A stretch of DNA of 64,000 nucleotides, taken from Bacteroidales bacterium (lineage in GTDB: Bacteria > Bacteroidota > Bacteroidia > Bacteroidales > FEN-979). The stretch lies in contig JAQWBQ010000012.1 of assembly GCA_028706295.1 (NCBI GenBank), positions 1-64,000 on the forward strand, read 5' to 3'. A model generated the notes under the pieces. That model was not told the DNA's origin. It did no database searches and worked only from the letters and a program-made list of their open reading frames with translations. Made by a program: the position numbers and the translations under genes. Shown one piece after another: positions 1-64,000 of this stretch (its first letter is position 1; every line of letters starts with the position of its first letter).

Positions 1-11
1 TTTTCAGGTGG

Positions 12-629
12 TCAGATTTTCCATTCCCAGACTTTTGTGTCGGGGTTCCGTTTTTTGATCACCGCGGCCGGATTTCCGGCGACGACGGAATAGGCCGGTA
101 CATTGCGCCGTACAACGCTTCCCGCACTTACCACGGCATGTTTTCCCACTTTCACACCGGAAAGGATGACGCAGTTGGCCGCGACCCAGGCCTCATCCCC
201 GATTTCGATGGCATTACGGGTCACCCCCTGGCGGGAGATCGGCAGGGATTCATCTTCATACCTATGGTTGAGGGCCGACATCACGACATTTTGCGCGATC
301 ATGACATCGTTGCCGATCTTAACCGGTCCGATCACGGTGCATCCCAGTCCCACCCGGGTCCGGTCGCCGATAATCACATCGCCCACGCCGTTGTTGATGG
401 TGGTGAAATCCTCGATCGTGGAATCATCGCCCAGTGAAAACCGGTTGAAGGGCAGAATATCCATCCGCGCCGATCGCCGGATCAGCGAACGTTTCCCTTT
501 ATGATGGATGAACGGATTCACAAACCAGCGGACCCAAAGCCGGGGACGCGCCTGGTTCCTTGGGATCAATGCCCGGTGTACCAAGGCTTTCAGCCGGGGA
601 TTGCTTTTGATTTTAGCTGCAAACGACAT
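12..629 (-). CDS. Hexapeptide-repeat acyltransferase (WbbJ/maltose O-acetyltransferase-like)
   Basis: 205 aa protein predicted to transfer an acyl (usually acetyl) group to a sugar, in the cytoplasm. Residues about 65-195 form a left-handed beta-helix of hexapeptide repeats (VIIGDRTRVGLGC, PVKIGNDVMIAQNV, IEIGDEAWVAANC, VKVGKHAVVSAGSVV), and the end SVVAGNPAAVIKK is the usual family C-terminus. A His in SALNHRYED lies where the catalytic His of this family sits. The N-terminal 60 residues are basic and have no signal peptide. It starts at ATG 629 and ends 11 bp inside the window edge, so its downstream neighbours are unseen. It resembles the acyltransferases of the EPS locus at the other end of the window, so it may close a second polysaccharide cluster to the left; that is inference. 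Confidence 0.85.
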   Translation of the reverse strand: MSFAAKIKSNPRLKALVHRALIPRNQARPRLWVRWFVNPFIHHKGKRSLIRRSARMDILPFNRFSLGDDSTIEDFTTINNGVGDVIIGDRTRVGLGCTVIGPVKIGNDVMIAQNVVMSALNHRYEDESLPISRQGVTRNAIEIGDEAWVAANCVILSGVKVGKHAVVSAGSVVRRNVPAYSVVAGNPAAVIKKRNPDTKVWEWKI

Positions 630-827
630 GGTTATCAGAGGTATTAAGTATTCATTAGCGATGAAAGAAACTGAATTTTTCCGATCCCGGATGCGTCATA
701 GCGTTTAGAATGGAGGAGGCCTGTCAGCGGCCCTTTCCCGGGTTTGGATCTTCAGATTTCAGTAAATAAAGATAAATAAATTCTGACAATTGAATATGAC
801 ATAAGAAAATAAATCATATCTGATGGC

Positions 828-880
828 GATTGATTTGAATTTTGTTTTTAACTTTGAAATATTGGTAATCCAAATCAATC
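828..880 (+). promoter_or_regulatory. Putative promoter -7 box inside a 10-bp inverted repeat
   Basis: TAACTTTG (849-856) matches the Bacteroidota -7 consensus TAnnTTTG about 68 bp before the ATG at 924. It is flanked by a perfect inverted repeat, GATTGATTTG (828-837) and CAAATCAATC (871-880). No clear -33 TTTG was found at the usual spacing. The 294-bp gap 630-923 otherwise shows only AT-rich sequence. The minus-strand promoter of the upstream acyltransferase should also lie there but was not recognised. Confidence 0.4.
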
Positions 881-923
881 ATAAATACTTGTAATTGTTT
901 AAATTTTACCAAAAACCACACCC

Positions 924-3900
924 ATGAAAACAGGATCTACCAGTTTCATGCGCCGTATCTGCGGCGTGATTTTCCTGGCTGTAATCAGTGTTACGGCCTT
1001 TGCGCAGAATGTCCCAGAGTACATGTATTACAAATTTGATGCTCCGGGCGATCAACAGAACTATGCCAGCGCTCCCGTGGGGACAAATCCCGCGGTACTT
1101 ACAGGGATCCCGGTGAGCGGCGCCGGGCAGTTCGGAACAGCCCTGCTGGGTAACGGTCTCACTTCCACCTCCAACCGACTGAGTACAGGCTGGGCTACTG
1201 CTTTACCATCCACCGGTTGGACGATTTCGTTCTGGCTGAGCAATTTTCCTGCGACTTCATCCACTACCTATTACTACTTTGGCGACAATACTGCAGGCAG
1301 TTTCCGTTGCTTCACAGGCGGTGTTGCCGGCAATGGCAACCTCCTCCTGCGCGGCACCGGTTTCACGGATGTTCCCATCAACACGATCTCACCAGGCCCG
1401 GTCGTAATTCATCTTGTGTACACAGGATCCGAGGTCAAGGTATTTAAAAACGGAGTTCTCAGCAATTCCGTCCCGCAAAATGCCGTCACTTTTACCGGTA
1501 CCGGCACTTTCCTCGTCGGGGGATACAGCTCAAGCAACAGCATTAACTCGGGAACTCAGATGGATGAATTCAGGCTGTACAACAGGGCACTGTCGGATGC
1601 CGAAGTCGCCCAGACCTGGAACCAGCCACTACCGGTTGCAACCGGCCCCATTGTCGTGACAACCGCGGCCACTGCCATTGGCAACTCTACAGCCACCCTG
1701 AATGGTACCGTGAATGCCAACAACCAATCGACCGCTGTCACTTTTGAGTACGGACTTACCACTTCTTACGGTTCTGTCGTTGCAGGCGTCCCGGCCACCG
1801 TTACCGGTAACACGGTAACCCCGATTACGGCCAATATCTCCGGACTTATGCCCAACACTGTCTATCATTACAGAATCAAGGGGGTCAACACAGGAGGTAC
1901 TGCAAATGGCGGTGACATGACCTTCACTACCACCTTTGCACCTCCGACTGCTGTTACAACTGCCGCTACTGCCATCAATCTGACCGGCGGCACCCTTAAC
2001 GGTACCGTCAATCCCAACGGTGCAGTCACAGCCGTAACCTTCGAGTACGGAACTACCACCTCTTACGGGTCAACCGTGGTTGCAGTTCCGCCCAGTTTGA
2101 CCGGTAATACCGATCAACCGGTCAGCGCTGTCGTTTCGGGATTACCTCAGAATACACTGATCCATTATCGTGTTGTCGCCGTGAATTCGGGAGGACCCAC
2201 CAATGGCAACGACATGACCTTTACCACCGGAGGCCCGCCCACGGTCGTTACAAATCCGGCGACGAATATAACTACGACATCGGCCCAACTAAACGGAACG
2301 GTGACGGCTAACAATGTAGCCACCACGGTCACATTTGAATGGGGACTGAATACTTCGTACGGCAATGTTGTTCCTGCAGTTCCGATTACGGTTAATGGTA
2401 TCACACCAACCGCTGTTATGGCGAATATTTCAGGATTGGTAAACAACACCACTTATCATTTCAGATGTGTTGGTGTCAACGCGGGAGGTCCAGCCTATGG
2501 CGCCGACCAGTATTTCATGGCCGGTTGCCCGCCCGTCGGTCCTGCCGGACCCATCAGCGGTCCTGCAACAGTTTGTGCCGGAGTTACCGGTGTTGTCTAT
2601 TCCATTGCCCCGATCACCAATGCCACCAGTTATACCTGGACTTTACCTGCAGGAGCAGTCATCACAGCCGGTGCAGGAACGAACTCTATCACCGTCACAA
2701 TCGGAACTGCCTCAGGGAATGTGAGTGTATTCGGAACCGGCCCGTGTGGAAACGGAACGCCTTCGACACTGGCCCTCACCGTTAACCCGACTCCGGTACC
2801 GGTGATCACGGGTCCTGCCACGGTTTGCCAGGGATCGACAGGGAATGTTTATGTCACACAGACCGGGATGACTGGGTACACATGGACTGTTTCTTCTGGC
2901 GGAGCCATCACGGCTGGCGCAGGAACCGCGACAATCACGGTGAAATGGAACAATTCGGGGGCCCAGAATGTGTCGGTTACCTACACCAATGCCAACGGTT
3001 GCGCGGCAGTTGCGGTGGTCTTCCCGGTTACTGTGAATACAGCCCCGACGCCGACCATCAGCGGATTGAACGCACTGTGCGTCAACTCCGGGTACCATAC
3101 CTATACTACTGAATCCGGGTTTACCAACTACACGTGGAATGTTTCTGCGGGCGGTTCGATCGTCTGGGGAGCCGGAACCAGTTTGGTGAAAATATCCTGG
3201 AATAATGCCGGGGCACAGAATGTTACGGTCAACTATACCGGTGCCAATGGCTGTCAGGCCGGCACCCCGACGCAACTTAATGTCACCGTAAACCCGATAC
3301 CGGCAGCTGCCGGAGCCATAACGGGATTGGCAACTGTTTGTGCCGGCGTCTTAGGTGTTTCCTATTCTACCCCCGCCATCACCAATGCAACATCTTATGT
3401 GTGGACCCTCCCGACCGGGGCAACCATTGCGTCGGGCGACGGGACCAATAACATCACTGTCGACTTTGCCCCGGAGGCCGTTTCAGGCGCCATTTCAGTA
3501 ATTGGCAACAACCTGTGCGGGAATGGAGCTCCTTCGGCCGCACTGACAGTGACCGTCAACCCGTTGCCGGCCGCTGCGGGAACCATCACGGGCGCCAGCT
3601 CCGTTTGTCTGGGATCAACAGGAAACCTCTTCTCGGTTCCGGTGATTACCAATGCCACAGGGTACACTTGGACCCTCCCGACCGGCGCAACGATCACCAA
3701 CGGGCAAAATACCAATGCCATCACCGTGAGCTTCGGAGCCGGTGCGGTTTCGGGCGACATCACCGTGCGGGGTACCAATGCCTGTGGTAACGGAGCCCTG
3801 TCGGCACCTTTGGCAGTCGGCGTTTACCCGGTTCCCGTGAAACCTTCGATCACACAGAACGGTCCCATCCTGACCAGTTCGGCGATCGCCGGTAACCAGT

Positions 3901-4328
3901 GGTACTTCAGCGTGACACCCGACGGAACGGGACAACCTGTTGCAGGGGCCGTCTGGCCTTATTATGCCGCAACCCAGAGCGGGTATTACTGGATCGTGGT
4001 CACCTTGAACAGTTGCTCTTCGGTACCCTCCGATCGCGTACAAGTCATCATGACCGGTCTGAACGAGCCGGCTGGATTGCAGGTAAGCCTTTATCCCGTT
4101 CCCAATGACGGCAGGTTCAAACTTTCCGTTCAGGGAACAACCGGGGAGAAACTACAGGTCGCTGTATTTAACAACCTGGGATCAAAAATCTTTGAGTTTC
4201 CAGAACTCATGGTCGACGGAGACCTTGAACAGATGATCGATCTGAGGCCAGTACCGCCGGGAATTTATCATGTCATGATCGGAAACAGTCAGGGTACACT
4301 GATCCGTAAAATTGTGATTTCGGAATAA
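924..4328 (+). CDS. Giant T9SS-exported surface protein with LamG, Fn3-like and PKD/Ig-like repeats
   Basis: 1134 aa. It has an N-terminal signal peptide (hydrophobic to about residue 27, ending TAFAQ). A LamG/concanavalin-like domain spans about 30-232 (YKFDAPG start, MDEFRLYNRALSDAEV end, typical of bacterial LamG). Three Fn3-like repeats of about 95 aa follow (about 240-525), each with a TFEYG(L/T)TTSYG-like motif and a closing YH(Y/F)R stretch. Five PKD_6/Ig-like repeats (about 530-990) follow, each starting with an (I)(T/S)G..(T/S)(V/L)C motif and carrying a Y(T/V)W(T/N) core. The last 80 residues (LYPVPNDGRFKL to IRKIVISE) match a type A T9SS sorting domain. It is probably a cell-surface or secreted adhesin or glycan-binding protein; no catalytic domain is visible. 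It stands alone, with its own terminator at 4356. Confidence 0.9.
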   Translation: MKTGSTSFMRRICGVIFLAVISVTAFAQNVPEYMYYKFDAPGDQQNYASAPVGTNPAVLTGIPVSGAGQFGTALLGNGLTSTSNRLSTGWATALPSTGWTISFWLSNFPATSSTTYYYFGDNTAGSFRCFTGGVAGNGNLLLRGTGFTDVPINTISPGPVVIHLVYTGSEVKVFKNGVLSNSVPQNAVTFTGTGTFLVGGYSSSNSINSGTQMDEFRLYNRALSDAEVAQTWNQPLPVATGPIVVTTAATAIGNSTATLNGTVNANNQSTAVTFEYGLTTSYGSVVAGVPATVTGNTVTPITANISGLMPNTVYHYRIKGVNTGGTANGGDMTFTTTFAPPTAVTTAATAINLTGGTLNGTVNPNGAVTAVTFEYGTTTSYGSTVVAVPPSLTGNTDQPVSAVVSGLPQNTLIHYRVVAVNSGGPTNGNDMTFTTGGPPTVVTNPATNITTTSAQLNGTVTANNVATTVTFEWGLNTSYGNVVPAVPITVNGITPTAVMANISGLVNNTTYHFRCVGVNAGGPAYGADQYFMAGCPPVGPAGPISGPATVCAGVTGVVYSIAPITNATSYTWTLPAGAVITAGAGTNSITVTIGTASGNVSVFGTGPCGNGTPSTLALTVNPTPVPVITGPATVCQGSTGNVYVTQTGMTGYTWTVSSGGAITAGAGTATITVKWNNSGAQNVSVTYTNANGCAAVAVVFPVTVNTAPTPTISGLNALCVNSGYHTYTTESGFTNYTWNVSAGGSIVWGAGTSLVKISWNNAGAQNVTVNYTGANGCQAGTPTQLNVTVNPIPAAAGAITGLATVCAGVLGVSYSTPAITNATSYVWTLPTGATIASGDGTNNITVDFAPEAVSGAISVIGNNLCGNGAPSAALTVTVNPLPAAAGTITGASSVCLGSTGNLFSVPVITNATGYTWTLPTGATITNGQNTNAITVSFGAGAVSGDITVRGTNACGNGALSAPLAVGVYPVPVKPSITQNGPILTSSAIAGNQWYFSVTPDGTGQPVAGAVWPYYAATQSGYYWIVVTLNSCSSVPSDRVQVIMTGLNEPAGLQVSLYPVPNDGRFKLSVQGTTGEKLQVAVFNNLGSKIFEFPELMVDGDLEQMIDLRPVPPGIYHVMIGNSQGTLIRKIVISE

Positions 4329-4355
4329 CGCCGGGATTTTTTTCAGATGTGAAAG

Positions 4356-4390
4356 GAGGGTGGCTCTCAAAATAAGCCACCCTCTTTTTT
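4356..4390 (+). terminator. Intrinsic terminator after the giant surface protein
   Basis: A perfect 10-bp stem, GAGGGTGGCT (4356-4365) and AGCCACCCTC (4375-4384), has a 9-nt loop and is followed by six Ts. It lies 28 bp after the stop codon at 4328. Confidence 0.9.
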
Positions 4391-4554
4391 CATTGTGTGC
4401 TTTGTATTGCGGGCGAAAGTTCCCGTACGATCCGGGTTTACAGGAAGTGATAGCAATAGCAACGGTGTTCATCGCGGTTTGGAAGCCGGAGGCATATTTG
4501 AATACCTCGTTATATATGAAGAAAACAAAATAGATCAGGAGTCGGAAAATTGCG

Positions 4555-4562
4555 TAAATTTG
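4555..4562 (+). promoter_or_regulatory. Putative promoter -7 box (TAAATTTG)
   Basis: TAAATTTG fits TAnnTTTG and lies 34 bp before the ATG of the TPR kinase at 4597. No convincing -33 element precedes it. It would drive the kinase and the aminopeptidase behind it. Confidence 0.45.
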
Positions 4563-4596
4563 AACAAAAGTTGATACCGATCCTAAAACCTCCCTT

Positions 4597-6417
4597 ATGC
4601 GACATCTGGTAGCAACCCTGGTTCTGATGATGTTGCTGCTTTCGCTGCAAGCATCCCAGCCGGATTCACTGCTTATTCACAGGATGATCAACCAGGGTTC
4701 GGAATTGTACAATCACGACCGCCCTGCCGCCCTGATTGAATACGAGAAAGCGATATCTATTGCCGGGTCGTTGGGTTATTTCGACGACAGCGTTGCTATG
4801 GCCATGTACCGGGTTGCTTACGAAGACTATTACAAGGGAAATGCCGAGAACGCCATAACCAATGCCTTGAAGGCACTAAACTTTTACAAACAACGTAATA
4901 ACTACCGGGGGATGGTGAAAATGATGACCTTCGTGGGGGACATCCTGCGCGGGAACAGTTTGTATGACCAATGCTACCAATATCTTTACCAGGCCCGTAT
5001 GATAGCTCTCAAAATCGGAGACAGCAGTTTGATCGCATCGGTTTACAACCGGCTGGCAGCCTCATTGGTCGAAGGAGTGGACCTTCCATATGACTCGGCG
5101 GAAAAATTTGCAACCGGATCTCTCGCGATTGCGAACCGGTTGAAAGATGATTTGCTGGTTTACAATAACCTGAATATTCTCGGGTATCTGGAGTTGAGAA
5201 GGCAGAATTATGACAAGGCGCTTGGTTATTTCAATAAAGCGCTTCCCATCGTTACCAGGGTTTATCCCGAAGATGAACCCCTGATCCTGATCAATATTGC
5301 CCGGGTTTATGATGCTTACGCGAAACCTGAGGCGGAAACGATGAATTTGAAGGCGCTTCAGATGGCTCAGAACATGAATATTCCCAAGTATGTTGTATTG
5401 GCCTGCCTGAGCCTGGAAACGATCTATGTGAGAAAGGGTGATTATAAAAAAGCACATTACTATTCTTCCCTTTACTATTTAACCCGGTCGAACATCTATG
5501 AGCAAAAGGTACTGGTACAGCTTCAGGAATTCAATACCCGCCTGAGCGAGGAAAAACAGCGCAACGAAAATGAAGAGTTGCTTTATCAGCAGGATCTTTC
5601 GGCCAGTCGCCAGCGGACTTACATTTTGATCGGAGCCCTGTTGATCCTGCTGCTTGCAGGCGCCGCGTTTTTTATTTTGTACCAACGCAGGCAATGGAAA
5701 AAAATTGACCGGATCGCCGGACAGCTTGATCAATCGAACAAGATCCTGATGCGGTTTATTTCAATCATCGGTCATGACCTGCGATCACCGTTCAATGCCA
5801 TCCTCGGCTTCACGGATATTCTGAAAAACGACAAAGGCCTGACCCAGGAAGAGAAATCCCTTGCGTTGGATCGGCTTTACACAGTGAGCCGGAGTACCTA
5901 TAAACTGCTCGAAGAGATCCTCGAATGGTCACGTCTCCAGTCGGGATCGGTAAAACCGGTGATCAAAACATGTAATGTCACCGATCTGATATCCGAGACC
6001 ATCCAGATACTTGAACCATCGGCCATTCTGAAAAAAATCCAGCTTGAATTTGAATACCCGGATCCCCTTGAGATGAATGCCGATCCCGATATGTTGCTGA
6101 CCATCTTCCGCAATCTCATCTCCAATGCCGTAAAATTCACCCAGCCGGGCGAACGCGTCCAGATCCGGCTGGAAAAACAGGACAAGGAAGTGAGCATTAC
6201 CGTATCTGATCACGGAGTCGGGATGACGGAGGAGGAATTGGGCAAACTCTTCCGGCTGGATGAAAATTATAAGTCGAAGGGCACCGGAGGCGAGACCGGA
6301 TCGGGATTCGGATTAATTCTCTGCAAAGAATATGTCACCCTCCACAAAGGTAAACTTATTGTCACCAGCGAGAAGGGGAGCGGAAGCGCATTTACCGTCC
6401 ACCTTCCGTTAACCTGA
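4597..6417 (+). CDS. TPR-containing sensor histidine kinase
   Basis: 606 aa membrane kinase. A signal peptide (1-20) exports a helical TPR region (about 25-330; repeated A..YY.KA and Y.KAL.YF.KALP patterns). A transmembrane helix follows at about 340-362 (TYILIGALLILLLAGAAFFI). A short coiled coil leads to HisKA with the H-box IIGHDLRSPFNAILGF (phosphorylatable His393), then HATPase with N box LISNAVKFT, G1 DHGVGM and G2 GSGFGLILCKEY. No receiver or DNA-binding domain is fused, so a separate response regulator is required and none is adjacent. This layout (periplasmic TPR, one TM helix, kinase) is common in Bacteroidota, where the TPR part is thought to sense or bind a protein partner. The next gene starts 7 bp downstream, so the two are probably co-transcribed. 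Confidence 0.93.
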   Translation: MRHLVATLVLMMLLLSLQASQPDSLLIHRMINQGSELYNHDRPAALIEYEKAISIAGSLGYFDDSVAMAMYRVAYEDYYKGNAENAITNALKALNFYKQRNNYRGMVKMMTFVGDILRGNSLYDQCYQYLYQARMIALKIGDSSLIASVYNRLAASLVEGVDLPYDSAEKFATGSLAIANRLKDDLLVYNNLNILGYLELRRQNYDKALGYFNKALPIVTRVYPEDEPLILINIARVYDAYAKPEAETMNLKALQMAQNMNIPKYVVLACLSLETIYVRKGDYKKAHYYSSLYYLTRSNIYEQKVLVQLQEFNTRLSEEKQRNENEELLYQQDLSASRQRTYILIGALLILLLAGAAFFILYQRRQWKKIDRIAGQLDQSNKILMRFISIIGHDLRSPFNAILGFTDILKNDKGLTQEEKSLALDRLYTVSRSTYKLLEEILEWSRLQSGSVKPVIKTCNVTDLISETIQILEPSAILKKIQLEFEYPDPLEMNADPDMLLTIFRNLISNAVKFTQPGERVQIRLEKQDKEVSITVSDHGVGMTEEELGKLFRLDENYKSKGTGGETGSGFGLILCKEYVTLHKGKLIVTSEKGSGSAFTVHLPLT

Positions 6418-6424
6418 ACCAAAG

Positions 6425-8380
6425 ATGAAATATATTCACGGACGCTTTCCAATTTGGGTGGATCGGCATCCCGCTATCCTGAGATTTTTCCTGTTTGCAT
6501 TTTTTTTCCCTGCCATACTTTACGCCCAGATAGGCTTTGATCCCGACGATCTGGATTATATTTCAAGAGCCGACAAAGGATCACCTGCTGCGCGATACCT
6601 GACGAAAGAAAGCAGTACCGGCGCCAATTACGATGTTACCTCCTACCGCTGCCGCTGGTTTATCGATCCGGCCGTCCGGGCAATTTCAGGATCAGTCACC
6701 CTGCTTTTTAAACCGCTCGGCCCGTCGCCTGATTCCCTGACGCTCGATCTGAGTTTGGATCTGACGGTCGATTCCGTCACTTATCACGGGGGAATTGTCA
6801 CCTGGAGCCATGATGCCGGAATGATTTACATGAAGTTGCCCGTTATGCCGGCCCCGGTGGATTCGGTCACCGTGCATTACCATGGAGTACCTCCGCTGAA
6901 TGGTTCCGGATCATTTGAAACAGGCATCCACAGCGATATTCCGGTTCTCTATACCCTATCGGAACCTTATGGCGCCAGCGACTGGTGGCCCTGTAAGAAC
7001 GGGCTGACCGACAAAGCCGACTCGGTCGACCTGCTCATCGAGACGCCGGCCGGCTACACCGCGGTGGCCAACGGACTGCCGGTTTCAACAATCCGGGAGG
7101 GAGATCTATGGCGGTTTCACTGGAAACACCGTTATCCGATTGCCGCGTACCTCGTGTGCATCTGCGTCACCCGGTTTTCGGAATATCACCATACCGTTGA
7201 ATTCGGTACCGATACCCTCGATGTGCCAAACTATATCTATCCCGAGGATTCAGCCGTGGTAAGCAGCCAGACCATCCAGGTCGTTCCCATGATCCGGCTT
7301 TTCGACTCCCTGTTCGGGATCTATCCGTTTCAAAAAGAGCATTACGGACATGCCCAGTGCGGATATGGGGGCGGTATGGAACACCAGACCATGAGCTTTA
7401 TGGGCGCTTTCGGATTCGAGCTGATCGCGCACGAACTGGCCCATTCCTGGTTCGGAAATAAGATCACCTGCGGAAGCTGGACCGATATCTGGCTGAATGA
7501 AGGTTTTGCCACCTACCTGTCAGGATTGTGCTACGAGTACCTGGCTCCATCCTGGTGGAAAAGATTCCGACAGGTACGGATTCAGAAAATCGTTACCCAG
7601 CCTGGAGGATCGGTATTTTGCAGCGACACCACGAGCATCGACCGGATCTTTGACTCCAGGCTCTCTTACGCAAAAGGAGCCATGATCCTTCACCAGCTCC
7701 GGTGGATCATGGGAGATTCTGTTTTCTATGCTGCGTTGAACCGTTACCTTTCCGATACCCTTCTCGTGTACCGGTTTGCCCGGACTTCCGACCTGGTCTC
7801 GCACCTGGAAAATGCTTACGGCACCGATCTTTCCTGGTATTTCAGGGATTGGTTCACCGGTGAAGGATACCCGACGTACCACATCAACTGGTCGCAATCG
7901 GGCGATCAACTGACCTTTACCGTCAACCAGATTCAATCACATCCCTCGGTTGATTTTTTCAGGATGCTGCTACCGCTGCGGGTGAAAAATTCAGTAACCG
8001 ACACCACCATTACCGTTTGGAATGAATTTTCGGGTGAAACTTTCACCCTTACCCTGCCTTTTACCGCCGATTCGCTGCTGTTCGATCCTGACCTACAGCT
8101 GATCACGGGCGTAAACACGGTCAACGCGATCGCCGAACCGATCCGGGCAAAGGCGACGCTCCTGGCGCCGAATCCTGCACGCGACAATCTGACCGTCATC
8201 CGGAATTATGGTTCCCCGGATGCGAACTTCGAAATCTTCAGTGATGACGGCCGGAAAGTTCTTTCGGGAATAATTTCAGGCCGGGAGACGCAGATCGGGG
8301 TAGGTTTACTCCCGGCGGGTATGTACTTCATCCGGATCTGGGGTGGAGCGCAGGAATTCACGGGGAAATTTATCAGGTAA
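6425..8380 (+). CDS. Exported M1-family metallo-aminopeptidase with T9SS sorting domain
   Basis: 651 aa zinc aminopeptidase predicted to remove N-terminal residues from peptides outside the cell. A signal peptide (about 1-36, ending LYAQIG) precedes the M1 N-terminal beta domain. The catalytic domain carries the exopeptidase motif as GGGMEHQT (usual GAMEN-like position) and the zinc site HELAHSWFG with His336, His340 and, 19 residues later, Glu359 in NEGFATY. The C-terminal 85 residues (LLAPNPARDNLTV to GKFIR) form a type A T9SS sorting domain, so it is probably secreted or anchored at the cell surface. At 651 aa it lacks the long C-terminal helical domain of PepN-type enzymes. Its start is 7 bp after the TPR kinase, suggesting a shared transcript. 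Confidence 0.93.
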   Translation: MKYIHGRFPIWVDRHPAILRFFLFAFFFPAILYAQIGFDPDDLDYISRADKGSPAARYLTKESSTGANYDVTSYRCRWFIDPAVRAISGSVTLLFKPLGPSPDSLTLDLSLDLTVDSVTYHGGIVTWSHDAGMIYMKLPVMPAPVDSVTVHYHGVPPLNGSGSFETGIHSDIPVLYTLSEPYGASDWWPCKNGLTDKADSVDLLIETPAGYTAVANGLPVSTIREGDLWRFHWKHRYPIAAYLVCICVTRFSEYHHTVEFGTDTLDVPNYIYPEDSAVVSSQTIQVVPMIRLFDSLFGIYPFQKEHYGHAQCGYGGGMEHQTMSFMGAFGFELIAHELAHSWFGNKITCGSWTDIWLNEGFATYLSGLCYEYLAPSWWKRFRQVRIQKIVTQPGGSVFCSDTTSIDRIFDSRLSYAKGAMILHQLRWIMGDSVFYAALNRYLSDTLLVYRFARTSDLVSHLENAYGTDLSWYFRDWFTGEGYPTYHINWSQSGDQLTFTVNQIQSHPSVDFFRMLLPLRVKNSVTDTTITVWNEFSGETFTLTLPFTADSLLFDPDLQLITGVNTVNAIAEPIRAKATLLAPNPARDNLTVIRNYGSPDANFEIFSDDGRKVLSGIISGRETQIGVGLLPAGMYFIRIWGGAQEFTGKFIR

Positions 8381-8424
8381 GAGGGGCAGGGAGGCTCAAT
8401 CCGGCAAATTCTATGGTAAAAACT

Positions 8425-10173
8425 TTATTTTAATACCTCGCTGACAGACTCCCGGAGCTGTTCAAAGGTAAATGGTTTGGTTACATAGCCGTTCATACCC
8501 GCTTCAAGATAGCGTTCCCGGTCGCCTTTCATGGCATTGGCGGTCAGCGCAATGATTCTGGAGCGGACCAGGCCGTTCTGCTCCCGTTCCCGGATGGCAC
8601 GCGCTACCTGGTAACCGTCCATTCCGGGCATCTGGATGTCGAGAATAATCAGGTCGTATTTGTTTTCCCGGTATTTTTCAAAGGCCTCAATGCCGTCGGA
8701 CGCCATCTCGATGAGAAAGCCCATCTTATGCAACTGGTAGGCCACCACGCGTTGGTTGATCAGGTTGTCCTCTGCCACCAGTACCGTTTTCCCGTCAAAA
8801 CTTTCCGTATCCTTTACCGGTAATCCCGGCGCCTGTTCGGTTCCGGAGGAGGTGAGGGAGAATGGGAGGATGAACCAGAAACCGGACCCGATTCCCTGCT
8901 TGCTTTTGACGCCGATTGACCCCCCCAGCATGGTGGTAATTTTTTTGCAGATGGAGAGTCCAAGTCCGGTGCCCGCAATCATTTTAGTTTTCTCCTGCCG
9001 CACCCGCGAAAAAACCTGAAACAGCGAATCAAGAGCTTCCTCAGGGATCCCGATTCCGGTGTCGCGGACCTCGAAACGCAGTTCGACTTTGTTTCCGGTG
9101 AACTGTTCAACCCCGATTAAAACCTTGATGGCGCCCTTTTCTGTAAATTTCAAAGCATTTTGAATCAGATTGATCAAAACCTGGCGGAGTCGTTTTGAGT
9201 CGCCGCACAAAGCATCGGGAACCGATTCGGCCGTTTCGATGGTAAAACTGAGCGCCTTCTCCTGGGCTTTGTGTCGTATCATCAGGTCGATATCCTCCAT
9301 GACCCGGCTGAGTAAGAAGGGATGAAAACTGAGCTCCATTTTTCCGGCTTCGATGGCTGAAAAATCAAGAACATCGTTGACGAGGGTAAGCAAATTTTCA
9401 GCCGAGACGGAGATTCCCCGCAGCAATTCCTGTTGTTCCTGATCGAGGGGGGTGTTTCTCAGAATTTCCGACAGGCCAAGGATCCCGTTCATCGGGGTCC
9501 TGAATTCATGCGACACGCTCGCGATAAACTCGTTTTTGGCGACCGTTCCCGCCTCGGCCATCTCTTTGGCCTGCCTGAGCTCCGCTTCATGGCGCTTCCG
9601 CTCCGTGATATCCCGGGAGGCGCCAACCAGGCCGATGATTTTACCACCCGGATCCCGGATTGGGGCAATGCTGGTGCTCCCGTACCGCTTTCGCGTACCG
9701 TCGTCAAACATCTCCTCGATATCATACAGCGCAATCCCGGTGGCCAATACCTCCAGCTCTTTTGATTCATAGATATCACTATCATATCCCGGGAAAACAT
9801 CCCTTACTTTTTTCCCGATGATTTGGTCGTACGGAAGCCCAACCAGCTCCGTGAAAGAATTGTTTACCAGCACATAACGAAGCTGCAAATCCTTGAAATA
9901 GATGAATGCCGGGATGGTCGCCAGCAGAGTCGAAAGTTCTTCAGCCCGGATTTTCAGGTTTTCCGAGGCTTTTTTCAGATCGATGGTGGTACGGGTGAGC
10001 AGGGAATTGAGGATGTTCTTCTCCTTGTTCAAGCGTTCATATTTGAAATTCAACCGGTCGTAATCGGTGTTGATCTTCTCCAGTTCCGCGAGGATAGCAG
10101 ACTTCATTTCTGAAAAGTCTGTCCCGGGTGACAGTTGCATTACGCGGCCGATCAATGCACGGAGTTGATCCAT
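8425..10173 (-). CDS. Cytoplasmic PAS hybrid histidine kinase with receiver domain
   Basis: 582 aa, no membrane segment. An N-terminal coiled coil (1-80) leads to a PAS domain (about 82-195, ending DITERKRHEAEL). HisKA follows with the H-box SVSHEFRTPMNGILG (His222), then HATPase (N box LINLIQNALKFT, G1 DTGIGIPEE, G2 GTGLGLSICKK). The C-terminal receiver (about 458-582) has phospho-acceptor Asp512 in LDIQMPGMDG and conserved Lys in VTKPF. Its ATG overlaps the stop codon of the upstream FIST gene (TAATG on the minus strand at 10173), pointing to translational coupling, so the FIST protein is its likely input partner. The downstream gap 8381-8424 is a short convergent spacer with no clear terminator. 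Confidence 0.94.
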   Translation of the reverse strand: MDQLRALIGRVMQLSPGTDFSEMKSAILAELEKINTDYDRLNFKYERLNKEKNILNSLLTRTTIDLKKASENLKIRAEELSTLLATIPAFIYFKDLQLRYVLVNNSFTELVGLPYDQIIGKKVRDVFPGYDSDIYESKELEVLATGIALYDIEEMFDDGTRKRYGSTSIAPIRDPGGKIIGLVGASRDITERKRHEAELRQAKEMAEAGTVAKNEFIASVSHEFRTPMNGILGLSEILRNTPLDQEQQELLRGISVSAENLLTLVNDVLDFSAIEAGKMELSFHPFLLSRVMEDIDLMIRHKAQEKALSFTIETAESVPDALCGDSKRLRQVLINLIQNALKFTEKGAIKVLIGVEQFTGNKVELRFEVRDTGIGIPEEALDSLFQVFSRVRQEKTKMIAGTGLGLSICKKITTMLGGSIGVKSKQGIGSGFWFILPFSLTSSGTEQAPGLPVKDTESFDGKTVLVAEDNLINQRVVAYQLHKMGFLIEMASDGIEAFEKYRENKYDLIILDIQMPGMDGYQVARAIREREQNGLVRSRIIALTANAMKGDRERYLEAGMNGYVTKPFTFEQLRESVSEVLK

Positions 10174-11306
10174 TAATCTAATTCTTTCAGGGCAACCATG
10201 GTAAAAGTCTCATTGTGAAAGTCACACGATTCGTTGGGATGGCTTCCGATTTCGCCATAGGTAAAAAACCCGATCAGGGGCCGGTTCCAGCGCTTCCAGG
10301 CGTCGCTGATCTCTTCCGAAATGGTCGGGCCCAGTGCGTTGTGACGGGCCATGCAGGAAAATAGGATGAGGATGTCCGCGTCGCGGTGTATCTCATGGAA
10401 CGAGGCTACCTCTGCAACGGTGGTTTCAATGATCTCAAACCCAGGAGAGCTGGAAAAGGTAACCACCGATCCGGCAGGGACCGATCCGGCAAAGATCAGC
10501 GCTTTCTTTTCCCGTTCGACATTGGTTACGGCCCTCAGCACATCGCGCATGCCCTTCTTTTTCAACAGGAGGGGGTACTCGACACCGATTTCAGGAAGCT
10601 CCTCTTCCCGGATGTTCAGATACTCCCGGTAAACGTCGAGAGCCGGCTCGTTATCGATGGTATAAACGATGTTTCCTTCCGAGCCTGTCACCACCTTATC
10701 CGCGCCGATGCTAACCCAACCGCTGGTGGCAATTCCTTCGAGCCGGTAATGGTTGCCGTCGAAAACCATAACGATCGACCCTTTAGGATCCAGCCGCTGC
10801 TCCGTGAAGACTACCGGCTGTACAAACCGGGCATCATCGCCGGCCAATCCTCCGAACAGGATGGCCTGTTCGCCCAATACCTCCTGGATACCCCTGACAA
10901 GCAGCTCCCCGTCGGTGTTAAGCCCGCTGGCCATCACGAGGATCAACGGGTCGGCAAACTGCTGTCCTGCCCAGGCACCCACCTGTTTTCCTAAATCCCG
11001 GGAGGTGATGTCGGCCCCTCCGAACATTTTGATCCCGAACGTACCCGGTTTCAAATCGAGCAACAGACACACCATAGCCCCGTCGGAAATAACCTGTACC
11101 CGGTCGTCGTACAAAAACTCCCCACAGGTGCTGGCGCCGAAAACCCTGACTGACCGTTCCTCAAAAAAGGCACAGACCTCTGGTAATGGCAGGCTTACCG
11201 ATGCGAAAACGATGGCTGCTACGGGACTGAAACCATCCGTTGTGTGATTTGACCATTCCCGGTGCAATCCGGCGATGGAATCTGTCTGAAAAGTCTTAAT
11301 ATTCAT
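10173..11306 (-). CDS. FIST-domain signal-sensing protein
   Basis: 377 aa soluble protein with FIST_N (about 20-205; FGASTCGEF, LFGGLAGDDA) and FIST_C (about 220-365; ILIFSCMAR, PLIGFFTYGEIG) features. FIST proteins are proposed small-ligand sensors that act with chemotaxis or histidine kinase proteins; the ligand is usually unknown. Here the downstream gene, overlapping by the TAATG arrangement, is a soluble PAS hybrid kinase, which supports a sensor-kinase pair. The Cys in IFSC and the TYGEIG segment are the usual conserved spots of FIST_C. The start at ATG 11306 is followed directly by a well-formed domain. Confidence 0.9.
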   Translation of the reverse strand: MNIKTFQTDSIAGLHREWSNHTTDGFSPVAAIVFASVSLPLPEVCAFFEERSVRVFGASTCGEFLYDDRVQVISDGAMVCLLLDLKPGTFGIKMFGGADITSRDLGKQVGAWAGQQFADPLILVMASGLNTDGELLVRGIQEVLGEQAILFGGLAGDDARFVQPVVFTEQRLDPKGSIVMVFDGNHYRLEGIATSGWVSIGADKVVTGSEGNIVYTIDNEPALDVYREYLNIREEELPEIGVEYPLLLKKKGMRDVLRAVTNVEREKKALIFAGSVPAGSVVTFSSSPGFEIIETTVAEVASFHEIHRDADILILFSCMARHNALGPTISEEISDAWKRWNRPLIGFFTYGEIGSHPNESCDFHNETFTMVALKELD

Positions 11307-11393
11307 AGGTGTCGATTCATTTTCTAATAAAACGATCCGGGTATGGTGTAAACAAAATTACACCTTTCCATATATTATAAAACTCTTTTCTGT

Positions 11394-11401
11394 TAATTTT
11401 G
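11394..11401 (+). promoter_or_regulatory. Putative promoter -7 box (TAATTTTG)
   Basis: TAATTTTG matches TAnnTTTG, 113 bp before the ATG at 11515. The long leader between them contains a C-rich run (about 11414-11425). No good -33 element was seen. Confidence 0.35.
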
Positions 11402-11514
11402 CATCATCTTCTCCCGCCCCCCCTGCCGGAACCGGTAAAATGACAATCGGAACGGAACCGGTCAGGAGCGGAAAAAATCCTTAAACCTTTAAATTGATCC
11501 GCAATCTTTCACCT

Positions 11515-13899
11515 ATGAAGCATTCTATTACCTTGATTTTCACACTGCTGTTCTCATCGTTTCTGGTTCAGGCGCAGCAATCACTTCCGGCGCCACGTTA
11601 CCAGAAAGCGGTTTATTTTGATGTATCACCACCGTTGCGTGATATGGTGAAAATGCTGCCCCAAAAGTATGACGGGAGTTGGAAGGATGGGGTTATAAAA
11701 AATCAGTTTGCCGACGACCGGAATCAATCCGTTCCCAAAATGGCCTGGCTTCAGGATCCCTCCATTCAGGATGAGACGGGTGCGCTCCTGTCGGATACAA
11801 CGGTCATCAATGTTGACGGACTGGGCAACGGCGGAGGGTATGTTCCTCCCGACACCCATGGGGAGATCGGCATGAACCATTTCTTCCAGGTGGTGAATTG
11901 TTCCTATGCCATCTTTAATAAAAGCGGAAACAAGATCTTTGGCCCCTATGCCAGTGCAAGCATCTGGTCGGGGTTGCCGAATAATTCCAACGACGGCGAC
12001 GCCGTGGTTTTGTATGATGAACAGGCCGACCGGTGGTTCTTTTCGCAATTTTCGCTACCCCACGGTTCTTCGTACGCCCCGTTTTACATGATGATTGCCG
12101 TTTCGCAAACTCCCGATCCCATGGGAAGCTGGTACCGTTACCAGTACATATTTTATGATATGCCTGATTATCCTAAATTCGGGGTCTGGCCTGATGGTTA
12201 CTACATGTCGATCAACAGTTTCGGAACCGGCAGCGCAGGCTGGGTCGGCAACGGAGCCTGTTGTTTCGACCGTACGGCCATGCTGGCAGGCGATCCGGAT
12301 GCCGCGATGATCTCGTTTACGGTTGCGCCCGGCGCCGACGGCTTCATCTCGCTGCTCCCGTCCGATTGCGACGGAACCTTTCCCGCGTATGGAACCCCGA
12401 ACTATTTCACCTTTGTCAGAACCGATGGACCGCAGAAACTGGGCGTTTACGAATTTCATGCTGACTGGGTCAATCCGGCCAATTCCACCTTCGGGAATAT
12501 CCACTATCTTCCGGTTAACCCGTTTAGTACTATCGGGAGCTGGGGTGACGGGATCCCGCAACTGGGAACCGATAAAAAGCTGGATCCGCTGGCCGACCGG
12601 CTGATGTTTCGTCAACAGTACCGTAAATTCGGCGCATACAGTTCGATGGTATTGAATCATACGGTTGACGCGGGATCCGGGGTAGCCGGCATCCGCTGGT
12701 ACGAACTCCGCAACAGCGGCAGCGGCTGGTCGATTTACCAGCAAAGCACTTATGCCCCGGCCGACGGCCATTCGCGGTGGATGGGCAGCATCGCCCAGGA
12801 TACCGCCGGGACCATCGCCATGGGGTATTCGGTTTCAAGCGCGGCCATGCATCCCGCGATCCGGTATACCGGCCGGCTTAAAGCGGATCCGCTCAACCAG
12901 ATGACGATCGACGAGCGGGTCATCAAACAGGGTGGCGGGAGCCAGACCGGCATCTGGAGCGGCCGGTGCCGTTGGGGCGACTACAGCGCCATCAGTGTCG
13001 ATCCGGCAGCACCGACGACCTTCTGGTACACCACCGAATACTACCCCACCTCTTCTTCCAGCTCCTGGCAGACTCGTATCGCCTCATTTACATACGCAAA
13101 CGTGTTTTCTTCGGCCGCCTCATCCACACCGGCCATCCAGTGTTCGACCGCCACCGACTCGGTTCAGCTCAACGCTTACGGATACGGGGGATCAGGCAGT
13201 TACTCTTATTCCTGGACCTCCGTCCCCGCCGGATTCACGTCGAATCTGAAAAGCCCGAAGGTGAAACCCGATACCTCAACGAAATACATCGTGGCAGTTG
13301 GTGATGGCAGTCAGGTACGGCACGATACGGTCTCTTTTAAACTTGTTCCTGCGCCTGAGGCCTATGCCGGCGACGATACCACAGTGTGCTGGTATGCATC
13401 GCCGGTTTACCTGAATTCCTATGCGTATAACTACAATAAGATCGCGTGGGCAACCTCGGGCGACGGTCATTTTACTGATCCGACTTCACCGAATTCAGGC
13501 TACATTCCCGGGATGCATGACAAGACCTCTGGTTCTGTTACGCTAAGACTTCTGGTAACCCCGTTCATTCCCTGTACAACCAATTCACTCAACATCGTGA
13601 CCATCACCCTCGATCCCTGTACCGCGATCCCCGAGAACAACCGGCAGGACCTGAACGTATCGCTGTCGCCGAATCCGGCACACGGCATGACAAAACTGAC
13701 CGTCAGGGGCATTTCCGCGGAGTTGACGGCGGATCTATTAAGCGTCGAAGGCATCCGGCTGATGACCATCAACCTCCGCCCTGAAAAAGACGGTGTTTCA
13801 GTCATGAACCTTGACCTGAGTGGTTACCCGGCCGGAACGTATATCTTGCAGATGCAGGATCGGGAGCGGCGGAGCACAGTAAAACTGGTGATCTACTAA
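11515..13899 (+). CDS. Large T9SS-exported protein with propeller-like body
   Basis: 794 aa from the ATG at 11515, which begins a clean signal peptide (KHSITLIFTLLFSSFLVQAQ); an upstream in-frame start would add seven residues and spoil it. The body (about 90-545) carries the phrase VPPDTHGEIGMNHFFQVVN followed by many W/Y-rich strands, like bacterial secreted proteins with a D(T/N)xGxVGxNHYVQ motif that may form a beta-propeller. No catalytic motif is recognisable. Residues about 550-640 form a PKD/Ig-like segment (SYSYSWTS). The last 85 residues (LSPNPAHGMTKL to TVKLVIY) are a type A T9SS sorting domain. Function unknown; location outside the cell is well supported. Its stop overlaps the stop of the convergent methyltransferase gene. 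Confidence 0.88.
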   Translation: MKHSITLIFTLLFSSFLVQAQQSLPAPRYQKAVYFDVSPPLRDMVKMLPQKYDGSWKDGVIKNQFADDRNQSVPKMAWLQDPSIQDETGALLSDTTVINVDGLGNGGGYVPPDTHGEIGMNHFFQVVNCSYAIFNKSGNKIFGPYASASIWSGLPNNSNDGDAVVLYDEQADRWFFSQFSLPHGSSYAPFYMMIAVSQTPDPMGSWYRYQYIFYDMPDYPKFGVWPDGYYMSINSFGTGSAGWVGNGACCFDRTAMLAGDPDAAMISFTVAPGADGFISLLPSDCDGTFPAYGTPNYFTFVRTDGPQKLGVYEFHADWVNPANSTFGNIHYLPVNPFSTIGSWGDGIPQLGTDKKLDPLADRLMFRQQYRKFGAYSSMVLNHTVDAGSGVAGIRWYELRNSGSGWSIYQQSTYAPADGHSRWMGSIAQDTAGTIAMGYSVSSAAMHPAIRYTGRLKADPLNQMTIDERVIKQGGGSQTGIWSGRCRWGDYSAISVDPAAPTTFWYTTEYYPTSSSSSWQTRIASFTYANVFSSAASSTPAIQCSTATDSVQLNAYGYGGSGSYSYSWTSVPAGFTSNLKSPKVKPDTSTKYIVAVGDGSQVRHDTVSFKLVPAPEAYAGDDTTVCWYASPVYLNSYAYNYNKIAWATSGDGHFTDPTSPNSGYIPGMHDKTSGSVTLRLLVTPFIPCTTNSLNIVTITLDPCTAIPENNRQDLNVSLSPNPAHGMTKLTVRGISAELTADLLSVEGIRLMTINLRPEKDGVSVMNLDLSGYPAGTYILQMQDRERRSTVKLVIY

Positions 13900-14507
13900 A
13901 GGGAAGCGGATTTTTTTCGCGCCACCATCCTGACCACGGAGGAGTTGCCCCGGTGAAAAGCGCCTTCGTCGTGGAAGGTTTCCAATTGTTCGAGTTTCAT
14001 TATTTCAAGACTCCCGAAATCATTTTCCAGGTCTCTGGTCGAAAAAAGCATGTCGGGATCGCGGGGGCCACCCGAGGTGAAACGGATCTGCTCCTTCGAA
14101 AACCCTTCCAGGATTAAGGTTCCTCCCGGTTTCAGCCATCCGCACACCCGGATGTGGAACGGGTTTCTTACCGGGGATGGAAGATGGACAAAAATCAGTC
14201 CGATGGCATCGAAGTGGTCGGCGGGCAAATCCACCGACATCAGATCAGCAAGGTCGTACCGGATGGTCACCCCGGCCCCGAGGGCCAGGCTGAACGCCTT
14301 TTTACGCCCCTCGACGCTCTGATCCAACGCGTGTACATCCCAGTGTTTGCCCGCGGCGTAAACGGCATTGCGGCCCTCTCCCTCGGCCGGCAGCAACAGG
14401 GTTCCCGGAACGAGCTTATCAATTTCGGCTTTAAAGAATGCATTCGGATCCTTGCCGTAAACATACTCTTCGGCAGCATACCTGCTGTCCCACATATCTT
14501 TGCTCAT
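13896..14507 (-). CDS. SAM-dependent methyltransferase, class I (TehB/thiopurine type)
   Basis: 203 aa soluble enzyme. The N-terminus (DMWDSRYAAEEYVYGKDPN) is typical of small class I methyltransferases of the TehB/methyltransf_25 group. SAM-binding motif I appears as LLLPAEGEGRNAVYAA, an acidic residue ends strand 2 (VHALDQSVEG), and motif IV-like DAIGLIFVHLP and WLKPGGTLILEGF follow. The substrate cannot be predicted; relatives act on tellurite, thiols or small metabolites. It starts at ATG 14507. The gap to the divergent barrel gene (14508-14646) carries that gene's promoter. Confidence 0.88.
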   Translation of the reverse strand: MSKDMWDSRYAAEEYVYGKDPNAFFKAEIDKLVPGTLLLPAEGEGRNAVYAAGKHWDVHALDQSVEGRKKAFSLALGAGVTIRYDLADLMSVDLPADHFDAIGLIFVHLPSPVRNPFHIRVCGWLKPGGTLILEGFSKEQIRFTSGGPRDPDMLFSTRDLENDFGSLEIMKLEQLETFHDEGAFHRGNSSVVRMVARKKSASL

Positions 14508-14617
14508 AGTGCTGGTTCAAATGGATAGATTCATAAAAATAACAATCTCCGATCCGGTACAAACGGGTCTTTCACACTTTTTTTTCGTCAATTCAAATAT
14601 ATTTAATTTATATGAGT

Positions 14618-14625
14618 TATCTTTG
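14618..14625 (+). promoter_or_regulatory. Putative promoter -7 box (TATCTTTG)
   Basis: TATCTTTG fits TAnnTTTG, 21 bp before the ATG at 14647, in an AT-rich stretch. The short leader expected from this position agrees with the chosen start. Confidence 0.5.
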
Positions 14626-14646
14626 GTAAACCAATAATCAACCGCC

Positions 14647-15309
14647 ATGAAAACAAAAATTTTCCTGTTGCTGCTGGTCTTTATTCCATCCCTGATGCTT
14701 TTTGCCCAGGATGATCAAACCCAAGCGAAAACATCGGGTAACCAGGATGAAATTAAAACGATTTTCAGGAAGTCGGATCATAAGGTCCAGGTGGGATATT
14801 TTATCGGACCTGAAGCATCCTATACCCAATTCAAGGGCAGGGATGTATTTATCGGCGGACTGAGCGGCGGAATCATCCTCAACCATTTCTTTTCGGTCGG
14901 GTTGGCCGGTTACGGGATCCTGAATTCGCAGAATCTGTGGTACGACAATATTCAGGAAATGTATGGCGCATACCTGTATGGAGGTTATGGCGGCGTGAAG
15001 TTCGAATTCAGGATACTCCCGTCCTATCCGGTTCACGTGAATTTTCCGATCCTGATCGGGGGAGGGGGGCTGGTTTACAATACCTGGACTTACCGCCACA
15101 ACAGCAGTTATGACAACAACACCCTCGACTGGGATTCCTTTTTTGTGGTTGAACCCGGCGTCATGGTTGAGCTGAATCTGTTGAAATTCATGCGGCTTGA
15201 TGCCGGTGTTTCGTACCGGTACACGCCCGATCTCGACCTGATGAATACCAGCGCCGACCTGATCAATAATTTCAGTGTCAACCTTGCGCTGAAGTTCGGG
15301 AAATTCTGA
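14647..15309 (+). CDS. Small outer-membrane beta-barrel protein
   Basis: 220 aa. A signal peptide (about 1-21, ending LMLFAQ) is followed by an acidic linker and then alternating amphipathic strands (VQVGYFIGPEASYTQF, FFSVGLAGYGI, AYLYGGYGGVKFEF, MVELNLLKFMRLDAGVSYRY) ending in FSVNLALKFGKF with a C-terminal Phe, as in outer-membrane barrels. It is probably an eight-stranded porin-like or structural barrel of the OMP_b-brl type. The specific role is unknown. It is monocistronic; the sequence beyond its stop is a decayed gene on the other strand. Confidence 0.85.
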   Translation: MKTKIFLLLLVFIPSLMLFAQDDQTQAKTSGNQDEIKTIFRKSDHKVQVGYFIGPEASYTQFKGRDVFIGGLSGGIILNHFFSVGLAGYGILNSQNLWYDNIQEMYGAYLYGGYGGVKFEFRILPSYPVHVNFPILIGGGGLVYNTWTYRHNSSYDNNTLDWDSFFVVEPGVMVELNLLKFMRLDAGVSYRYTPDLDLMNTSADLINNFSVNLALKFGKF

Positions 15310-15313
15310 ACTG

Positions 15314-15553
15314 TTGATACGGCACCCCGTCGGGGTGGTTGTGAAACCATTCAAACAAAAGGATTCTGTCACCTTTACACCCGCGCGGCTCCCGCGCGGC
15401 TTTGCCCGTCGTAGTAGTCAAATAGGATGTTCCGGCGTTTTGATACAATACCCCGTCGGGGTCCGCTTTTAAATCATTCAAATAAAGGATTCCGTCACCT
15501 TAACACCCGCGCGGCTTTGCCCGTCGTAGTAGTCAAACAGGATGTTCCAGTCG
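15314..15553. repeat. Two imperfect direct repeats inside the FISUMP relic
   Basis: Unit A (15314-15439) and unit B (15440-15553) both begin TTGATAC, contain the dyad ACCCCG-T-CGGGGT (15324-15336 and 15450-15462), share TTTGCCCGTCGTAGTAGTCA and end GGATGTTCC(A/G). Unit A is longer mainly because of an 11-bp tandem duplication, CCCGCGCGGCT at 15380-15390 and 15391-15401. Without it the units are about 115 and 114 bp. The repeat units correspond to duplicated coding sequence of the relic on the minus strand. Confidence 0.9.
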
Positions 15554-15648
15554 CTTTTTGTGGGGACATCCCAGCCGGGGGGCACAATCCCTGGCCTCCG
15601 GGGGTGGGGTCGTTGCGCATGAGTTCCTTCCACTGGTATAATGCAGAA
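15314..15648 (-). pseudogene. Decayed FISUMP-domain gene with frameshift and internal duplication
   Basis: Read on the minus strand from about 15648, the sequence gives ALYQWKELMRNDPTPGGQGLC and then, after a one-base shift in a six-base C run (15577-15582 on the plus strand), GWDVPTKSDWNILFDYYDG and QSRAGVKVTES. This order (YQWKELM, CPxGWxVPT, DWxxL, later DPDGVLYQNAG) is the pattern of the Fibrobacter succinogenes major paralogous (FISUMP, TIGR02145) domain of exported Bacteroidota and Fibrobacterota proteins. The reading then meets stops, and the NILFDYYDGQSRAG block is repeated in a second copy that also ends in stops. No start, signal peptide or C-terminal end was found, so this is a gene relic. 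The family assignment rests on motif memory without a profile search. Confidence 0.75.
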
Positions 15649-15873
15649 TGTAATGTGGAAAATACAAAATTCCGGGTTAGAAAAAGTTTGATTAGTGAGA
15701 TTAATGTGTTGAAAATCAACGTCAATTCAGAAGGTAATCCAGATTATTTCGAAAAAATTCGAAGACAAAATTTCGGAAATTCAAAGGATAACTCGATCAA
15801 ATATCACGAAATATCCATAGGAACCAGGTTCATGCAAAATACGAATGATAATAATGGATATTCCATTTGACCA

Positions 15874-16024
15874 ATGAAATATAAAATTATTGACAAATGA
15901 AATCAATCTTTTAAAATATAATGGTTCAAAAGGATTTGCCAGGGAAAAGCCCTGTGAAATCCATGACCCGTTAACTGTAAATTGGAGACATGAAGATGGT
16001 AATTCTTACCACATCACTTCATAA
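15874..16024 (+). pseudogene. Possible frameshifted small gene remnant upstream of the toxin-antitoxin pair
   Basis: ATG 15874 opens MKYKIIDK and stops at 15898. An overlapping frame (15896-16024) continues as NEINLLKYNGSKGFAREKP and then CEIHDPLTVNWRHEDGN before a stop. The composition is protein-like and a single frameshift would join the pieces into about 50 residues. No family was recognised. The rest of 15649-15873 is AT-rich with no supported gene; an open stretch there has no signal, motif or family resemblance. Confidence 0.25.
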
Positions 16025-16031
16025 AAAAGAG

Positions 16032-16039
16032 TAAATTTG
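16032..16039 (+). promoter_or_regulatory. Putative promoter -7 box (TAAATTTG) at the antitoxin start
   Basis: TAAATTTG matches TAnnTTTG but ends only 3 bp before ATG 16043. Transcription would therefore start at or just inside the codon, giving a leaderless or nearly leaderless message if this is the real promoter. Confidence 0.35.
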
Positions 16040-16042
16040 TGT

Positions 16043-16339
16043 ATGGGAAAACTCTTGGAGAAAATCAACCCCGTTTATTTTTGGGATGTCAGAAGGGAAC
16101 TGCTAGATGAAATAGTATCCCGAAAACTGATTATTGACAGGGTTTTCTCGCTGGGGAATCTCTCTGAAATTGGTCAGGTAAACGATTTTTATGGTGAAGA
16201 TACAATCATCAGGATCCTGACATCCCTGAATTACATTGATCCCAAAACATTAAATTTCATATCATTAAGATACAATATCCCAAAATCAAAATTCAAATGC
16301 CAAAAACGAAAGCAGTCGATAAAAAAGTTTTGGGACTGA
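16043..16339 (+). CDS. DUF6922-family putative antitoxin
   Basis: 98 aa. The sequence INPVYFWDVRRELLDEIVSR, the stretch IIDRVFSLGNLSEIGQVNDFYGEDTI and the end TLNFISLRYNIPKSKFKC follow the DUF6922 layout (xFWDVD.., IIERVLE.G.., YG.e.I, L...tL.FwS..f.ip...F.C), a family found just upstream of AbiEii-type nucleotidyltransferases in Bacteroidota. It probably acts as antitoxin or regulator of the next gene. The final 43 bp overlap the toxin gene in a different frame, a sign of translational coupling. Start chosen at ATG 16043; an ORF start 6 bp further upstream is possible. Confidence 0.75.
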   Translation: MGKLLEKINPVYFWDVRRELLDEIVSRKLIIDRVFSLGNLSEIGQVNDFYGEDTIIRILTSLNYIDPKTLNFISLRYNIPKSKFKCQKRKQSIKKFWD

Positions 16340-16917
16340 TCGAAAGAATACAGGCCTTATCCGGTATGGATCGGTTTTACCTTGTCGGAGGTACGGCGCT
16401 TGCTCTTTACCTGAATCACCGAAAATCGATCGATATAGATCTGTTTACAGCCGTATCATTCGATGAACAATCAATCCTTGAACATCTTACACTGGAATTG
16501 AATTTCGAACTGCACCACGCTTCAAAAAATACGTTGCGGGGCAGCATTGAAGGGGTAAAAACTGATATTATTGCCCATCAGTACCCTTTTGTCAAGGATC
16601 CGGTGATTCTGGAAGGGGTCAGATTACTTTCAATGCCGGACATTACCGCCATGAAACTCAATGCCATCTCCATTAACGGCCAACGGGTCAAGGACTTCAT
16701 CGATATTTATTTTCTCCTTGAACGATATTCATTGAATGAAATGATTGGCTTTTACCGAAAAAAATACACCCATCAAAATGATGCGATCGTTTTGAAAAGC
16801 CTTGCCTGGTTTGAAGATGTCGAACTTACAGATTGGCCGGAACTCATTGAAACACCAGATTTAAACTGGAACAAAGTAAAAAAGAGGCTGATCCAGACGG
16901 TAAAAGAATTTCATTAG
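16297..16917 (+). CDS. AbiEii/AbiGii-family nucleotidyltransferase toxin
   Basis: 206 aa. It carries the nucleotidyltransferase signature YLVGGTALALYLNHR followed by SIDIDLFT (GG..L and DxD, residues about 26-48), and the downstream KTDIIAHQYPF with MKLNAISINGQRVKDFIDIY that is typical of AbiEii/MenT proteins. In characterised members the enzyme adds nucleotides to tRNA 3' ends and blocks growth until neutralised by the upstream partner. The gene overlaps the DUF6922 antitoxin by 43 bp. The module lies just beyond the 3' end of a tRNA-Ala gene in an AT-rich patch, consistent with acquisition as accessory DNA. Classical AbiE antitoxins (AbiEi, winged-helix) are absent here, replaced by DUF6922. 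Confidence 0.9.
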   Translation: MPKTKAVDKKVLGLIERIQALSGMDRFYLVGGTALALYLNHRKSIDIDLFTAVSFDEQSILEHLTLELNFELHHASKNTLRGSIEGVKTDIIAHQYPFVKDPVILEGVRLLSMPDITAMKLNAISINGQRVKDFIDIYFLLERYSLNEMIGFYRKKYTHQNDAIVLKSLAWFEDVELTDWPELIETPDLNWNKVKKRLIQTVKEFH

Positions 16918-17016
16918 AAAAAAGCAAAGTAGTTGAACGCATCTTCAAATCGATAGCGAACCTGCTTCTGGTTAAATAATATATTAGATTACAAATATTT
17001 ACATGTCTTGGGGTAG

Positions 17017-17090
17017 TGGAGTATACCGGAGTCGAACCGGTGACTTCTGCATTGCGAACGCAGCGCTCTGGCCATCTGAGCTAATACCCC
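17017..17090 (-). tRNA. tRNA-Ala (anticodon CGC)
   Basis: The 74-nt minus-strand sequence folds into a full cloverleaf: acceptor GGGGTAT/ATACTCC with discriminator A; D stem GCTC/GAGC; anticodon stem CTGCG/TGCAG with loop TTCGCAA (anticodon CGC, reading GCG); a 5-nt variable loop; and T arm ACCGG-TTCGACT-CCGGT. The 3' CCA is not encoded. Its 3' end faces the toxin-antitoxin region. Confidence 0.96.
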
Positions 17091-17287
17091 GTATTGACCA
17101 CAGGTCAGTCGCCTGCAAAGATATCGCATATTTCCGGTTTGGGATTCCCCGGACCGAAGAAATTTTTTTCACCGGGAAATCCCTGTTTTCCGATCCGATC
17201 GATACCCACGCCGGGGATGATCCGCCTGGTTGCCTGCCGGGAGGGGAGACCCACACCAATTGACGGGTGTCAAACCCGCAATTTTCC

Positions 17288-17295
17288 TACTTTTG
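17288..17295 (+). promoter_or_regulatory. Putative promoter -7 box (TACTTTTG) for the UvrA-like gene
   Basis: TACTTTTG fits TAnnTTTG and lies 15 bp before ATG 17311. It sits inside the longer open frame that begins at 17230, so it argues for the internal ATG as the true start. Confidence 0.5.
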
Positions 17296-17310
17296 CATCA
17301 AACTACTGCC

Positions 17311-20300
17311 ATGAATCTTCCTGAAGACATTTCGATCACCCATGCCTCGGAAAACAACCTGGATTCGGTCAGTCTGACCTTTCCCAGGAACAAGCTGATC
17401 CTTGTCACCGGCGTGTCGGGATCCGGAAAGTCGTCCCTGGTGTTCGACGTCATCTATCGTGAAGCGGAAAGCCGCTACCTGGGCTCCTTTTCATCCTATG
17501 CCCGCATGTTCATGGGGAAGATGCACAAGCCGCAGGTGGAGCGGATCGACGGACTCTCGCCAGCCATCGCGCTGGATCAGCATGCGATGACCGCCAATCC
17601 CCGTTCCACGGTAGGAACGCTGACAGGCATCTATGACCTGCTCCGGCTTTTGTACGCCCGGGTCGGCGTGGTTGATCCGGACCAGCCTCCGTTCCCTGTG
17701 AACCGCTCCCTCTTCTCGTTCAATACTGCCGAAGGGGCCTGTAGCGCCTGTAAAGGATTGGGGGTGGAGGATTTTCTTGATCCGGAATTATTGGTATCGG
17801 ATGAAAACCGGACACTGCGGGAGGGCGCCCTCGTGATCACCGCTCCCAACGGCTATATCATCTATTCACAGGTAACCCTCGATGTCCTCGATCAGGTTTG
17901 CAGGGCTGAGGGATTTCACATCGACATTCCCTGGAAAGACCTTACGCCGGAGCAGAAACACATCATCCTTTACGGCAGCGATAAGATCGAAATCCCTTAT
18001 GGGAAACACCCACTCGAGTCGAGGATGCGCTGGAGCGGCATTACGGCCAAACCCAGGGAAATGGGTTATTACAAAGGAATTATTCCGGTGATGGAGAACA
18101 TCCTGCAGCGCGACCGGAATAAAAATATCCTACGGTTCGTACGTACCCGTGAATGCAGCGTGTGCCGGGGCAGAAGAATCAACGAAAAAGCGCGTTCCGT
18201 TAAAGTCGGGGGATTGTCGATCGACATGCTGGCAGATCTGCAGCTTGACCGGTTGCAGGAGCGGCTCGGAAACATGACTTTCCCTCCTTCAGTTGAAGCC
18301 ATCGTCAGCCCGGTGATGGCACAGGTAAACCGCCAGGTTGAAATGCTGAAACAGCTCGGCCTGGGCCATCTTTCGGCCGGCCGTGGCGCCGATACCCTGT
18401 CGGCCGGCGAAGTGCAAAGGCTGCGGCTGGCAACCCTTGCCACCATGGGACTGAGCGGGATGATCTTCATCTTCGATGAACCTTCCGTGGGGATGCATCC
18501 CTCCACGTTGCCCCGGTTGTTCGGATTGCTCAAAACCATCCGCGATCGTGGGAATACCGTGATTGTGGTGGAGCACGATCTGCAATTCATCGAACGGTGC
18601 GACTGGCTTATCGATATCGGTCCGGGACCGGGAATCAACGGGGGGACGGTACTGTACAACGGTCCGACCGGGGATATCAGCCGTGCCCCGCTCGAAACCA
18701 TCAGGAACAGCCGCACCCTTTCGATTTATCAGGGATTGGAGAAGACGGAACGATACATCCCACGTTCACCCGGACCGGGGGAGATCCGGCTGGAAGGGGC
18801 CCGTGCGCATAATCTCAGGAACATCACGGTCGCTTTCCGGCTGAAGGCGCTCAACGTGGTGACCGGCGTGTCGGGCGCAGGGAAGTCGACCCTTACCCAT
18901 GCAGTGCTGGAACAGGCGATGCGGAGTCTTTTGGAGGGCAGATCCCCGAATGATCCGTACTTTGATACCATCAGCGGTTGGGAACCGGTGAAGAAGCTGA
19001 TCGTAGTGGATCAATCGCCCATCGGCCGGACACCCCGGAGCAACCCGGCGACCTATACCGGTGTATTCGATCTCATCCGAGATCTTTTTGCCCAACAGCC
19101 CGAAGCGAGAGCGTGGGGATTCGACAAAAGCCGTTTTTCCTTCAACACTGAAGGAGGAAGATGTGAAACCTGCCAGGGAGCCGGCTATCAGCAGGTCGGA
19201 ATGCACTTCATGGGAAATGTGGAAGTGCCGTGTGAAACCTGTGAAGGACGACGTTTCGATGAAGGGACTTTATCGGTTCGTTACCAAGGAAAAAATATTT
19301 CCGAAATCCTTGACCTGACCGTATCGGAAGCGTTGCACTTCTTTTCCGGTGAACCCAGGATCATCCGCTACCTTGAGACGTTGAATGAAATCGGACTGGG
19401 ATATCTTACACTCGGGCAGCGGTCGTCGACCGTGAGCGGCGGAGAGGCACAACGCATCAAACTGGCGTCAGAACTGGTGAAATCGCAATCGGCACACACC
19501 CTCTACCTGCTCGACGAGCCGACCACGGGGCTGCATCCGGCTGATATCGCGGTATTGCTCCGGGCGATCAACCGGCTGATTGAACAAGGAAATACGGTCA
19601 TTGCCATCGAACATAACCTGACCTTCATCCATGCTGCCGATCAGGTCATCGACCTGGGTCCCGGCAGCGGAGCGGATGGGGGAAGACTGGTGGTCGCCGG
19701 AACGCCTGCGATGGTCATGGACTGCCCCTCATCACTTACAGGACGGGCACTCCGCGACGGGATTCAACCGCTCCTGCAACTCTTACAAACCAGCCGACCG
19801 GATCGGAAATCCCTACCACCTGATGGGAACTCTTTTATGGATGAAAAATCCGATACTGCCGTCACCGGTCCGGATTTACCGGTTCTTACTCCGGAGACTG
19901 CAGAAATTTCGCCGGTTGTCACGCTACGGGGTGTTACCACCCACAACCTGAAAAACATCTCCGTGGATATTCCGAGAAACAAAATCACGGTGATCACTGG
20001 CGTATCGGGATGCGGGAAGTCGTCGCTGGCCTTTGATACCATTCATGCCGAGGCCCAAAACCGTTTTATGGAGGGCTTTTCGCCTTATATCCGTTCCAGG
20101 ATCGGTATCAGGGAGAAACCCGACTTCGAATTCATCGGGGGGCTGGCCCCCACGCTGGCCCTGGAACAGTCAACCAACGCCGGAAATCCGCGATCGACGG
20201 TGGGGACGGTAACGGGAATTTATGACCTGTACCGGTTGTTGTTTTCAAGGACCGGGAAGCGGGAGGGGGAGGATGGCAACGATGAACGGCAGTACATCCG

Positions 20301-22470
20301 GCTTTCGCGACCGGCTTCATCCCTCTTCTCGTTTAACCATCAGCAGGGGGCCTGCAGGCAATGCGACGGGCTCGGCGAGGTGACCCGGTGCGATCCCGGC
20401 AAGCTGATCACCCATCCAGATCGATCCATCTTGTCGGGTGCCATGGATGGCACGAAAACGGGAAAATTTTACGGAGATCCTTATGGTCAGTATGTTGCCA
20501 CGATCCGCACTATCGGCCACCATCACGGGATCGATTTTTCGCTTCCCTGGAATGAGATACCTGATTCGGCAAAGGATCTCGTGATGAACGGGACGGGCGA
20601 TGAGCTCTATGAAGTTACCTGGGAATACAAGAGGGATCAGCGAACCGGCGCGCATCACTTTTCGGGAAAATGGACCGGGTTGTCGGCGCTCGTGGAGGCT
20701 GAATACCAGCGTAAACATGCCGATTCCCGTAACGAAGGGATGATGAATGTGCTGACAGTGATGCCCTGTCGCTCCTGCAAGGGAACCCGGCTCAGCCCGG
20801 AAGCGCTGGCCTGGTCCGTTGATGGGAAAGATATTGCCCGACTCTCTGATCTGCCCGTGGATGAAGCCCTCCGGTTCTTTTCAAACCCTGGAGCCGGACA
20901 ACAAAACCTGGCGGATCAAAAAGTTACAGCCTCCCTCACCCTTGAAATTCAAAAACGGTTGCAGACGCTTTCCGATTTCGGATTGTCTTATTTGCCCGCA
21001 AGCCGCCGGTTTTCATCTCTTTCGTTCGGAGAGCAGCGGCGGGTGCGCCTTGCCGCACAGCCCGGCTCCGGTCTCACGGGGATCATTTATGTTTTGGATG
21101 AACCGACCGCCGGACTGCATCCCGCCGATACCGGCAGACTGATGAAACAGCTGAAAGCGCTACGTGATGCGGGAAACACCCTGGTGATCGTTGAGCACGA
21201 CCGTGAAGTGATCCTTTCGGCCGACCACGTGATCGACCTCGGTCCGGGAGCCGGTTCCCACGGCGGAAAGGTGGTCGCTGAAGGTACCCCCGCGGAGCTG
21301 ATGCAGAACCCGGATTCGCTGACCGGCAGGTACCTGTTGGCATTGGCCTGCAATAACCCGGAGCCTTCGCGTCAACCGGTCCCTGAAGGATCGGGATTGT
21401 GTCGGGATTTCGACCAAAGTCAAAGTTCCGGCCTTAGAGAAGATGGGAATGACGCTAATCCCGGTTCTCTGATTACCGGCACGGGCGCCGGGCTTCTGCC
21501 TGACGTCGGTCCCAAGACACCGGCCCTGACCATCCGGGGCGCAATGATCCATAACCTGAAGGGATTCGACGTGCAATTCCCCGCCGCTGCTTGCACCGTC
21601 ATCACCGGGGTCTCGGGGAGCGGAAAGTCGAGCCTGGTCTTTGACCTGATTCATGCCTCCTGGCTGAATGGTAAGCCGACAGGATGCCGGTCGATCGAAG
21701 GTTTTGAAAAGTTCGGCAAGGTGATCGGCGTCGGACAGCCCGCGGAATTCATTTCACCGGTGTCGACGGTAGCGACCTATTCCGGTATTTTTAATGCGAT
21801 CAGGGAGTTATTTTCACAACAGCCGGCCGCCCGGGAGGCGGGCCTTACCCGGAATCATTTTTCGTTTCTGAACAAATCAGGCCAGTGCCCCGTTTGCGAA
21901 GGATCGGGCACCTTGCGGACCCGGCTCGATTTTCTCCCCGAAGTGGTTACTGTATGTGAACAGTGTAAGGGAAACCGTTACCGGGAAGAGATCCTGGCGG
22001 TTAAATACCGGGGAAAGAATATCGGCGATGTGCTGAATATGACCGTTAACGAGGCGGCGGAGTTCTTTTCGGGCAGTAAAAAGATTGTGGAAGGCTTGCT
22101 TATGCTGTCCGGTACCGGACTGGAATACCTGACACTCGGGCAATCGCTGAACACGTTGTCGGGCGGGGAGGCCCGGCGTTTACACCTGACCGTGGAACTG
22201 ATGAAGCCGGTGAAGGGTCCTTCGCTGTATCTTTTCGATGAACCCTCGACCGGACTTCATTTTGAAGATGTTAACCGGTTATGGACTGTTTTCAGGAATC
22301 TCCTGCAAAAGGGCCATACCCTCCTCGTAATCGAAAATGATCCGGAATTCCTGACCCGTGCCGATTATATCGTTGAGCTGGGGCCGGAGGGAGGTGACCG
22401 GGGGGGCTATCTCAGTTCCGCTTTCTGGCGTTCACGATCAAAAAGTAGAGAAGAAAACCGGCCGAAATGA
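17311..22470 (+). CDS. Double-length UvrA-like ABC ATPase (four ABC modules, no UvrB-binding insert)
   Basis: 1719 aa, nearly twice a normal UvrA (about 940 aa). It is a tandem fusion of two UvrA-like halves, so four ATPase modules. Walker A motifs are [38 protein letters not shown] and [16 protein letters not shown] signatures are [36 protein letters not shown] (degenerate) and [11 protein letters not shown]. Walker B motifs are [41 protein letters not shown] and [13 protein letters not shown]. CxxC zinc knuckles (for example [11 protein letters not shown] and CETCEGRRF) recur in each module. After the first Walker A of each half the sequence runs straight to FSFN..GAC..C.G, so the UvrB-binding domain of repair UvrA is missing. 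This resembles UvrA2/DrrC-type proteins linked to drug tolerance, not UvrABC excision. The start is set by the promoter at 17288. Confidence 0.9.
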
Positions 22471-22771
22471 AGACCAGTTCAATTCCCATCGGGAGCAGGG
22501 AGTTGTAATCCTTTACCCAACTGATACGGCCTGCCTGGCTCATACTCTCAATGACGATCAGCCCGGCGCCGGCCAGAAAGGCCACAAGCCCCCATTTCAG
22601 GGTGGGATAACGGTTCTCCTCACTGACGGCCGAAACCGGATTAAGTATCCCGGCTTTTTCAATGTGACCGGCTTTGATGATCTTCCGCTTCAGCAGAAAA
22701 TCGGTGAACATCTTTATGAGATGATAGACCCCAAAAAAGACAATAGCGGTTATTAGTGCATCCTGCATCAT
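22412..22771 (-). CDS. Small membrane protein, unknown function
   Basis: 119 aa with three hydrophobic helices (about 5-23 ALITAIVFFGVYHLIKMFT, 58-78 LKWGLVAFLAGAGLIVIE, 95-113 [18 protein letters not shown]) and a basic end NARKRN. It resembles the DUF6249 type of small integral membrane protein, but that assignment is weak. The 3' end overlaps the convergent UvrA-like gene by 59 bp. It is divergently oriented from the ECF sigma factor 116 bp away, a layout in which both may share a control region. ATG 22771 or 22768 could be the start. Confidence 0.7.
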   Translation of the reverse strand: MMQDALITAIVFFGVYHLIKMFTDFLLKRKIIKAGHIEKAGILNPVSAVSEENRYPTLKWGLVAFLAGAGLIVIESMSQAGRISWVKDYNSLLPMGIELVFISAGFLLYFLIVNARKRN

Positions 22772-22887
22772 GGTTTTAAATTTTAAGTTTGCACCATAGG
22801 TCGATAATTTCGGAGAAAGGTTGCAGTTTTTTCGAAAATAATTTCTAAAAGTGCAACTTTTTTACTTTTCCTTCGCCCAATGACCTG

Positions 22888-23463
22888 ATGGATGATCTGA
22901 CACTTGTTGAACAGGTGAAAAACGGGAATACCCATGCATTCAGATTTTTGGTTGAAAAATACAAAAATCTCGTGTGGCATATAGTGATGCGGATGGTCGA
23001 CCGGCGCGACGCGGAGGATCTTGCCCAGGATATTTTCATGAAGGTATTCCGCGATATCGGAAAATTCCGGGGAGATTCAAAATTGTCAACCTGGATCGGT
23101 TCAATCACGTATCACGGTTGCATCGACCATCTCCGGAAACACAGGAAAAACCAGGAAGTCATCATCGAGGAGTACACGCCGTCGATGCTGGCCCGCGTCG
23201 ACTTCACCGACCCGGTAAACAACCATGACCGTGGCGTTCTGAAGAAACTGGTGCATCAAATACTGGAAACGATGCCGGTTTCTTACCGTACCGTGATCAC
23301 CCTCTATCATCTCGAAGGGTTTACTTACCCCGAGATTGCAGGGATTACCGGGATGCCTGAAGGAACCGTGAAAAGCTACCTGAGCCGGGGCCGGCAGATC
23401 ATTCAGGAACAGATGACCAGGCTGGTGCCCGATATCCGGATGGTTCTCTTTGAAAAAAATTAA
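22888..23463 (+). CDS. ECF-type RNA polymerase sigma factor
   Basis: 191 aa. Region 2 (about 10-80) shows LVEKYKNLVWHIVMRMV, DAEDLAQDIFMKVF and FRGDSKLSTWIGSITYHGCID. Region 4 (about 130-180) shows MPVSYRTVITLYHLEG, FTYPEIAGITGMPEGTVKSYLSRGR, a helix-turn-helix for the -35/-33 element. A linker of about 35 residues joins them and no region 3 is present, so it is an ECF sigma. The gene immediately downstream (9 bp away) encodes a small single- or double-pass membrane protein that may act as the anti-sigma factor. A matching autoregulated promoter was not recognised in the 116-bp upstream gap, which contains a weak inverted repeat GTTGCA/TGCAAC (22820-22857). Confidence 0.95.
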   Translation: MDDLTLVEQVKNGNTHAFRFLVEKYKNLVWHIVMRMVDRRDAEDLAQDIFMKVFRDIGKFRGDSKLSTWIGSITYHGCIDHLRKHRKNQEVIIEEYTPSMLARVDFTDPVNNHDRGVLKKLVHQILETMPVSYRTVITLYHLEGFTYPEIAGITGMPEGTVKSYLSRGRQIIQEQMTRLVPDIRMVLFEKN

Positions 23464-23472
23464 CTACTTTTG

Positions 23473-23868
23473 ATGATGAAGAACAACTTTTTTCAGATGA
23501 ATAACGATAAACCGGGAGACGGATTGAATCACCTGATCGACGAAGCGTTACACGAATTCTCCGATCCCCCGTTCAGGGATGACTTTACGGAAAAACTCCT
23601 CACGAGGTTGCAGAAAAAGCTGGAATGGCAGGAGCTGATCCTGAATTTCAGCCTGAAAATAATCCTTGTACTCGGAACCCTCGGTATCCTGACGGGGATC
23701 TTGTACCTCACCTACCGCCCACAGGACCTTCCCCTTGTCGCGAACCTCACCGGCGCATGGAAACCTGTTGTAACCGTTGCATCCCTCCTGTTTTTCACCT
23801 TCCTGTTCGACCAGATCCTTCTGCCGACCTTATTCCGGAAAAAGAGGCCGACCGATAACAATGCTTAG
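23473..23868 (+). CDS. Small membrane protein paired with the sigma factor (possible anti-sigma)
   Basis: About 131 aa. The N-terminal 55 residues are soluble and acidic (LNHLIDEALHEFSDPPFRDDFTEKL), followed by two hydrophobic segments (about 55-82 ILNFSLKIILVLGTLGILTGILYLTY and 98-118 VTVASLLFFTFLFDQILLP) and a basic tail. The stop of the sigma gene lies 9 bp upstream, so both are on one transcript. An N-terminal cytoplasmic helix plus membrane anchor fits an anti-sigma role, but no ZAS (HxxxCxxC) motif is present and no family was recognised. ATG 23473 and 23476 are both possible starts; an upstream TTG is less likely. Confidence 0.75.
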   Translation: MMKNNFFQMNNDKPGDGLNHLIDEALHEFSDPPFRDDFTEKLLTRLQKKLEWQELILNFSLKIILVLGTLGILTGILYLTYRPQDLPLVANLTGAWKPVVTVASLLFFTFLFDQILLPTLFRKKRPTDNNA

Positions 23869-23960
23869 AAAACCGCATCAAGCGGAGGTTTCCGACGCTT
23901 TATTCTTTTTGCAATCCATGTTCCGGGTTGTTTCACGGGTAAGAAAGACTTGGAAAGGAC

Positions 23961-23989
23961 AAAAAAAATCGCCTCATTGGGTTGAGGCG
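23961..23989 (-). terminator. Intrinsic terminator (minus strand)
   Basis: The stem CGCCTCA/TGAGGCG (23970-23976 with 23983-23989, 6-nt loop) is followed on the minus strand by A and then eight Ts (complement of 23961-23968). On the plus strand the stem is followed by GGGA and five Ts, so it may work weakly in that direction too, ending the sigma-factor transcript. Confidence 0.88.
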
Positions 23990-24121
23990 GGATTTTTCAT
24001 CCGCTGATCCACTGGATCACGGAACAGCTCGAAGCTTGATTAATAGTCCATCTTCGATGGATCATCTCCAGAATTTGAACGTTAGATGTGCTATTTTGTA
24101 GCTCGTTGAAATTTTAGAGTT
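23961..24121 (-). ncRNA. Candidate structured small RNA of about 160 nt
   Basis: Between two convergent genes, the minus strand carries a full transcription unit: promoter (24127-24157), about 160 nt of hairpin-rich sequence and an intrinsic terminator (23961-23989). Predicted hairpins, in transcript order, are GCTA-CAAAA-TAGC (24090-24102), TCCATC-GAA-GATGGA (24047-24061), AGCT-TCG-AGCT (24026-24036), TGATCCA-G-TGGATCA (24005-24019) and the terminator stem. It does not match the SRP RNA, tmRNA or RNase P signatures I know. A 22-codon open frame (24065 to 23997, starting MIHRRWTIN and ending QWISG) lies inside, with only a weak ribosome site, so a small protein or leader peptide cannot be excluded. 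The rest of the gap 23869-24259 shows nothing else. Confidence 0.55.
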
Positions 24122-24126
24122 CTTAG

Positions 24127-24157
24127 CAAATGTACCCTGTTCAGGGCGGTTTGTCAA
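24127..24157 (-). promoter_or_regulatory. Bacteroidota-type promoter with dyad in the spacer
   Basis: On the minus strand, TTG (complement of 24155-24157, within CTTGACAA) is followed by 20 bp and then TACATTTG (24127-24134), an exact TAnnTTTG -7 element. The spacer contains a perfect dyad, CCCTG-AA-CAGGG (24135-24146), abutting the -7 box, which looks like an operator. Transcription would begin near 24121 and run into the terminator at 23989-23961. Confidence 0.65.
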
Positions 24158-24259
24158 GTTTTATTAACAATTCTTAACATAACATTTTTTCACCCTGACA
24201 GAAGAAATTTTCCCGGTTCCCGGAATCTTTGAAACTTCAATAAAATAAGGTCAATCGGA

Positions 24260-24898
24260 TTACCACAGGGGTTTGCCCGGAATGCCTTTTTTAACGGGTA
24301 TCAACTGCGAGATCCCGTCCCAGACGTAATAGAACTCATCGGGGGCGTACCGTTCACTCAGGCGGAAGATCAGGTGCCGGTCGAAGGTGAACATAATATC
24401 ACCTTGTTCCATTTGGATCCGGATGGCTGAAACGGGATAGGAAATTTTGTCAGTGCTGATGTCGTCGAGATCGACATCGATCTTACCCAGCTTGCGCACC
24501 GTCCCGTTTTTGAAAAGATAGGCGCGGAGCTCCGAATCAAATTCGTATTTTGATTCCCAGATAATGACGGTTCCGTCGGCTGAATTGGAGGTCCGGTAAA
24601 AATAGAACCGGGTATCTTCGGAAAAATTGACGGTATCAAATTCATTTACGGGCTGATCCTTCCGGTTGTTCTTGAACACTGCGACCCACATATCGACCTG
24701 CCAGGTGCGCCACACCACCCCGATGACCGTGGAAGGGTCGAGGTTATAACACGGACCCATCCGCAGGGTGTCGTAACGACGGATGACCTGGTTGCGTTGC
24801 GGGGTGAAAGAGGTAAAATTCCGGGTTTGTGATTGAACCGGCTCAAAGGAAAAGAGTGACAGGACAATCAATATAAAAAATTTGGTCAGTGTATCCAT
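24260..24898 (-). CDS. Exported protein of unknown function
   Basis: 212 aa from ATG 24898, giving a signal peptide (TLTKFFILIVLSLFSFEPVQSQ); an upstream in-frame ATG adds MPIMP and is less suitable. The mature part is beta-rich with many aromatic residues (VIGVVWRTWQVDMWVAVF, RFYFYRTSN, FYYVWDGISQLIPV) and a single Cys, and lacks a lipobox. No domain was recognised. The charged pattern SELRAYLFKNGTVRKLGKIDVDLDD and the repeated two-strand units suggest a compact beta-sandwich. It is likely periplasmic. It stands 53 bp downstream of the dedA-family gene on the same strand and may be co-transcribed. Confidence 0.75.
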   Translation of the reverse strand: MDTLTKFFILIVLSLFSFEPVQSQTRNFTSFTPQRNQVIRRYDTLRMGPCYNLDPSTVIGVVWRTWQVDMWVAVFKNNRKDQPVNEFDTVNFSEDTRFYFYRTSNSADGTVIIWESKYEFDSELRAYLFKNGTVRKLGKIDVDLDDISTDKISYPVSAIRIQMEQGDIMFTFDRHLIFRLSERYAPDEFYYVWDGISQLIPVKKGIPGKPLW

Positions 24899-24951
24899 AG
24901 GCATGATCGGCATTAATCATGAAACAGTGAAGGGAGCTTTACTTATGCAAG

Positions 24952-25593
24952 TTAATAAGTTTTGGTTTTATCCCGGTCCCGGGCTTCTTTTTTCATTTTG
25001 ATCGTACCGCGGATCAGCAGCGTCATCGTGACGAAGGTTATACCCAGCACGATGTATTCGATATGATCGACCGATGAAGGGATCTGGGTGCCGACCAGGT
25101 ACCCGAGTGGGATGAGCATTGCCGACCAGAGCAGGGCTCCTGTCACATTCAGGATGTTGAATTTCCAGAAATTCATATCAATGGCGCCGGCGAGGATGGG
25201 TACAAAAGTCCTGACAACCGGGAGGAACCGGCCTCCGATCAATGCCAGCGCCCCGTATTTTTCATAATATTGATTGGTTTTCTCCAGGTGTTTTTTCTTA
25301 AAGATCCAGGTATCTTTTTTCTGAAAAAGACGCTGCCCGAGAACTTTTCCTGTGAGAAAGCCGGTGATGTTGCCTATAAATGCCGCAAGAGCGACGGTGA
25401 AAACCAGCAGAAAAATGTTCACGTCCAGATCTTTTGATCCGCATAGCAAACCTGCCGTGACCAGTAGCGCATCGCCCGGAAAGATGAAACCGATCACCAA
25501 TCCCGTCTCGGCAAAGATCACAATCAGCAACAGCAACAATCCTCCGTAATGGATGAGTTGTTCCGAATTAAACAGTACCTCAATGAAATCCAC
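24952..25593 (-). CDS. DedA-family (VTT domain) membrane protein
   Basis: 213 aa inner-membrane protein. The VTT/SNARE-associated domain shows the re-entrant motif FAETGLVIGFIFPGDALLVTAG, then GNITGFLTGKVLGQRLF and GGRFLPVVRTFVPILAGAIDM with the functionally important Arg, and about five hydrophobic segments. DedA proteins are undecaprenyl-phosphate or phospholipid flippases or translocases needed for membrane homeostasis. Length is normal for the family (about 200-220). The start is GTG at 25593, the only reasonable one before the domain. It is followed by the exported unknown gene and preceded 20 bp upstream by the small DUF2007-like gene on the same strand. Confidence 0.93.
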   Translation of the reverse strand: MDFIEVLFNSEQLIHYGGLLLLLIVIFAETGLVIGFIFPGDALLVTAGLLCGSKDLDVNIFLLVFTVALAAFIGNITGFLTGKVLGQRLFQKKDTWIFKKKHLEKTNQYYEKYGALALIGGRFLPVVRTFVPILAGAIDMNFWKFNILNVTGALLWSAMLIPLGYLVGTQIPSSVDHIEYIVLGITFVTMTLLIRGTIKMKKEARDRDKTKTY

Positions 25594-25613
25594 TTACCCT
25601 CCTCCGATGTTCC

Positions 25614-25835
25614 TTATGGTTTCACAGCCTCGGCGTAGAGTTTTGTGATCTCGTCGCGGTATAACGCGGGGGCTTCGATATAACCCCAGCCGTATTCGAG
25701 TTCAACAATTCCCCCGAGCGCCGTGTCGTCGGAGGTGATGATCCCGTGCGGAATTTTCCGGTCGGTCAGGATCTCTTCCATCAATCCCGCTTCAAATTCA
25801 TTGTTCAGCACAAGCACTTTCTCATAAGTTTCCAT
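25614..25835 (-). CDS. Small DUF2007-like protein
   Basis: 73 aa from ATG 25835 (an upstream in-frame ATG would overlap the DUF2179 gene region and add a basic stretch). The layout, TYEKVLVLNNEFEAGLMEEIL with DRKIPHGIITSDDTA and then WGYIEAPALYRDEI, matches DUF2007 (putative signal-transducing protein): an alpha-beta ferredoxin-like fold where a residue pair binds a small ligand. Role unknown. Gap of 20 bp to the dedA-family gene. Confidence 0.75.
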   Translation of the reverse strand: METYEKVLVLNNEFEAGLMEEILTDRKIPHGIITSDDTALGGIVELEYGWGYIEAPALYRDEITKLYAEAVKP

Positions 25836-25867
25836 GGCAGTCAATTTTTTCCTAAGATACAAAAAAA

Positions 25868-26473
25868 TTATGATTTGAGGGAGGAATGAAAAGGATTCAG
25901 GATCGAAAAAATCGACTTGCTCTTGTTCTCGAAAAAGCCGCCGCTCACGTCCTTTACCTCGTCGATAGTATAAAAAGCATTGGGATTGAACTGTTTGATG
26001 ATCCCGATGACATGCCGCGCCTCCTTTCTCCTGACAGTCGTGAAGAGCATTTTGGTAGGCCCGAGCATCCCGTCGACATTGACCACGGTCACCCCGTATG
26101 CCTGTTTCCTGAGGTATTCAATCAGGGCCGTGGTGTCCTTTTTCGGGATCACCCGGATGACCACCGTCCCAATCGACAACTTCTCTTCGAGGAGGATGCC
26201 GACAAAGTTTCCCATGGCATATCCCCCGGCATACGCGATGTAACAGTAGATATTGTCGAGGTGCTTCATGATCTGGCCAATGGCAAGCAGCCAGATGAAG
26301 GATTCGAAAAATGCGAATACCGGCGCCAGTTTTTTCAGTCCTTTTGCCGCAAATATCAGCCGGATCGTTCCGATCGACTGATCCACGATCCTGAAACAAA
26401 ATATCAACACCGGCAGGATCACGAAGGTGAAGGTTTCGTGATCGGTAAACTGTGCAAAATAATCCAGATCCAT
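25868..26473 (-). CDS. DUF5698/DUF2179 membrane protein (UPF0316)
   Basis: 201 aa. Three N-terminal hydrophobic helices (about 12-34, 45-70, 75-97) carry FCFRIVDQSIGTIRLIFAAKG and AYAGGYAMGNFVGILLEEKL, the DUF5698 signature. A C-terminal cytoplasmic DUF2179 domain (about 110-175) has VVNVDGMLGPTKMLFTTVRRKE and YTIDEVKDVSGG. Family members resemble YitT-like proteins; the transported or sensed molecule is unknown. It starts at ATG 26473. The Gdx-like gene ends 65 bp upstream on the same strand. Confidence 0.92.
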   Translation of the reverse strand: MDLDYFAQFTDHETFTFVILPVLIFCFRIVDQSIGTIRLIFAAKGLKKLAPVFAFFESFIWLLAIGQIMKHLDNIYCYIAYAGGYAMGNFVGILLEEKLSIGTVVIRVIPKKDTTALIEYLRKQAYGVTVVNVDGMLGPTKMLFTTVRRKEARHVIGIIKQFNPNAFYTIDEVKDVSGGFFENKSKSIFSILNPFHSSLKS

Positions 26474-26537
26474 GAGTTACTTATTTTGTGTGATTTGACC
26501 CAACAACCAAATTCGTCATTTTTTCCCCGGAGACCAC

Positions 26538-26864
26538 TCAGGCCGCTGCCGAAAGCTTCAAACCGATAATACCGGCAATGATCAGGGTGACCGAAAGGAT
26601 GCGCCAAAAGGTCGCGGGATCCTGAAACATCAGAATCCCGATCACGAATGCGCCGATTGCGCCGATGCCGGTCCAGATTGCGTAAGAGGTACCGAGGGGA
26701 ATCGTCTTCTGGGCAAGCCATAAAAAGTAACCGCTGAGGGCCATGCTGACGGCAGCGATCACCAGCCACCAAAATTTTTCGTCAGGACGGGTTTGCGACA
26801 ATTTCATTCCCAAGGGCCAGCCTATTTCAAAACATCCGGCTAATAGAAGATAGATCCAGGGCAT
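26538..26864 (-). CDS. SMR transporter, SugE/Gdx type (probable guanidinium exporter)
   Basis: 108 aa with four transmembrane helices. The N-terminus WIYLLLAGCFEIGWPLGMK keeps the essential Glu13 and Trp16, and helix 3 has GTSYAIWTGIGAIGAFVIGI, whose TAY(A/I)(V/I)WTGIGA form is typical of the SugE/Gdx branch rather than Qac/EmrE. The C-terminus IIAGIIGLKLS is also typical. Gdx proteins expel guanidinium in exchange for protons, working as antiparallel dimers. No guanidine riboswitch was seen in the 109-bp leader. Only one SMR gene is present, so it should be a homodimer. Confidence 0.92.
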   Translation of the reverse strand: MPWIYLLLAGCFEIGWPLGMKLSQTRPDEKFWWLVIAAVSMALSGYFLWLAQKTIPLGTSYAIWTGIGAIGAFVIGILMFQDPATFWRILSVTLIIAGIIGLKLSAAA

Positions 26865-26973
26865 ATTTCGACAATAAAAATGAGTTGCAAAGTTATGAAA
26901 GATGCCCTTACTCCGGGAAAGGCTGAAGGACAGTTGCTTTATCGCATTTCGTTTTCCGGAATAAAAATCAGAG

Positions 26974-27675
26974 TTATGGGAGGATCAGCTTATAGCCGAC
27001 GTTGTGAATATTTTCGATTTTGATGCCCGGATCATGGGATAGCATTTTCCGGAGCCGCGAGATGAAGACATCCAGACTCCGGCTGGAAAAGAAATGGTCG
27101 TTACCCCAAACCTTCAGTAAAATCTCTTCCCGTTTGATGACGGTATTCGGACTGGCAGCCAGCATCTGCAAAAGTTCGGCTTCTTTATGGGTCATCTTGA
27201 AATGTTCCTCCCCTGAGTTAAGCTCCTGGTTCCGTGTATCAAAAATCAGGGTTCCCAGTAACATGGAATCAGCGGTTGGTCCTGTTTGAAAGATCCGGCT
27301 CCGTTTTAAAAATATTTCGATCTTCAGGATCAGTTCCTCCATGCTGTAAGGCTTGGTGATGTAATCATCGGCTCCCAGCGTCAAACCTTCAATTTTATCA
27401 TCCTTCGATGATTTGGCGGTCAGAAAGATGATGGGTATCTGATCGTCCTTCTCGCGGATTTTGCGGGCCAGTGAGAATCCGTCGAGTTTCGGCAACATGA
27501 CATCGAAAATGCAGAGGTCATAAGTTCCGTGGGCGAATTTTTCAAGCGCCTGATGTCCGTCAATGCAATGATCGACCGCGTAACCCCTCAGGGTCAGGTT
27601 ATCGCAGGTCACGAACGACAGGGTTTCGTCGTCCTCAACGTAGAGAATGCTGCTTCTTTTTTTTATCTGGGTCAC
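26974..27675 (-). CDS. OmpR-family response regulator (RprY-like)
   Basis: 233 aa. Receiver domain 9-122 (acidic pair VEDDE, phospho-acceptor in CIFDVMLPKLDG, Thr/Lys in FLTAK and ITKPYSMEEL), then a winged-helix Trans_reg_C domain about 140-230 (LTHKEAELLQMLAAS, VIKREEILLKVWG, SLDVFISRLRKML, IENIHNVGYKLI). The start is GTG 27675, overlapping the stop of the kinase gene as GTGA, so the two proteins are translated in a coupled manner. The pair resembles RprX/RprY of Bacteroides. Its probable target boxes are in the gap 28941-29116. Confidence 0.94.
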   Translation of the reverse strand: MTQIKKRSSILYVEDDETLSFVTCDNLTLRGYAVDHCIDGHQALEKFAHGTYDLCIFDVMLPKLDGFSLARKIREKDDQIPIIFLTAKSSKDDKIEGLTLGADDYITKPYSMEELILKIEIFLKRSRIFQTGPTADSMLLGTLIFDTRNQELNSGEEHFKMTHKEAELLQMLAASPNTVIKREEILLKVWGNDHFFSSRSLDVFISRLRKMLSHDPGIKIENIHNVGYKLILP

Positions 27676-28940
27676 TTGTTTAAAGGAATTTCAATGTTAA
27701 ATGTGGTTCCGTTTCCCGGCTGGCTGTCGAGGCTGATGTCCCATCCGTGGGCCCGGCAAATATTCTTCACGTAATAGAGTCCGAGCCCGAACCCCTTCAC
27801 ATCGTGGATATTCCCTGAGGGCACCCTGAAAAATTTCCGGAAGACCTGCTTATGGTACCGTGGGGCGATTCCCGGCCCCCGATCCTGCACCGAAAGTACC
27901 ATGCAGTCCGGTTTCAGGAGGGTCCGGATGGTGATCGCGGGATTTTCCCCACCGTATTTTACGGCGTTATCGAGCAGGTTGAACAGGATGTTGGTCAGGT
28001 GCAGGACATCCGCCTCTACAGGGCTCAGACGTTTATCGGTCAGGGTATCGACTTGGATCCCGTTATTCCTGTTCATCCGGAAGGTTTCGGCGACAGTTTC
28101 GACCAGCGTGTTCAAATCGATCGCCTCCTTTTTTAACTGTATTCCCTGGGTCTCCATCTTCGCAATCTGAAGCACCTTTTCCACCTGCTGTATGATCCGG
28201 TTGTTCTCCTGTTTAATCACCGAGGCATAGGTGTGCAGCCGGTCCGGTTCATTCAGGATCCCCGGCTGCAACAGCACATCCGCCGCGATGTGGATGCTCG
28301 AGAGCGGGGTTTTGAATTCGTGGGTCATGTTGTTGATAAAATCCTTTTGCATTTCGGAACCCCGTTTCTGCTGTAGAATCACGAAGATGGAATAAACGAA
28401 AAAAATGATCGAGAGCAGCAGGATGGCGGTCAGAAAAAACCAGAGCGTCATGTTCCCGGCGAGCGTGTTCCGGATCCCGGGAAACCGGATCCCGAAATAA
28501 TAGATGTATTTGTCATACTTTGGAAGGGTCGACGACAATTTCACCGGTTTCCCGGAACCGTCCTCCGAAATATAGGTTCCATAAACCATCTTGTCGTTGT
28601 GGCAATCGTAAATGGCATATTCATAGTCGGTTTTCAGGTTCAACCGGTTGAATTCGGTTTTCAGGTAATACTCGAGGATGTTGGCGTCGATCATGCTGTT
28701 CACATCCACCACGTAATAGTTTGACGAAAGTTGATTTACCGGATTGACAGTCGATGGGATCGACTGGTTCAGTTTGCTGATCTTGTCGGCAACGTTGGTA
28801 AGGGCGATGACGACCGTTTGGTGGAATTGCTTTTCTTTAATATTCCATGCCTGCAGCAGAAAGTAAAGTTGGACCCCGATGATGGCAATGATGGAAAATG
28901 CCCCGAGCAGTACGACCAGTCTTACCTGTTTGTGTTTCAT
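27672..28940 (-). CDS. Membrane sensor histidine kinase (RprX-like)
   Basis: 422 aa. TM1 (about 8-30) and TM2 (about 163-190) flank a periplasmic sensor region of about 130 residues with no recognised fold. HisKA has MTHEFKTPLSSIHIAADVLL with His207. HATPase has LFNLLDNAVKYGG, VQDRGPGIAPRY and GFGLGLYYVKNICRAHG. There is no HAMP or PAS domain. The gene runs directly into its response regulator (4-bp overlap) and diverges from the DUF1573 gene. Confidence 0.94.
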   Translation of the reverse strand: MKHKQVRLVVLLGAFSIIAIIGVQLYFLLQAWNIKEKQFHQTVVIALTNVADKISKLNQSIPSTVNPVNQLSSNYYVVDVNSMIDANILEYYLKTEFNRLNLKTDYEYAIYDCHNDKMVYGTYISEDGSGKPVKLSSTLPKYDKYIYYFGIRFPGIRNTLAGNMTLWFFLTAILLLSIIFFVYSIFVILQQKRGSEMQKDFINNMTHEFKTPLSSIHIAADVLLQPGILNEPDRLHTYASVIKQENNRIIQQVEKVLQIAKMETQGIQLKKEAIDLNTLVETVAETFRMNRNNGIQVDTLTDKRLSPVEADVLHLTNILFNLLDNAVKYGGENPAITIRTLLKPDCMVLSVQDRGPGIAPRYHKQVFRKFFRVPSGNIHDVKGFGLGLYYVKNICRAHGWDISLDSQPGNGTTFNIEIPLNK

Positions 28941-28956
28941 TGGAGTGTTTTAACCA

Positions 28957-29047
28957 GAATGTAAAATTAGCGATAATTCACAGAAAGAAAGCGGTTTTCA
29001 AAGTCGTTAACATAGTTTTACATTTCCCCTTAATAAATTTACATTTC
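28957..29047. promoter_or_regulatory. Repeated TTTACATTTC boxes in the divergent two-component/DUF1573 gap
   Basis: TTTACATTTC occurs at 29017-29026 and again at 29038-29047 (same strand, 21-bp period, two helical turns). A third related copy, TTTTACATTC, lies on the minus strand at 28957-28966, close to the kinase start. Tandem repeats with such spacing are typical for OmpR-type regulators, so these are candidate sites for the adjacent RprY-like protein. No good TAnnTTTG box was found here. Confidence 0.5.
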
Positions 29048-29116
29048 ATTAACCTGAATATTTCAGAAGTATGCTGAATTTTGTCGCACAAGATTTTTAA
29101 CATCCACCTAATAAAA

Positions 29117-29569
29117 ATGAGCACCATGAAAAAAAATGTGATTTTAATGATGGTCGTCCTGATGATGGCGATCGTTAACGCCAGTGCCCAGGGTCAGTCA
29201 ACTTTGGTCACCGGGAAACCAGAAGTCAAAGCAAAGGTCAACGGCCCGGTCGCCAAATGGGATCAAACCGAAAACAACATGGGCGAAATCCCCCAGGGTA
29301 TTCCCAAGGCTGCCCAGTTTACCTTATCCAACGAGGGGAACGAACCCCTTATCATTTCGTCGGCTCAGGCTTCGTGCGGATGCACAAACCTGAACTATTC
29401 CAAAGAGCCGCTGATGCCGGGCAAGAGCACAACAATATCTGCAACGTACAATGCGGCGGTGAAAGGAAATTTCTTTAAGACCATTACGGTACGAACCAAC
29501 GCGAGCGATCAGCCGACCGTTCTGCAGATTAAAGGGAACGTCGTGGAGAAACAGGAAGAGAAGAAGTAG
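29117..29569 (+). CDS. DUF1573 exported protein
   Basis: 150 aa from ATG 29117; a second ATG at 29126 is equally suitable, and a TTG upstream would spoil the signal peptide. The signal peptide (KKNVILMMVVLMMAIVNASAQG) is followed by one DUF1573 Ig-like domain with WDQTENNMGEIPQGIPKAAQ, LSNEGNEPLII, the family motif ASCGCTNLNYSKEPLMPG and TKTITVRTNA-type ending. DUF1573 proteins are abundant in Bacteroidota and of unknown role, probably periplasmic or surface. Located opposite an RprXY-like system, it may be a target of it. Its 3' end overlaps the next gene by 41 bp. Confidence 0.9.
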   Translation: MSTMKKNVILMMVVLMMAIVNASAQGQSTLVTGKPEVKAKVNGPVAKWDQTENNMGEIPQGIPKAAQFTLSNEGNEPLIISSAQASCGCTNLNYSKEPLMPGKSTTISATYNAAVKGNFFKTITVRTNASDQPTVLQIKGNVVEKQEEKK

Positions 29570-29798
29570 CCGATTTCCTGATCTTCTGGTACCTGTTGTA
29601 AACCAGGTAGCCGGCCAGGAAAATCACAATGCCTGAAAGCAATCCCGGATGAACCGAGATCATATTCCCGAAAAAGTTGAAAAGGGTTGTAAACAATCCT
29701 TCCAGGGCATGAACAATCGGGTTGAAGATTTTGGGAAATGCCTGGAGGATGACCTGAAAAATGTCGAAAGATGCAATAATATGTGATAGGGTTTCCAT
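29529..29798 (-). CDS. Small single-pass or amphipathic membrane protein, unknown
   Basis: 89 aa from ATG 29798. Long amphipathic stretch (ASFDIFQVILQAFPKIF, HALEGLFTTLFNFFGNM) and a strong transmembrane helix (about 50-68, GLLSGIVIFLAGYLVYN) with a basic C-terminus. No family recognised. It overlaps the convergent DUF1573 gene at its 3' end. The coding case rests on the hydrophobic pattern and clean start, so it could be a chance frame. Confidence 0.5.
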   Translation of the reverse strand: METLSHIIASFDIFQVILQAFPKIFNPIVHALEGLFTTLFNFFGNMISVHPGLLSGIVIFLAGYLVYNRYQKIRKSATSSLPVSPRRSL

Positions 29799-29942
29799 GG
29801 GTTAAAAATTTCAGGTTTATAAAAACGTTTCAAAGATACCCCTGCCGGACCGGTGGGGGTATTCTTTTTCGACGAGTTACCGAAAAAAGTGGATGAACCG
29901 GCATGGGCGAGGGCCGGAAACGGTGCACGGGATTTGAAGCCT

Positions 29943-29977
29943 TTTGATAACGGTTCCCTTAACATTTGCTATTTTTG
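29943..29977 (+). promoter_or_regulatory. Putative promoter for the alkaline phosphatase
   Basis: TATTTTTG (29970-29977) matches TAnnTTTG. TTTG (29943-29946) lies 23 bp upstream, slightly wider than the common 19-21 bp. The ATG at 30001 follows after about 20 bp. Confidence 0.5.
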
Positions 29978-30000
29978 CCGGCACATCTAAAACTATTCCC

Positions 30001-31443
30001 ATGAGATCGTTTAGCGCCTTCTACCTTGTTCTTGTAATGTGTTGTTTTTCAATTCATTCGGTAGATGCCCAAAGGCCAGGTCGGGATCTCTTGCCCAATC
30101 CCAAGAACATCATCCTTCTGATCGGCGACGGGATGGGGTTTAACCATGTTCAGGCAGCCAAAATGTATGCGGGAATTCCAGATCAGGAATACGAAAAATT
30201 CCCGGTGAAGCTTGCCATGTCGCATTACCCTGCGAAAGCGGGTTCTTATGGCGACGGGGCATCAAATTTCTTCGCAACAGGGTACAACACAGTTGCTGCC
30301 TGGACCGACACCCTTTACCTAAAAAGGAATTACACCGAATCGGCTGCGGCCGCCACCGCGATGGCGACCGGTGTGAAGACTTACAACAATTCGATCGGGA
30401 TGTCGGTCGGCCAGGATACCCTGATCAACCTGATACAATGGGCAAAAAGTATCGGCAAGTCGGCCGGAGTTGTGACTACGGTACCCTTTTTCCATGCTAC
30501 ACCGGCTGGATTCACAGCACATAACGTAGTTCGTACCCATTATGCAGAGATCGCCCGGGAGATGATCTTTGACAGTCGTTGTGATGTCATTATGGGATGC
30601 GGCGTTCCGGATTATGATGATAACGGCCGGCCGCTGAAAAAATGGAAAGAGGCCAAATACGTGGGCGACAGCAGTTTCTGGGTGGAATTCATGAATGGAT
30701 CCGGAAAGCAGACAACTTTCAGATTCAAAGGATTAGACCGATCGACCAGCGACATTGACGGCGACGGTAAAGCTGATCCCTGGTGGATTATCCGGGATAA
30801 GGAGGAATTTGAGAAGATGGCCGCCGGCACGACTCCCAAAAGGGTTTTTGGATCCCCGAAAGTTCGCCTGACCCTCCAGCAGGGACGATCCAAAGAAAAT
30901 GGAGAAACCAATGATTCAGAGCCTTTCACCACCCCGCTGATACCCGGAATACCCTCGCTCGACATGATGGCACGTGCCGCGCTGAATGTGTTGGATAACA
31001 ATCCAAAGGGTTTTTTCGTGATGATCGAGGGAGGCGCCACCGATTGGGCGTCGCACGACAACCAGAAAGGAAGGTTAATTGAAGAGATGACCGATTTCAA
31101 CAACGCGGTGGAGGCGGTTCTCCAATGGGTCAGGCAGAACAGTTCGTGGGAGGAGACCCTGGTGATTGTAACAGGCGACCATGAAACAGGACTCTTATGG
31201 GGTGAATCCCCGTATAAAGCCTTGCAACCGAAGGGTAAAGGGCAACTGCCGGTCATGAAGTTTTTTTCAGGCGACCACACCAATTCCCTGATCCCCTTTT
31301 ATGCCCGGGGGGCCGGAAGTGAAATTTACCGTTACTTTGCAGATGAATTGGACAGTGTCAGAGGTCCTTACCTGCAGAATTCCGAGATTGCCCAGGCGAT
31401 TAAACTCATGTGGTATTCCGGATCGGAAAAGTTTTGCAAGTAA
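30001..31443 (+). CDS. Exported alkaline phosphatase
   Basis: 480 aa from ATG 30001, which begins a signal peptide (RSFSAFYLVLVMCCFSIHSVDAQ); the frame extends 19 codons upstream but overlaps the promoter. It hydrolyses phosphate monoesters in the periplasm or outside. The metal-binding Asp is in ILLIGDGMGF (Asp43), and the nucleophile Ser114 is in TESAAAATAMATGVKTYN, where E. coli PhoA has DSAASATAWATGVKTYN. Other metal ligands are in EGGATDWASHDN and TGDHETGLLWG, with a final GDHTNSLIP. The E. coli crown and extra loops are absent. It lies convergent with the nucleotidase gene 44 bp away. Confidence 0.94.
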   Translation: MRSFSAFYLVLVMCCFSIHSVDAQRPGRDLLPNPKNIILLIGDGMGFNHVQAAKMYAGIPDQEYEKFPVKLAMSHYPAKAGSYGDGASNFFATGYNTVAAWTDTLYLKRNYTESAAAATAMATGVKTYNNSIGMSVGQDTLINLIQWAKSIGKSAGVVTTVPFFHATPAGFTAHNVVRTHYAEIAREMIFDSRCDVIMGCGVPDYDDNGRPLKKWKEAKYVGDSSFWVEFMNGSGKQTTFRFKGLDRSTSDIDGDGKADPWWIIRDKEEFEKMAAGTTPKRVFGSPKVRLTLQQGRSKENGETNDSEPFTTPLIPGIPSLDMMARAALNVLDNNPKGFFVMIEGGATDWASHDNQKGRLIEEMTDFNNAVEAVLQWVRQNSSWEETLVIVTGDHETGLLWGESPYKALQPKGKGQLPVMKFFSGDHTNSLIPFYARGAGSEIYRYFADELDSVRGPYLQNSEIAQAIKLMWYSGSEKFCK

Positions 31444-31487
31444 AAAAGTGTTCCATACGGGAAGGTAAATGCCGGCTCCCGGTTTTA

Positions 31488-32933
31488 TCAGTGAGCGACG
31501 GTTGCGCGTTTCACGCCCTGGTAGTTGATATCGGGATGGTTTCTGAGATACTGAATCAGACATTCAGCAGTGGTGTAGCGGTCATCGATACCGGGGAGTG
31601 TATGGTCGAACTTGTAGGTCACCCCGATATAATTGCTCATCGCCACGGAATACCTGCGTGCAGGATCAAGGGGCTTGCCGTCGGGACCGGTGAGGACGGC
31701 CGTGTCGCATTGTGATTGCCCGTTATCACTGATCCGGTAGGTCATCCCCGAAACCTGCAGATCGATTCCTTTCTCAAGTTTGTACCCGTAGCAGAGCAGC
31801 GACCGGATCTCATCGGGAGTGAGTTGAAAAACGGTTACCGGGTTGTTGAACGGATCGAGTTTGTAGATATCCTTCAGGGTGATATCACCGGATGATATTG
31901 ATTGGAGCCGGATGCCGCCCTGGTTCTGGACGGCGATATCGGTCTTACAGGTTTCTCGTACGGCATCGGCCATCAGGCTGCCGATCTCATCGACTCCTTC
32001 GAGGGGCCGGGATGCAGAACCGACCACTTTTGCAAATTCATCATTTTTGTTATAAATGTCGATGCGTTTCCTGATCCCCGGATTTTCGTTTTTAAGGCTG
32101 TTCAGCGCGATCAGGGTATCGCTGATGCGGATGATTTTACCGTTCCTGATTTCAAGCGTCGTTTTGCCTGCATATCTCAGGTTTGAGCCTGCCTGGAGGA
32201 TGGTCACTCCGTTTTCGACCATGGGTTTTTCGATCATGGTATGGGAGTGACCGCCGAGGATCAGGTCGAATTGCGGATGCGCGTGTGCCAGGTTTACATC
32301 GTCCTCAACGCCCAGATGGGTCAGTCCGATCAACATGCCATACTGGTCCTTGAGCTGTGTGAATTCTGCCGCTTTGGATATCCCGTCGTAGAATTTTATT
32401 CCTGCCATTTTCGAAGGATGGGAGCTTGGCAATCCGTTCTCATCCAGTTGAATGATACCCAGAAATGGGATTTCTAATCCGGATTTGGTCTTCAGGAGAA
32501 TCCAGGGCTGAATGGGTTTCAGGGTCGTTCCGGAAACATCGAGATTACAGCAGATAAACGGGAAAGCGGCTTGTGATATCCGTTTATTGAGGGATTCCTG
32601 ACCCATGTCAAATTCATGATTGCCAAGGGCGCTGATCATGAACCCGCACCGGTTCATCAGGTCAATCATGGGATATCCCGGGTCGGCGATCATATCGACA
32701 ACCGGGTTCCCTGTGAAATTATCGCCCGACGACACAAGCCAGACATTTGGAAAACGCGCACGGAGGCTATCGGCAAGGTAAGCCAGTTTGGCCATGTTGT
32801 CGATCTTGGAATGCATATCGTTGGTATGCAAAATAATGACCTGTTCGATCCGGTCATTCCCGGAATGTTGTCCATACCCTCTTCCGTTAAGCCAAAGAGC
32901 AGGCAGGAGAAGAAGTGTGATCCATGTTCTCAT
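31488..32933 (-). CDS. Exported 5'-nucleotidase (UshA-like)
   Basis: 481 aa. Signal peptide (about 1-21, WITLLLLPALWLNGRGYGQ). N-terminal metallophosphatase domain with IILHTNDMHSKIDN, GDNFTGNPVVDM, GNHEFDMG, LTHLGVEDDVNLA and GGHSHTMIE, then a C-terminal 5'-nucleotidase domain (about 300-475) with QNQGGIRLQS and FDHTLPGIDDRY. Products are a nucleoside and phosphate, giving phosphate and purine scavenging outside the cytoplasm. It is the third gene of a minus-strand set with the beta-grasp-like and cis-prenyltransferase genes (gap of 11 bp to the former). Confidence 0.93.
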   Translation of the reverse strand: MRTWITLLLLPALWLNGRGYGQHSGNDRIEQVIILHTNDMHSKIDNMAKLAYLADSLRARFPNVWLVSSGDNFTGNPVVDMIADPGYPMIDLMNRCGFMISALGNHEFDMGQESLNKRISQAAFPFICCNLDVSGTTLKPIQPWILLKTKSGLEIPFLGIIQLDENGLPSSHPSKMAGIKFYDGISKAAEFTQLKDQYGMLIGLTHLGVEDDVNLAHAHPQFDLILGGHSHTMIEKPMVENGVTILQAGSNLRYAGKTTLEIRNGKIIRISDTLIALNSLKNENPGIRKRIDIYNKNDEFAKVVGSASRPLEGVDEIGSLMADAVRETCKTDIAVQNQGGIRLQSISSGDITLKDIYKLDPFNNPVTVFQLTPDEIRSLLCYGYKLEKGIDLQVSGMTYRISDNGQSQCDTAVLTGPDGKPLDPARRYSVAMSNYIGVTYKFDHTLPGIDDRYTTAECLIQYLRNHPDINYQGVKRATVAH

Positions 32934-32944
32934 TTCTCAGGGTT

Positions 32945-33136
32945 TTATTTCAACACCAATTGCTGACCCGCCTTCAGGGGGCCGTCGGGTTCGGTTTGAT
33001 TTCCAAAACGGTCGTAAACTTTGATTTGCCCCCTGGTCAGTTTCTGAAACAACTCATGGGAGTAAGATTTTACCGCATCGCCGATGGTCATTCCCACCGG
33101 AACTTCGACTTTATCCGAATTGATATAGATCGTCAT
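32945..33136 (-). CDS. Small ubiquitin-like (ThiS/MoaD-like) protein without C-terminal GG
   Basis: 63 aa from ATG 33136; the frame is open further upstream but that part has no protein-like features. The chain (TIYINSDKVEVPVGMTIGDAV, then SYSHELFQKL and IKVYDRFGNQTEPDG, LKAGQQLVLK) has the N-terminal strand, TI-turn and helix start typical of beta-grasp sulfur carriers. It ends in VLK and not GG, so it cannot serve as a thiocarboxylate carrier. Function unknown. The 105-bp gap to the cis-prenyltransferase gene above it is otherwise empty. Confidence 0.6.
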   Translation of the reverse strand: MTIYINSDKVEVPVGMTIGDAVKSYSHELFQKLTRGQIKVYDRFGNQTEPDGPLKAGQQLVLK

Positions 33137-33241
33137 AATCCAGAATTTGAGCAAAGATAACAAACAGAACCCATCCGATCGACAGGAAGAACTTCCTTCC
33201 ACAGGTTGAAGCTGCGGGATTTCATCAATCACAAACAGCGA

Positions 33242-33928
33242 TCAAGTCCCGAATTTACGGTCGATCCTGCAGAAATCGGCCAATACCTGTTCCAGATCCC
33301 TGGTTGTAAGATCGTTGAAGAGCTGTTCGAAACAATGGATCCGGGCATAGCCCGACTGGAGGGGAAGGAAGTTGCTTAAAAGATTTGCCCCGCCGGTACG
33401 GAGGATTAGGTCGACCGGGGTGGTAATCCACAGATGGTCGGTGAAATGGTTCGGGGAGGGAGCATGGCTTACGGCTTCGCTGATCTCGAGGATCGGATCG
33501 TAGGCGATCAGCAGGTTCAACCTGCCCCGGGCATTTCCTGCTGTCAGGCGCTCCAGCGTTTCAACCGCCCGGGTGAATTTTTCGGGAAGGAGTGCACGAT
33601 TCCCGGCGATGATCACCTTCAGATCCTGCTGACCGGCCAGGATCTTGATCTCATGGGTCAGTGCGGCGTAGATGATCTCCATATTTGCCGCCATTTCATC
33701 GGAAGTCCGCCTGAAATTCTGAATGCTCGAAAGATAGATGCTGATCTCGGCAATGCCATGACGGAGCAGGGTTTCTGTCATGGACTGAAGTATGATCCTC
33801 GAATGTCGGTATGCTTCGGAAAGGGCGCAGTGATTTCGTTGTGCCCATCGGCGACCTCCGTCGGGGATGATCCCGACATGCCGTGGAACAGCGTCATGAA
33901 GCGGATGAAATGAAGTATGATCTGACAT
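33242..33928 (-). CDS. Divergent cis-prenyltransferase (UppS-like)
   Basis: 228 aa. The first motif HVGIIPDGGRRWAQRN keeps the catalytic Asp (Asp23) but has Gly in place of the usual Asn (normally DGN(R/G)RWA). EISIYLSSIQNFRRT matches the family's (T)LYAFSxENWxR element. RTGGANLLSNFLPLQSGYARI keeps the first Arg of RTGGExRxSNF but has Leu in place of the second Arg, which in E. coli UppS contacts isopentenyl diphosphate. The fold is clearly UppS-like, the substrate set may not be. Length is slightly below a normal UppS (about 245). A housekeeping UppS is expected elsewhere in the chromosome. It heads a three-gene minus-strand group. Confidence 0.85.
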   Translation of the reverse strand: MSDHTSFHPLHDAVPRHVGIIPDGGRRWAQRNHCALSEAYRHSRIILQSMTETLLRHGIAEISIYLSSIQNFRRTSDEMAANMEIIYAALTHEIKILAGQQDLKVIIAGNRALLPEKFTRAVETLERLTAGNARGRLNLLIAYDPILEISEAVSHAPSPNHFTDHLWITTPVDLILRTGGANLLSNFLPLQSGYARIHCFEQLFNDLTTRDLEQVLADFCRIDRKFGT

Positions 33929-33999
33929 GGCCGGTGATCGTTAAATGCTCCTCCCGGGGGTTCAAGATACAAAAAAAAGGACAACAAGGAAAAAATCTA

Positions 34000-34839
34000 T
34001 CACCTGTGAATCGAGGTCATCCGGTTCACGGCCATTTCGGGATCGGTGACAAACCTGTAAGCATCAGCGGTCTCAGGAACCAGCTCGAACCGTAGATCCT
34101 GAATATTCATTGTTAGGTGTTTTTTATCCCTTACATCCCGGAGGATTGACTGCAACTTTGCTGATGGCCTGAAATTTAATAAAGCACTGACAAGTCCCAC
34201 GATCTCCTGAACTCTTGTATGGGTCGGATTCTCCGGAGGGTAAATGGCCGGAATTTTTACAAATCCAACGGTTTCCCCAATGGCCAGGTGATCCAGCAAC
34301 ATACGGTAAATTGCGCCGAACCGGTGGTGGCCGGAGCCGGATCTCGCGATCTGCTTTTGTTGCGGAAGTTCCCCGGCAGTCAGCTTCCATCCTCTGAACC
34401 CGCATGAAACATCGGGTAACAGGATGCCCGTCGCCTCCCGGACCAGCAGGATCGCGAAGAGATTCGAGGCGATTTTGGATTCCGGTACTTCCTGCAGGTT
34501 GTGAAAGCGGTCGCCCGAGACCAGGTCGTAGTGGCCTAAACCACGGATGAATTCCGGGAGGTAAGCAGGGTCATGCTGGCCGTCGGCATCGAGGGCAATG
34601 ACCTGCGTGTAATGGTTGGAGCGGGCATAAAGGTTGGCAGATTCATAGGCGGCTTCCAACCCGCCGTTTTCGGGGTGCCGGATCAGTCTGAAACCGCGGT
34701 TTTGCACCACTTCCGAAGTAGCATCGGTACTGCCATCGTCGATCACCAGCGTATCCTTTCTCAGATGCGCCATCAGGTCGAGAAGCTTCCCGATGCGGGT
34801 AGCTTCCTGGTATGCCGGTATCGCGAAGAGGGTATTCAT
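34000..34839 (-). CDS. Family 2 glycosyltransferase (polyprenyl-phosphate sugar transferase type)
   Basis: 279 aa from ATG 34839 (an upstream TTG overlaps the neighbour). N-terminal GT-A core: LFAIPAYQEATRIGKLLDLM, LVIDDGSTDATSEVV, the DXD-like ALDADGQHDPAYLP, DLVSGDRF, then the DVSCGFRGWKL region. Similar to DPM1/GtrB-like GT2 enzymes but without C-terminal membrane helices. As the last gene of the EPS set it may load a lipid sugar or act in chain assembly. It ends 71 bp before the cis-prenyltransferase start. Confidence 0.85.
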   Translation of the reverse strand: MNTLFAIPAYQEATRIGKLLDLMAHLRKDTLVIDDGSTDATSEVVQNRGFRLIRHPENGGLEAAYESANLYARSNHYTQVIALDADGQHDPAYLPEFIRGLGHYDLVSGDRFHNLQEVPESKIASNLFAILLVREATGILLPDVSCGFRGWKLTAGELPQQKQIARSGSGHHRFGAIYRMLLDHLAIGETVGFVKIPAIYPPENPTHTRVQEIVGLVSALLNFRPSAKLQSILRDVRDKKHLTMNIQDLRFELVPETADAYRFVTDPEMAVNRMTSIHR

Positions 34840-34846
34840 AGGTACA

Positions 34847-35611
34847 TTATTCAAAAAGGTATCCCGGTGATTTACGGAAGTGTAGTACCGGACGCATAGA
34901 TTTTAAGAACAGCGTCAGGATCGAGCCAAAATGATTTTTTTTCATAGCCCGGTGATCCTCTTTCCATTTCTTTCTGATATTGGATATGCTTCGGTTGCTG
35001 ATGCCTCCTACCCGCATCATCACCAATACTTCGGGAAGGTAACAGCAATGTATCCGGTGTACGGCGAGCAACCGCAGCATCAGGTCATAGTCGCCGGAAA
35101 TGGTAAAGCTGTCGTCGAACCCTCCGTAACGGATCAGCAGATCCCGTTTGACATAAAAAGCGGGATGCGGCGGATGCCATCCCATTTTCAATTTCCAGCG
35201 CCGGAATGTGCCGGCGGTACGATTGGTAAGGATCCGGCCCGAATCGTTCCGGTCGACATAGCGGATATCTCCATAAACCGCGTCGGTTCCGGTTTGTTCA
35301 AATATGCGGGCGATTTTCGCGATGACGGTCTCGTTGACAAAAAAATCATCGGAATGGAGAAATCCTGCCACTTCTCCCGAGGCCATTCTTAAGCCCTTGT
35401 TCATGGCGTCGTAAAGTCCTTTGTCGGGCCCGGAGAACACCCGGTTGATGCGGTCGCCAAACGAGCGGATGATCTCTGGTGTTCGGTCGGTGGATCCTCC
35501 GTCGATGAGGATATATTCCAGATCGGGGTGGGATTGCACGAGCACCGAGGTTATGGCCTTTGCAATATGCGGTTCGCTGTTGTGGCAGACGGTAATCACC
35601 GAAATCTTCAT
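34847..35611 (-). CDS. Family 2 glycosyltransferase (WcaE/WbyL-like)
   Basis: 254 aa GT-A enzyme. The N-terminal nucleotide-binding part ISVITVCHNSEPHIAKAI and YILIDGGSTDRTPEI leads to NKGLRMASGEVAGFLHSDDFF (metal-binding DD), DAVYGDIRYVDRND and GWHPPHPAFYVKRDLL. It is a clear paralogue of the gene at 57448-58215, sharing nearly all these blocks. Expected to add one sugar to the EPS repeat on the cytoplasmic face. Confidence 0.9.
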   Translation of the reverse strand: MKISVITVCHNSEPHIAKAITSVLVQSHPDLEYILIDGGSTDRTPEIIRSFGDRINRVFSGPDKGLYDAMNKGLRMASGEVAGFLHSDDFFVNETVIAKIARIFEQTGTDAVYGDIRYVDRNDSGRILTNRTAGTFRRWKLKMGWHPPHPAFYVKRDLLIRYGGFDDSFTISGDYDLMLRLLAVHRIHCCYLPEVLVMMRVGGISNRSISNIRKKWKEDHRAMKKNHFGSILTLFLKSMRPVLHFRKSPGYLFE

Positions 35612-35623
35612 GAACTTTCCACG

Positions 35624-37033
35624 CTAAATATTTTCATTGGAGGTTGCCGGTGGATTCATTGAGATTTTAGGCTTTTTCCGGGTCATTTCCATGATCACAT
35701 TTGTAAGATAGAATGCCAGAAAGGTGATGATGGCGGCTTTGGTGAGGTAGTTGAACACGGTAGCAAAGTCGGTTTCGGCTTTCATGACCTGGAAAAATAG
35801 GATCGGGATCCACAGGATGAGGGTGGGGTACTTTTTGGAGTGGGAGATCACTACGACAATCACCCAGTTGTAAAGCAGGGAGACCAGGAAGATAAATGCC
35901 CATCCGCCCACGATACCGAAATTGGCATATCCCTCCCCGGCCAGTGATATATCCATGCTGGTAGTCTCGGGCAACGGGGTGCCCGTGAATCGCTCAAAAT
36001 TGGCCCTGCCGCCTGCTTTTACTTTACCTGGTGCCAGAAAACGGGGCAGCAGTGAGGCATACAGCGCCGATTCAATGGTTTCGCCGTGTACAAAGCCGAC
36101 CTTCTCAGGCATATGGTTCATGATCCTGGCGATGATCCAACCCTGGTTGAGCCGGGCGCCCATATTTTGGGTGACTCCCGATTCAAACAGGGATGAGGGC
36201 GAAGAGATCCGCGACCTGATGATCTCCTTGTAAATGGCGCTGTTGCTTTTTTCGCTGGCAGCATACCAGGTGGCCATACGGTACTCTTCCTTGGTCGACT
36301 GCACCAAAAGGATCAGGAACATCCCGATCGAGATCAAGGCAATTTTTCCCCACATCGGTATTCTGACTACCAGGGCTATCACCAGGAAGGAAAGCATGAA
36401 CCACTGCACCAACTCACCAAACATACCCTGGAGGACGGCGGCAAAGGTGGCAAGACCCATGATCCCGGCAAATATCAGCCACCTGAACCTGGAGTCGCTG
36501 AACAGGATCATATACATTCCGACGTACTGGATGTTGGTGATCAGGAACATCATAAAAGTCAGACTGGCTGGGAGACTTTTACTGATGAATCCGGCCGTCA
36601 GACCGATCACGGTGAGGATGTATCCCAGCCACGGATGTTCTCTGATATAGCTTTTAACCCGGTCGACATCCTCCTCATTGATGATCCTTTCGTCGCGGAG
36701 CGGCAGGTATAGCCCGTGGGTCATGAAATAACAGAGCGGCACCATGAAATTCATGTATTCCGCTTCAGTAACAGCCATGTAATACAGTTCGTCGTAAGGG
36801 AGGACGTTGTAAGCCAGCACGGGGCCCAGAATCCATTGGGTTACCGACATGAAGGCGATGAGATCACGGATTTCAAGCCTTTTTCCCAGGTCCTGGAAGA
36901 ATTTAACGGCAATTCCTGCACACAGCGCCAAACCCAATCCCGACATGAAATAGAGGCTCGAAAATATCTCAAAAAAGGCAAAAACCAGAAATCCCAGTGA
37001 AAGTAGTTTAAGGCTTCGTCCTGATAGGTACAT
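35624..37033 (-). CDS. Wzy-like polysaccharide polymerase (multi-spanning membrane protein)
   Basis: 469 aa, about ten transmembrane segments over the full length and a large extracytoplasmic loop (about 255-375). The loop ends with TSMDISLAGEGYANFGIVGG, like the P-x-x-GExYxNFG motif of O-antigen and EPS polymerases. It is predicted to join lipid-linked repeat units on the outer face of the inner membrane. Low similarity is normal for this family, so the assignment rests on topology, motif and EPS context. Confidence 0.75.
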   Translation of the reverse strand: MYLSGRSLKLLSLGFLVFAFFEIFSSLYFMSGLGLALCAGIAVKFFQDLGKRLEIRDLIAFMSVTQWILGPVLAYNVLPYDELYYMAVTEAEYMNFMVPLCYFMTHGLYLPLRDERIINEEDVDRVKSYIREHPWLGYILTVIGLTAGFISKSLPASLTFMMFLITNIQYVGMYMILFSDSRFRWLIFAGIMGLATFAAVLQGMFGELVQWFMLSFLVIALVVRIPMWGKIALISIGMFLILLVQSTKEEYRMATWYAASEKSNSAIYKEIIRSRISSPSSLFESGVTQNMGARLNQGWIIARIMNHMPEKVGFVHGETIESALYASLLPRFLAPGKVKAGGRANFERFTGTPLPETTSMDISLAGEGYANFGIVGGWAFIFLVSLLYNWVIVVVISHSKKYPTLILWIPILFFQVMKAETDFATVFNYLTKAAIITFLAFYLTNVIMEMTRKKPKISMNPPATSNENI

Positions 37034-37046
37034 CTTCCGTCGGTTT

Positions 37047-38219
37047 TTACTTTACCAGGTCAGGTAAATGTGTTTCAAAGCTTTTGCAGACTGCTTCATA
37101 CGACCAGGCAGCAATGATTTTCAAGGAAGATTCACCCATTTTCCTGGTTTGTTCTCTCGATTCCGTCATGATATCGAGAAAAGTCCTGCAATGTTCCCGG
37201 TCATCCGACCGGAAGATATAACCGTTTTGTCCGGGTTTAACCAGGTCGATGGCACAACCGCACCGGTCGCTGACAAGGATCGCTTTCCCGCAAGCCATTG
37301 CCTCGTTGACCACCAATCCCCAGGTTTCTTCGGGGCCCCTGGAAGGAAGGACGAGGATGTCGCTAAGATGGTAAACCACAGGCATCCGGCTTTGGTTCTG
37401 GAATGGGATGAAATGGATAGAAGGGTTGCCGCTTGCCAATTCTTTCAGTGCGGGTTCCAGAAAACCATTTCCCGCGAAGAGGAAATGAATTCCGGGTTTG
37501 TTCAATTCGAGTGCTGCCTGCATCAGCAACTCCGGATTTTTTTTCTGTTCAAATTTTCCGGCAAACAAAACGACGATATCGTTCTGACCGATCGATAGCT
37601 CGTTGCGCCACTGATCAGCCTGAAGTTTCATTTCGCCCGTGGGATCGCCGAACCGGTAGTTGTCGACGGCATGCGGCGCAAAGAACAGATGTTCGTCGTT
37701 GAAACCAAGTTGCAGGTAATAACGGCGGTTGTTTTCACCCACGTAAAAAGCGTAGTCAACCTTACGATATACCTGGCGTAATACCAGGTGCCGGATGGCC
37801 TGTTTCATTCCGCCTGTATCGTCAATCAGGGTTGAATCACCCCTGAAGCAGACCGGGATGCGGCCATTATAGTATCGCATCGCGTTATAATGGGCATGGT
37901 ACTTCCATCCGTAGACCAGCAGCGCTTGCGCGCCCCATGTCGAGATTTCCCGGTTCAGCGACGGACAAACGATTCCTGAATAGGTTCCGGGACCGGGATT
38001 TTTAGAGATATTTTCTACAAACGTGTGTTCATACCCCTCCAGCAATGGGATATCCCACTTGATGGTCGTTCCGAAGTCCTTGTCGATGAACGATTCGCGG
38101 CTTTGACTCCAGGTATAGAACACTTTGATGTCGAGAATGCAGGATTGAGCCAACAGGGCAAACATGGGCGCGTTGTACTGAATGGGATGTGAAGTGATGA
38201 TGGCAAGTTTTATCTTCAT
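37047..38219 (-). CDS. Family 4 glycosyltransferase
   Basis: 390 aa GT-B enzyme. The N-terminal domain starts KIKLAIITSHPIQYNAPMF. The C-terminal nucleotide-sugar domain has VLFAGKFEQKKNPELLMQAA, LPSRGPEETWGLVVNEAMACGK (E-x7-E motif) and VSDRCGCAIDLVKPGQNGY. It is retaining, cytoplasmic or membrane-associated. ATGA overlap links it to the preceding gene at 38216-38219. Confidence 0.9.
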   Translation of the reverse strand: MKIKLAIITSHPIQYNAPMFALLAQSCILDIKVFYTWSQSRESFIDKDFGTTIKWDIPLLEGYEHTFVENISKNPGPGTYSGIVCPSLNREISTWGAQALLVYGWKYHAHYNAMRYYNGRIPVCFRGDSTLIDDTGGMKQAIRHLVLRQVYRKVDYAFYVGENNRRYYLQLGFNDEHLFFAPHAVDNYRFGDPTGEMKLQADQWRNELSIGQNDIVVLFAGKFEQKKNPELLMQAALELNKPGIHFLFAGNGFLEPALKELASGNPSIHFIPFQNQSRMPVVYHLSDILVLPSRGPEETWGLVVNEAMACGKAILVSDRCGCAIDLVKPGQNGYIFRSDDREHCRTFLDIMTESREQTRKMGESSLKIIAAWSYEAVCKSFETHLPDLVK

Positions 38220-39508
38220 AATCCCAGGATTTGATTGAAAAACGTCACTTGTTTACGTGTTGCTTCGCGGGCAGAATAAGGTTCAAACGCGTTCCAGTCG
38301 GTATCGGGAACGAAGGGGATCTTTTCGAGAAGGTCTTTCATGGCAGCAAGGACCCCGATTCCGGTTGTTTCGGGGGGATCTTCATTACGGAAGGTCACGC
38401 AGGTTCCGGCGCGGGTCTTTGCGAGGATATCCACGACGCTGCTGTTCTCATTGAAAACGGCGAGGAGTGGTCGTTTGGCAAGGATATACGGGTACAGCTT
38501 GGAGGCGGTGTAGTGGGTGTCGGTTGATCCCGGGATGACCAGGAGATCGGCGTCGTGAAGCGCCTGAAGGGCAGTGAAATAGGGGAGTCGATCGGTTATC
38601 TCGGTCACCTGATTTTCAATGCCGTAGCGCACCGCAATGGGTTCGATGGTTTTCTGACCCTGTCCGTCGGCGGCATAACTGGTGCCGACAAAGAAAAACC
38701 TGAGCCTGGAAAAGAGTTGCGGGGCGCTTTGAAGGCCCGATTTTACCGCCGAGAAAATAGCGCCAACCGCCAATGCCATGTCATGACCTCCGCGGCCGAT
38801 ATAAACCAGGTGAATCGTTTCGGCCGAGGGCTGAAAAAGCGGATTTTTTATACCTGCGCTACCCAGCACCTCAAAATCGACCGGCGCACCGCCAAAAGGG
38901 ATAACGGTGCAGATTTCGGGGCGGATATTCGGGTATCGTTTGCTGAGTGTTTCAGGATAACCGGCTGAAACCGAAACAATACCATCGACCTTTCGCATGG
39001 TCCATGCCTCCATGAATTTGTCCATATTATAGGCAAAGAAGAATTTTGGAGGACGTTCGTGTTTCGGCTTATCGAGGTAGAAATCGTTTCGCCAGGGATC
39101 CTGCATGTCGATGATGAAGGGCACTCCGAATTTCCTTTTCCAGTATCTGCCTAAAACCATCACGGGGAAGGCGGTGGTGGTGAAATAGATGAGGTCGTAT
39201 TTTGTTTTGCTAAGGAGGCGGTTGCAGGTTTTGAGGTAAAACCACATTGAGCGGTAGCCCAGGTTCCCCAGTCCGAACCGGCGTGTGGTTTGTGGATGGA
39301 ATGCCCGTATCCGGATTACCTCCGTGTCGGATGGAATTGTTTCGTTCAGCAGCGGATCCTGGCTCATCTCAACAAAACGGGGATCGACGGCCACCACGGT
39401 CGCCTGCCATCCCATTTCGGGGAGATAACGGAGACTTTGACGCGCCCGGTGCATATCGGCCGCGTTAACGGGTGGAAAATTGGGAGAGATGATCAGGATC
39501 TTTTTCAT
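38216..39508 (-). CDS. GT-B glycosyltransferase (GT4-like)
   Basis: 430 aa from ATG 39508, which gives KKILIISPNFPPVNAADMHR, the typical N-terminal strand, loop and helix of sugar transferases; the frame is open upstream but overlaps the neighbouring gene by more. A Rossmann-like C-terminal domain has LVYIGRGGHDMALAVGAIF, LHDADLLVIPGSTDTHYTASKLYPYIL and a final AREATRKQVTFFNQ. No classic E-x7-E is present. Acts in the EPS pathway, substrate unknown. ATGA overlap with both neighbours. Confidence 0.85.
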   Translation of the reverse strand: MKKILIISPNFPPVNAADMHRARQSLRYLPEMGWQATVVAVDPRFVEMSQDPLLNETIPSDTEVIRIRAFHPQTTRRFGLGNLGYRSMWFYLKTCNRLLSKTKYDLIYFTTTAFPVMVLGRYWKRKFGVPFIIDMQDPWRNDFYLDKPKHERPPKFFFAYNMDKFMEAWTMRKVDGIVSVSAGYPETLSKRYPNIRPEICTVIPFGGAPVDFEVLGSAGIKNPLFQPSAETIHLVYIGRGGHDMALAVGAIFSAVKSGLQSAPQLFSRLRFFFVGTSYAADGQGQKTIEPIAVRYGIENQVTEITDRLPYFTALQALHDADLLVIPGSTDTHYTASKLYPYILAKRPLLAVFNENSSVVDILAKTRAGTCVTFRNEDPPETTGIGVLAAMKDLLEKIPFVPDTDWNAFEPYSAREATRKQVTFFNQILGL

Positions 39509-40746
39509 GGTTTCAGGATTTCTGAGATCCACGATATCAGTCGTGGGGCTTGCCGTTCCCAGCAAAAATTATCGCGGGCCGCATCCGATGATGCCTGCCT
39601 GGCCTTCAGGAGCCTGTCTCTGTCGTGCAACAATCCGTTCAGTAGGTTGGCCAGACTGTTCCGGTCCTTGTTCCGGAAGAGCATCACCGCTTCGGGCGCT
39701 TGTTGTGCAACTTCCTGCTGCCCTAATGTATCGCTTGCCACCACCGCGATGCCTCCCTGGAGGTACTGCAGAATCTTGTTGGTGATGGTCAGATTCCGGC
39801 TGTCGGGGGTGTACTCCTCGGTAGCCAGGCCAACATCGTGCTCGGCAATGCGCGAAAGGAGTTCATTATGGGGCACCAGCGGATGGGTGAACAGTTTATG
39901 CCCTTTATCATACGGGAACAATTTATCAAGGTCTTCACTGAAGTTCCGGTAAATGTTTCCCCGCAGGTGAAGTTCCACCGGTGTCGTGACATCGGCAAGT
40001 GTCTCGACCAGGAATTCCAGTCCTCTTCCCGGGCCGATGGTTTGAGAATACCAGTGTATCGAAGGAATTGAAAGGTCCTTCCGGTCGATGATCCGGTTGT
40101 CGAGACGATCGCGGTCGGAATAGGGAAAAACGTTTGGGAGGACATGGGGGGGGAGGGCTCCAGCAAAATCACCGAGGGCATTAGCCAGGGCTTTTGACGT
40201 GGTGTATGAAAACATTCCCTGCCGAAGCGCGATCTTTTCATATTTTTCGAGCAAGCCGACCGGCCGCGAACGGTTTGCTTCGGGCAGCAAGTCGTGCGAA
40301 TACCAATCCTCGAAGTCGAAAGCTACCTTGAAGCCGCGCCGGAGGAGTTTGCAGCCGATCACCGTACTGATCTCCTGATGACAGGTGTACAAATCAGCTT
40401 TTTCGCGGACTGCAGCATTCAGATTTCTGCGATAATCATAACCCAGGGCAAATGCCGTTTCAGCTCCGAACCGGGCGATCGCTTCGCCGGCAAGCCTCCG
40501 CACGAGGCGCTCCTTGAAACGGTACCAACCGGGGGCTTGCGAGGGGATCATGTTGACGACTCCTTTCAGCGTGATGGCAGGATGATCGATCAGTTTCAGA
40601 TCCTCGGCGAGCAAGTCGGGATAGGTAAAGGTAGTCAGGATCACGACCTCAAAGCCGGCTCCGGCCAGGGCAATCGATTCTTTCACCACCCGGGGGTTCC
40701 GGCAGAGATGGCTCTGGGTAAGGATGCAGATCTTCTTTTTTTTCAT
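39505..40746 (-). CDS. GT-B glycosyltransferase (GT4-like)
   Basis: 413 aa. Starts [22 protein letters not shown], a signature of FkbM/GT4-type sugar transferases with RNPR. The C-terminal half shows IHWYSQTIGPGRGLEFLVE, VELHLRGNIYRNF, EHDVGLATEEYTPDSRNL and TNKILQYLQGGIAVVASDTLGQQEV. Overlaps the adjacent genes by 4 bp at both ends, consistent with a coupled operon. Confidence 0.88.
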   Translation of the reverse strand: MKKKKICILTQSHLCRNPRVVKESIALAGAGFEVVILTTFTYPDLLAEDLKLIDHPAITLKGVVNMIPSQAPGWYRFKERLVRRLAGEAIARFGAETAFALGYDYRRNLNAAVREKADLYTCHQEISTVIGCKLLRRGFKVAFDFEDWYSHDLLPEANRSRPVGLLEKYEKIALRQGMFSYTTSKALANALGDFAGALPPHVLPNVFPYSDRDRLDNRIIDRKDLSIPSIHWYSQTIGPGRGLEFLVETLADVTTPVELHLRGNIYRNFSEDLDKLFPYDKGHKLFTHPLVPHNELLSRIAEHDVGLATEEYTPDSRNLTITNKILQYLQGGIAVVASDTLGQQEVAQQAPEAVMLFRNKDRNSLANLLNGLLHDRDRLLKARQASSDAARDNFCWERQAPRLISWISEILKP

Positions 40747-41744
40747 GAAACCCTCCCTCTTTTCAGGATGGCATGAATATTTTTTCGGAGGAGTTTTGCC
40801 GCTTTCCAGCCAAACAGGTATTTGGTGGCTTCGATCAGTTTTCCTCCCAGTACCGGGATTTCCGGCTTTTTCCCGGTTTTCCTGACGCGCTCCTCACAGA
40901 TTGCGACCAATTCGGGAAACATCGGATAGGCGTTAATGGCGATTTCCATGTAAAGCGTCGACATGGCCCGTTGGAAACGGTCGGACCGGTTGTGTTGTTC
41001 CAGGTAGCCGGCCTTCAGATCAAGCGCCAGCAGCGCACTTTGAAGGTTCTCAATTTTATTGGCTTTTGCCGAAATGTTGCTGCCGTAAGAAAATCTCCTG
41101 TAATAGTTCATGCCGCCGGTAGTCCGGATCCCTTTGGAAGCAAGAACCGCGCGGGCAAAATATTCACCGTCCTGGTCGAGCAGCAAACGTTCGTCCCATG
41201 GGCCGATCTGATCTGTGACCGATCGCGGCGTAAGCCATGCGCTGGTCTGAACCATCCACCGTTCGCCGTCGCCACCATACAACCTGACCAGGAAATCGAC
41301 CGGGTCGTTGGTATCGTGAATCCAGAACGATTCTTCACGCGGCGACATTGTCAGGTAATCCTCGCTGTTCATGAAGTGTACGGTCGGACATATTGCCAGG
41401 TATCCCGGGTTCTGCTCCAACACTTCCACCTGTTTTTCGAGTTTATCCGGGCTCAGCACATCATCGGCATCGAGGTACTGGATATATTTTCCCCGGCTGA
41501 GCGACATTCCCAGGTTCCTGGCCACGCATGCGCCGCTGTTTTTCTGTTCAAGCACCCGGATAGAACCATATTTCTCAAAAGATTTGGCGATCGCGATGGT
41601 TTGATCCCGGGAGCCGTCATCCACGACAAACGCTTCCCATGAAGGGTAGGTCTGACGAACAACCGAATCGAGCGTTTCTGCGATGAATTTCCCGGCATTG
41701 TAAGCCGGAATGATAATGGAAACCGGTGGAGGGGCGTCAGGCAT
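40743..41744 (-). CDS. Family 2 glycosyltransferase
   Basis: 333 aa from ATG 41744 (the frame is open upstream but that part overlaps the acyltransferase gene). GT-A core: [55 protein letters not shown], and a C-terminal helical extension (about 230-333) of unknown role. Overlaps the upstream acyltransferase (41737) and the downstream transferase (40746) by a few bases each. Confidence 0.9.
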
Positions 41745-42516
41745 TGCTTTGTTTTTTAAGAAGCGATTTTGCCGGAATTCCGCCCACGATATCGCCGGGA
41801 GCCACATCTTTAGTCACCACGGAGCCGGCCGCCACAATGGCCCTTTTTCCGATGGTGACTCCCGGAAGGAGCGTCACGCGGGCGCCCACCCAGGCACCGT
41901 CTTCCACAACGACTTTTCCGGTATGTACGCCCCCCTTCCATGCGGCAAAGGAATCCGACCGGTAATCATGATCGTGGGTATAAACGATATCGTGAGGCCC
42001 CAGCGCCACCTGTTCTCCGATTATAACATCGTCGCTGGTGTCGATGATGGTGTTGTCGCCGATATTGGATCCTTTCCCGATCACCAGTCGGCCGTCGTAC
42101 CCCGGTTCCCTGGGAAAAATGTTGCAGTAGCTCGAAACGGAGCTGTTGTTGCCCATCTCCACGCCTTTCCCGTTTCGGACAATGGCATGCGACAGGATGG
42201 CGCATTTTTCTCCCAAAAGGATGGTCGTCTCCTTTCCCGCATGGATGTTGGCTTCCGGATGGATCCGCGTGCTGGCGCCAAGGATGATCCGACTTCCCGG
42301 CGACAACCCGATCGAACACCGTTTCATGAGCTCGGCTCCCGGTCCGACGGTCAGGCGCCCGGATCCTTCCACGATCACGGGAAAATGGATGCGGACATTT
42401 TTTCCCAGGTCGGATTGTGCCAGCCGGAGGTTCCAGTAAATAAAGCGGCTGAACCTTTTCGCGACATAGGAAAGGTACATTAGTTTTATCTTGATAAGGT
42501 TGAGAATTGTTTTCAT
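41737..42516 (-). CDS. Hexapeptide acyltransferase of the EPS locus
   Basis: 259 aa. Long left-handed beta helix (about 45-250): [40 protein letters not shown], then [61 protein letters not shown] and the end [16 protein letters not shown] His in [13 protein letters not shown] is the probable catalytic base. It probably O-acetylates a sugar of the repeat. Confidence 0.9.
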
Positions 42517-42547
42517 AGGTTCCAGGTTTGACCGGTCAATGTTCGGA

Positions 42548-43432
42548 TCAGGGTTGTTTCCGTGCCAGCAGGAACAGGTCGGGATATGAAAAAGAGGTCT
42601 GTTTACGTAATTCCTGCATGGTTTTCAGGGAGTGGTTTTTCCCGACGCCGAGAATGTAACGGGCCATGTTCCAGTGAATCTTTTTCAGGGCTTTTAACCG
42701 GTCGGCTTCCGGCAGCGGGCATTCCGGCCTGTTGATCATCTCTTCGGCACATTGAAGATATTTGAACGGGATGGTAAAATCGGTACGGTTATGCTGCATC
42801 TCCTGTTCTTCATGTTCACGGTACCAGACAATTCCGAGGGGCATCAGAACTACCGGGTACCGGGCAGCCAGGATGTGCCACATCTCGAAGTCGCCGAGAT
42901 AACGGCGTCCGGTGAAGCCGCCGACGGCATCAAAGACATCCTTCCGGATTATGGCCGATAATGGCGCCTTATGAAATAATTGTTCGCTGAAATAGTGCCG
43001 CCGGTATGATTCTTCAGGGGTGAGCATGAAGGGGAAAATCCTGAATTTATCCTGTGGCAGCGATCCAAGCCCGAAACCTGCTTCGGGGAAACGCTCCATC
43101 CCGTCGACCAGAACCTGCAACCCGGTGGGATAGATCAGGTCGTCGGCATCCACGTACTTCAGGTACTTCCCGCGGGCCAGGCTGGCAGCTTTGTTGCGGT
43201 TGGGATAATCGCCCAGGTTTTTCACATTCTGAAAAACCCGGATGCGTGGATCCTTTGCGGCCAGCGAACGGGCAATTTCCAGGCTGCGGTCTTTCGACTG
43301 GTCATCGACAATGATCAACTCAAAATCGGTGCGGGTGGAGGCCAAAACGCTCGCAACTGCCTGTTCGAGGTATTTCTCCCGGTTGTAGGTGGTCATCAGG
43401 ATACTGACGACAGGTCTTTCGGATTCTGACAT
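42548..43432 (-). CDS. Family 2 glycosyltransferase
   Basis: 294 aa, GT-A fold: [72 protein letters not shown] with the acceptor-loop acidic residues. Gap of 31 bp to the acyltransferase below it. Confidence 0.9.
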
Positions 43433-43438
43433 ACGCGT

Positions 43439-44422
43439 TTATTTTGATTTTACCTGGGTTCCCTGCGGAGGGTACCCGACAAAATATTTTTGTGATGATT
43501 CCACTCCTCGGATTCCCCGGAACCACGCATTCAACGCGAAAATCAATGCCGCGGCCCACGATGCGTGCACGAGGTTCAGGTTGTACCGGATCCACCGTAT
43601 CTTTTCACCCTGTGTCATATTTTTCCGCATCATCCGTACAACGATCTGCGGAATTTGCATCAACGGATTTTTCGGAAACCGGATGTAGTTATAAAATTTG
43701 TAATTCTGATAGAGGATGATATAGGTTCGTTTGAAGTAGAACCTGAAATTCTGATGGTGGTAATGATATACCCGCGCCCGGTAATCGTAAACGATCGTAA
43801 ATCCTTGCGACAAAGCATCTTTTGCCCACAGCGTGTCTTCGGAGAACATCAGCTTGCGGAAGGGAATCTGTTCCTTGGCCGATTTCCGGTACATGGCGTT
43901 TACATCGTCCCAGTTACAGTATGCGTGCTGTTTCTTGCCGGGCAAATTGGTGAAAGCCTCCGGGTTGTGAAAACAGATCTTTTCAGGTTTGGCCTCACCT
44001 GCCGGTAAAAACCATTGCAACGGGTTCTTCTCGGGATCGTGGGGTACGATCTGCTGACCGCATACCGCGCTGACTTCAGGATCGCTGAAATGGTCCAGCA
44101 TGATCCGGAGCCAGTCATCCGTAGCCGGAGTTGCATCCTGTACGGTCATCACCACGAATTCGCCGCGTGCCATCCGGACTCCAAGGTTTCGGGTTTCGCC
44201 ATGGTTGAATTCACCGGGTGGCAGATGGTGTACCTTTACGGGATAGGCTTTCAACAGTTCAAGGGTGCCGTCAGCAGATCCCGAATCGATCACGATAACC
44301 TCCAGTTTGTCGCGCAGGGTTTGTCTGAAGATCCCATCCAGGCAGGATCGCAGGGTATCTGCTCCGTTTTTAACCGGGATCACTACCGAAATCAAAGGAT
44401 TTTGTACTGCCGTCTCCTCCAT
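43439..44422 (-). CDS. Family 2 glycosyltransferase, rhamnosyltransferase-like
   Basis: 327 aa. ISVVIPVKNGADTLRSCLDG, VIVIDSGSADGTLELLKAY, GETRNLGVRMARGEFVVMTVQDATPATDDW (QDA replaces the usual DxD), CGQQIVPHDPEKNPLQWF, MFSEDTLWAKDALSQGF and YDYRARVYHYHHQNF. This series is typical of rhamnosyltransferase-type GT2 proteins such as RfbF and WsaF-like enzymes; the sugar could be another 6-deoxyhexose, for example the GDP-fucose made here. Confidence 0.88.
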   Translation of the reverse strand: MEETAVQNPLISVVIPVKNGADTLRSCLDGIFRQTLRDKLEVIVIDSGSADGTLELLKAYPVKVHHLPPGEFNHGETRNLGVRMARGEFVVMTVQDATPATDDWLRIMLDHFSDPEVSAVCGQQIVPHDPEKNPLQWFLPAGEAKPEKICFHNPEAFTNLPGKKQHAYCNWDDVNAMYRKSAKEQIPFRKLMFSEDTLWAKDALSQGFTIVYDYRARVYHYHHQNFRFYFKRTYIILYQNYKFYNYIRFPKNPLMQIPQIVVRMMRKNMTQGEKIRWIRYNLNLVHASWAAALIFALNAWFRGIRGVESSQKYFVGYPPQGTQVKSK

Positions 44423-44424
44423 GA

Positions 44425-45531
44425 TCAGGGTTTTAGATGATAGGGATGTTTGCCGATTCCCGAATCCTGACGGTACTTTTGGGTAATCCGGGACAATCGT
44501 TTTTCAAAAAAGGATATCCTGTTCAGCCGCAGGTGGTAGAAAAACAGAATGGTCAGCAGTTGCAAGGCAACGCCCCACGAAAAGATCCTGTTACGCAAAC
44601 CGAAGCCGACTGCCAGCAGACATATCCTCGTGTTCAGCGCCCGGGCAGCGCCGATGGCAATGTTTCCGCCAAGGAGTCGCAGATCGGCCCTGATTTCCTT
44701 CAGAGAAGGGATGACGACTCCCGGGACAGAATTCCCTGAAACCTTATCGTTATTAAACCGTCCGGCTGATGCCATGTTAGGAGGATTTTTTTTTCGGAGC
44801 AGGGAGGTGGCATGCCGTGTGAAAATATCGAGTCTGCTTTTCAGTTTTGCCGGCGAGCTGATCTCCCCCTGGCTGATACTCTGGGTTTCATGTTGCCGGT
44901 AGAAGGCGTCGGGGGGAAGATCATAGAACTTTTGACCCTTTAATCCGGCAATCAGCGCCTTCAGATGGAAGTCGACATCCTGCCAGCAGGCCAGCCCTTC
45001 GGTGAAGCCGCCAATCCGCTGAACCGCTTCTTTACGCCAGATGGGGCCCGTGGTTTGCCAGGGTGCATCGAGGATCAGGAAGCGGTGCAGGTCGGAATCG
45101 CCCTGGTCGATGTTCCAGAGCGTGGTAGCCTTATGCGGATCGTCACGAAACATCAGCATTGGGAAGACCCAAAAATCCAGGTCGGGATGTTCCCGGATGA
45201 CCGATATCCTTTGCGATAAGGCCTTGGGCGCTAAAAGATCGTCGGAGTCGAGAAAGATCACGAAACCGCCTTTGGCATGATGCAGGCCGGTATTGCGGCA
45301 AACGGGAGCACCCGCCGGTTCCCGGTCACGGGCGGCAAACCGGATCCGCGGATCCTTCAACATCCATTCGTTGACAATATCCCGGCTGTTATCGGTTGAT
45401 CCGTCATCAACGACAATTGCTTCCCAATCGCCGAAATCCTGCAACCTTAACGAATCGAGGGTTGACGCAAGAAGATCCCCGCGGTTGTAATTCGGGATGA
45501 TAACCGATATGATGGGAGGTTCCTGGTCCAT
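44425..45531 (-). CDS. Family 2 glycosyltransferase
   Basis: 368 aa GT-A enzyme with ISVIIPNYNRGDLLASTLDSL, AIVVDDGSTDNSRDIV, HHAKGGFVIFLDSDDLLAPKAL and FTEGLACWQDVDFHLKALIAG. The C-terminal 130 residues include a weakly hydrophobic helix (ALNTRICLLAVGFGLRN) and VALQLLTILFFYHLRLNRIS that may bind the membrane. Confidence 0.9.
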   Translation of the reverse strand: MDQEPPIISVIIPNYNRGDLLASTLDSLRLQDFGDWEAIVVDDGSTDNSRDIVNEWMLKDPRIRFAARDREPAGAPVCRNTGLHHAKGGFVIFLDSDDLLAPKALSQRISVIREHPDLDFWVFPMLMFRDDPHKATTLWNIDQGDSDLHRFLILDAPWQTTGPIWRKEAVQRIGGFTEGLACWQDVDFHLKALIAGLKGQKFYDLPPDAFYRQHETQSISQGEISSPAKLKSRLDIFTRHATSLLRKKNPPNMASAGRFNNDKVSGNSVPGVVIPSLKEIRADLRLLGGNIAIGAARALNTRICLLAVGFGLRNRIFSWGVALQLLTILFFYHLRLNRISFFEKRLSRITQKYRQDSGIGKHPYHLKP

Positions 45532-45544
45532 GAGGAATTTTCAT

Positions 45545-46579
45545 TTATCTGGAAGCGGTTGATTTGAATCGTGATTTCAGGGATACCCCGAATTTTACCA
45601 GCGAATCGCCAAGTACCGGAAATAACAGCATTTTCCAGCTTCTGAGGTCTCTCCAGCCATCGCGAAGGATCGCTCCCCCGTACTTCCTGATCAACTCCCC
45701 ATCGCGGGCATTGACCGACAATCCATAGATGTAACGCAGATCTTCCCTGAATTTTTTTCCACGGGCCTGTGTCGTTGGAACATCGTCGGCGGGTGCCGTT
45801 GAAGGAGGCGGAGGCACCGGCTCGCCCCGCATGATAGGATCGGTTCCGGTCTCCCTTCGTTGTCTTGAAAAATCGATCAGCAGGTTCCTGAAATGCTTGA
45901 TTTTACCGGCATGGCGCTGGGTTGCAGAGGTGCCATGTAACCGCATGAAATAGGTACAGCGGTTCAGTACGGCGATTTTGTATTTCTCAAGCAACCGCAA
46001 CCACAGATCATTATCTTCTGAAACGGTGAATTCGGTCCGGTACTTACCCATGGCGATCACCGCTTCCCTTCTGAAGCAAGCGGTTCCGTGCACGACCGGA
46101 CTCGATTTGTCGACCGTGAAATGTTCGAATCCGAGGTCGGTAAAATCCTGACCATGAAAAAAATCGTTGTTGGGAACCCGGTATTTCCAGGCAATCCGGC
46201 CCCGTGCAGTCATAAAAGCCTGTTGGTTGCAAACCATCACATATTCCGGATGGGATTCGAGGAAATCAATCTGGATGCGGAACGAATCGGGCGTGGAAAC
46301 ATCGTCGGCGTCGTGGCGGCGCACGTAGGTTCCACGGGCCACATCCAATCCGTTGTTCAGCGATCGGGCCACCCCCTGGTTTTTCTGGACAGTGGCAACG
46401 ATACGGGGATCCTTGTACGAATCAATGACCGCCTGGGTATCATCGGTCGACCCGTCGTTGACAATGATCAGTTCAAAGTCGCGGTAGGTCTGCGCCAGAA
46501 TGCTGTCAATGGCCGGTTTCAGGAATTCCCGGCCATTGTAAACAGGCATCAGTACACTTAAAACCGGTCGGGGTTCCAT
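45545..46579 (-). CDS. Family 2 glycosyltransferase
   Basis: 344 aa. LSVLMPVYNGREFLKPAI, LIIVNDGSTDDTQAVI, GLDVARGTYVRRHDADDVSTPDSF, FTVSEDNDLWLRLLEKYK. A proline-rich insert (about 247-262, EPVPPPPSTAPADD) separates the GT-A core from a helical C-terminal part with KYGGAILRDGWRD. It lies directly below the wzt gene (5 bp). Confidence 0.9.
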   Translation of the reverse strand: MEPRPVLSVLMPVYNGREFLKPAIDSILAQTYRDFELIIVNDGSTDDTQAVIDSYKDPRIVATVQKNQGVARSLNNGLDVARGTYVRRHDADDVSTPDSFRIQIDFLESHPEYVMVCNQQAFMTARGRIAWKYRVPNNDFFHGQDFTDLGFEHFTVDKSSPVVHGTACFRREAVIAMGKYRTEFTVSEDNDLWLRLLEKYKIAVLNRCTYFMRLHGTSATQRHAGKIKHFRNLLIDFSRQRRETGTDPIMRGEPVPPPPSTAPADDVPTTQARGKKFREDLRYIYGLSVNARDGELIRKYGGAILRDGWRDLRSWKMLLFPVLGDSLVKFGVSLKSRFKSTASR

Positions 46580-46584
46580 AGTCT

Positions 46585-47841
46585 TTATTTATAGTTCCAG
46601 GTTGATTGAAGCACGGTCTTTGCCCTTTTGTCAAACGGGTAGGGCCGTTGGATGAACCGGTCGCCCTGTTTGATGGTAAACCTGATGCAGTTTTCGATGT
46701 AGTCGAACGTTCCGTATGAATTTCCAAGCCACAGGGAAATATAATAGGTTGCAGGTGAAAAGCATATATTGCGAACAGTCACCTCAACCGTCATTTTATC
46801 TCCTTTGGCAACCTTCTTGATTTCGAAACGGTCGTCGGCATTCGTGACATGGCCGATGAATTCGTTTGAATCGTTTCTGATATCGAGGGTCATATCGCAG
46901 AAGTCGATAGGTTCATTGGCCTTCGATGTGGCAATTACTTTAAAATCGTCGCCCAGGAAGACCTCATCAATGGTTCTTCCATCCGTGTCGGTCATCCGGT
47001 ATTCCGAAAATTCGATCAGCCGCGTACCGCTTCGCTTCAGTTCATTTTCATCTACCGACATCTGTTTGTAAGCGGAGGTGATATCGTGTACCTTTCCTTC
47101 CATTTTCAGCATTCCGTTTTGCATCAGAACCCCTTTGGTGCAGAGTTGTTCAACGGCGGTAAGGTTATGGCTGACGAAGAGCACGGTCCGGCCGCTGCGG
47201 GAGACATCCTGCATTTTGCCGATCGCTTTTTTCTGGAATTCTGCGTCGCCGACTGCCAGGACCTCATCCACGATCAGGATCTCCGGCTCCAGGTGAGCGG
47301 CAACTGCAAATGCAAGCCTGACGTACATTCCCGATGAATAACGCTTCACGGGGGTATCGACATACTTCCGGACTCCTGAAAAATCAACAATTTCATCGAA
47401 TTTTGAACTGATCTCTTTTTTTGTCATTCCGAGAATGGCACCATTCAGATAGATGTTTTCCCGTCCGGAAAGTTCCGGGTGAAATCCGGTTCCCACTTCG
47501 AGAAGGCTTGCAATCCTCCCTTTGACCTTGATGTTTCCGGTTGTCGGTGCGGTCACTCTGGATAAAAGTTTCAGCATGGTTGATTTCCCGGCGCCATTTT
47601 TCCCGACGATCCCAAGTACCTCTCCATCGCAGATCTCCATGTTGATGTCGCGCAAAGCCCATACATAACTGCCATCAACCGTGTCGAGCCGGTTTGCAAC
47701 GCCAACTTTTGCAGTAGGATCCTCTTTACCCATGACTTTCGCCAAAAAACGGTTCAGGTCATGGCTCAGGGTGCCCGTTCCGACGCTTCCCAGGCGGTAT
47801 TGTTTTGAAACCTCTTCAAGTTTAATTACTACATGTGGCAT
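46585..47841 (-). CDS. wzt: ABC exporter ATP-binding subunit Wzt with C-terminal glycan-binding domain
   Basis: 418 aa from ATG 47841 (PHVVIKLEEVSKQYRLG); an upstream in-frame ATG adds 22 poorly conserved residues. Drives export of lipid-linked polysaccharide. Walker A is GIVGKNGAGKSTML, then LEVGTGFHPELSGRENIYLN typical of Wzt/TagH, signature KRYSSGMYVRLAFAVA, Walker B ILIVDEVLAVGDAEFQ, H-loop FVSHNLTAVEQL. Residues about 275-418 form a beta-sandwich domain (IDFCDMTLDIRNDSN, KMTVEVTVRNICF, TYYISLWLGNSY) that in E. coli O9a Wzt recognises the capped chain end. It partners the permease gene just upstream (37 bp). Confidence 0.92.
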   Translation of the reverse strand: MPHVVIKLEEVSKQYRLGSVGTGTLSHDLNRFLAKVMGKEDPTAKVGVANRLDTVDGSYVWALRDINMEICDGEVLGIVGKNGAGKSTMLKLLSRVTAPTTGNIKVKGRIASLLEVGTGFHPELSGRENIYLNGAILGMTKKEISSKFDEIVDFSGVRKYVDTPVKRYSSGMYVRLAFAVAAHLEPEILIVDEVLAVGDAEFQKKAIGKMQDVSRSGRTVLFVSHNLTAVEQLCTKGVLMQNGMLKMEGKVHDITSAYKQMSVDENELKRSGTRLIEFSEYRMTDTDGRTIDEVFLGDDFKVIATSKANEPIDFCDMTLDIRNDSNEFIGHVTNADDRFEIKKVAKGDKMTVEVTVRNICFSPATYYISLWLGNSYGTFDYIENCIRFTIKQGDRFIQRPYPFDKRAKTVLQSTWNYK

Positions 47842-47878
47842 GTTCAGTGATTTTATTGTGTTGCGTGGAACAGGAGTT

Positions 47879-48757
47879 TTAAACGGTATCCATAAAGGTT
47901 TTTTCAACCTTGTTGAATATCACGATACCAACTGCAAGCAGTACGATCATAAATCCGACGCTGTAAAGCAGTTGCAGGTAGTTGATCTCTCCGACCCCGA
48001 GAAGCGCCGTCTTGAAGGTTTCAATCACCGGCGTCATGGGATTGGCGATCACCAGGATTTTGAACTTTTCGGGGATTTCGGATAACGGGTAGATGATCGG
48101 TGTCGCATACATCCAGAGGGTCACACCGAATGTCACCAGGTGGGTAAGGTCGCGGTACTTGGTTGTCATGGAAGAGATGATGATCCCGAAACCCAGCCCG
48201 AGCCCGGCCATAATGACCACCAAAACCGGGATCCAGAGAACGAGAAGGTTTGGCGCAACGTCGGATCCCTGGATCATGAAGTAGACCAGGAAACAGCAGA
48301 GGAAGATGAATTGAATGAGGAAGCTGACCAGGTTTGAGATCACGACCGATATGGGCAGGGCAAGCCGCGGAAAATATACCTTTCCGAAAATTGAGGCGTT
48401 CTTAATGAAGGTTTGCGACGTATCGTTCAGGCAGGTCGAAAAATAGGTCCATCCCACAATTCCCGACATGTAAAAGAGCACTTTGGGGATTCCGCCTGTT
48501 GAAATACCGGCGATATTACCGAAGATGATGGTGAACATGATCGTCGTCAGGAGCGGCTGGATGATAAACCAGAGGGGACCCAGAATCGTTTGTTTGTATT
48601 TGGAAACGAAATCGCGCCTGACAAAGAGGGTGATCAGGTCGCGATATTGCCATAATTCCCGGAGGTTCACATCGAGCAGACTTCGCTTGGGACGCATGAT
48701 CATGGTCCATTCATCCGGGTAGGTGTTCTGCTGATTTTCGATCGTGGTTGTATTCAT
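47879..48757 (-). CDS. wzm: ABC exporter permease Wzm
   Basis: 292 aa from ATG 48757 (NTTTIENQQNTYPDEW); an ATG 33 bases upstream overlaps the fucose synthase gene. ABC2_membrane family with six predicted transmembrane segments. The start has the Wzm-like LRELWQYRDLITLFVRRDFVSKYKQTILGPLWFIIQPL, then GIVGWTYFSTCLNDTSQTFI and KVYFPRLALPISVVISNLV, ending in IVIFNKVEKTFMDTV. It forms the channel for lipid-linked glycan with Wzt. Gap of 22 bp to the fucose synthase gene. Confidence 0.92.
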   Translation of the reverse strand: MNTTTIENQQNTYPDEWTMIMRPKRSLLDVNLRELWQYRDLITLFVRRDFVSKYKQTILGPLWFIIQPLLTTIMFTIIFGNIAGISTGGIPKVLFYMSGIVGWTYFSTCLNDTSQTFIKNASIFGKVYFPRLALPISVVISNLVSFLIQFIFLCCFLVYFMIQGSDVAPNLLVLWIPVLVVIMAGLGLGFGIIISSMTTKYRDLTHLVTFGVTLWMYATPIIYPLSEIPEKFKILVIANPMTPVIETFKTALLGVGEINYLQLLYSVGFMIVLLAVGIVIFNKVEKTFMDTV

Positions 48758-48779
48758 AACTGGATTTCCGGATTTAATG

Positions 48780-49748
48780 TCAGGAAGCATATTTTTTCAC
48801 AAAATCGGCGTAGGTACTGGTGATTCCATCCCGGAGGTGTATGGATGGGGTGAATCCCAGTGAATGGAGCAGCGATACATCAAGCAGTTTTCGCGGAGTT
48901 CCGTCGGGTTTGGAGGTATCAAATATCAATTCGCCCTGAAAGCCTACCACCTCTTTGATCAGCAATGCCAGGTCGCGGATGGTGATGTCCTTCCCCCAGC
49001 CGATATTCACGAATTTATCGCCCGAGTACGTTTGCATGAGATAAACCACGGCCGCGGCAAGGTCGTCGACATGCATAAATTCACGCAATGGCGAACCGGT
49101 TCCCCACACGGTAACCCCGGGCGCATTGTTTATTTTGGCTTCGTGGAACTTACGGATGAGCGCCGGGAGGACATGAGAATTTTGCAGGTCATAATTGTCG
49201 TTGGGGCCATAAAGGTTGGTCGGCATCACCGCGATAAAATTGGTGCCATACTGGAGGTTGTAATTCTCGCACATTTTCAGTCCGGCTATTTTCGCGATGG
49301 CGTAAGGTTCATTGGTGTATTCGAGGGGACCGGTCAGCAGGTATTCCTCCCTGATCGGCTGTGGGGCGTTTTTCGGATAGATGCAGGAACTTCCAAGGAA
49401 GAGCAGCTTTTTGACCTGTGAAAGATAAGCCTGGTGTATGACATTGTTTTGTATCAAAAGATTGTCATACAGGAACTGGGCCCGGTAGGTGTTGTTGGCA
49501 ACGATACCGCCCACCCTTGCGGCTGCCACGAAGACATAATCAGGTTCCTCCTCTGTGAACAGGGCATGGCAGGCCACCGGGTCGAGCAGATCGACTTTAC
49601 GGTACCTGACCTTCTCAAATTTTTCGCCGGTCGACCGGTAATCGGTGCCTACAATGTTATCATATCCCTGGTTGAGAATATTCCGGAGGATGGCGCTGCC
49701 GACCATGCCGGCGGATCCCAGGATCAGAATTTTATCGTTCTTATTCAT
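48780..49748 (-). CDS. fcl: GDP-L-fucose synthase
   Basis: 322 aa from ATG 49748. SDR epimerase/reductase that turns GDP-4-keto-6-deoxymannose into GDP-L-fucose. NADP-binding [34 protein letters not shown], a family hallmark; active-site [35 protein letters not shown] (YxxxK), and [19 protein letters not shown]. Overlaps the gmd gene by 8 bp. Confidence 0.95.
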
Positions 49749-50856
49749 AGTAATTTTTAATATCGAATCCACCTTCTTTGAGGTATTTATCCCGTTTCAT
49801 CAGTTTCAGGTCACTGTTGACCATATCTTTGACCAGTGAGTTGAGATCGTGTTCGGGTTCCCATCCAAGTTGTTTTTTTGCTTTGGCAGGATCGCCGATC
49901 AGCAATTCAACCTCGGTAGGCCTGAAGTAACGCGGATCGACGCGTACCACCACTTTCCCGGCGGGAAGTTTAAATTCCGGATTCAGACATTCCCTGACGA
50001 TTCCCTGTTCATGAACCCCTTCGCCTTCAAAATCGACGATGATCCCCAGTTCCCGGAAGGCAAGCCTGACGAAATCACGCACCTCGGTCGTAACCCCGGT
50101 CGCGATCACGTAATCATCAGGCTTATCCTGTTGAAGGATCAGGTACATGGCCTTGATGTAATCTTTAGCATGACCCCAGTCGCGTTTTGCCGACAGGTTT
50201 CCCAGGTGAATGGTATCCTGGAGGCCCAGCGCGATCTTTGCCACGGCGCGGGTGATCTTGCGGGTGACAAAGGTTTCGCCGCGGATGGGCGATTCGTGGT
50301 TGAACAGAATGCCGTTGCAGGCAAAGATGTTGTAAGCCTCCCGGTAATTTACCACGATCCAGTAACCGTAGAGCTTGGCAACCGCATACGGGGAACGGGG
50401 ATAGAACGGCGTCTTTTCCGATTGCGGTATCTCCTGTACTTTTCCGTACAATTCGCTGGTTGAGGCCTGGTAGAATTTAGTCTTCTCAGCCATTCCCAGT
50501 AACCGGATGGCTTCGAGCAATCTGAGCGTGCCCAGTGCGTCGGCATTCGCCGTGTATTCAGCAGTCTCAAAGCTGACCTGTACGTGCGACATGGCCGCAA
50601 TGTTATAGATCTCATCCGGCTGGGTCTCCTGGACGATCCTGATCAGGTTCGTCGAATCAGTCATATCCCCGTAATGAAGAAAAAAGTGCTTGTTGCTTAC
50701 AAATGGATCCTGGTAAAGATGGTCGATCCGGTCGGTGTTGAACAGCGATGAACGCCTCTTGACGCCGTGAACCACGTATCCCAGTTTTAACAGATATTCC
50801 GACAGGTAGGCCCCATCCTGCCCGGTGACTCCAGTAATTAGCGCAACTTTATTCAT
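49741..50856 (-). CDS. gmd: GDP-mannose 4,6-dehydratase
   Basis: 371 aa SDR enzyme making GDP-4-keto-6-deoxy-D-mannose. [84 protein letters not shown] (YxxxK), [17 protein letters not shown] and [16 protein letters not shown] are all strict Gmd blocks. With Fcl it supplies GDP-L-fucose. The GDP-mannose source (ManB/ManC) is not in the window. Confidence 0.97.
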
Positions 50857-50890
50857 GGTATTGGTTTTTATTTAACAGTTGGAATTGAAT

Positions 50891-53260
50891 TCAGAATTTC
50901 CGGATTAAGCCGACGGTCGATCTTCGCAACCTGATGAAGTGCCGGATGGCCGGATGCCGGTTCTCGGTATTGTCGGGAATATGGATGTCCATATTCCTGA
51001 CTTTTTGTTTAACGTCGGTGAAGACGATGTTCAGGCGTTTCATCTTATTTTCAACGGCCTCGGCAATCGAAGTCGCGAAATGCTTCTTGGTTGAGTAATT
51101 GTAACGGACAACATACAGCGTTACATCGGAATACCGGTTCAGCAGGAAGGCGTCGCCCAGATATCCGACAGGAGGGGTGTCGACAATGATGAAATCGTAC
51201 CGTTGGCGCAAAACGGAAAACAATTCCCGGGTTTTCTCCGATTCGATGAGTTCATCGGGATTCGGAGGGGTAGGGCCCGAAAGCAAGATGTCGAGATTTT
51301 TAGTATAGGTGTGTTGGATAACCTGATCAATTTCAAGGTCATTGATCAGGAAATTGGTGACACCTTCGGAGCGTGTCAGGTTGAAGGCTTCCGAAATTTT
51401 GGGACGGTGGAGGTCAAAGCCCAGCAGGAGGGTTTTTTTCCCCGCAAGGGCATAAACCGAAGCCAGATGGATTGCCAGGTAGGTTTTCCCTTCATCGATT
51501 ACCGAAGAGGTCACGGAGATGACCTGTTCACCTTTCGTTGGATCCAGGTTCAGTTTGATCTTGATGATCCGCAGCGTTTCGGTGAAAGCGGAATTGGCAG
51601 AAAGGAGTATTTTCCCGGTTCGCTTATCCGTATTCCTGACGAGTGTCCCGATGACCGGGATGTCGGTTATGGCGTCGATATCGTCGCGTGAGAGAATCCG
51701 GTTGTTGAGCAAAACAATGAGGAACAGAAATACTGCGGGTATCAGAATGGCCCAGATCAGGGCATTGAGATAGGCTGTTTTCGGACTGGCCGAAACCGTA
51801 GTGATCCCGGTGTCGCCTGCATAATCGAGTATTTCGTGATCGGGCGTATTGGCGGCACGCTGAATTTCAGTTTCCGATTTTCGCTGGAGCAGAAAATCGT
51901 AGAGATTGTTGTAGACGTTGTATTTCCGTTCGATTTCCAAATATTTCCGTTCAATCCCGGGTAAGGTAGAGAAATCGACATCCTTCTCGAGCAGCCTTTT
52001 ATCCAGATCGTCAATTTTCAGTTGCGTGGTCTTGATGATGCTGTTCATGTTCTCAATCAGGGCGACCTTCATGTTGGAGATTTGTTCATCGAGCACCTGG
52101 ATGTAAGGATTTTGCCGTGATGAATTTGCAATCAGATCCTCTTTTTCGAGGGAGACGGTCGACAGTTTCAATACCAGGTCGGAGAAGAGGGGCAGGCTTA
52201 ATCCAACGGTTGAAGGCATCACCACATCCTCAAAGGAGTTGTGCTTGAGGAGGTAATCGAGGAGGTATTCATAATATTTTTTGTCGGAGAGCAGATTAGC
52301 CCGGTCTTTTGCAAGGTCGCCCATCTCTTTGAGCAGTGCAGTGGCCTTGGCCGAAAGCTGCATAAACTTGTTGTCCTTTCGGAATTCCTCCAGCTTCTGT
52401 TCCGCCGAATCCAGGTCGGCTCCCATCTGGAGGATTTGTCCGTCGATAAATTCAATGGTGCTCGTGAGGATACGGTTTTTTTTCTCCAGGTTGGTTACCA
52501 GGAAGACCCGGGTCAACTCGTTCAGGTAGTCTTTTTCCTTGTTTTTATTGGGGCCCGAGGAGGTTATGACGATTACCGAACCCTGTTTGGCGGTCTCGAT
52601 GTTGGTCTTTTTCCGGTATTGCGCGGTCAACTGGTTGAGGTCGTTGATCATGAAGCCGTAATCCTGTCCGGTATAGTCGGCAGGATTGATGTTATCTTTA
52701 AGGAGAATGGAAAAGGAATAATCCTTTCCGGAAATGACCTCCCCGAACCGGTAGTTTTTAACCTCGGGGACTCCGCCCGGATGTTCTGAGCGGAACTGAA
52801 AGCCCGATTTTCCGTCAAATTTCAATTCGAACCTGACATTCCGGACCTGACTGTGACCCGTGTCAAGCTTCACGATAAACGGGGCACGTGTGTATATCTC
52901 TTCCCAAATATAAGTTCCTTTGGCAAAGTAAGAAACTTCGAAGTTGAGATTCCGGATGATGAGGCGGATCTGAGAAAAGGATTTCAGGATGGCTATTTGA
53001 TTGTCAATCAGTTTTGAATTCAGAAATAACGGATCTGCTGAAATGGAACCCCGCTGATCGAGAACCGATTTATTGCTTTTATCTTCGATAAGCACCGAGG
53101 TGGACAAGCTGTAAATGGGCACCACATACCGGTTCTGGATGGTGGCAATCAGGTAGGCAATGATCAGGGCAAGGGCGAACAGATACCAGTTTCGGGCATA
53201 TTTTATAAGAACCCGTTTAAAATCGATTCCGCCTTTCAGATTGGTACTTACTTTCCCCAC
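50891..53260 (-). CDS. Wzc-like polysaccharide co-polymerase and tyrosine kinase
   Basis: 789 aa inner-membrane protein. TM1 about 28-48, periplasmic Wzz domain and long coiled coil, GNVR-like region, TM2 about 505-525, then a cytoplasmic BY-kinase domain: Walker A VISVTSSVIDEGKTYLAIHLA, Walker A' TLLLGFDLHRPKISEA, Walker B YDFIIVDTPPVGYLGD. BY-kinases set chain length and coordinate export with Wza. The C-terminal tail (from NMDIHIPDNTE to LIRKF) has no tyrosine, so the usual autophosphorylated tyrosine cluster is missing. Start is GTG 53260, 8 bp after the wza-like gene; there is no ATG nearby. Confidence 0.92.
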   Translation of the reverse strand: MGKVSTNLKGGIDFKRVLIKYARNWYLFALALIIAYLIATIQNRYVVPIYSLSTSVLIEDKSNKSVLDQRGSISADPLFLNSKLIDNQIAILKSFSQIRLIIRNLNFEVSYFAKGTYIWEEIYTRAPFIVKLDTGHSQVRNVRFELKFDGKSGFQFRSEHPGGVPEVKNYRFGEVISGKDYSFSILLKDNINPADYTGQDYGFMINDLNQLTAQYRKKTNIETAKQGSVIVITSSGPNKNKEKDYLNELTRVFLVTNLEKKNRILTSTIEFIDGQILQMGADLDSAEQKLEEFRKDNKFMQLSAKATALLKEMGDLAKDRANLLSDKKYYEYLLDYLLKHNSFEDVVMPSTVGLSLPLFSDLVLKLSTVSLEKEDLIANSSRQNPYIQVLDEQISNMKVALIENMNSIIKTTQLKIDDLDKRLLEKDVDFSTLPGIERKYLEIERKYNVYNNLYDFLLQRKSETEIQRAANTPDHEILDYAGDTGITTVSASPKTAYLNALIWAILIPAVFLFLIVLLNNRILSRDDIDAITDIPVIGTLVRNTDKRTGKILLSANSAFTETLRIIKIKLNLDPTKGEQVISVTSSVIDEGKTYLAIHLASVYALAGKKTLLLGFDLHRPKISEAFNLTRSEGVTNFLINDLEIDQVIQHTYTKNLDILLSGPTPPNPDELIESEKTRELFSVLRQRYDFIIVDTPPVGYLGDAFLLNRYSDVTLYVVRYNYSTKKHFATSIAEAVENKMKRLNIVFTDVKQKVRNMDIHIPDNTENRHPAIRHFIRLRRSTVGLIRKF

Positions 53261-53267
53261 CTTTTAT

Positions 53268-54074
53268 TTATTTAAAGAATGTGTAAATCAGCAATGTAAA
53301 GGTCACGATGGTGGTGAGTACGGTCAGCGAGAAGGTCGGTGTAATCCCGATGGCTTTTGCTTTCATGGGTTCGGCATAAATCACATCGTTGGGGTAGATA
53401 TAGAACATGTTCTTCCCGATTTGATTTCCGCTCGTTACATCAACCAGGTATAACTTTCTGACCCCGTTTTCAGTTCTCAGTACTTTTATCTTGTTCCGCT
53501 TGGCATAGTCGGTAAGTCCGCCGGCCAGGGTGATCGCTTCGTAGATACCCAATTGATTCCGGGTCATGTTGTAAACACCCTGTTTGTTGAATTCTCCCAG
53601 AAAATAAACGGTATTGTTGATCAGTACCATCTCGATCCTGCAACGGCCCACAAGTTTGGTGATGTGTGTCCGCAGTGTGTCCCTGGCTTCCCGGATGGTC
53701 AGTCCGCCCAGTTTTACAGGTCCGATGTAAGGGTAGTAGATGGTGCCGTCGTTGTATACATGGAAACCGATAAGGGCCTGGTTTTCGAGGTTCAGGTAAT
53801 TTAATCCGGCCAGGGGCTCAACGACCTGTGTCAGGGGTTTTTCCACGGTTAGAATACTGATGTAGAGGTAATCATTGGGTTGGATCCGGTAGATCGTATC
53901 TTCAAAATGTTTTCCCTCGAAGGTTTTGGCATAGGTGCTGTCGATCAGCTTTTCATATTGCATCAGCAACAGTTGTTTCTGGGGTATGCATGATGTGATT
54001 ACCCCGATCGCAAGCAAAAGCACCAGATTGATTAAGCAATTTCGGAAACCGGAGATGCTGTTCTTATGATTCAT
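53268..54074 (-). CDS. Outer-membrane polysaccharide export lipoprotein (Wza/OPX)
   Basis: 268 aa. A lipoprotein signal (LVLLLAIGVITSC, lipobox Cys about residue 29). Polysaccharide-export domain with FEDTIYRIQPNDYLYIS, VYNDGTIYYPYIGPVKLGGLTIREARDTL, one SLBB domain with NTVYFLGEFNKQGVYNMTRNQLGIYEAI and AGGLTDYAKRNKIKVLR, and a C-terminal hydrophobic helix (TPTFSLTVLTTIVTFTLLIYTF). The short form with a terminal helix is common in Bacteroidota OPX proteins. It is first in the core EPS transcription unit behind the 54101 promoter. Confidence 0.94.
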   Translation of the reverse strand: MNHKNSISGFRNCLINLVLLLAIGVITSCIPQKQLLLMQYEKLIDSTYAKTFEGKHFEDTIYRIQPNDYLYISILTVEKPLTQVVEPLAGLNYLNLENQALIGFHVYNDGTIYYPYIGPVKLGGLTIREARDTLRTHITKLVGRCRIEMVLINNTVYFLGEFNKQGVYNMTRNQLGIYEAITLAGGLTDYAKRNKIKVLRTENGVRKLYLVDVTSGNQIGKNMFYIYPNDVIYAEPMKAKAIGITPTFSLTVLTTIVTFTLLIYTFFK

Positions 54075-54100
54075 ATGGTAATTCCCTGATTACGCCGTAA

Positions 54101-54130
54101 CAAAAATAATAATTTTGACATGAGATGCAA
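54101..54130 (-). promoter_or_regulatory. Promoter of the core EPS operon
   Basis: On the minus strand, TTG (complement of 54128-54130), 19 bp, then TATTTTTG (54101-54108), an exact TAnnTTTG box. The start point would lie near 54095, about 20 nt before ATG 54074. It lies in the 89-bp gap between the PAS hybrid gene and wza, so the signalling/initiation genes and the export genes may be separately transcribed. Confidence 0.7.
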
Positions 54131-54163
54131 GAAGTATGTTGTTTTTCAAAATAAATAATGGAA

Positions 54164-55732
54164 TTATGTGGATTGGTCGATGAGCCGGAGCAGATCCTCC
54201 CGGTTGATGGGTTTAATCAGATGTCCGGCAAAGTGATGCTCCTGAATCCGGTCGTTGTAACTTCTGGAGGTGTAAGCTGTCTGGGCCAGGAAGGGAACGT
54301 TTTGATAACCGGGCCACCGTTTCTCTATCTCCGTTTTAAGCAGGATGCCATCCCAGGGTATTGGAAGTCCTATATCCATGATCACCAGACTGAACAGGGT
54401 TCCTTTATTATAGCGGAGTTCAATGATGTTGAGGGCCTCATTTCCTGAATAGGCTGTAGTAACCTCCGCGATGTTTTCCAGGAACATGGCCAGGATCCGG
54501 GCAGTGAATTTTTCATCTTCCACGATCAGAATATCCGGCTTTTTCTTGCGGATGGATTCTTCGAGCCGGGTCAGGTCGTCGGGATTTTCACCCCGGGCCA
54601 GAAGTGGCAGCATAATGCGCACTATCTCACCCATCGACGGGCCGGTTGTAAAGGAAATCTTCCCGCCGATCCGGTTGAGGATGTGCAGCATGGAAGCTAT
54701 TTCAGGGTTTTGAAGCGCAACCGGATTTGTCAGGTCATAGCGTTCCTTTTGGTTTTCCCGGTTGATGAAATGGATCATGCTTTGCGGGATGTCCTGTCCG
54801 ATGTTGTCGATGAGCACGATGGCCTGTCTGCCCGGTGCGTCCTCGCTTGCTTCCAGCAGCACCGCGTCCCCACGGGTATATGTTGCCGCTTTTGTAATCA
54901 GGAATTTGAGCAATTCGATCAGGAGCTCTTCATCGGTAAATACAAGGATTTCGGGGACCGGTTTGATGTGGATGGAAAGGTCGTTTTTCCGGGCCAGGGG
55001 TTCCAGGATGATTCCGGCTTTCTGAAGGATCGGGGCGAGCAGGCAGGGTGCCCGGTTGACTTCGGGAAGGTCCTCTTCGCCGAATGTAACCTGGTTGAGA
55101 ATTTTTTTTAACCGGTTGCCGCTTTTCAACAGCGAATCGACCGTACCTGCCAGTTTTTTGTTCTCTTTAACGGAGGATTCTCCTGAAAGAAGCGCACCGA
55201 AACCGAGGATGCTGTTGAGGAGGTTGCGGACGTTGTGTTCGAAATCGGCAGCCCATCTGGGAAGCTTATCAGAAGCGGGGCCCGGGGGTGCCATAACCGG
55301 AGGTTGGGGCTCGGCCGGGCGGGCGTGTTCCGGGGGAGCGGCAGCAGGCTCCTGCTCTGTGATTTCAACGCAGGTACCTAAAAATTTCTGTCCCTCTATC
55401 TCTTTGAAATCAAACAGGACCGGATGCAGATACCGTTGGGAATCGATCAGGAAAAGTTTCGCGGTAAATTCTGAAAGCTGACGGGTGTCGAACGGATTAT
55501 CAACGGTCTTCAGGGTCACGAAAAGATCCCTGACATTATATTCCCGGATCTCTTCATCCTGGTATCCTGAAAGAAGCCGGGCCGGTTGGTTGAGCAGGAA
55601 CAGGTCGCCGTCGGTGTCGGCCAGAAAAGTTGCGTCTTTTTTGTTTCCCAGAAGGGTTTTATAATATTCCCTGTTCGGAAGCGTCTTGCGCTCCCGGCTT
55701 TCCCGGCTTCCGAAGACAGATTTGATCGCCAT
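54164..55732 (-). CDS. PAS hybrid kinase-receiver protein with atypical kinase core
   Basis: 522 aa, soluble. A PAS-like sensor (about 22-130; LLGNKKDATFLADTDGDLFLLNQ) is followed by a proline-rich linker (132-155). The dimerisation motif FEHNVRNLLNSILGFGALL carries His166, with Asn-Val replacing the usual Glu-Leu/Phe after it. The ATPase part (about 240-385) keeps IVLIDNIGQDIP but has no clear N box (LIELLKFLITKAATY), so kinase activity is doubtful. The receiver (about 398-522) has ILIVEDEKFTARIL, LVIMDIGLPIPWDG and LIKPINREDL. It could act as a phosphotransfer or phosphatase partner. It lies between the anchored receiver and the EPS promoter. Confidence 0.9.
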   Translation of the reverse strand: MAIKSVFGSRESRERKTLPNREYYKTLLGNKKDATFLADTDGDLFLLNQPARLLSGYQDEEIREYNVRDLFVTLKTVDNPFDTRQLSEFTAKLFLIDSQRYLHPVLFDFKEIEGQKFLGTCVEITEQEPAAAPPEHARPAEPQPPVMAPPGPASDKLPRWAADFEHNVRNLLNSILGFGALLSGESSVKENKKLAGTVDSLLKSGNRLKKILNQVTFGEEDLPEVNRAPCLLAPILQKAGIILEPLARKNDLSIHIKPVPEILVFTDEELLIELLKFLITKAATYTRGDAVLLEASEDAPGRQAIVLIDNIGQDIPQSMIHFINRENQKERYDLTNPVALQNPEIASMLHILNRIGGKISFTTGPSMGEIVRIMLPLLARGENPDDLTRLEESIRKKKPDILIVEDEKFTARILAMFLENIAEVTTAYSGNEALNIIELRYNKGTLFSLVIMDIGLPIPWDGILLKTEIEKRWPGYQNVPFLAQTAYTSRSYNDRIQEHHFAGHLIKPINREDLLRLIDQST

Positions 55733-55749
55733 GGTTCCAATAACTTATT

Positions 55750-56259
55750 TCAGGAAAACAACCAAATCAGGATCACCGCTGTGACCGCAACAACCAGGGA
55801 GATGATCAACAGTCTTTTTTTGTACTTTTTTACCAGGAGCTTGTTGCGGGCCATCTCCCCGCGCAATTTCCGGGATTCAGCAACCTGTTCCATGGTCTTC
55901 AGCAGGTTCGGCAGCAACTCTTCATCCTTGACGATAAAATCGATGGCTCCGAGTTTCAGCAGGGTGGTTGCCTCCCCGATGTCGGTATTCGAAGTGAGTA
56001 CAATCACCGGGAGACTTTTATTGATCCGCCGGATAAATCGCAATATCTTTTCGCCGTTCATGGCCACGCCGATTTCACTCTCAATAAAATAGTCAAGGAG
56101 TATAAAATCGGGATCTTCTTCCCAGGCAGAGATCATGTGTTCGCCTGTTCTGAAAGCTTTCACTTCGTACCCTTTGAGTTCCAGCGAAACTTTCAGTGTT
56201 TCGGCGAACATTTCGTTATCTTCCACAAGGAAGATCATGCCATTGCTATTCTGTTCCAT
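55750..56259 (-). CDS. Receiver protein with C-terminal membrane anchor
   Basis: 169 aa from ATG 56259 (EQNSNGMIFLVEDNEMFAE). Receiver 8-125 with acidic pair VEDNE, phospho-acceptor Asp56 in DFILLDYF, VLTSNTDIGEATTLLKLGAI and the Lys of FIVKDEEL. A coiled, basic link (RKLRGEMARNKLLVKKYKKR) is followed by a C-terminal transmembrane helix (about 147-166, LLIISLVVAVTAVILIWLF). No output domain. It overlaps the WecA-like gene by 14 bp, so both are made together. A tail-anchored receiver could gate EPS enzymes at the membrane. It resembles the receiver at 61018-61458, which shares the (F/Y)I(V/P)KDE motif. Confidence 0.88.
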   Translation of the reverse strand: MEQNSNGMIFLVEDNEMFAETLKVSLELKGYEVKAFRTGEHMISAWEEDPDFILLDYFIESEIGVAMNGEKILRFIRRINKSLPVIVLTSNTDIGEATTLLKLGAIDFIVKDEELLPNLLKTMEQVAESRKLRGEMARNKLLVKKYKKRLLIISLVVAVTAVILIWLFS

Positions 56260-57430
56260 CTTTTTCTTCCAGGTTATCCATGATAAGACGATTGTCAACT
56301 TGCATGCGCAGCGACTGGTTTTTCAGTTTACGGCCCCTGAAGCCGGCCTTGATTAGCTTGTAGAGGGTCAGCGATTCGGAGAAGAGGAGCGCCTCGAGCA
56401 GGAGGAGCGGTAACACGAGGGCCATATGTTGCGACCTCAGGAAAAACCCCGTCATGATGATCACGATGTTGGCCGTGTATAAAATCTTTGCCGATTTGGG
56501 GTGGTTGAAGCCGGTGTTCATCAGCAAATGGTGGATGTGTGTTTTATCGGGGCTGAAGGGCGATTTCTTATTGAGGACCCGTTCCATAAATACCCGCAGC
56601 GTATCGTAAACGGGCAGGAGGAAAATACTGAACACCATGATTGCGGCTTCGGTATATCTGAAATGGGAAGTGGGGCCCCGGCTGATCACGAGGGCCATGA
56701 TACCCATTCCCGACAGGACATACCCCAGGACCATCGAACCCGTGTCGCCCATGAAAATCTTCGCGGGATGGTAATTGTATTTCAGGAAGCCCAGAAGGGA
56801 ACCGGCGATGGAGGCCACGATCAGTGCCAGCCCGTATTCACCGGCAATGATGAAAAGAATGAAAAAACCAGTCATATCGATGAGCGCCAGTCCGCCTGCA
56901 AGTCCGTCGATCCCGTCGATCAGGTTAAACGCGTTGATGACCCCGGCAACGATGAAGGCTGTGATCAGGTATTGGATTATGACCGGAAGATGTTCGATTC
57001 CGAAAATTCCGAAGAAATCGTCGATCCGCAATCCGCCATGAGCCAGAAACACCGCGGCAACGATCTGTCCCACCAGTTTGATTTTCGGAGGCAGTTCACG
57101 AAGGTCATCGATCACGCCGATGACAATGAGCAACATCATTCCCAGGAGGAAGTGGATGAGCATGATTTTGTCGCCGCTGAGGAACCAGAGCGGAGCAGTC
57201 ACTAAAACCCCGCTTACAATGCCCAGGCCGCCCAGCCGGCTGATGGGTATTTTATGAACTTTCCGTTCGTTGGGTTTATCGACAAGGTTGTACCGGGCTG
57301 ATAATTTGATGATCACGGGGATCAGGACCAGGCACAGGATGAAACCCGTCAGGAATGCCGCGGCGGAGATCAGCATGTCGTCGGCCTTCGCGTGGCTGAA
57401 GAAATCGGGAAACAGGTCGAATATGGACAT
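56246..57430 (-). CDS. WecA/TagO-type undecaprenyl-phosphate sugar-1-phosphate transferase
   Basis: 394 aa, about eleven transmembrane helices. Initiates EPS repeat-unit synthesis on undecaprenyl phosphate. DDLRELPPKIKLVGQ, the active site NAFNLIDGIDGLAGGLA, IFMGDTGSMVLGYVLSG and KTHIHHLLMNTGF (HxHH typical of WecA-type enzymes) are visible. A cytoplasmic C-terminal tail of about 50 residues follows. Start ATG 57430. Gap of 17 bp to the GT2 gene upstream. Confidence 0.93.
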   Translation of the reverse strand: MSIFDLFPDFFSHAKADDMLISAAAFLTGFILCLVLIPVIIKLSARYNLVDKPNERKVHKIPISRLGGLGIVSGVLVTAPLWFLSGDKIMLIHFLLGMMLLIVIGVIDDLRELPPKIKLVGQIVAAVFLAHGGLRIDDFFGIFGIEHLPVIIQYLITAFIVAGVINAFNLIDGIDGLAGGLALIDMTGFFILFIIAGEYGLALIVASIAGSLLGFLKYNYHPAKIFMGDTGSMVLGYVLSGMGIMALVISRGPTSHFRYTEAAIMVFSIFLLPVYDTLRVFMERVLNKKSPFSPDKTHIHHLLMNTGFNHPKSAKILYTANIVIIMTGFFLRSQHMALVLPLLLLEALLFSESLTLYKLIKAGFRGRKLKNQSLRMQVDNRLIMDNLEEKDGTE

Positions 57431-57447
57431 AGTTTGTTCTTAAAATA

Positions 57448-58215
57448 TCATATTTGTCGGTTGATCCACTCAGGAGGCATGAACTGCTTGAATTTCGAAG
57501 CGTTCTTGTTAAAAAGGGCTGCAAAAGTTATCAGTCCGTTGGTATGCATGGCGCGGATGTCCTCTTTACTTTTCCGGATCACATTTTTGAGACTTTTATT
57601 ACTCTCACCCCCCATACGCATGCGGACCAGGATCAGCGGGATGTAAAAGGTGCTGACCTGGAACCTTACCAGAAAACGGAGGATGGATTCGTAATCGGCA
57701 GCAATCCGGAAGGTTGTATTAAAACCGCCGTATTTTTCATAAATGCTTTTCTTCACGTAAAAGGTCGGGTGCGGAGGCATCCAGCCCGTCAGGGCCCGCG
57801 CCCGGGAGAATTTCCGGGAACGCCAGAATCGGATGATCTTCCCCGTATCGTTCTGATCGACATAAACCAGGTCGCCATAAACCGAATCGACATCAAACCG
57901 CCTGAAAGCCTCGGCAATCAGTTTGAGGGTATCGGCGGAGGCGTAAATATCGTCGGAGTGGAGGAACCCGACAACCTCCCCGGTGGCCATTCTGATTCCT
58001 TTGTTCAGGGCATCGTAGAGCCCGTTATCCTTTTCCGATACGAACTGGTGAATCCGGTTGCCATAGGACTTCACGATATCGCAGGTTGAATCCTTCGACC
58101 TGCCGTCCACGATGATGTATTCAACATCCGGATAAGTCTGGCTCAGCACCGATTCGATGGTGTCGCGAAGGGTTTTCTCGCTGTTGTATGTAATCGTTAT
58201 GACCGAAATCTTCAT
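57448..58215 (-). CDS. Family 2 glycosyltransferase (WcaE/WbyL-like)
   Basis: 255 aa from ATG 58215 (an upstream TTG is less likely). ISVITITYNSEKTLRDTIESV, YIIVDGRSKDSTCDIV, NKGIRMATGEVVGFLHSDDIY, DSVYGDLVYVDQNDTGKII, GWMPPHPTFYVKKSIYEKYGG, RMRMGGESNKSLKNVI. Close paralogue of the gene at 34847-35611. Gap of 18 bp to the WcaF-like gene upstream. Confidence 0.92.
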   Translation of the reverse strand: MKISVITITYNSEKTLRDTIESVLSQTYPDVEYIIVDGRSKDSTCDIVKSYGNRIHQFVSEKDNGLYDALNKGIRMATGEVVGFLHSDDIYASADTLKLIAEAFRRFDVDSVYGDLVYVDQNDTGKIIRFWRSRKFSRARALTGWMPPHPTFYVKKSIYEKYGGFNTTFRIAADYESILRFLVRFQVSTFYIPLILVRMRMGGESNKSLKNVIRKSKEDIRAMHTNGLITFAALFNKNASKFKQFMPPEWINRQI

Positions 58216-58233
58216 CGTCAATAAAATTAGTGG

Positions 58234-58818
58234 TTATTTCTGCTTCTCTCCGGGGTTCATTTCGGGCTCAAATACCCGGTCTTTCACCTTTACAGCAGGA
58301 TTGCCCTGGTATATCGAAAAGGCTTCAAGGTTGCGGGTGGCGACCGAATTTACCGCGAGGACGGCGTGCGATTTACAGGTCACACCCGGACAGACAATAC
58401 TGTAAGCGCCGATCCAGGCCCCGTCTTCGAGGATGATCCTTCCGGTGATCAGGTCGAAGGCAGGCTTCCGGTAATTGTGGTTTCCACAGAGCAGCATGGC
58501 TCCCTGCGAGATGCAGCAATGTTTTCCGATTACCACCTCGTCGAGGTTATCGATCCAGGCGTACTCCCCGATCCAGGCATAATCGCCGACAGTAAGCCTC
58601 CAGGGGTATTTTATATTGACAGCCGGCTTGATGTTGACCCCTTTTCCCACTTTCGCGCCGAATAACCGGAGCAGCGTGCATTTCAGAGCGCTCGACGGGA
58701 TCAGAGGTGATTTGAAAAAGAGGATGTTGACGTAATACCACAACAGCCGTTTGAAAGCGCCGCCTCCCGGATCGTATGCGCTGTTATCGTATTTCGACAG
58801 GTCAGTGCTCATGGTCAT
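58234..58818 (-). CDS. wcaF: WcaF-like colanic-acid-type acetyltransferase
   Basis: 194 aa. The start STDLSKYDNSAYDPGGGAFKRLLWYYVNILFF and SPLIPSSALKCTLLRLFGAKVGKG are signature stretches of WcaF. They are followed by a short beta-helix (VNIKYPWRLTVGDYAWIGEYAW, VIGKHCCISQGAMLLCGNHNYRK, WIGAYSIVCPGVTCKSHAVLAV) and the end IYQGNPAVKVKDR. Predicted to O-acetylate a repeat-unit sugar. The ATG overlaps the stop of the upstream transferase (58815-58818). Confidence 0.93.
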   Translation of the reverse strand: MTMSTDLSKYDNSAYDPGGGAFKRLLWYYVNILFFKSPLIPSSALKCTLLRLFGAKVGKGVNIKPAVNIKYPWRLTVGDYAWIGEYAWIDNLDEVVIGKHCCISQGAMLLCGNHNYRKPAFDLITGRIILEDGAWIGAYSIVCPGVTCKSHAVLAVNSVATRNLEAFSIYQGNPAVKVKDRVFEPEMNPGEKQK

Positions 58819-59954
58819 TGGTTAAAAAGGTTGATATTTTCCGCCAGCATTTCAGGATTGGAGCACCAGTCGCGGGCATACCGGTAAGCCTTTTCCGACC
58901 AGATATTAAAGGCGGGTGCATCCAGGACGGCAAATGATTCGAGCGCGCTGACAAACGCTTCCGGTTTCTCAAGCGGCAGATCGTAACCGATGCCTGCTTC
59001 GGTCAGGTTCTTCCAGGGTGTGCGGTCGCTGATAATTACCGGACAACCTGCCATAAAGCTCTCGAGGATCGTGTGGCCGAAATTTTCGCCGGTCGTGGGC
59101 AGGAGCATGATGTCATATTTTTGCAACTCATTCAGGATCATTTCGCTGTTGATGCTTCCGCGATAGTTGACCCCAATATTTGAGGGAAGCGATTGAATGA
59201 GGTCCTGGCATCTGGCCCAGTAGGATTCATCGTAAACCGGACCCACCAGGTCGTACCGGATTTTATGCCGGGTGCATTTGGTCAGGAGTTCCAGGGCAAA
59301 GAGTTGGTTTTTCTCCGGCGAGATCCGGGCAATGGTAACCATGTTCAGTGAATTTTCGATCTTCGGAATCCGGCGGGGTGGCTGCGAGATTTTACGGGGC
59401 AGTTCGCGGGCCTCGGCAATCCGGGTCCCTTTGCCGATATGGGTTTTGATATCAACGGTTTCATGATCGGTAACGGAGTGGAATACGGTATTCCGGTAAA
59501 GACCGGTTAACCGCATGAGGCGTAAAAAGAACATTTTTCTGCCCGGTTTTACACCCAGGGCTCCCTTCCCGAGTACCCCGTGGGAGGCAATGACAATCCG
59601 CCTGCACCGCCGGAGTTTTGCCAGGAGCACGGGCAGGAATGAAAACCAGAACCCGAACAGCAGGTGAATATAAACCACATCGTAGGTCTGCTCCCCGAGC
59701 AGTCGGTAAACGAGTGTAACTTTACGTTCGCGGGCTGAAACATAGTAAATATGCACATTGGGCTCGGGATGGGTCCACTGATCGGAAATCACCGATGGAT
59801 ACGGTGAAGTGTCGGTATAATCGGTATCACTGGTGACAATGAAGAATTCAAAGTCGTTTTTCAGGTAATCAACCTGGTTCATGAAGGCCCGAATGGTACC
59901 GCCTGCTTTATAGCCGGGCCAGTAATAATCGGTGAAGGAGAGAATTTTCTTCAT
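58815..59954 (-). CDS. Family 4 glycosyltransferase
   Basis: 379 aa GT-B enzyme. Starts KKILSFTDYYWPGYKAGGTIRA, then VTIARISPEKNQLFALELL, YDIMLLPTTGENFGHTILESFMAGCPVIISD (E-x7-E type) and RDWCSNPEMLAENINLF. Overlaps genes on both sides by 4 bp. Confidence 0.92.
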   Translation of the reverse strand: MKKILSFTDYYWPGYKAGGTIRAFMNQVDYLKNDFEFFIVTSDTDYTDTSPYPSVISDQWTHPEPNVHIYYVSARERKVTLVYRLLGEQTYDVVYIHLLFGFWFSFLPVLLAKLRRCRRIVIASHGVLGKGALGVKPGRKMFFLRLMRLTGLYRNTVFHSVTDHETVDIKTHIGKGTRIAEARELPRKISQPPRRIPKIENSLNMVTIARISPEKNQLFALELLTKCTRHKIRYDLVGPVYDESYWARCQDLIQSLPSNIGVNYRGSINSEMILNELQKYDIMLLPTTGENFGHTILESFMAGCPVIISDRTPWKNLTEAGIGYDLPLEKPEAFVSALESFAVLDAPAFNIWSEKAYRYARDWCSNPEMLAENINLFNQ

Positions 59955-60949
59955 CTTTTTTCAGATAAAATCTCTTCATAAAGCGTTGCGAACTGCTCCC
60001 CGATAGTGCGGGGATGAAATCGTTTTACGTTCTCAAATCCCCGTGCAATCAATCCTGACCTCAGCTCCGGTTCACTGATGATCCGCATCACGGCGCTCCG
60101 GATCGAATCGATACTTTCGGCATCCACCAGTAAGGCACCATCCCCGGCCACCTCGGGTAAAGCGGTGTTGTTGCCGGCAATGACCGGCCGGCCGATGGCA
60201 TTGGCTTCGAGGATGGGGAGCCCGAAGCCTTCGTAAGTTGATGCAAAAAGGATGAGGTCGGCATTCCGGTAGTGGTCAAGTACCTCTGCGTAGGGAAGGT
60301 TGTAATAATTCCGGTGCCGGATGTGGTGGTTCGAGAGCAATGTTTCCTGTTCGGCCGATAGTTTCCCGATGATCACCAGGGTGATGTTCATTCCTTCGAG
60401 GGCGGGGATAACCCGGTGCAGGTTCTTGTTGGGAGTGGTCCCGATCTGCAGGATCACCGGCTCAACGGCATTGAATTCCCGTGGAACCGGAACAATTTCG
60501 GGTGCGATACAATCATAAACAACCCGGATCTTTGAGGCAGGAATGGCAGTCAGCGCCATCAGTTCCGCTTTAATGAATTCGGAGATGACCGAAATGTACC
60601 GGACCCGGCGGGCAGGCATGGTGAACCAGAAAAACCGGATGACCGCTTTTTTTAATCTGCCCCCCGAGGTCAGAATCCGCAGATCGTGGATGGTCAGGAT
60701 GGTCTTGTGTTTCCTCAGAAACAGCGCAATGTAATGGACATCTCCGGTGATATGGTTTACATCGCCCTGATGAAACGCGGCATCAATGGTATTGATCATA
60801 CGGTTCCAAAGGCCGGTACTGTTCCGCTTCATGATGTACCTGACCGGGGTCACCGATACGGGTAATGCGTTTATAATGGTCTCAAACAGTTCTTCAATGC
60901 TGTGGTGCCATGGGGCGTTTGCCTTGCGAAAAAAGAAAACGGTTTGCAT
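59951..60949 (-). CDS. Family 4 glycosyltransferase (GT4)
   Basis: 332 aa from ATG 60949 (QTVFFFRKANAPWHHSIEELF). A GTG at 61021, which would overlap the upstream receiver stop as GTGA, gives 24 extra residues that look non-homologous; that start is less likely but possible. Core: VHYIALFLRKHKTILTIHDLR, VILQIGTTPNKNLHRVIPAL, LILFASTYEGFGLPILEANAIGRPVIAGN (E-x7-E), ALPEVAGDGALLVDAES. Sugar unknown. Confidence 0.9.
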   Translation of the reverse strand: MQTVFFFRKANAPWHHSIEELFETIINALPVSVTPVRYIMKRNSTGLWNRMINTIDAAFHQGDVNHITGDVHYIALFLRKHKTILTIHDLRILTSGGRLKKAVIRFFWFTMPARRVRYISVISEFIKAELMALTAIPASKIRVVYDCIAPEIVPVPREFNAVEPVILQIGTTPNKNLHRVIPALEGMNITLVIIGKLSAEQETLLSNHHIRHRNYYNLPYAEVLDHYRNADLILFASTYEGFGLPILEANAIGRPVIAGNNTALPEVAGDGALLVDAESIDSIRSAVMRIISEPELRSGLIARGFENVKRFHPRTIGEQFATLYEEILSEKR

Positions 60950-61017
60950 CGAACCTGTTTTTGTAAGCGTGACCCTGTCGACGATTGGTGAAACATCACC
61001 ATGCTTCACGCGGGTTT

Positions 61018-61458
61018 TCACTCATGATCCGTGAGAAATTTCTTCACTTTCGAAAGGACCGAGCCGGCACGTCTGTTTTCCTGTTTTTTCCGACCTTCCG
61101 ATTCCATCTCTTTCAAAACCTTTAACAATCTTTCCAAAGCCTTTTCATCTTTGGGAATGTAATCTCTTGCTCCTTTTTTCATCGATTGAACCGCGACTTT
61201 CACATCTTTCTGACCCGACATGAAAATAACCTGCAAATCGGGTTTATAAGCCCGGATCTTCTGAAGGATTTCCACACCGTTGATAAGGCCGATCTGATAG
61301 TCCATAATTATTACATCCGGCGCCTTTTCTTCGTAAACCTGCAACAGGCATTCGAGGCCGTTATCGAAATGTTTCAGGTCAGTGTAACCGTTTTGCCTTA
61401 AAAACTCCTGCAACAGGGTGGCATAAAAGTGATCGTCTTCAACCAGCACTATGAACAT
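61018..61458 (-). CDS. Free-standing receiver protein heading the EPS locus
   Basis: 146 aa. A receiver (1-120): IVLVEDDHFYATLLQEFL, phospho-acceptor Asp53 in IIMDYQIGLINGVEIL, FMSGQKDVKVAVQSMKKGARDYI, and PKDEKALERLLKVLKE at the Lys. The C-terminal 26 residues are basic and lysine-rich; there is no output domain. It is the first gene of the minus-strand EPS run and divergent from the hybrid kinase at 61585. It probably relays phosphate or acts by binding a partner. Confidence 0.9.
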   Translation of the reverse strand: MFIVLVEDDHFYATLLQEFLRQNGYTDLKHFDNGLECLLQVYEEKAPDVIIMDYQIGLINGVEILQKIRAYKPDLQVIFMSGQKDVKVAVQSMKKGARDYIPKDEKALERLLKVLKEMESEGRKKQENRRAGSVLSKVKKFLTDHE

Positions 61459-61513
61459 AACGTGATTTCCTGTTAAAGATAAACCTTAAATAATTATTTT
61501 TGAAGTGCAACTT

Positions 61514-61529
61514 GTTATACAAATATAAC
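61514..61529. promoter_or_regulatory. Dyad with embedded -7 box in the receiver/hybrid kinase gap
   Basis: GTTATA-CAAA-TATAAC is a perfect inverted repeat (61514-61519, 61524-61529). On the minus strand it contains TATATTTG (61520-61527), an exact TAnnTTTG box, 61 bp before ATG 61458. No good -33 match was found, so this is a candidate regulated promoter. The rest of the gap 61459-61584 is AT-rich without other clear signals. Confidence 0.45.
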
Positions 61530-61584
61530 GATAATTAATTACCAGATAACCCTGGCTGTTTTTTTTTACCAACAAGACCGGAAT

Positions 61585-64000
61585 ATGGAAAACCTCGGAA
61601 TTAGGGAGTTGCTGGATCTGGCAGTGAACCTGTCGGTTGAACCTGTGCCTCCGGAGGATGGTTTGAACGGATATTTCAAACGGATCGTCCCGGCGCTGAC
61701 CGAAAAATTGAACTGCCTTCAGGTGGAAATCGGGCAAAAAGATCCCTGTCCCGGCAGTGGTCGCACGGAGCCGGAGGTTTCTGATGGCGAAGAGTTATTA
61801 CTGGTTGATGAAGAGTCGGATGTCCATTATGTTTTTCAGATATTTCCCGGGAATTTTCTGCACCTGACCCGTCGGGAATGTTTCGGCAAAAGCGAAATGA
61901 AGGCAGTTGTTGGAGTTTTAAAGGTTCTCAAGGAGAAGTGTCGCACGTTGATCCTTTTTGAAAAAATGCAGGAGCGGGAAGCCCATTTGAAAAAAGAACA
62001 AAACTTATTGCGTCAGATCATCGACAACATTCCGGACCCGGTATATGTTAAAGACCTCGGGGGTCGAAAAATACTGTTAAACAAGGCGGAGGCAGAACTC
62101 CTGAATGTTTCATCCGCGGAAGAGGCGTTGGGTAAAACCGATGAAGCGTTCTACAGCCCCGAAGTGGCGGCAAAAACCCATTCGGAGGATTTGACGGTTC
62201 TCAGTTCCGGGAAGCCTTTTATCAACGTTGAAGATACCCTGATCACCCTGTCGGGGAAAGAATTGTGGTTCGAAGGCAATAAAATCCCCTTTTTTGATGA
62301 TACCGGAAATGTGCAGGGCATTATCGGGATCAGTCACAATATTACGGATCGTAAGAATGCAGAAAACCAGTTGTCGCACCTGTTCCGCCTTCAGAAACTG
62401 GTAAGCCGCATCGCTGCTGAATTCATTAACATTCCCCTCGATACCAGCGATGAGGCGGTCAACAACTTGCTGGAATTGATCGGTAGTGAAACCATGGTTG
62501 ACAGGGTTTACATTTTCGACTATGACTTCCAGGCGGGGCTCATGACAAATACGTTCGAATGGTGTGCCGAAGGGATCAATCCTGAAATAGAGAATCTCCG
62601 AAACATCCCGGTCGACGACTTTCCCGACTGGGTAAATACCCATCGTAACGGGAAGATGCTTGTGGTACATGATGTTCAAAAGCTGGCTGCGGGCGATCCG
62701 TTGCGGATGATCCTCGAACCGCAAGGCATCAGGACCCTGATCACCGTGCCGATGATCGTCAACAACACCTGCCTGGGATTTGTCGGGTTTGATTCAGTCA
62801 GGAAGGTGAAACCATGGAGTAATGAGGAGATATCGCTTTTACAGATTCTGGCTGACCTGTTGTGTAATGTAGCCGACCGGAAACGGACCGAAATGGAGCT
62901 ACTGACACGGGAAGCTTACCTGAACTCAATCTTCGACAACATTCCTTACCTGATGTGGCTTAAAGATACTGAAGGCAGGTATTTGTTGGTAAACAAACCC
63001 TTCTTTGAATATTTCAGTCTGACTGAAAATGATAATCCGGTGGGGAAAACAGCAAAAGATCTCTGGCCGGAACCCATCTCACAAATCATGATACAGCAGG
63101 ACCGGGAAGTGCTCGAAACACGGTCGTTGAAGATCGTGGAGGAGCAAATGGAATTCCACGGTAAAAAAGTCTGGTTCGAGGTATTTCGCGCTCCCATCAT
63201 TGATCCCGCAGGCGCGCTGCTCGGAACCACCGGGATCGCCCGCGACATCACCCGTAAAATTGCCGACGCTTTTGCCCTGCAGAAGGCAACCGAAGAGGCG
63301 CAGGCTGCATCGGTTGCAAAGACCCGGTTCCTGGCCAACATGAGTCATGAGATACGGACTCCCCTCAATGCCATTCTCGGGATGATCAGGTTGCTCAGGG
63401 ACTCAAAACTGGACGGAGCCCAACTGAAGCTGATCGACACCATCCGGATATCCTCATCGAACCTCCTCAGCATTATTAATGATATCCTTGATTTTTCGAA
63501 AATCGAATCGGGACAGTTCAATATCCTGATATCCGATTTCAATCTTACAGACCTTGTCAGGAAGGTTTACGATGCCAACGAGTACCGGGCCGAAGAGAAG
63601 GGCATTCAACTCAGTCTCAAAACGGATCAGAATATTCCCGATTGGGTAAAAGGCGACCCGGGACGATTGCAGCAAATCCTCAACAATCTGGTCAGCAACG
63701 CCATCAAATTCACCCGCGAGGGTTCTGTCGAGATCAGGTTGGAACTGGCGGGAAGCGAATCCGGCAGGAATCAGGTGCTTTTTAAAGTCTCCGATACCGG
63801 CATCGGTATCAGCCGGGAAAACCAAGAAAAGATTTTCAGGAGTTTCGAGCAGGAGGATATGAGTATAACCCGGACCTACGGGGGTACCGGTCTGGGCCTT
63901 GCCATCAGCAGACAGTTGGTGGAGCTTATGGGAGGCAGGCTTGAACTCGAAAGTGAAAAAGACCGGGGGAGTACATTTTATTTCACCTTTGAAATGGAAA
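61585..64000 (+). CDS. Large PAS-GAF-PAS hybrid histidine kinase (partial, runs off the window)
   Basis: 805 codons are visible from ATG 61585 to the edge with no stop. N-terminal 130 residues of unknown fold; PAS1 about 140-255 (LLRQIIDNIPDPVYVKD to HNITDRKNAE); a GAF domain about 270-432 (VDRVYIFDYDFQ, TLITVPMIVNNTCLGFVGFDS); PAS2 about 445-560 (SIFDNIPYLMWLKD to ARDITRKIAD). Then HisKA with KTRFLANMSHEIRTPLNAILGM (His588), and HATPase with ILNNLVSNAIKFTREG, VSDTGIGISRE and TYGGTGLGLAISRQLV. It ends at STFYFTFEME, so receiver or Hpt domains may follow outside. It has no transmembrane segment. It is divergent from the first EPS gene and likely feeds the free receivers. Confidence 0.93.
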   Translation, partial: MENLGIRELLDLAVNLSVEPVPPEDGLNGYFKRIVPALTEKLNCLQVEIGQKDPCPGSGRTEPEVSDGEELLLVDEESDVHYVFQIFPGNFLHLTRRECFGKSEMKAVVGVLKVLKEKCRTLILFEKMQEREAHLKKEQNLLRQIIDNIPDPVYVKDLGGRKILLNKAEAELLNVSSAEEALGKTDEAFYSPEVAAKTHSEDLTVLSSGKPFINVEDTLITLSGKELWFEGNKIPFFDDTGNVQGIIGISHNITDRKNAENQLSHLFRLQKLVSRIAAEFINIPLDTSDEAVNNLLELIGSETMVDRVYIFDYDFQAGLMTNTFEWCAEGINPEIENLRNIPVDDFPDWVNTHRNGKMLVVHDVQKLAAGDPLRMILEPQGIRTLITVPMIVNNTCLGFVGFDSVRKVKPWSNEEISLLQILADLLCNVADRKRTEMELLTREAYLNSIFDNIPYLMWLKDTEGRYLLVNKPFFEYFSLTENDNPVGKTAKDLWPEPISQIMIQQDREVLETRSLKIVEEQMEFHGKKVWFEVFRAPIIDPAGALLGTTGIARDITRKIADAFALQKATEEAQAASVAKTRFLANMSHEIRTPLNAILGMIRLLRDSKLDGAQLKLIDTIRISSSNLLSIINDILDFSKIESGQFNILISDFNLTDLVRKVYDANEYRAEEKGIQLSLKTDQNIPDWVKGDPGRLQQILNNLVSNAIKFTREGSVEIRLELAGSESGRNQVLFKVSDTGIGISRENQEKIFRSFEQEDMSITRTYGGTGLGLAISRQLVELMGGRLELESEKDRGSTFYFTFEME

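Follow-up and report, generated by a model that had tools for sequence, protein, structure and literature searches.

The window analysed here, a stretch of 64,000 nucleotides from a freshwater Bacteroidales, contains a surface-polysaccharide cluster with its own signalling relay encoded inside the gene run. Its genes and promoter motifs are listed below by position, with supporting family matches in brackets.

46585..48790, minus strand: ABC exporter, Wzm (ABC2_membrane) and Wzt with a Wzt_C domain
49741..50856, minus strand: GDP-mannose 4,6-dehydratase-like gene, gmd (family assigned by sequence inspection)
50891..53260, minus strand: Wzc-like co-polymerase, P-loop present, no C-terminal tyrosine cluster
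53268..54074, minus strand: Wza-like outer-membrane polysaccharide export protein, OPX (Poly_export and SLBB)
54101..54108, minus strand: Bacteroidetes-type −7 promoter motif TATTTTTG, 34 nt upstream of Wza
54164..55732, minus strand: PAS hybrid, with PAS, a DHp-like segment, a kinase-core fold and a receiver; predicted pseudokinase
55750..56259, minus strand: RRtm, receiver with one C-terminal transmembrane helix (Response_reg 1.2e-17)
56246..57430, minus strand: WecA-like polytopic phosphoglycosyl transferase (PGT), the initiating enzyme (Glycos_transf_4 9.5e-41)
57448..58221, minus strand: GT2 glycosyltransferase (Glycos_transf_2)
58234..58818, minus strand: WcaF-family acetyltransferase (NCBIfam NF007797, above cut-off)
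58815..59954, minus strand: GT4 glycosyltransferase a (Glycos_transf_1)
59951..61021, minus strand: GT4 glycosyltransferase b (Glycos_transf_1; syntenic orthologs)
61018..61458, minus strand: RRfree, single-domain receiver and first gene of the run (Pfam Response_reg 1.6e-24)
61520..61527, minus strand: Bacteroidetes-type −7 motif TATATTTG, 69 nt upstream of RRfree in the divergent intergenic region
61585..64000 in the window, continuing to contig position 64839, plus strand: divergent PAS-GAF-PAS-HisKA-HATPase-REC-HPt kinase

Since the cluster includes an ABC exporter whose Wzt carries a Wzt_C domain, it cannot be classed simply as a Wzx/Wzy EPS locus. Syntenic orthologs of gmd are 87–94% identical. 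The start codon of GT4 glycosyltransferase b overlaps the RRfree stop codon, and its true start possibly lies about 25 codons further in. Ahead of Wza, six of the seven orthologous gaps have the TAnnTTTG motif at −33/−34 and the other has it at −52; scans for sigma-70 promoters and terminators returned about as many matches as shuffled sequences did.

The three receivers (free, tail-anchored and part of the PAS hybrid) lie within the polysaccharide run where an earlier note on this DNA had placed them, and Pfam searches detected no DNA-binding family in any of them, in agreement with its claim that they lack such an output. Response_reg was the sole Pfam family found in RRfree and in RRtm. Among RRfree orthologs the phospho-Asp D53, the acidic pair, S81 and K103 are invariant, and the C-terminal tail is short and basic/hydrophobic (SKVKKFL). 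Similarly, D57, the acidic residues, T90 and K112 of RRtm are invariant in an alignment of its seven orthologs, all of which have a C-terminal hydrophobicity of 2.7–3.0. The AlphaFold model of RRtm shows a REC fold and a single helix (116–169) that continues into the anchor. The note had also described the anchored receiver as overlapping the WecA-like gene, which we confirmed with a corrected start: RRtm begins at the ATG at 56259, not at the TTG at 56298, in agreement with its orthologs, and its gene shares 14 nt with the end of the WecA gene, an overlap kept in the orthologs. The WecA-like motifs DD, DGIDG, GDTGS and HIHH are conserved in the alignment of seven sequences.

The third receiver protein, for which an atypical kinase core had been proposed, gave Pfam matches to Response_reg (6.8e-13), PAS and, weakly, HisKA (7e-5); HATPase_c was not detected. 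Its DHp-like segment keeps the invariant His166 and its receiver is intact, and in all seven genomes the N-box Asn is replaced by Lys (K281) and the GLGL (G2) box is missing. From these residues we regard the PAS hybrid as a pseudokinase with a decayed core. As its AlphaFold model was poor overall (pLDDT 55), only region 160–380 was used, and the fold of this region matches histidine kinases, RetS and GacS among them. RetS-type proteins are modulatory hybrid histidine kinases, with which the PAS hybrid shares the kinase fold, a receiver and an atypical catalytic core; it differs in that it keeps the H-box His, has neither N-box Asn nor G2 box, and is soluble, with no periplasmic sensor seen.

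The kinase at the end of the run is divergently transcribed, as the note had it, and continues beyond the window. At full length in the contig it comprises 1084 aa (61585–64839) with a C-terminal REC-HPt; its Hpt match (5e-5) falls slightly short of Pfam's cut-off, and the SHK motif is present. Located 3′ of it are a DUF218 gene and then a second PAS/GAF hybrid kinase that also ends in REC-HPt. The chain of HisKA, HATPase, REC and HPt, together with the three receivers, makes up the gene content of a multistep phosphorelay. In two related genomes (G008 and G012) the linked kinase has lost both HisKA and the sensory part; another kinase would have to supply the phosphate there, which counts against the relay model.

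Co-occurrence of the receivers with the EPS genes, on which the earlier note had staked its reading beforehand, was borne out: RRtm, RRfree, the PAS hybrid and this WecA were all found in the same 7 of 61 related genomes and in no others, with a clear score gap. The arrangement is kept in the six other metagenome-assembled genomes, with receiver proteins 55–70% identical, and a genome-wide search with the PAS-hybrid pattern returned these six genomes and a single weak match besides, with no wider spread. In one of the genomes (G015) the locus is split between two contig pieces, each of which retains its receivers: RRtm and the PAS hybrid remain with WecA and Wza, and RRfree is on a separate contig. 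A receiver-only gene directly adjoined Wza in just 1 of 38 Wza loci sampled from the phylum, and the 20 other Wza-Wzc loci from the family or order had no such gene. The receiver arrangement exceeds chance.

A search of the phylum with RRtm (E 1e-20) gave no full-length match beyond its own genome, save one read through stop codons; the wider receiver pattern surfaced only through sampling centred on Wza and WecA. Tail-anchored receivers were found directly downstream of WecA in four families, the window's family counted. G610 (family f137) has its own 14-nt overlap between WecA and the anchored receiver, and in G665 (f134) and G774 (f112) the anchored receiver likewise follows WecA, the pair being separate from the Wza-Wzc stretch. 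Receivers also lie directly before Wza in at least nine other Bacteroidia families, and in G549 REC and OPX form a single ORF. In a receiver tree, the receivers from distant families did not group with those of the window (low support). Single-domain receivers of family f31, although similar in sequence, were set aside, since they adjoin CheB/CheR-like genes and not polysaccharide loci.

Wzc-type proteins are normally regulated through their tyrosine tail. In the window's Wzc clade, Walker A and B are retained as in BY-kinases (GKT, DTP), and the BY-kinase tyrosine cluster is missing, with 0–2 Tyr within the last 35 residues in all eight members. The cluster was missing from all 19 receiver-linked Wzc and present in 43 of 44 unlinked Wzc sampled. 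Tail-less receiver-linked Wzc fall in two separate Wzc clades, that is, two separate origins, and in distant receiver-linked loci the P-loop is often gone too. G007 keeps the Wza-Wzc-ABC half but no receivers, and the Wzc of this genome is nevertheless tail-less as well, which counts against the explanation we favour. Loss of the first Walker A′ Asp in this Wzc was dropped as a candidate feature, as Gly is common at this position in Bacteroidota Wzc.

We propose that the locus has its own multistep phosphorelay that would end on the polysaccharide machinery and not on DNA, giving post-translational control of initiation, and we assign this reading a probability of roughly 55%. It is favoured by the lack of DNA-binding outputs, the membrane anchor, the conserved WecA overlap and the EpsW-EpsZ precedent described below; the earlier note's broader proposal, that both the start and the export of EPS are so controlled, is supported in part by these four features. 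The intact phosphorylation sites, the REC-HPt end of the kinase, the shared set of seven genomes, the recurrence of the pairings in other families and the missing tyrosine cluster of receiver-linked Wzc also speak for our reading. A signal would be sensed by the PAS/GAF domains of the hybrid kinase, and phosphate would pass from His to Asp to His (HisKA, REC, HPt) and from the HPt onto the stand-alone receivers. RRtm, presumably translationally coupled to the WecA-like enzyme, would be its inner-membrane neighbour and, once phosphorylated, may alter WecA activity, so that chain synthesis starts or stops. RRfree and the PAS pseudokinase-receiver may adjust phosphate flow, or act on the export side with the tail-less Wzc.

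The receivers could instead serve the two linked hybrid kinases as sinks for phosphate or as relay intermediates, shaping its flow toward an unlinked DNA-binding regulator, in which case control would be transcriptional and gene location would reflect co-regulation only. We consider this unlikely. Stand-alone receivers are often sinks, as is DifD in Myxococcus (PMC12802240), the genome has about 40 receiver-containing places, and in related loci of other families an NtrC-type regulator adjoins WecA or Wza. However, the stretches examined showed no DNA-binding regulator among the locus genes, neither anchoring in the membrane nor a gene overlap with WecA is required of a sink, and the sink model would leave unexplained why anchored receivers follow WecA in four families. 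Even less probable is that RRtm mainly serves export and assembly (Wzc/Wza), or kinase landing at the membrane, with its proximity to WecA being operon order only. The receivers adjoining Wza in at least nine families, once within the same ORF as an OPX protein, and the missing Wzc tyrosine tails of receiver-linked loci would fit such a role, but in four families the genes of the anchored receiver and WecA overlap or nearly touch, the WecA pair of G665 and G774 lies apart from Wza-Wzc, and in G015 it is RRfree that is found on another contig. Finally, it is very improbable that these genes are passengers whose neighbourhood was kept by recent common descent with no functional link: although all seven genomes come from a single family, with receiver orthologs 55–70% identical, this view is largely refuted by the recurrence of the pairings in distant families with receivers that fall outside the window's group (at low support), by the invariant catalytic residues and by the retention of receivers in both pieces of the G015 locus.

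Post-translational control of initiation by the relay has a precedent in Myxococcus xanthus, where the eps locus encodes a single-domain response regulator, EpsW, whose phosphorylated form stimulates EpsZ, the initiating enzyme, with eps gene expression unchanged (PMC12802240). Like EpsW, RRtm is a single-domain receiver with a conserved phosphorylation site and no output domain, encoded among the genes of a polysaccharide pathway with the initiating enzyme of that pathway (here by overlap with WecA), and its phosphorylation would likewise be kinase-driven. EpsZ, however, belongs to the large monotopic PGTs without the dimerising beta-hairpin, and EpsW has been proposed to act via dimerisation (PMC12802240), whereas the enzyme next to RRtm is of the polytopic Glycos_transf_4/WecA type (PF00953); as the two belong to different superfamilies, that mechanism need not apply to WecA. 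The present locus also differs in the transmembrane anchor at the receiver's C terminus, in its PAS-GAF hybrid kinase with HPt in place of the Dif chemosensory system, in having an ABC transporter among its export genes, and in that receiver-enzyme contact is here a prediction. The co-polymerase partner of the Myxococcus EPS pathway, EcpK, is independent of tyrosine phosphorylation (PMC12004946), which parallels the Wzc without a tyrosine cluster found here; unlike in this BY pseudokinase and phosphorylation-independent PCP-2 system (EcpK-EpsV), kinase domain and PCP are one protein here and the P-loop is retained.

The syp locus of Vibrio fischeri also has its own kinase and response regulators (SypF, SypG and SypE), of which SypE is without a DNA-binding output (PMC3610818, PMC12369376) and acts below transcription. 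In contrast to the receivers here, SypE combines domains for Ser kinase and phosphatase activity and has the STAS protein SypA as its target, and SypG regulates transcription; descriptions of the two do not present either as an anchored receiver in a pair with an initiating enzyme. As syp is an earlier example of an EPS locus with an embedded phosphorelay, and EpsW lies within eps, the earlier note's suggestion that such interleaving is undescribed was too strong. What stands of it is the pair of a tail-anchored receiver and a WecA-type enzyme, of which we found no description in the open-access literature searched; the sole worked case found there in which an initiating enzyme is the target of a receiver was EpsW-EpsZ.

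At its first committed step, polysaccharide synthesis draws on the undecaprenyl phosphate that peptidoglycan also requires, so that the two compete, and how bacteria regulate this step is a largely open question on which the locus bears. Together with its relatives, it points to an EpsW-like logic in which a switch held in the membrane acts on WecA enzymes, a common class unrelated to EpsZ. The association of tyrosine-tail-less co-polymerases with receivers offers a natural comparison, and the prediction is directly testable in any culturable Bacteroidia bearing the WecA/anchored-receiver pair. Tentatively, and with less than even confidence, membrane-anchored phosphorelay receivers may be a general post-translational switch for surface polysaccharides across Bacteroidia, one kind gating polytopic WecA-type initiating enzymes and another gating Wza/Wzc export, the two kinds jointly replacing tyrosine phosphorylation of a co-polymerase that has lost its tail and often its P-loop. 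The recurrence of the pairing suggests that these bacteria switch the machinery itself, and not its genes alone.

The polysaccharide genes form a tightly packed minus-strand cluster running from 61458 to 46585, and the three receiver proteins that the earlier note had placed inside it do lie there. The features discussed below are:

61585-64839 (+), first hybrid kinase, divergent, running past the end of the window
61018-61458 (-), RRfree, free single-domain receiver
56246-57430 (-), WecA-like initiating phosphoglycosyl transferase
55750-56259 (-), RRtm, tail-anchored receiver
54164-55732 (-), PAS hybrid
53268-54074 (-), Wza
50891-53260 (-), Wzc

The cluster starts with RRfree, followed by two GT4 genes, a WcaF-type acetyltransferase, a GT2 gene, the WecA-like enzyme, RRtm and the PAS hybrid, and continues into an export half with Wza, Wzc, a gmd-like dehydratase, an epimerase and the ABC exporter Wzm/Wzt. 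Intergenic gaps are negative or shorter than 35 nt, and the one clear break, of 89 nt, separates the PAS hybrid from Wza and carries a Bacteroidetes-type -7 motif (TAnnTTTG). Six of the seven orthologs have this motif 33-34 nt ahead of Wza; in the remaining one it sits at -52. A similar -7 motif is found 69 nt upstream of RRfree. On this motif-based reading, the first transcript would contain all three receivers, opening with RRfree and closing with RRtm and the PAS hybrid. An undecaprenyl diphosphate synthase-like gene (33242-33928) was also seen near the polysaccharide run, close to alkaline phosphatase and 5'-nucleotidase-like genes (29944-32933).

We searched 61 genomes by sequence (the window genome and 60 relatives); like all other genomes used here, these are assemblies, and several are MAGs with contig breaks. 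In line with the earlier note, the receivers co-occur with the polysaccharide genes in related genomes: orthologs of RRtm, RRfree, the PAS hybrid and WecA were found, with large score gaps, only in the same seven (G000, G002, G008, G009, G012, G015 and G029). Named records among the matches come from uncultured Bacteroidales or Bacteroidetes MAGs, and several of them bear the name of a lake. The seven genomes share one gene order, except for a pair of genes inserted in G009, G012 and G015 and for contig splits; the locus is in two pieces in G015 and G002, and each G015 piece retains its receivers. The inserted pair, between the PAS hybrid and RRtm (L038:5754-8825, also L039 and L040), encodes a DUF4842/DUF4114 protein and a Branch-type glycosyltransferase. 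Wzc has one further ortholog, in G007, where the Wza-Wzc-ABC half lacks receivers and follows an unrelated NRPS-like gene, indicating that the receivers travel with the WecA half. By inspection, this NRPS-like gene (L148:8411-9673, -) ends in a thioesterase-like domain.

Pfam searches of RRfree and RRtm returned essentially Response_reg alone, and the acidic residues, phospho-Asp, Thr/Ser and Lys are kept in every ortholog of both. The C terminus of RRtm is a single, strongly hydrophobic helix (mean over 19 residues 2.7-3.0 in all seven; the rest of the protein reaches at most 1.06). Basic residues of the KKYKKR type come just before it, and these features together predict a cytoplasmic receiver on a tail anchor. 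In the AlphaFold model of RRtm, the last helix of the receiver fold continues unbroken into the anchor. In all seven genomes the PAS hybrid has retained its H-box His (DFEHxxR) as well as a complete receiver, and its region 160-380 is predicted to adopt a histidine kinase core-like fold; since Lys stands in place of the N-box Asn in every one of them and the glycine-rich G2 box is missing, we consider it a conserved pseudokinase that may serve in phosphotransfer or modulation.

The first kinase, cut by the window end, is 1084 aa long in the contig and ends in REC and then HPt, the latter containing an SHK motif. Kinases ending in REC-HPt require a downstream receiver, and three adjoin this one. 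Beyond it lie a DUF218 gene and another PAS/GAF hybrid kinase that likewise terminates in REC-HPt, both also present beside the locus in relatives with a long enough contig. PAS-GAF-PAS and HisKA have disappeared from the first-kinase orthologs of G008 and G012, so that phosphate must have another source there; the ATPase, the receiver and, by alignment, the HPt segment remain. Both are still open reading frames:

L037:14965-16737, truncated kinase ortholog
L038:14828-16699, truncated kinase ortholog

Receiver linkage also coincides with loss of the C-terminal tyrosine cluster of Wzc, which is absent in all eight clade members, G007 included. Taking as score the highest Tyr count of a 12-residue window within the C-terminal 80 residues, we obtained 0-3 in 19/19 receiver-linked Wzc and ≥4 in 43/44 unlinked ones (G007 set aside), the exception, G097, having an NtrC-type receiver protein next door. 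The Fisher value (2.9e-12, cut of 3) is overstated because the sequences are related; distant loci were moreover chosen by receiver similarity, which limits independence. The Wzc tree contains two separate receiver-linked clades (97 and 100% SH-aLRT), and hence two origins rather than nineteen. The P-loop, kept in the window clade, has often disappeared as well in the distant one.

The locus-level pattern of the earlier note is present but wider than the window, recurring in distant Bacteroidia families. Sampling 38 Wza loci across the phylum gave one, in G132, with a receiver-only gene directly upstream of Wza; 20 other Wza-Wzc loci of the own family and order gave none. When 395 Bacteroidia genomes were searched with the G132-type receiver, receivers directly before or overlapping Wza appeared in at least nine families (f30, f36, f87, f96, f112, f115, f118, f134 and f137), and the same stretches often hold an NtrC-type regulator, a hybrid kinase and an H-NOX or FIST gene. 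In G549, receiver and complete OPX (Poly_export and SLBB) share one open reading frame (L265:11714-12943, -) with a lipobox between them, explained either by gene fusion or by translation from an internal site. Searching 390 genomes around WecA showed this gene to be followed immediately by a tail-anchored receiver in G665 (overlapping by 4 nt) and G774 (3 nt apart), as in the window clade and in G610, where the overlap is 14 nt. On the receiver tree, the WecA-side receiver of G610 did not group with RRtm, with low support, which is compatible with common origin or convergence. Away from Wza and WecA within the stretch seen, tail-anchored single-domain receivers lie beside hybrid kinases, HPt or NtrC regulators in L272, L273, L274 (near a PorP/SprF-like gene), L275 and L277; such receivers seem common in Bacteroidia. 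In several families, H-NOX (haem-NO-binding) genes neighbour the NtrC regulator, the hybrid kinase and Wza/Wzc, and FIST-domain genes occupy their position in L210 and L268:

L266:2664-3224, H-NOX (Pfam HNOB)
L270:15375-15926, H-NOX (sequence likeness)
L265:15872-16474, H-NOX (sequence likeness)
L310:4601-5149, H-NOX (sequence likeness)

The H-NOX genes suggest that polysaccharide at these loci is under nitric-oxide or redox control.

The interleaving described in the earlier note as new is so only in part: an embedded phosphorelay with non-DNA-binding regulators was known from the syp locus (PMC3610818). The open-access literature searched gave no description of a pairing between a WecA-type enzyme and a tail-anchored receiver. 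In the Myxococcus eps locus, the encoded single-domain receiver EpsW, when phosphorylated, stimulates the initiating enzyme EpsZ post-translationally (PMC12802240), in a pathway that also employs the tyrosine pseudokinase EcpK (PMC12004946). The window enzyme belongs to a different superfamily from EpsZ, so its receiver, whose contact with the enzyme is predicted, is not a strict member of that family. In the mechanism that we consider most likely, a signal would pass from the kinase through HPt to the receivers, and at the membrane RRtm would act on the WecA-type enzyme. The model is least secure for RRfree and the PAS hybrid, which might adjust either the relay or export. EpsW-EpsZ is the closest worked precedent, and the window locus would resemble it at the level of logic.
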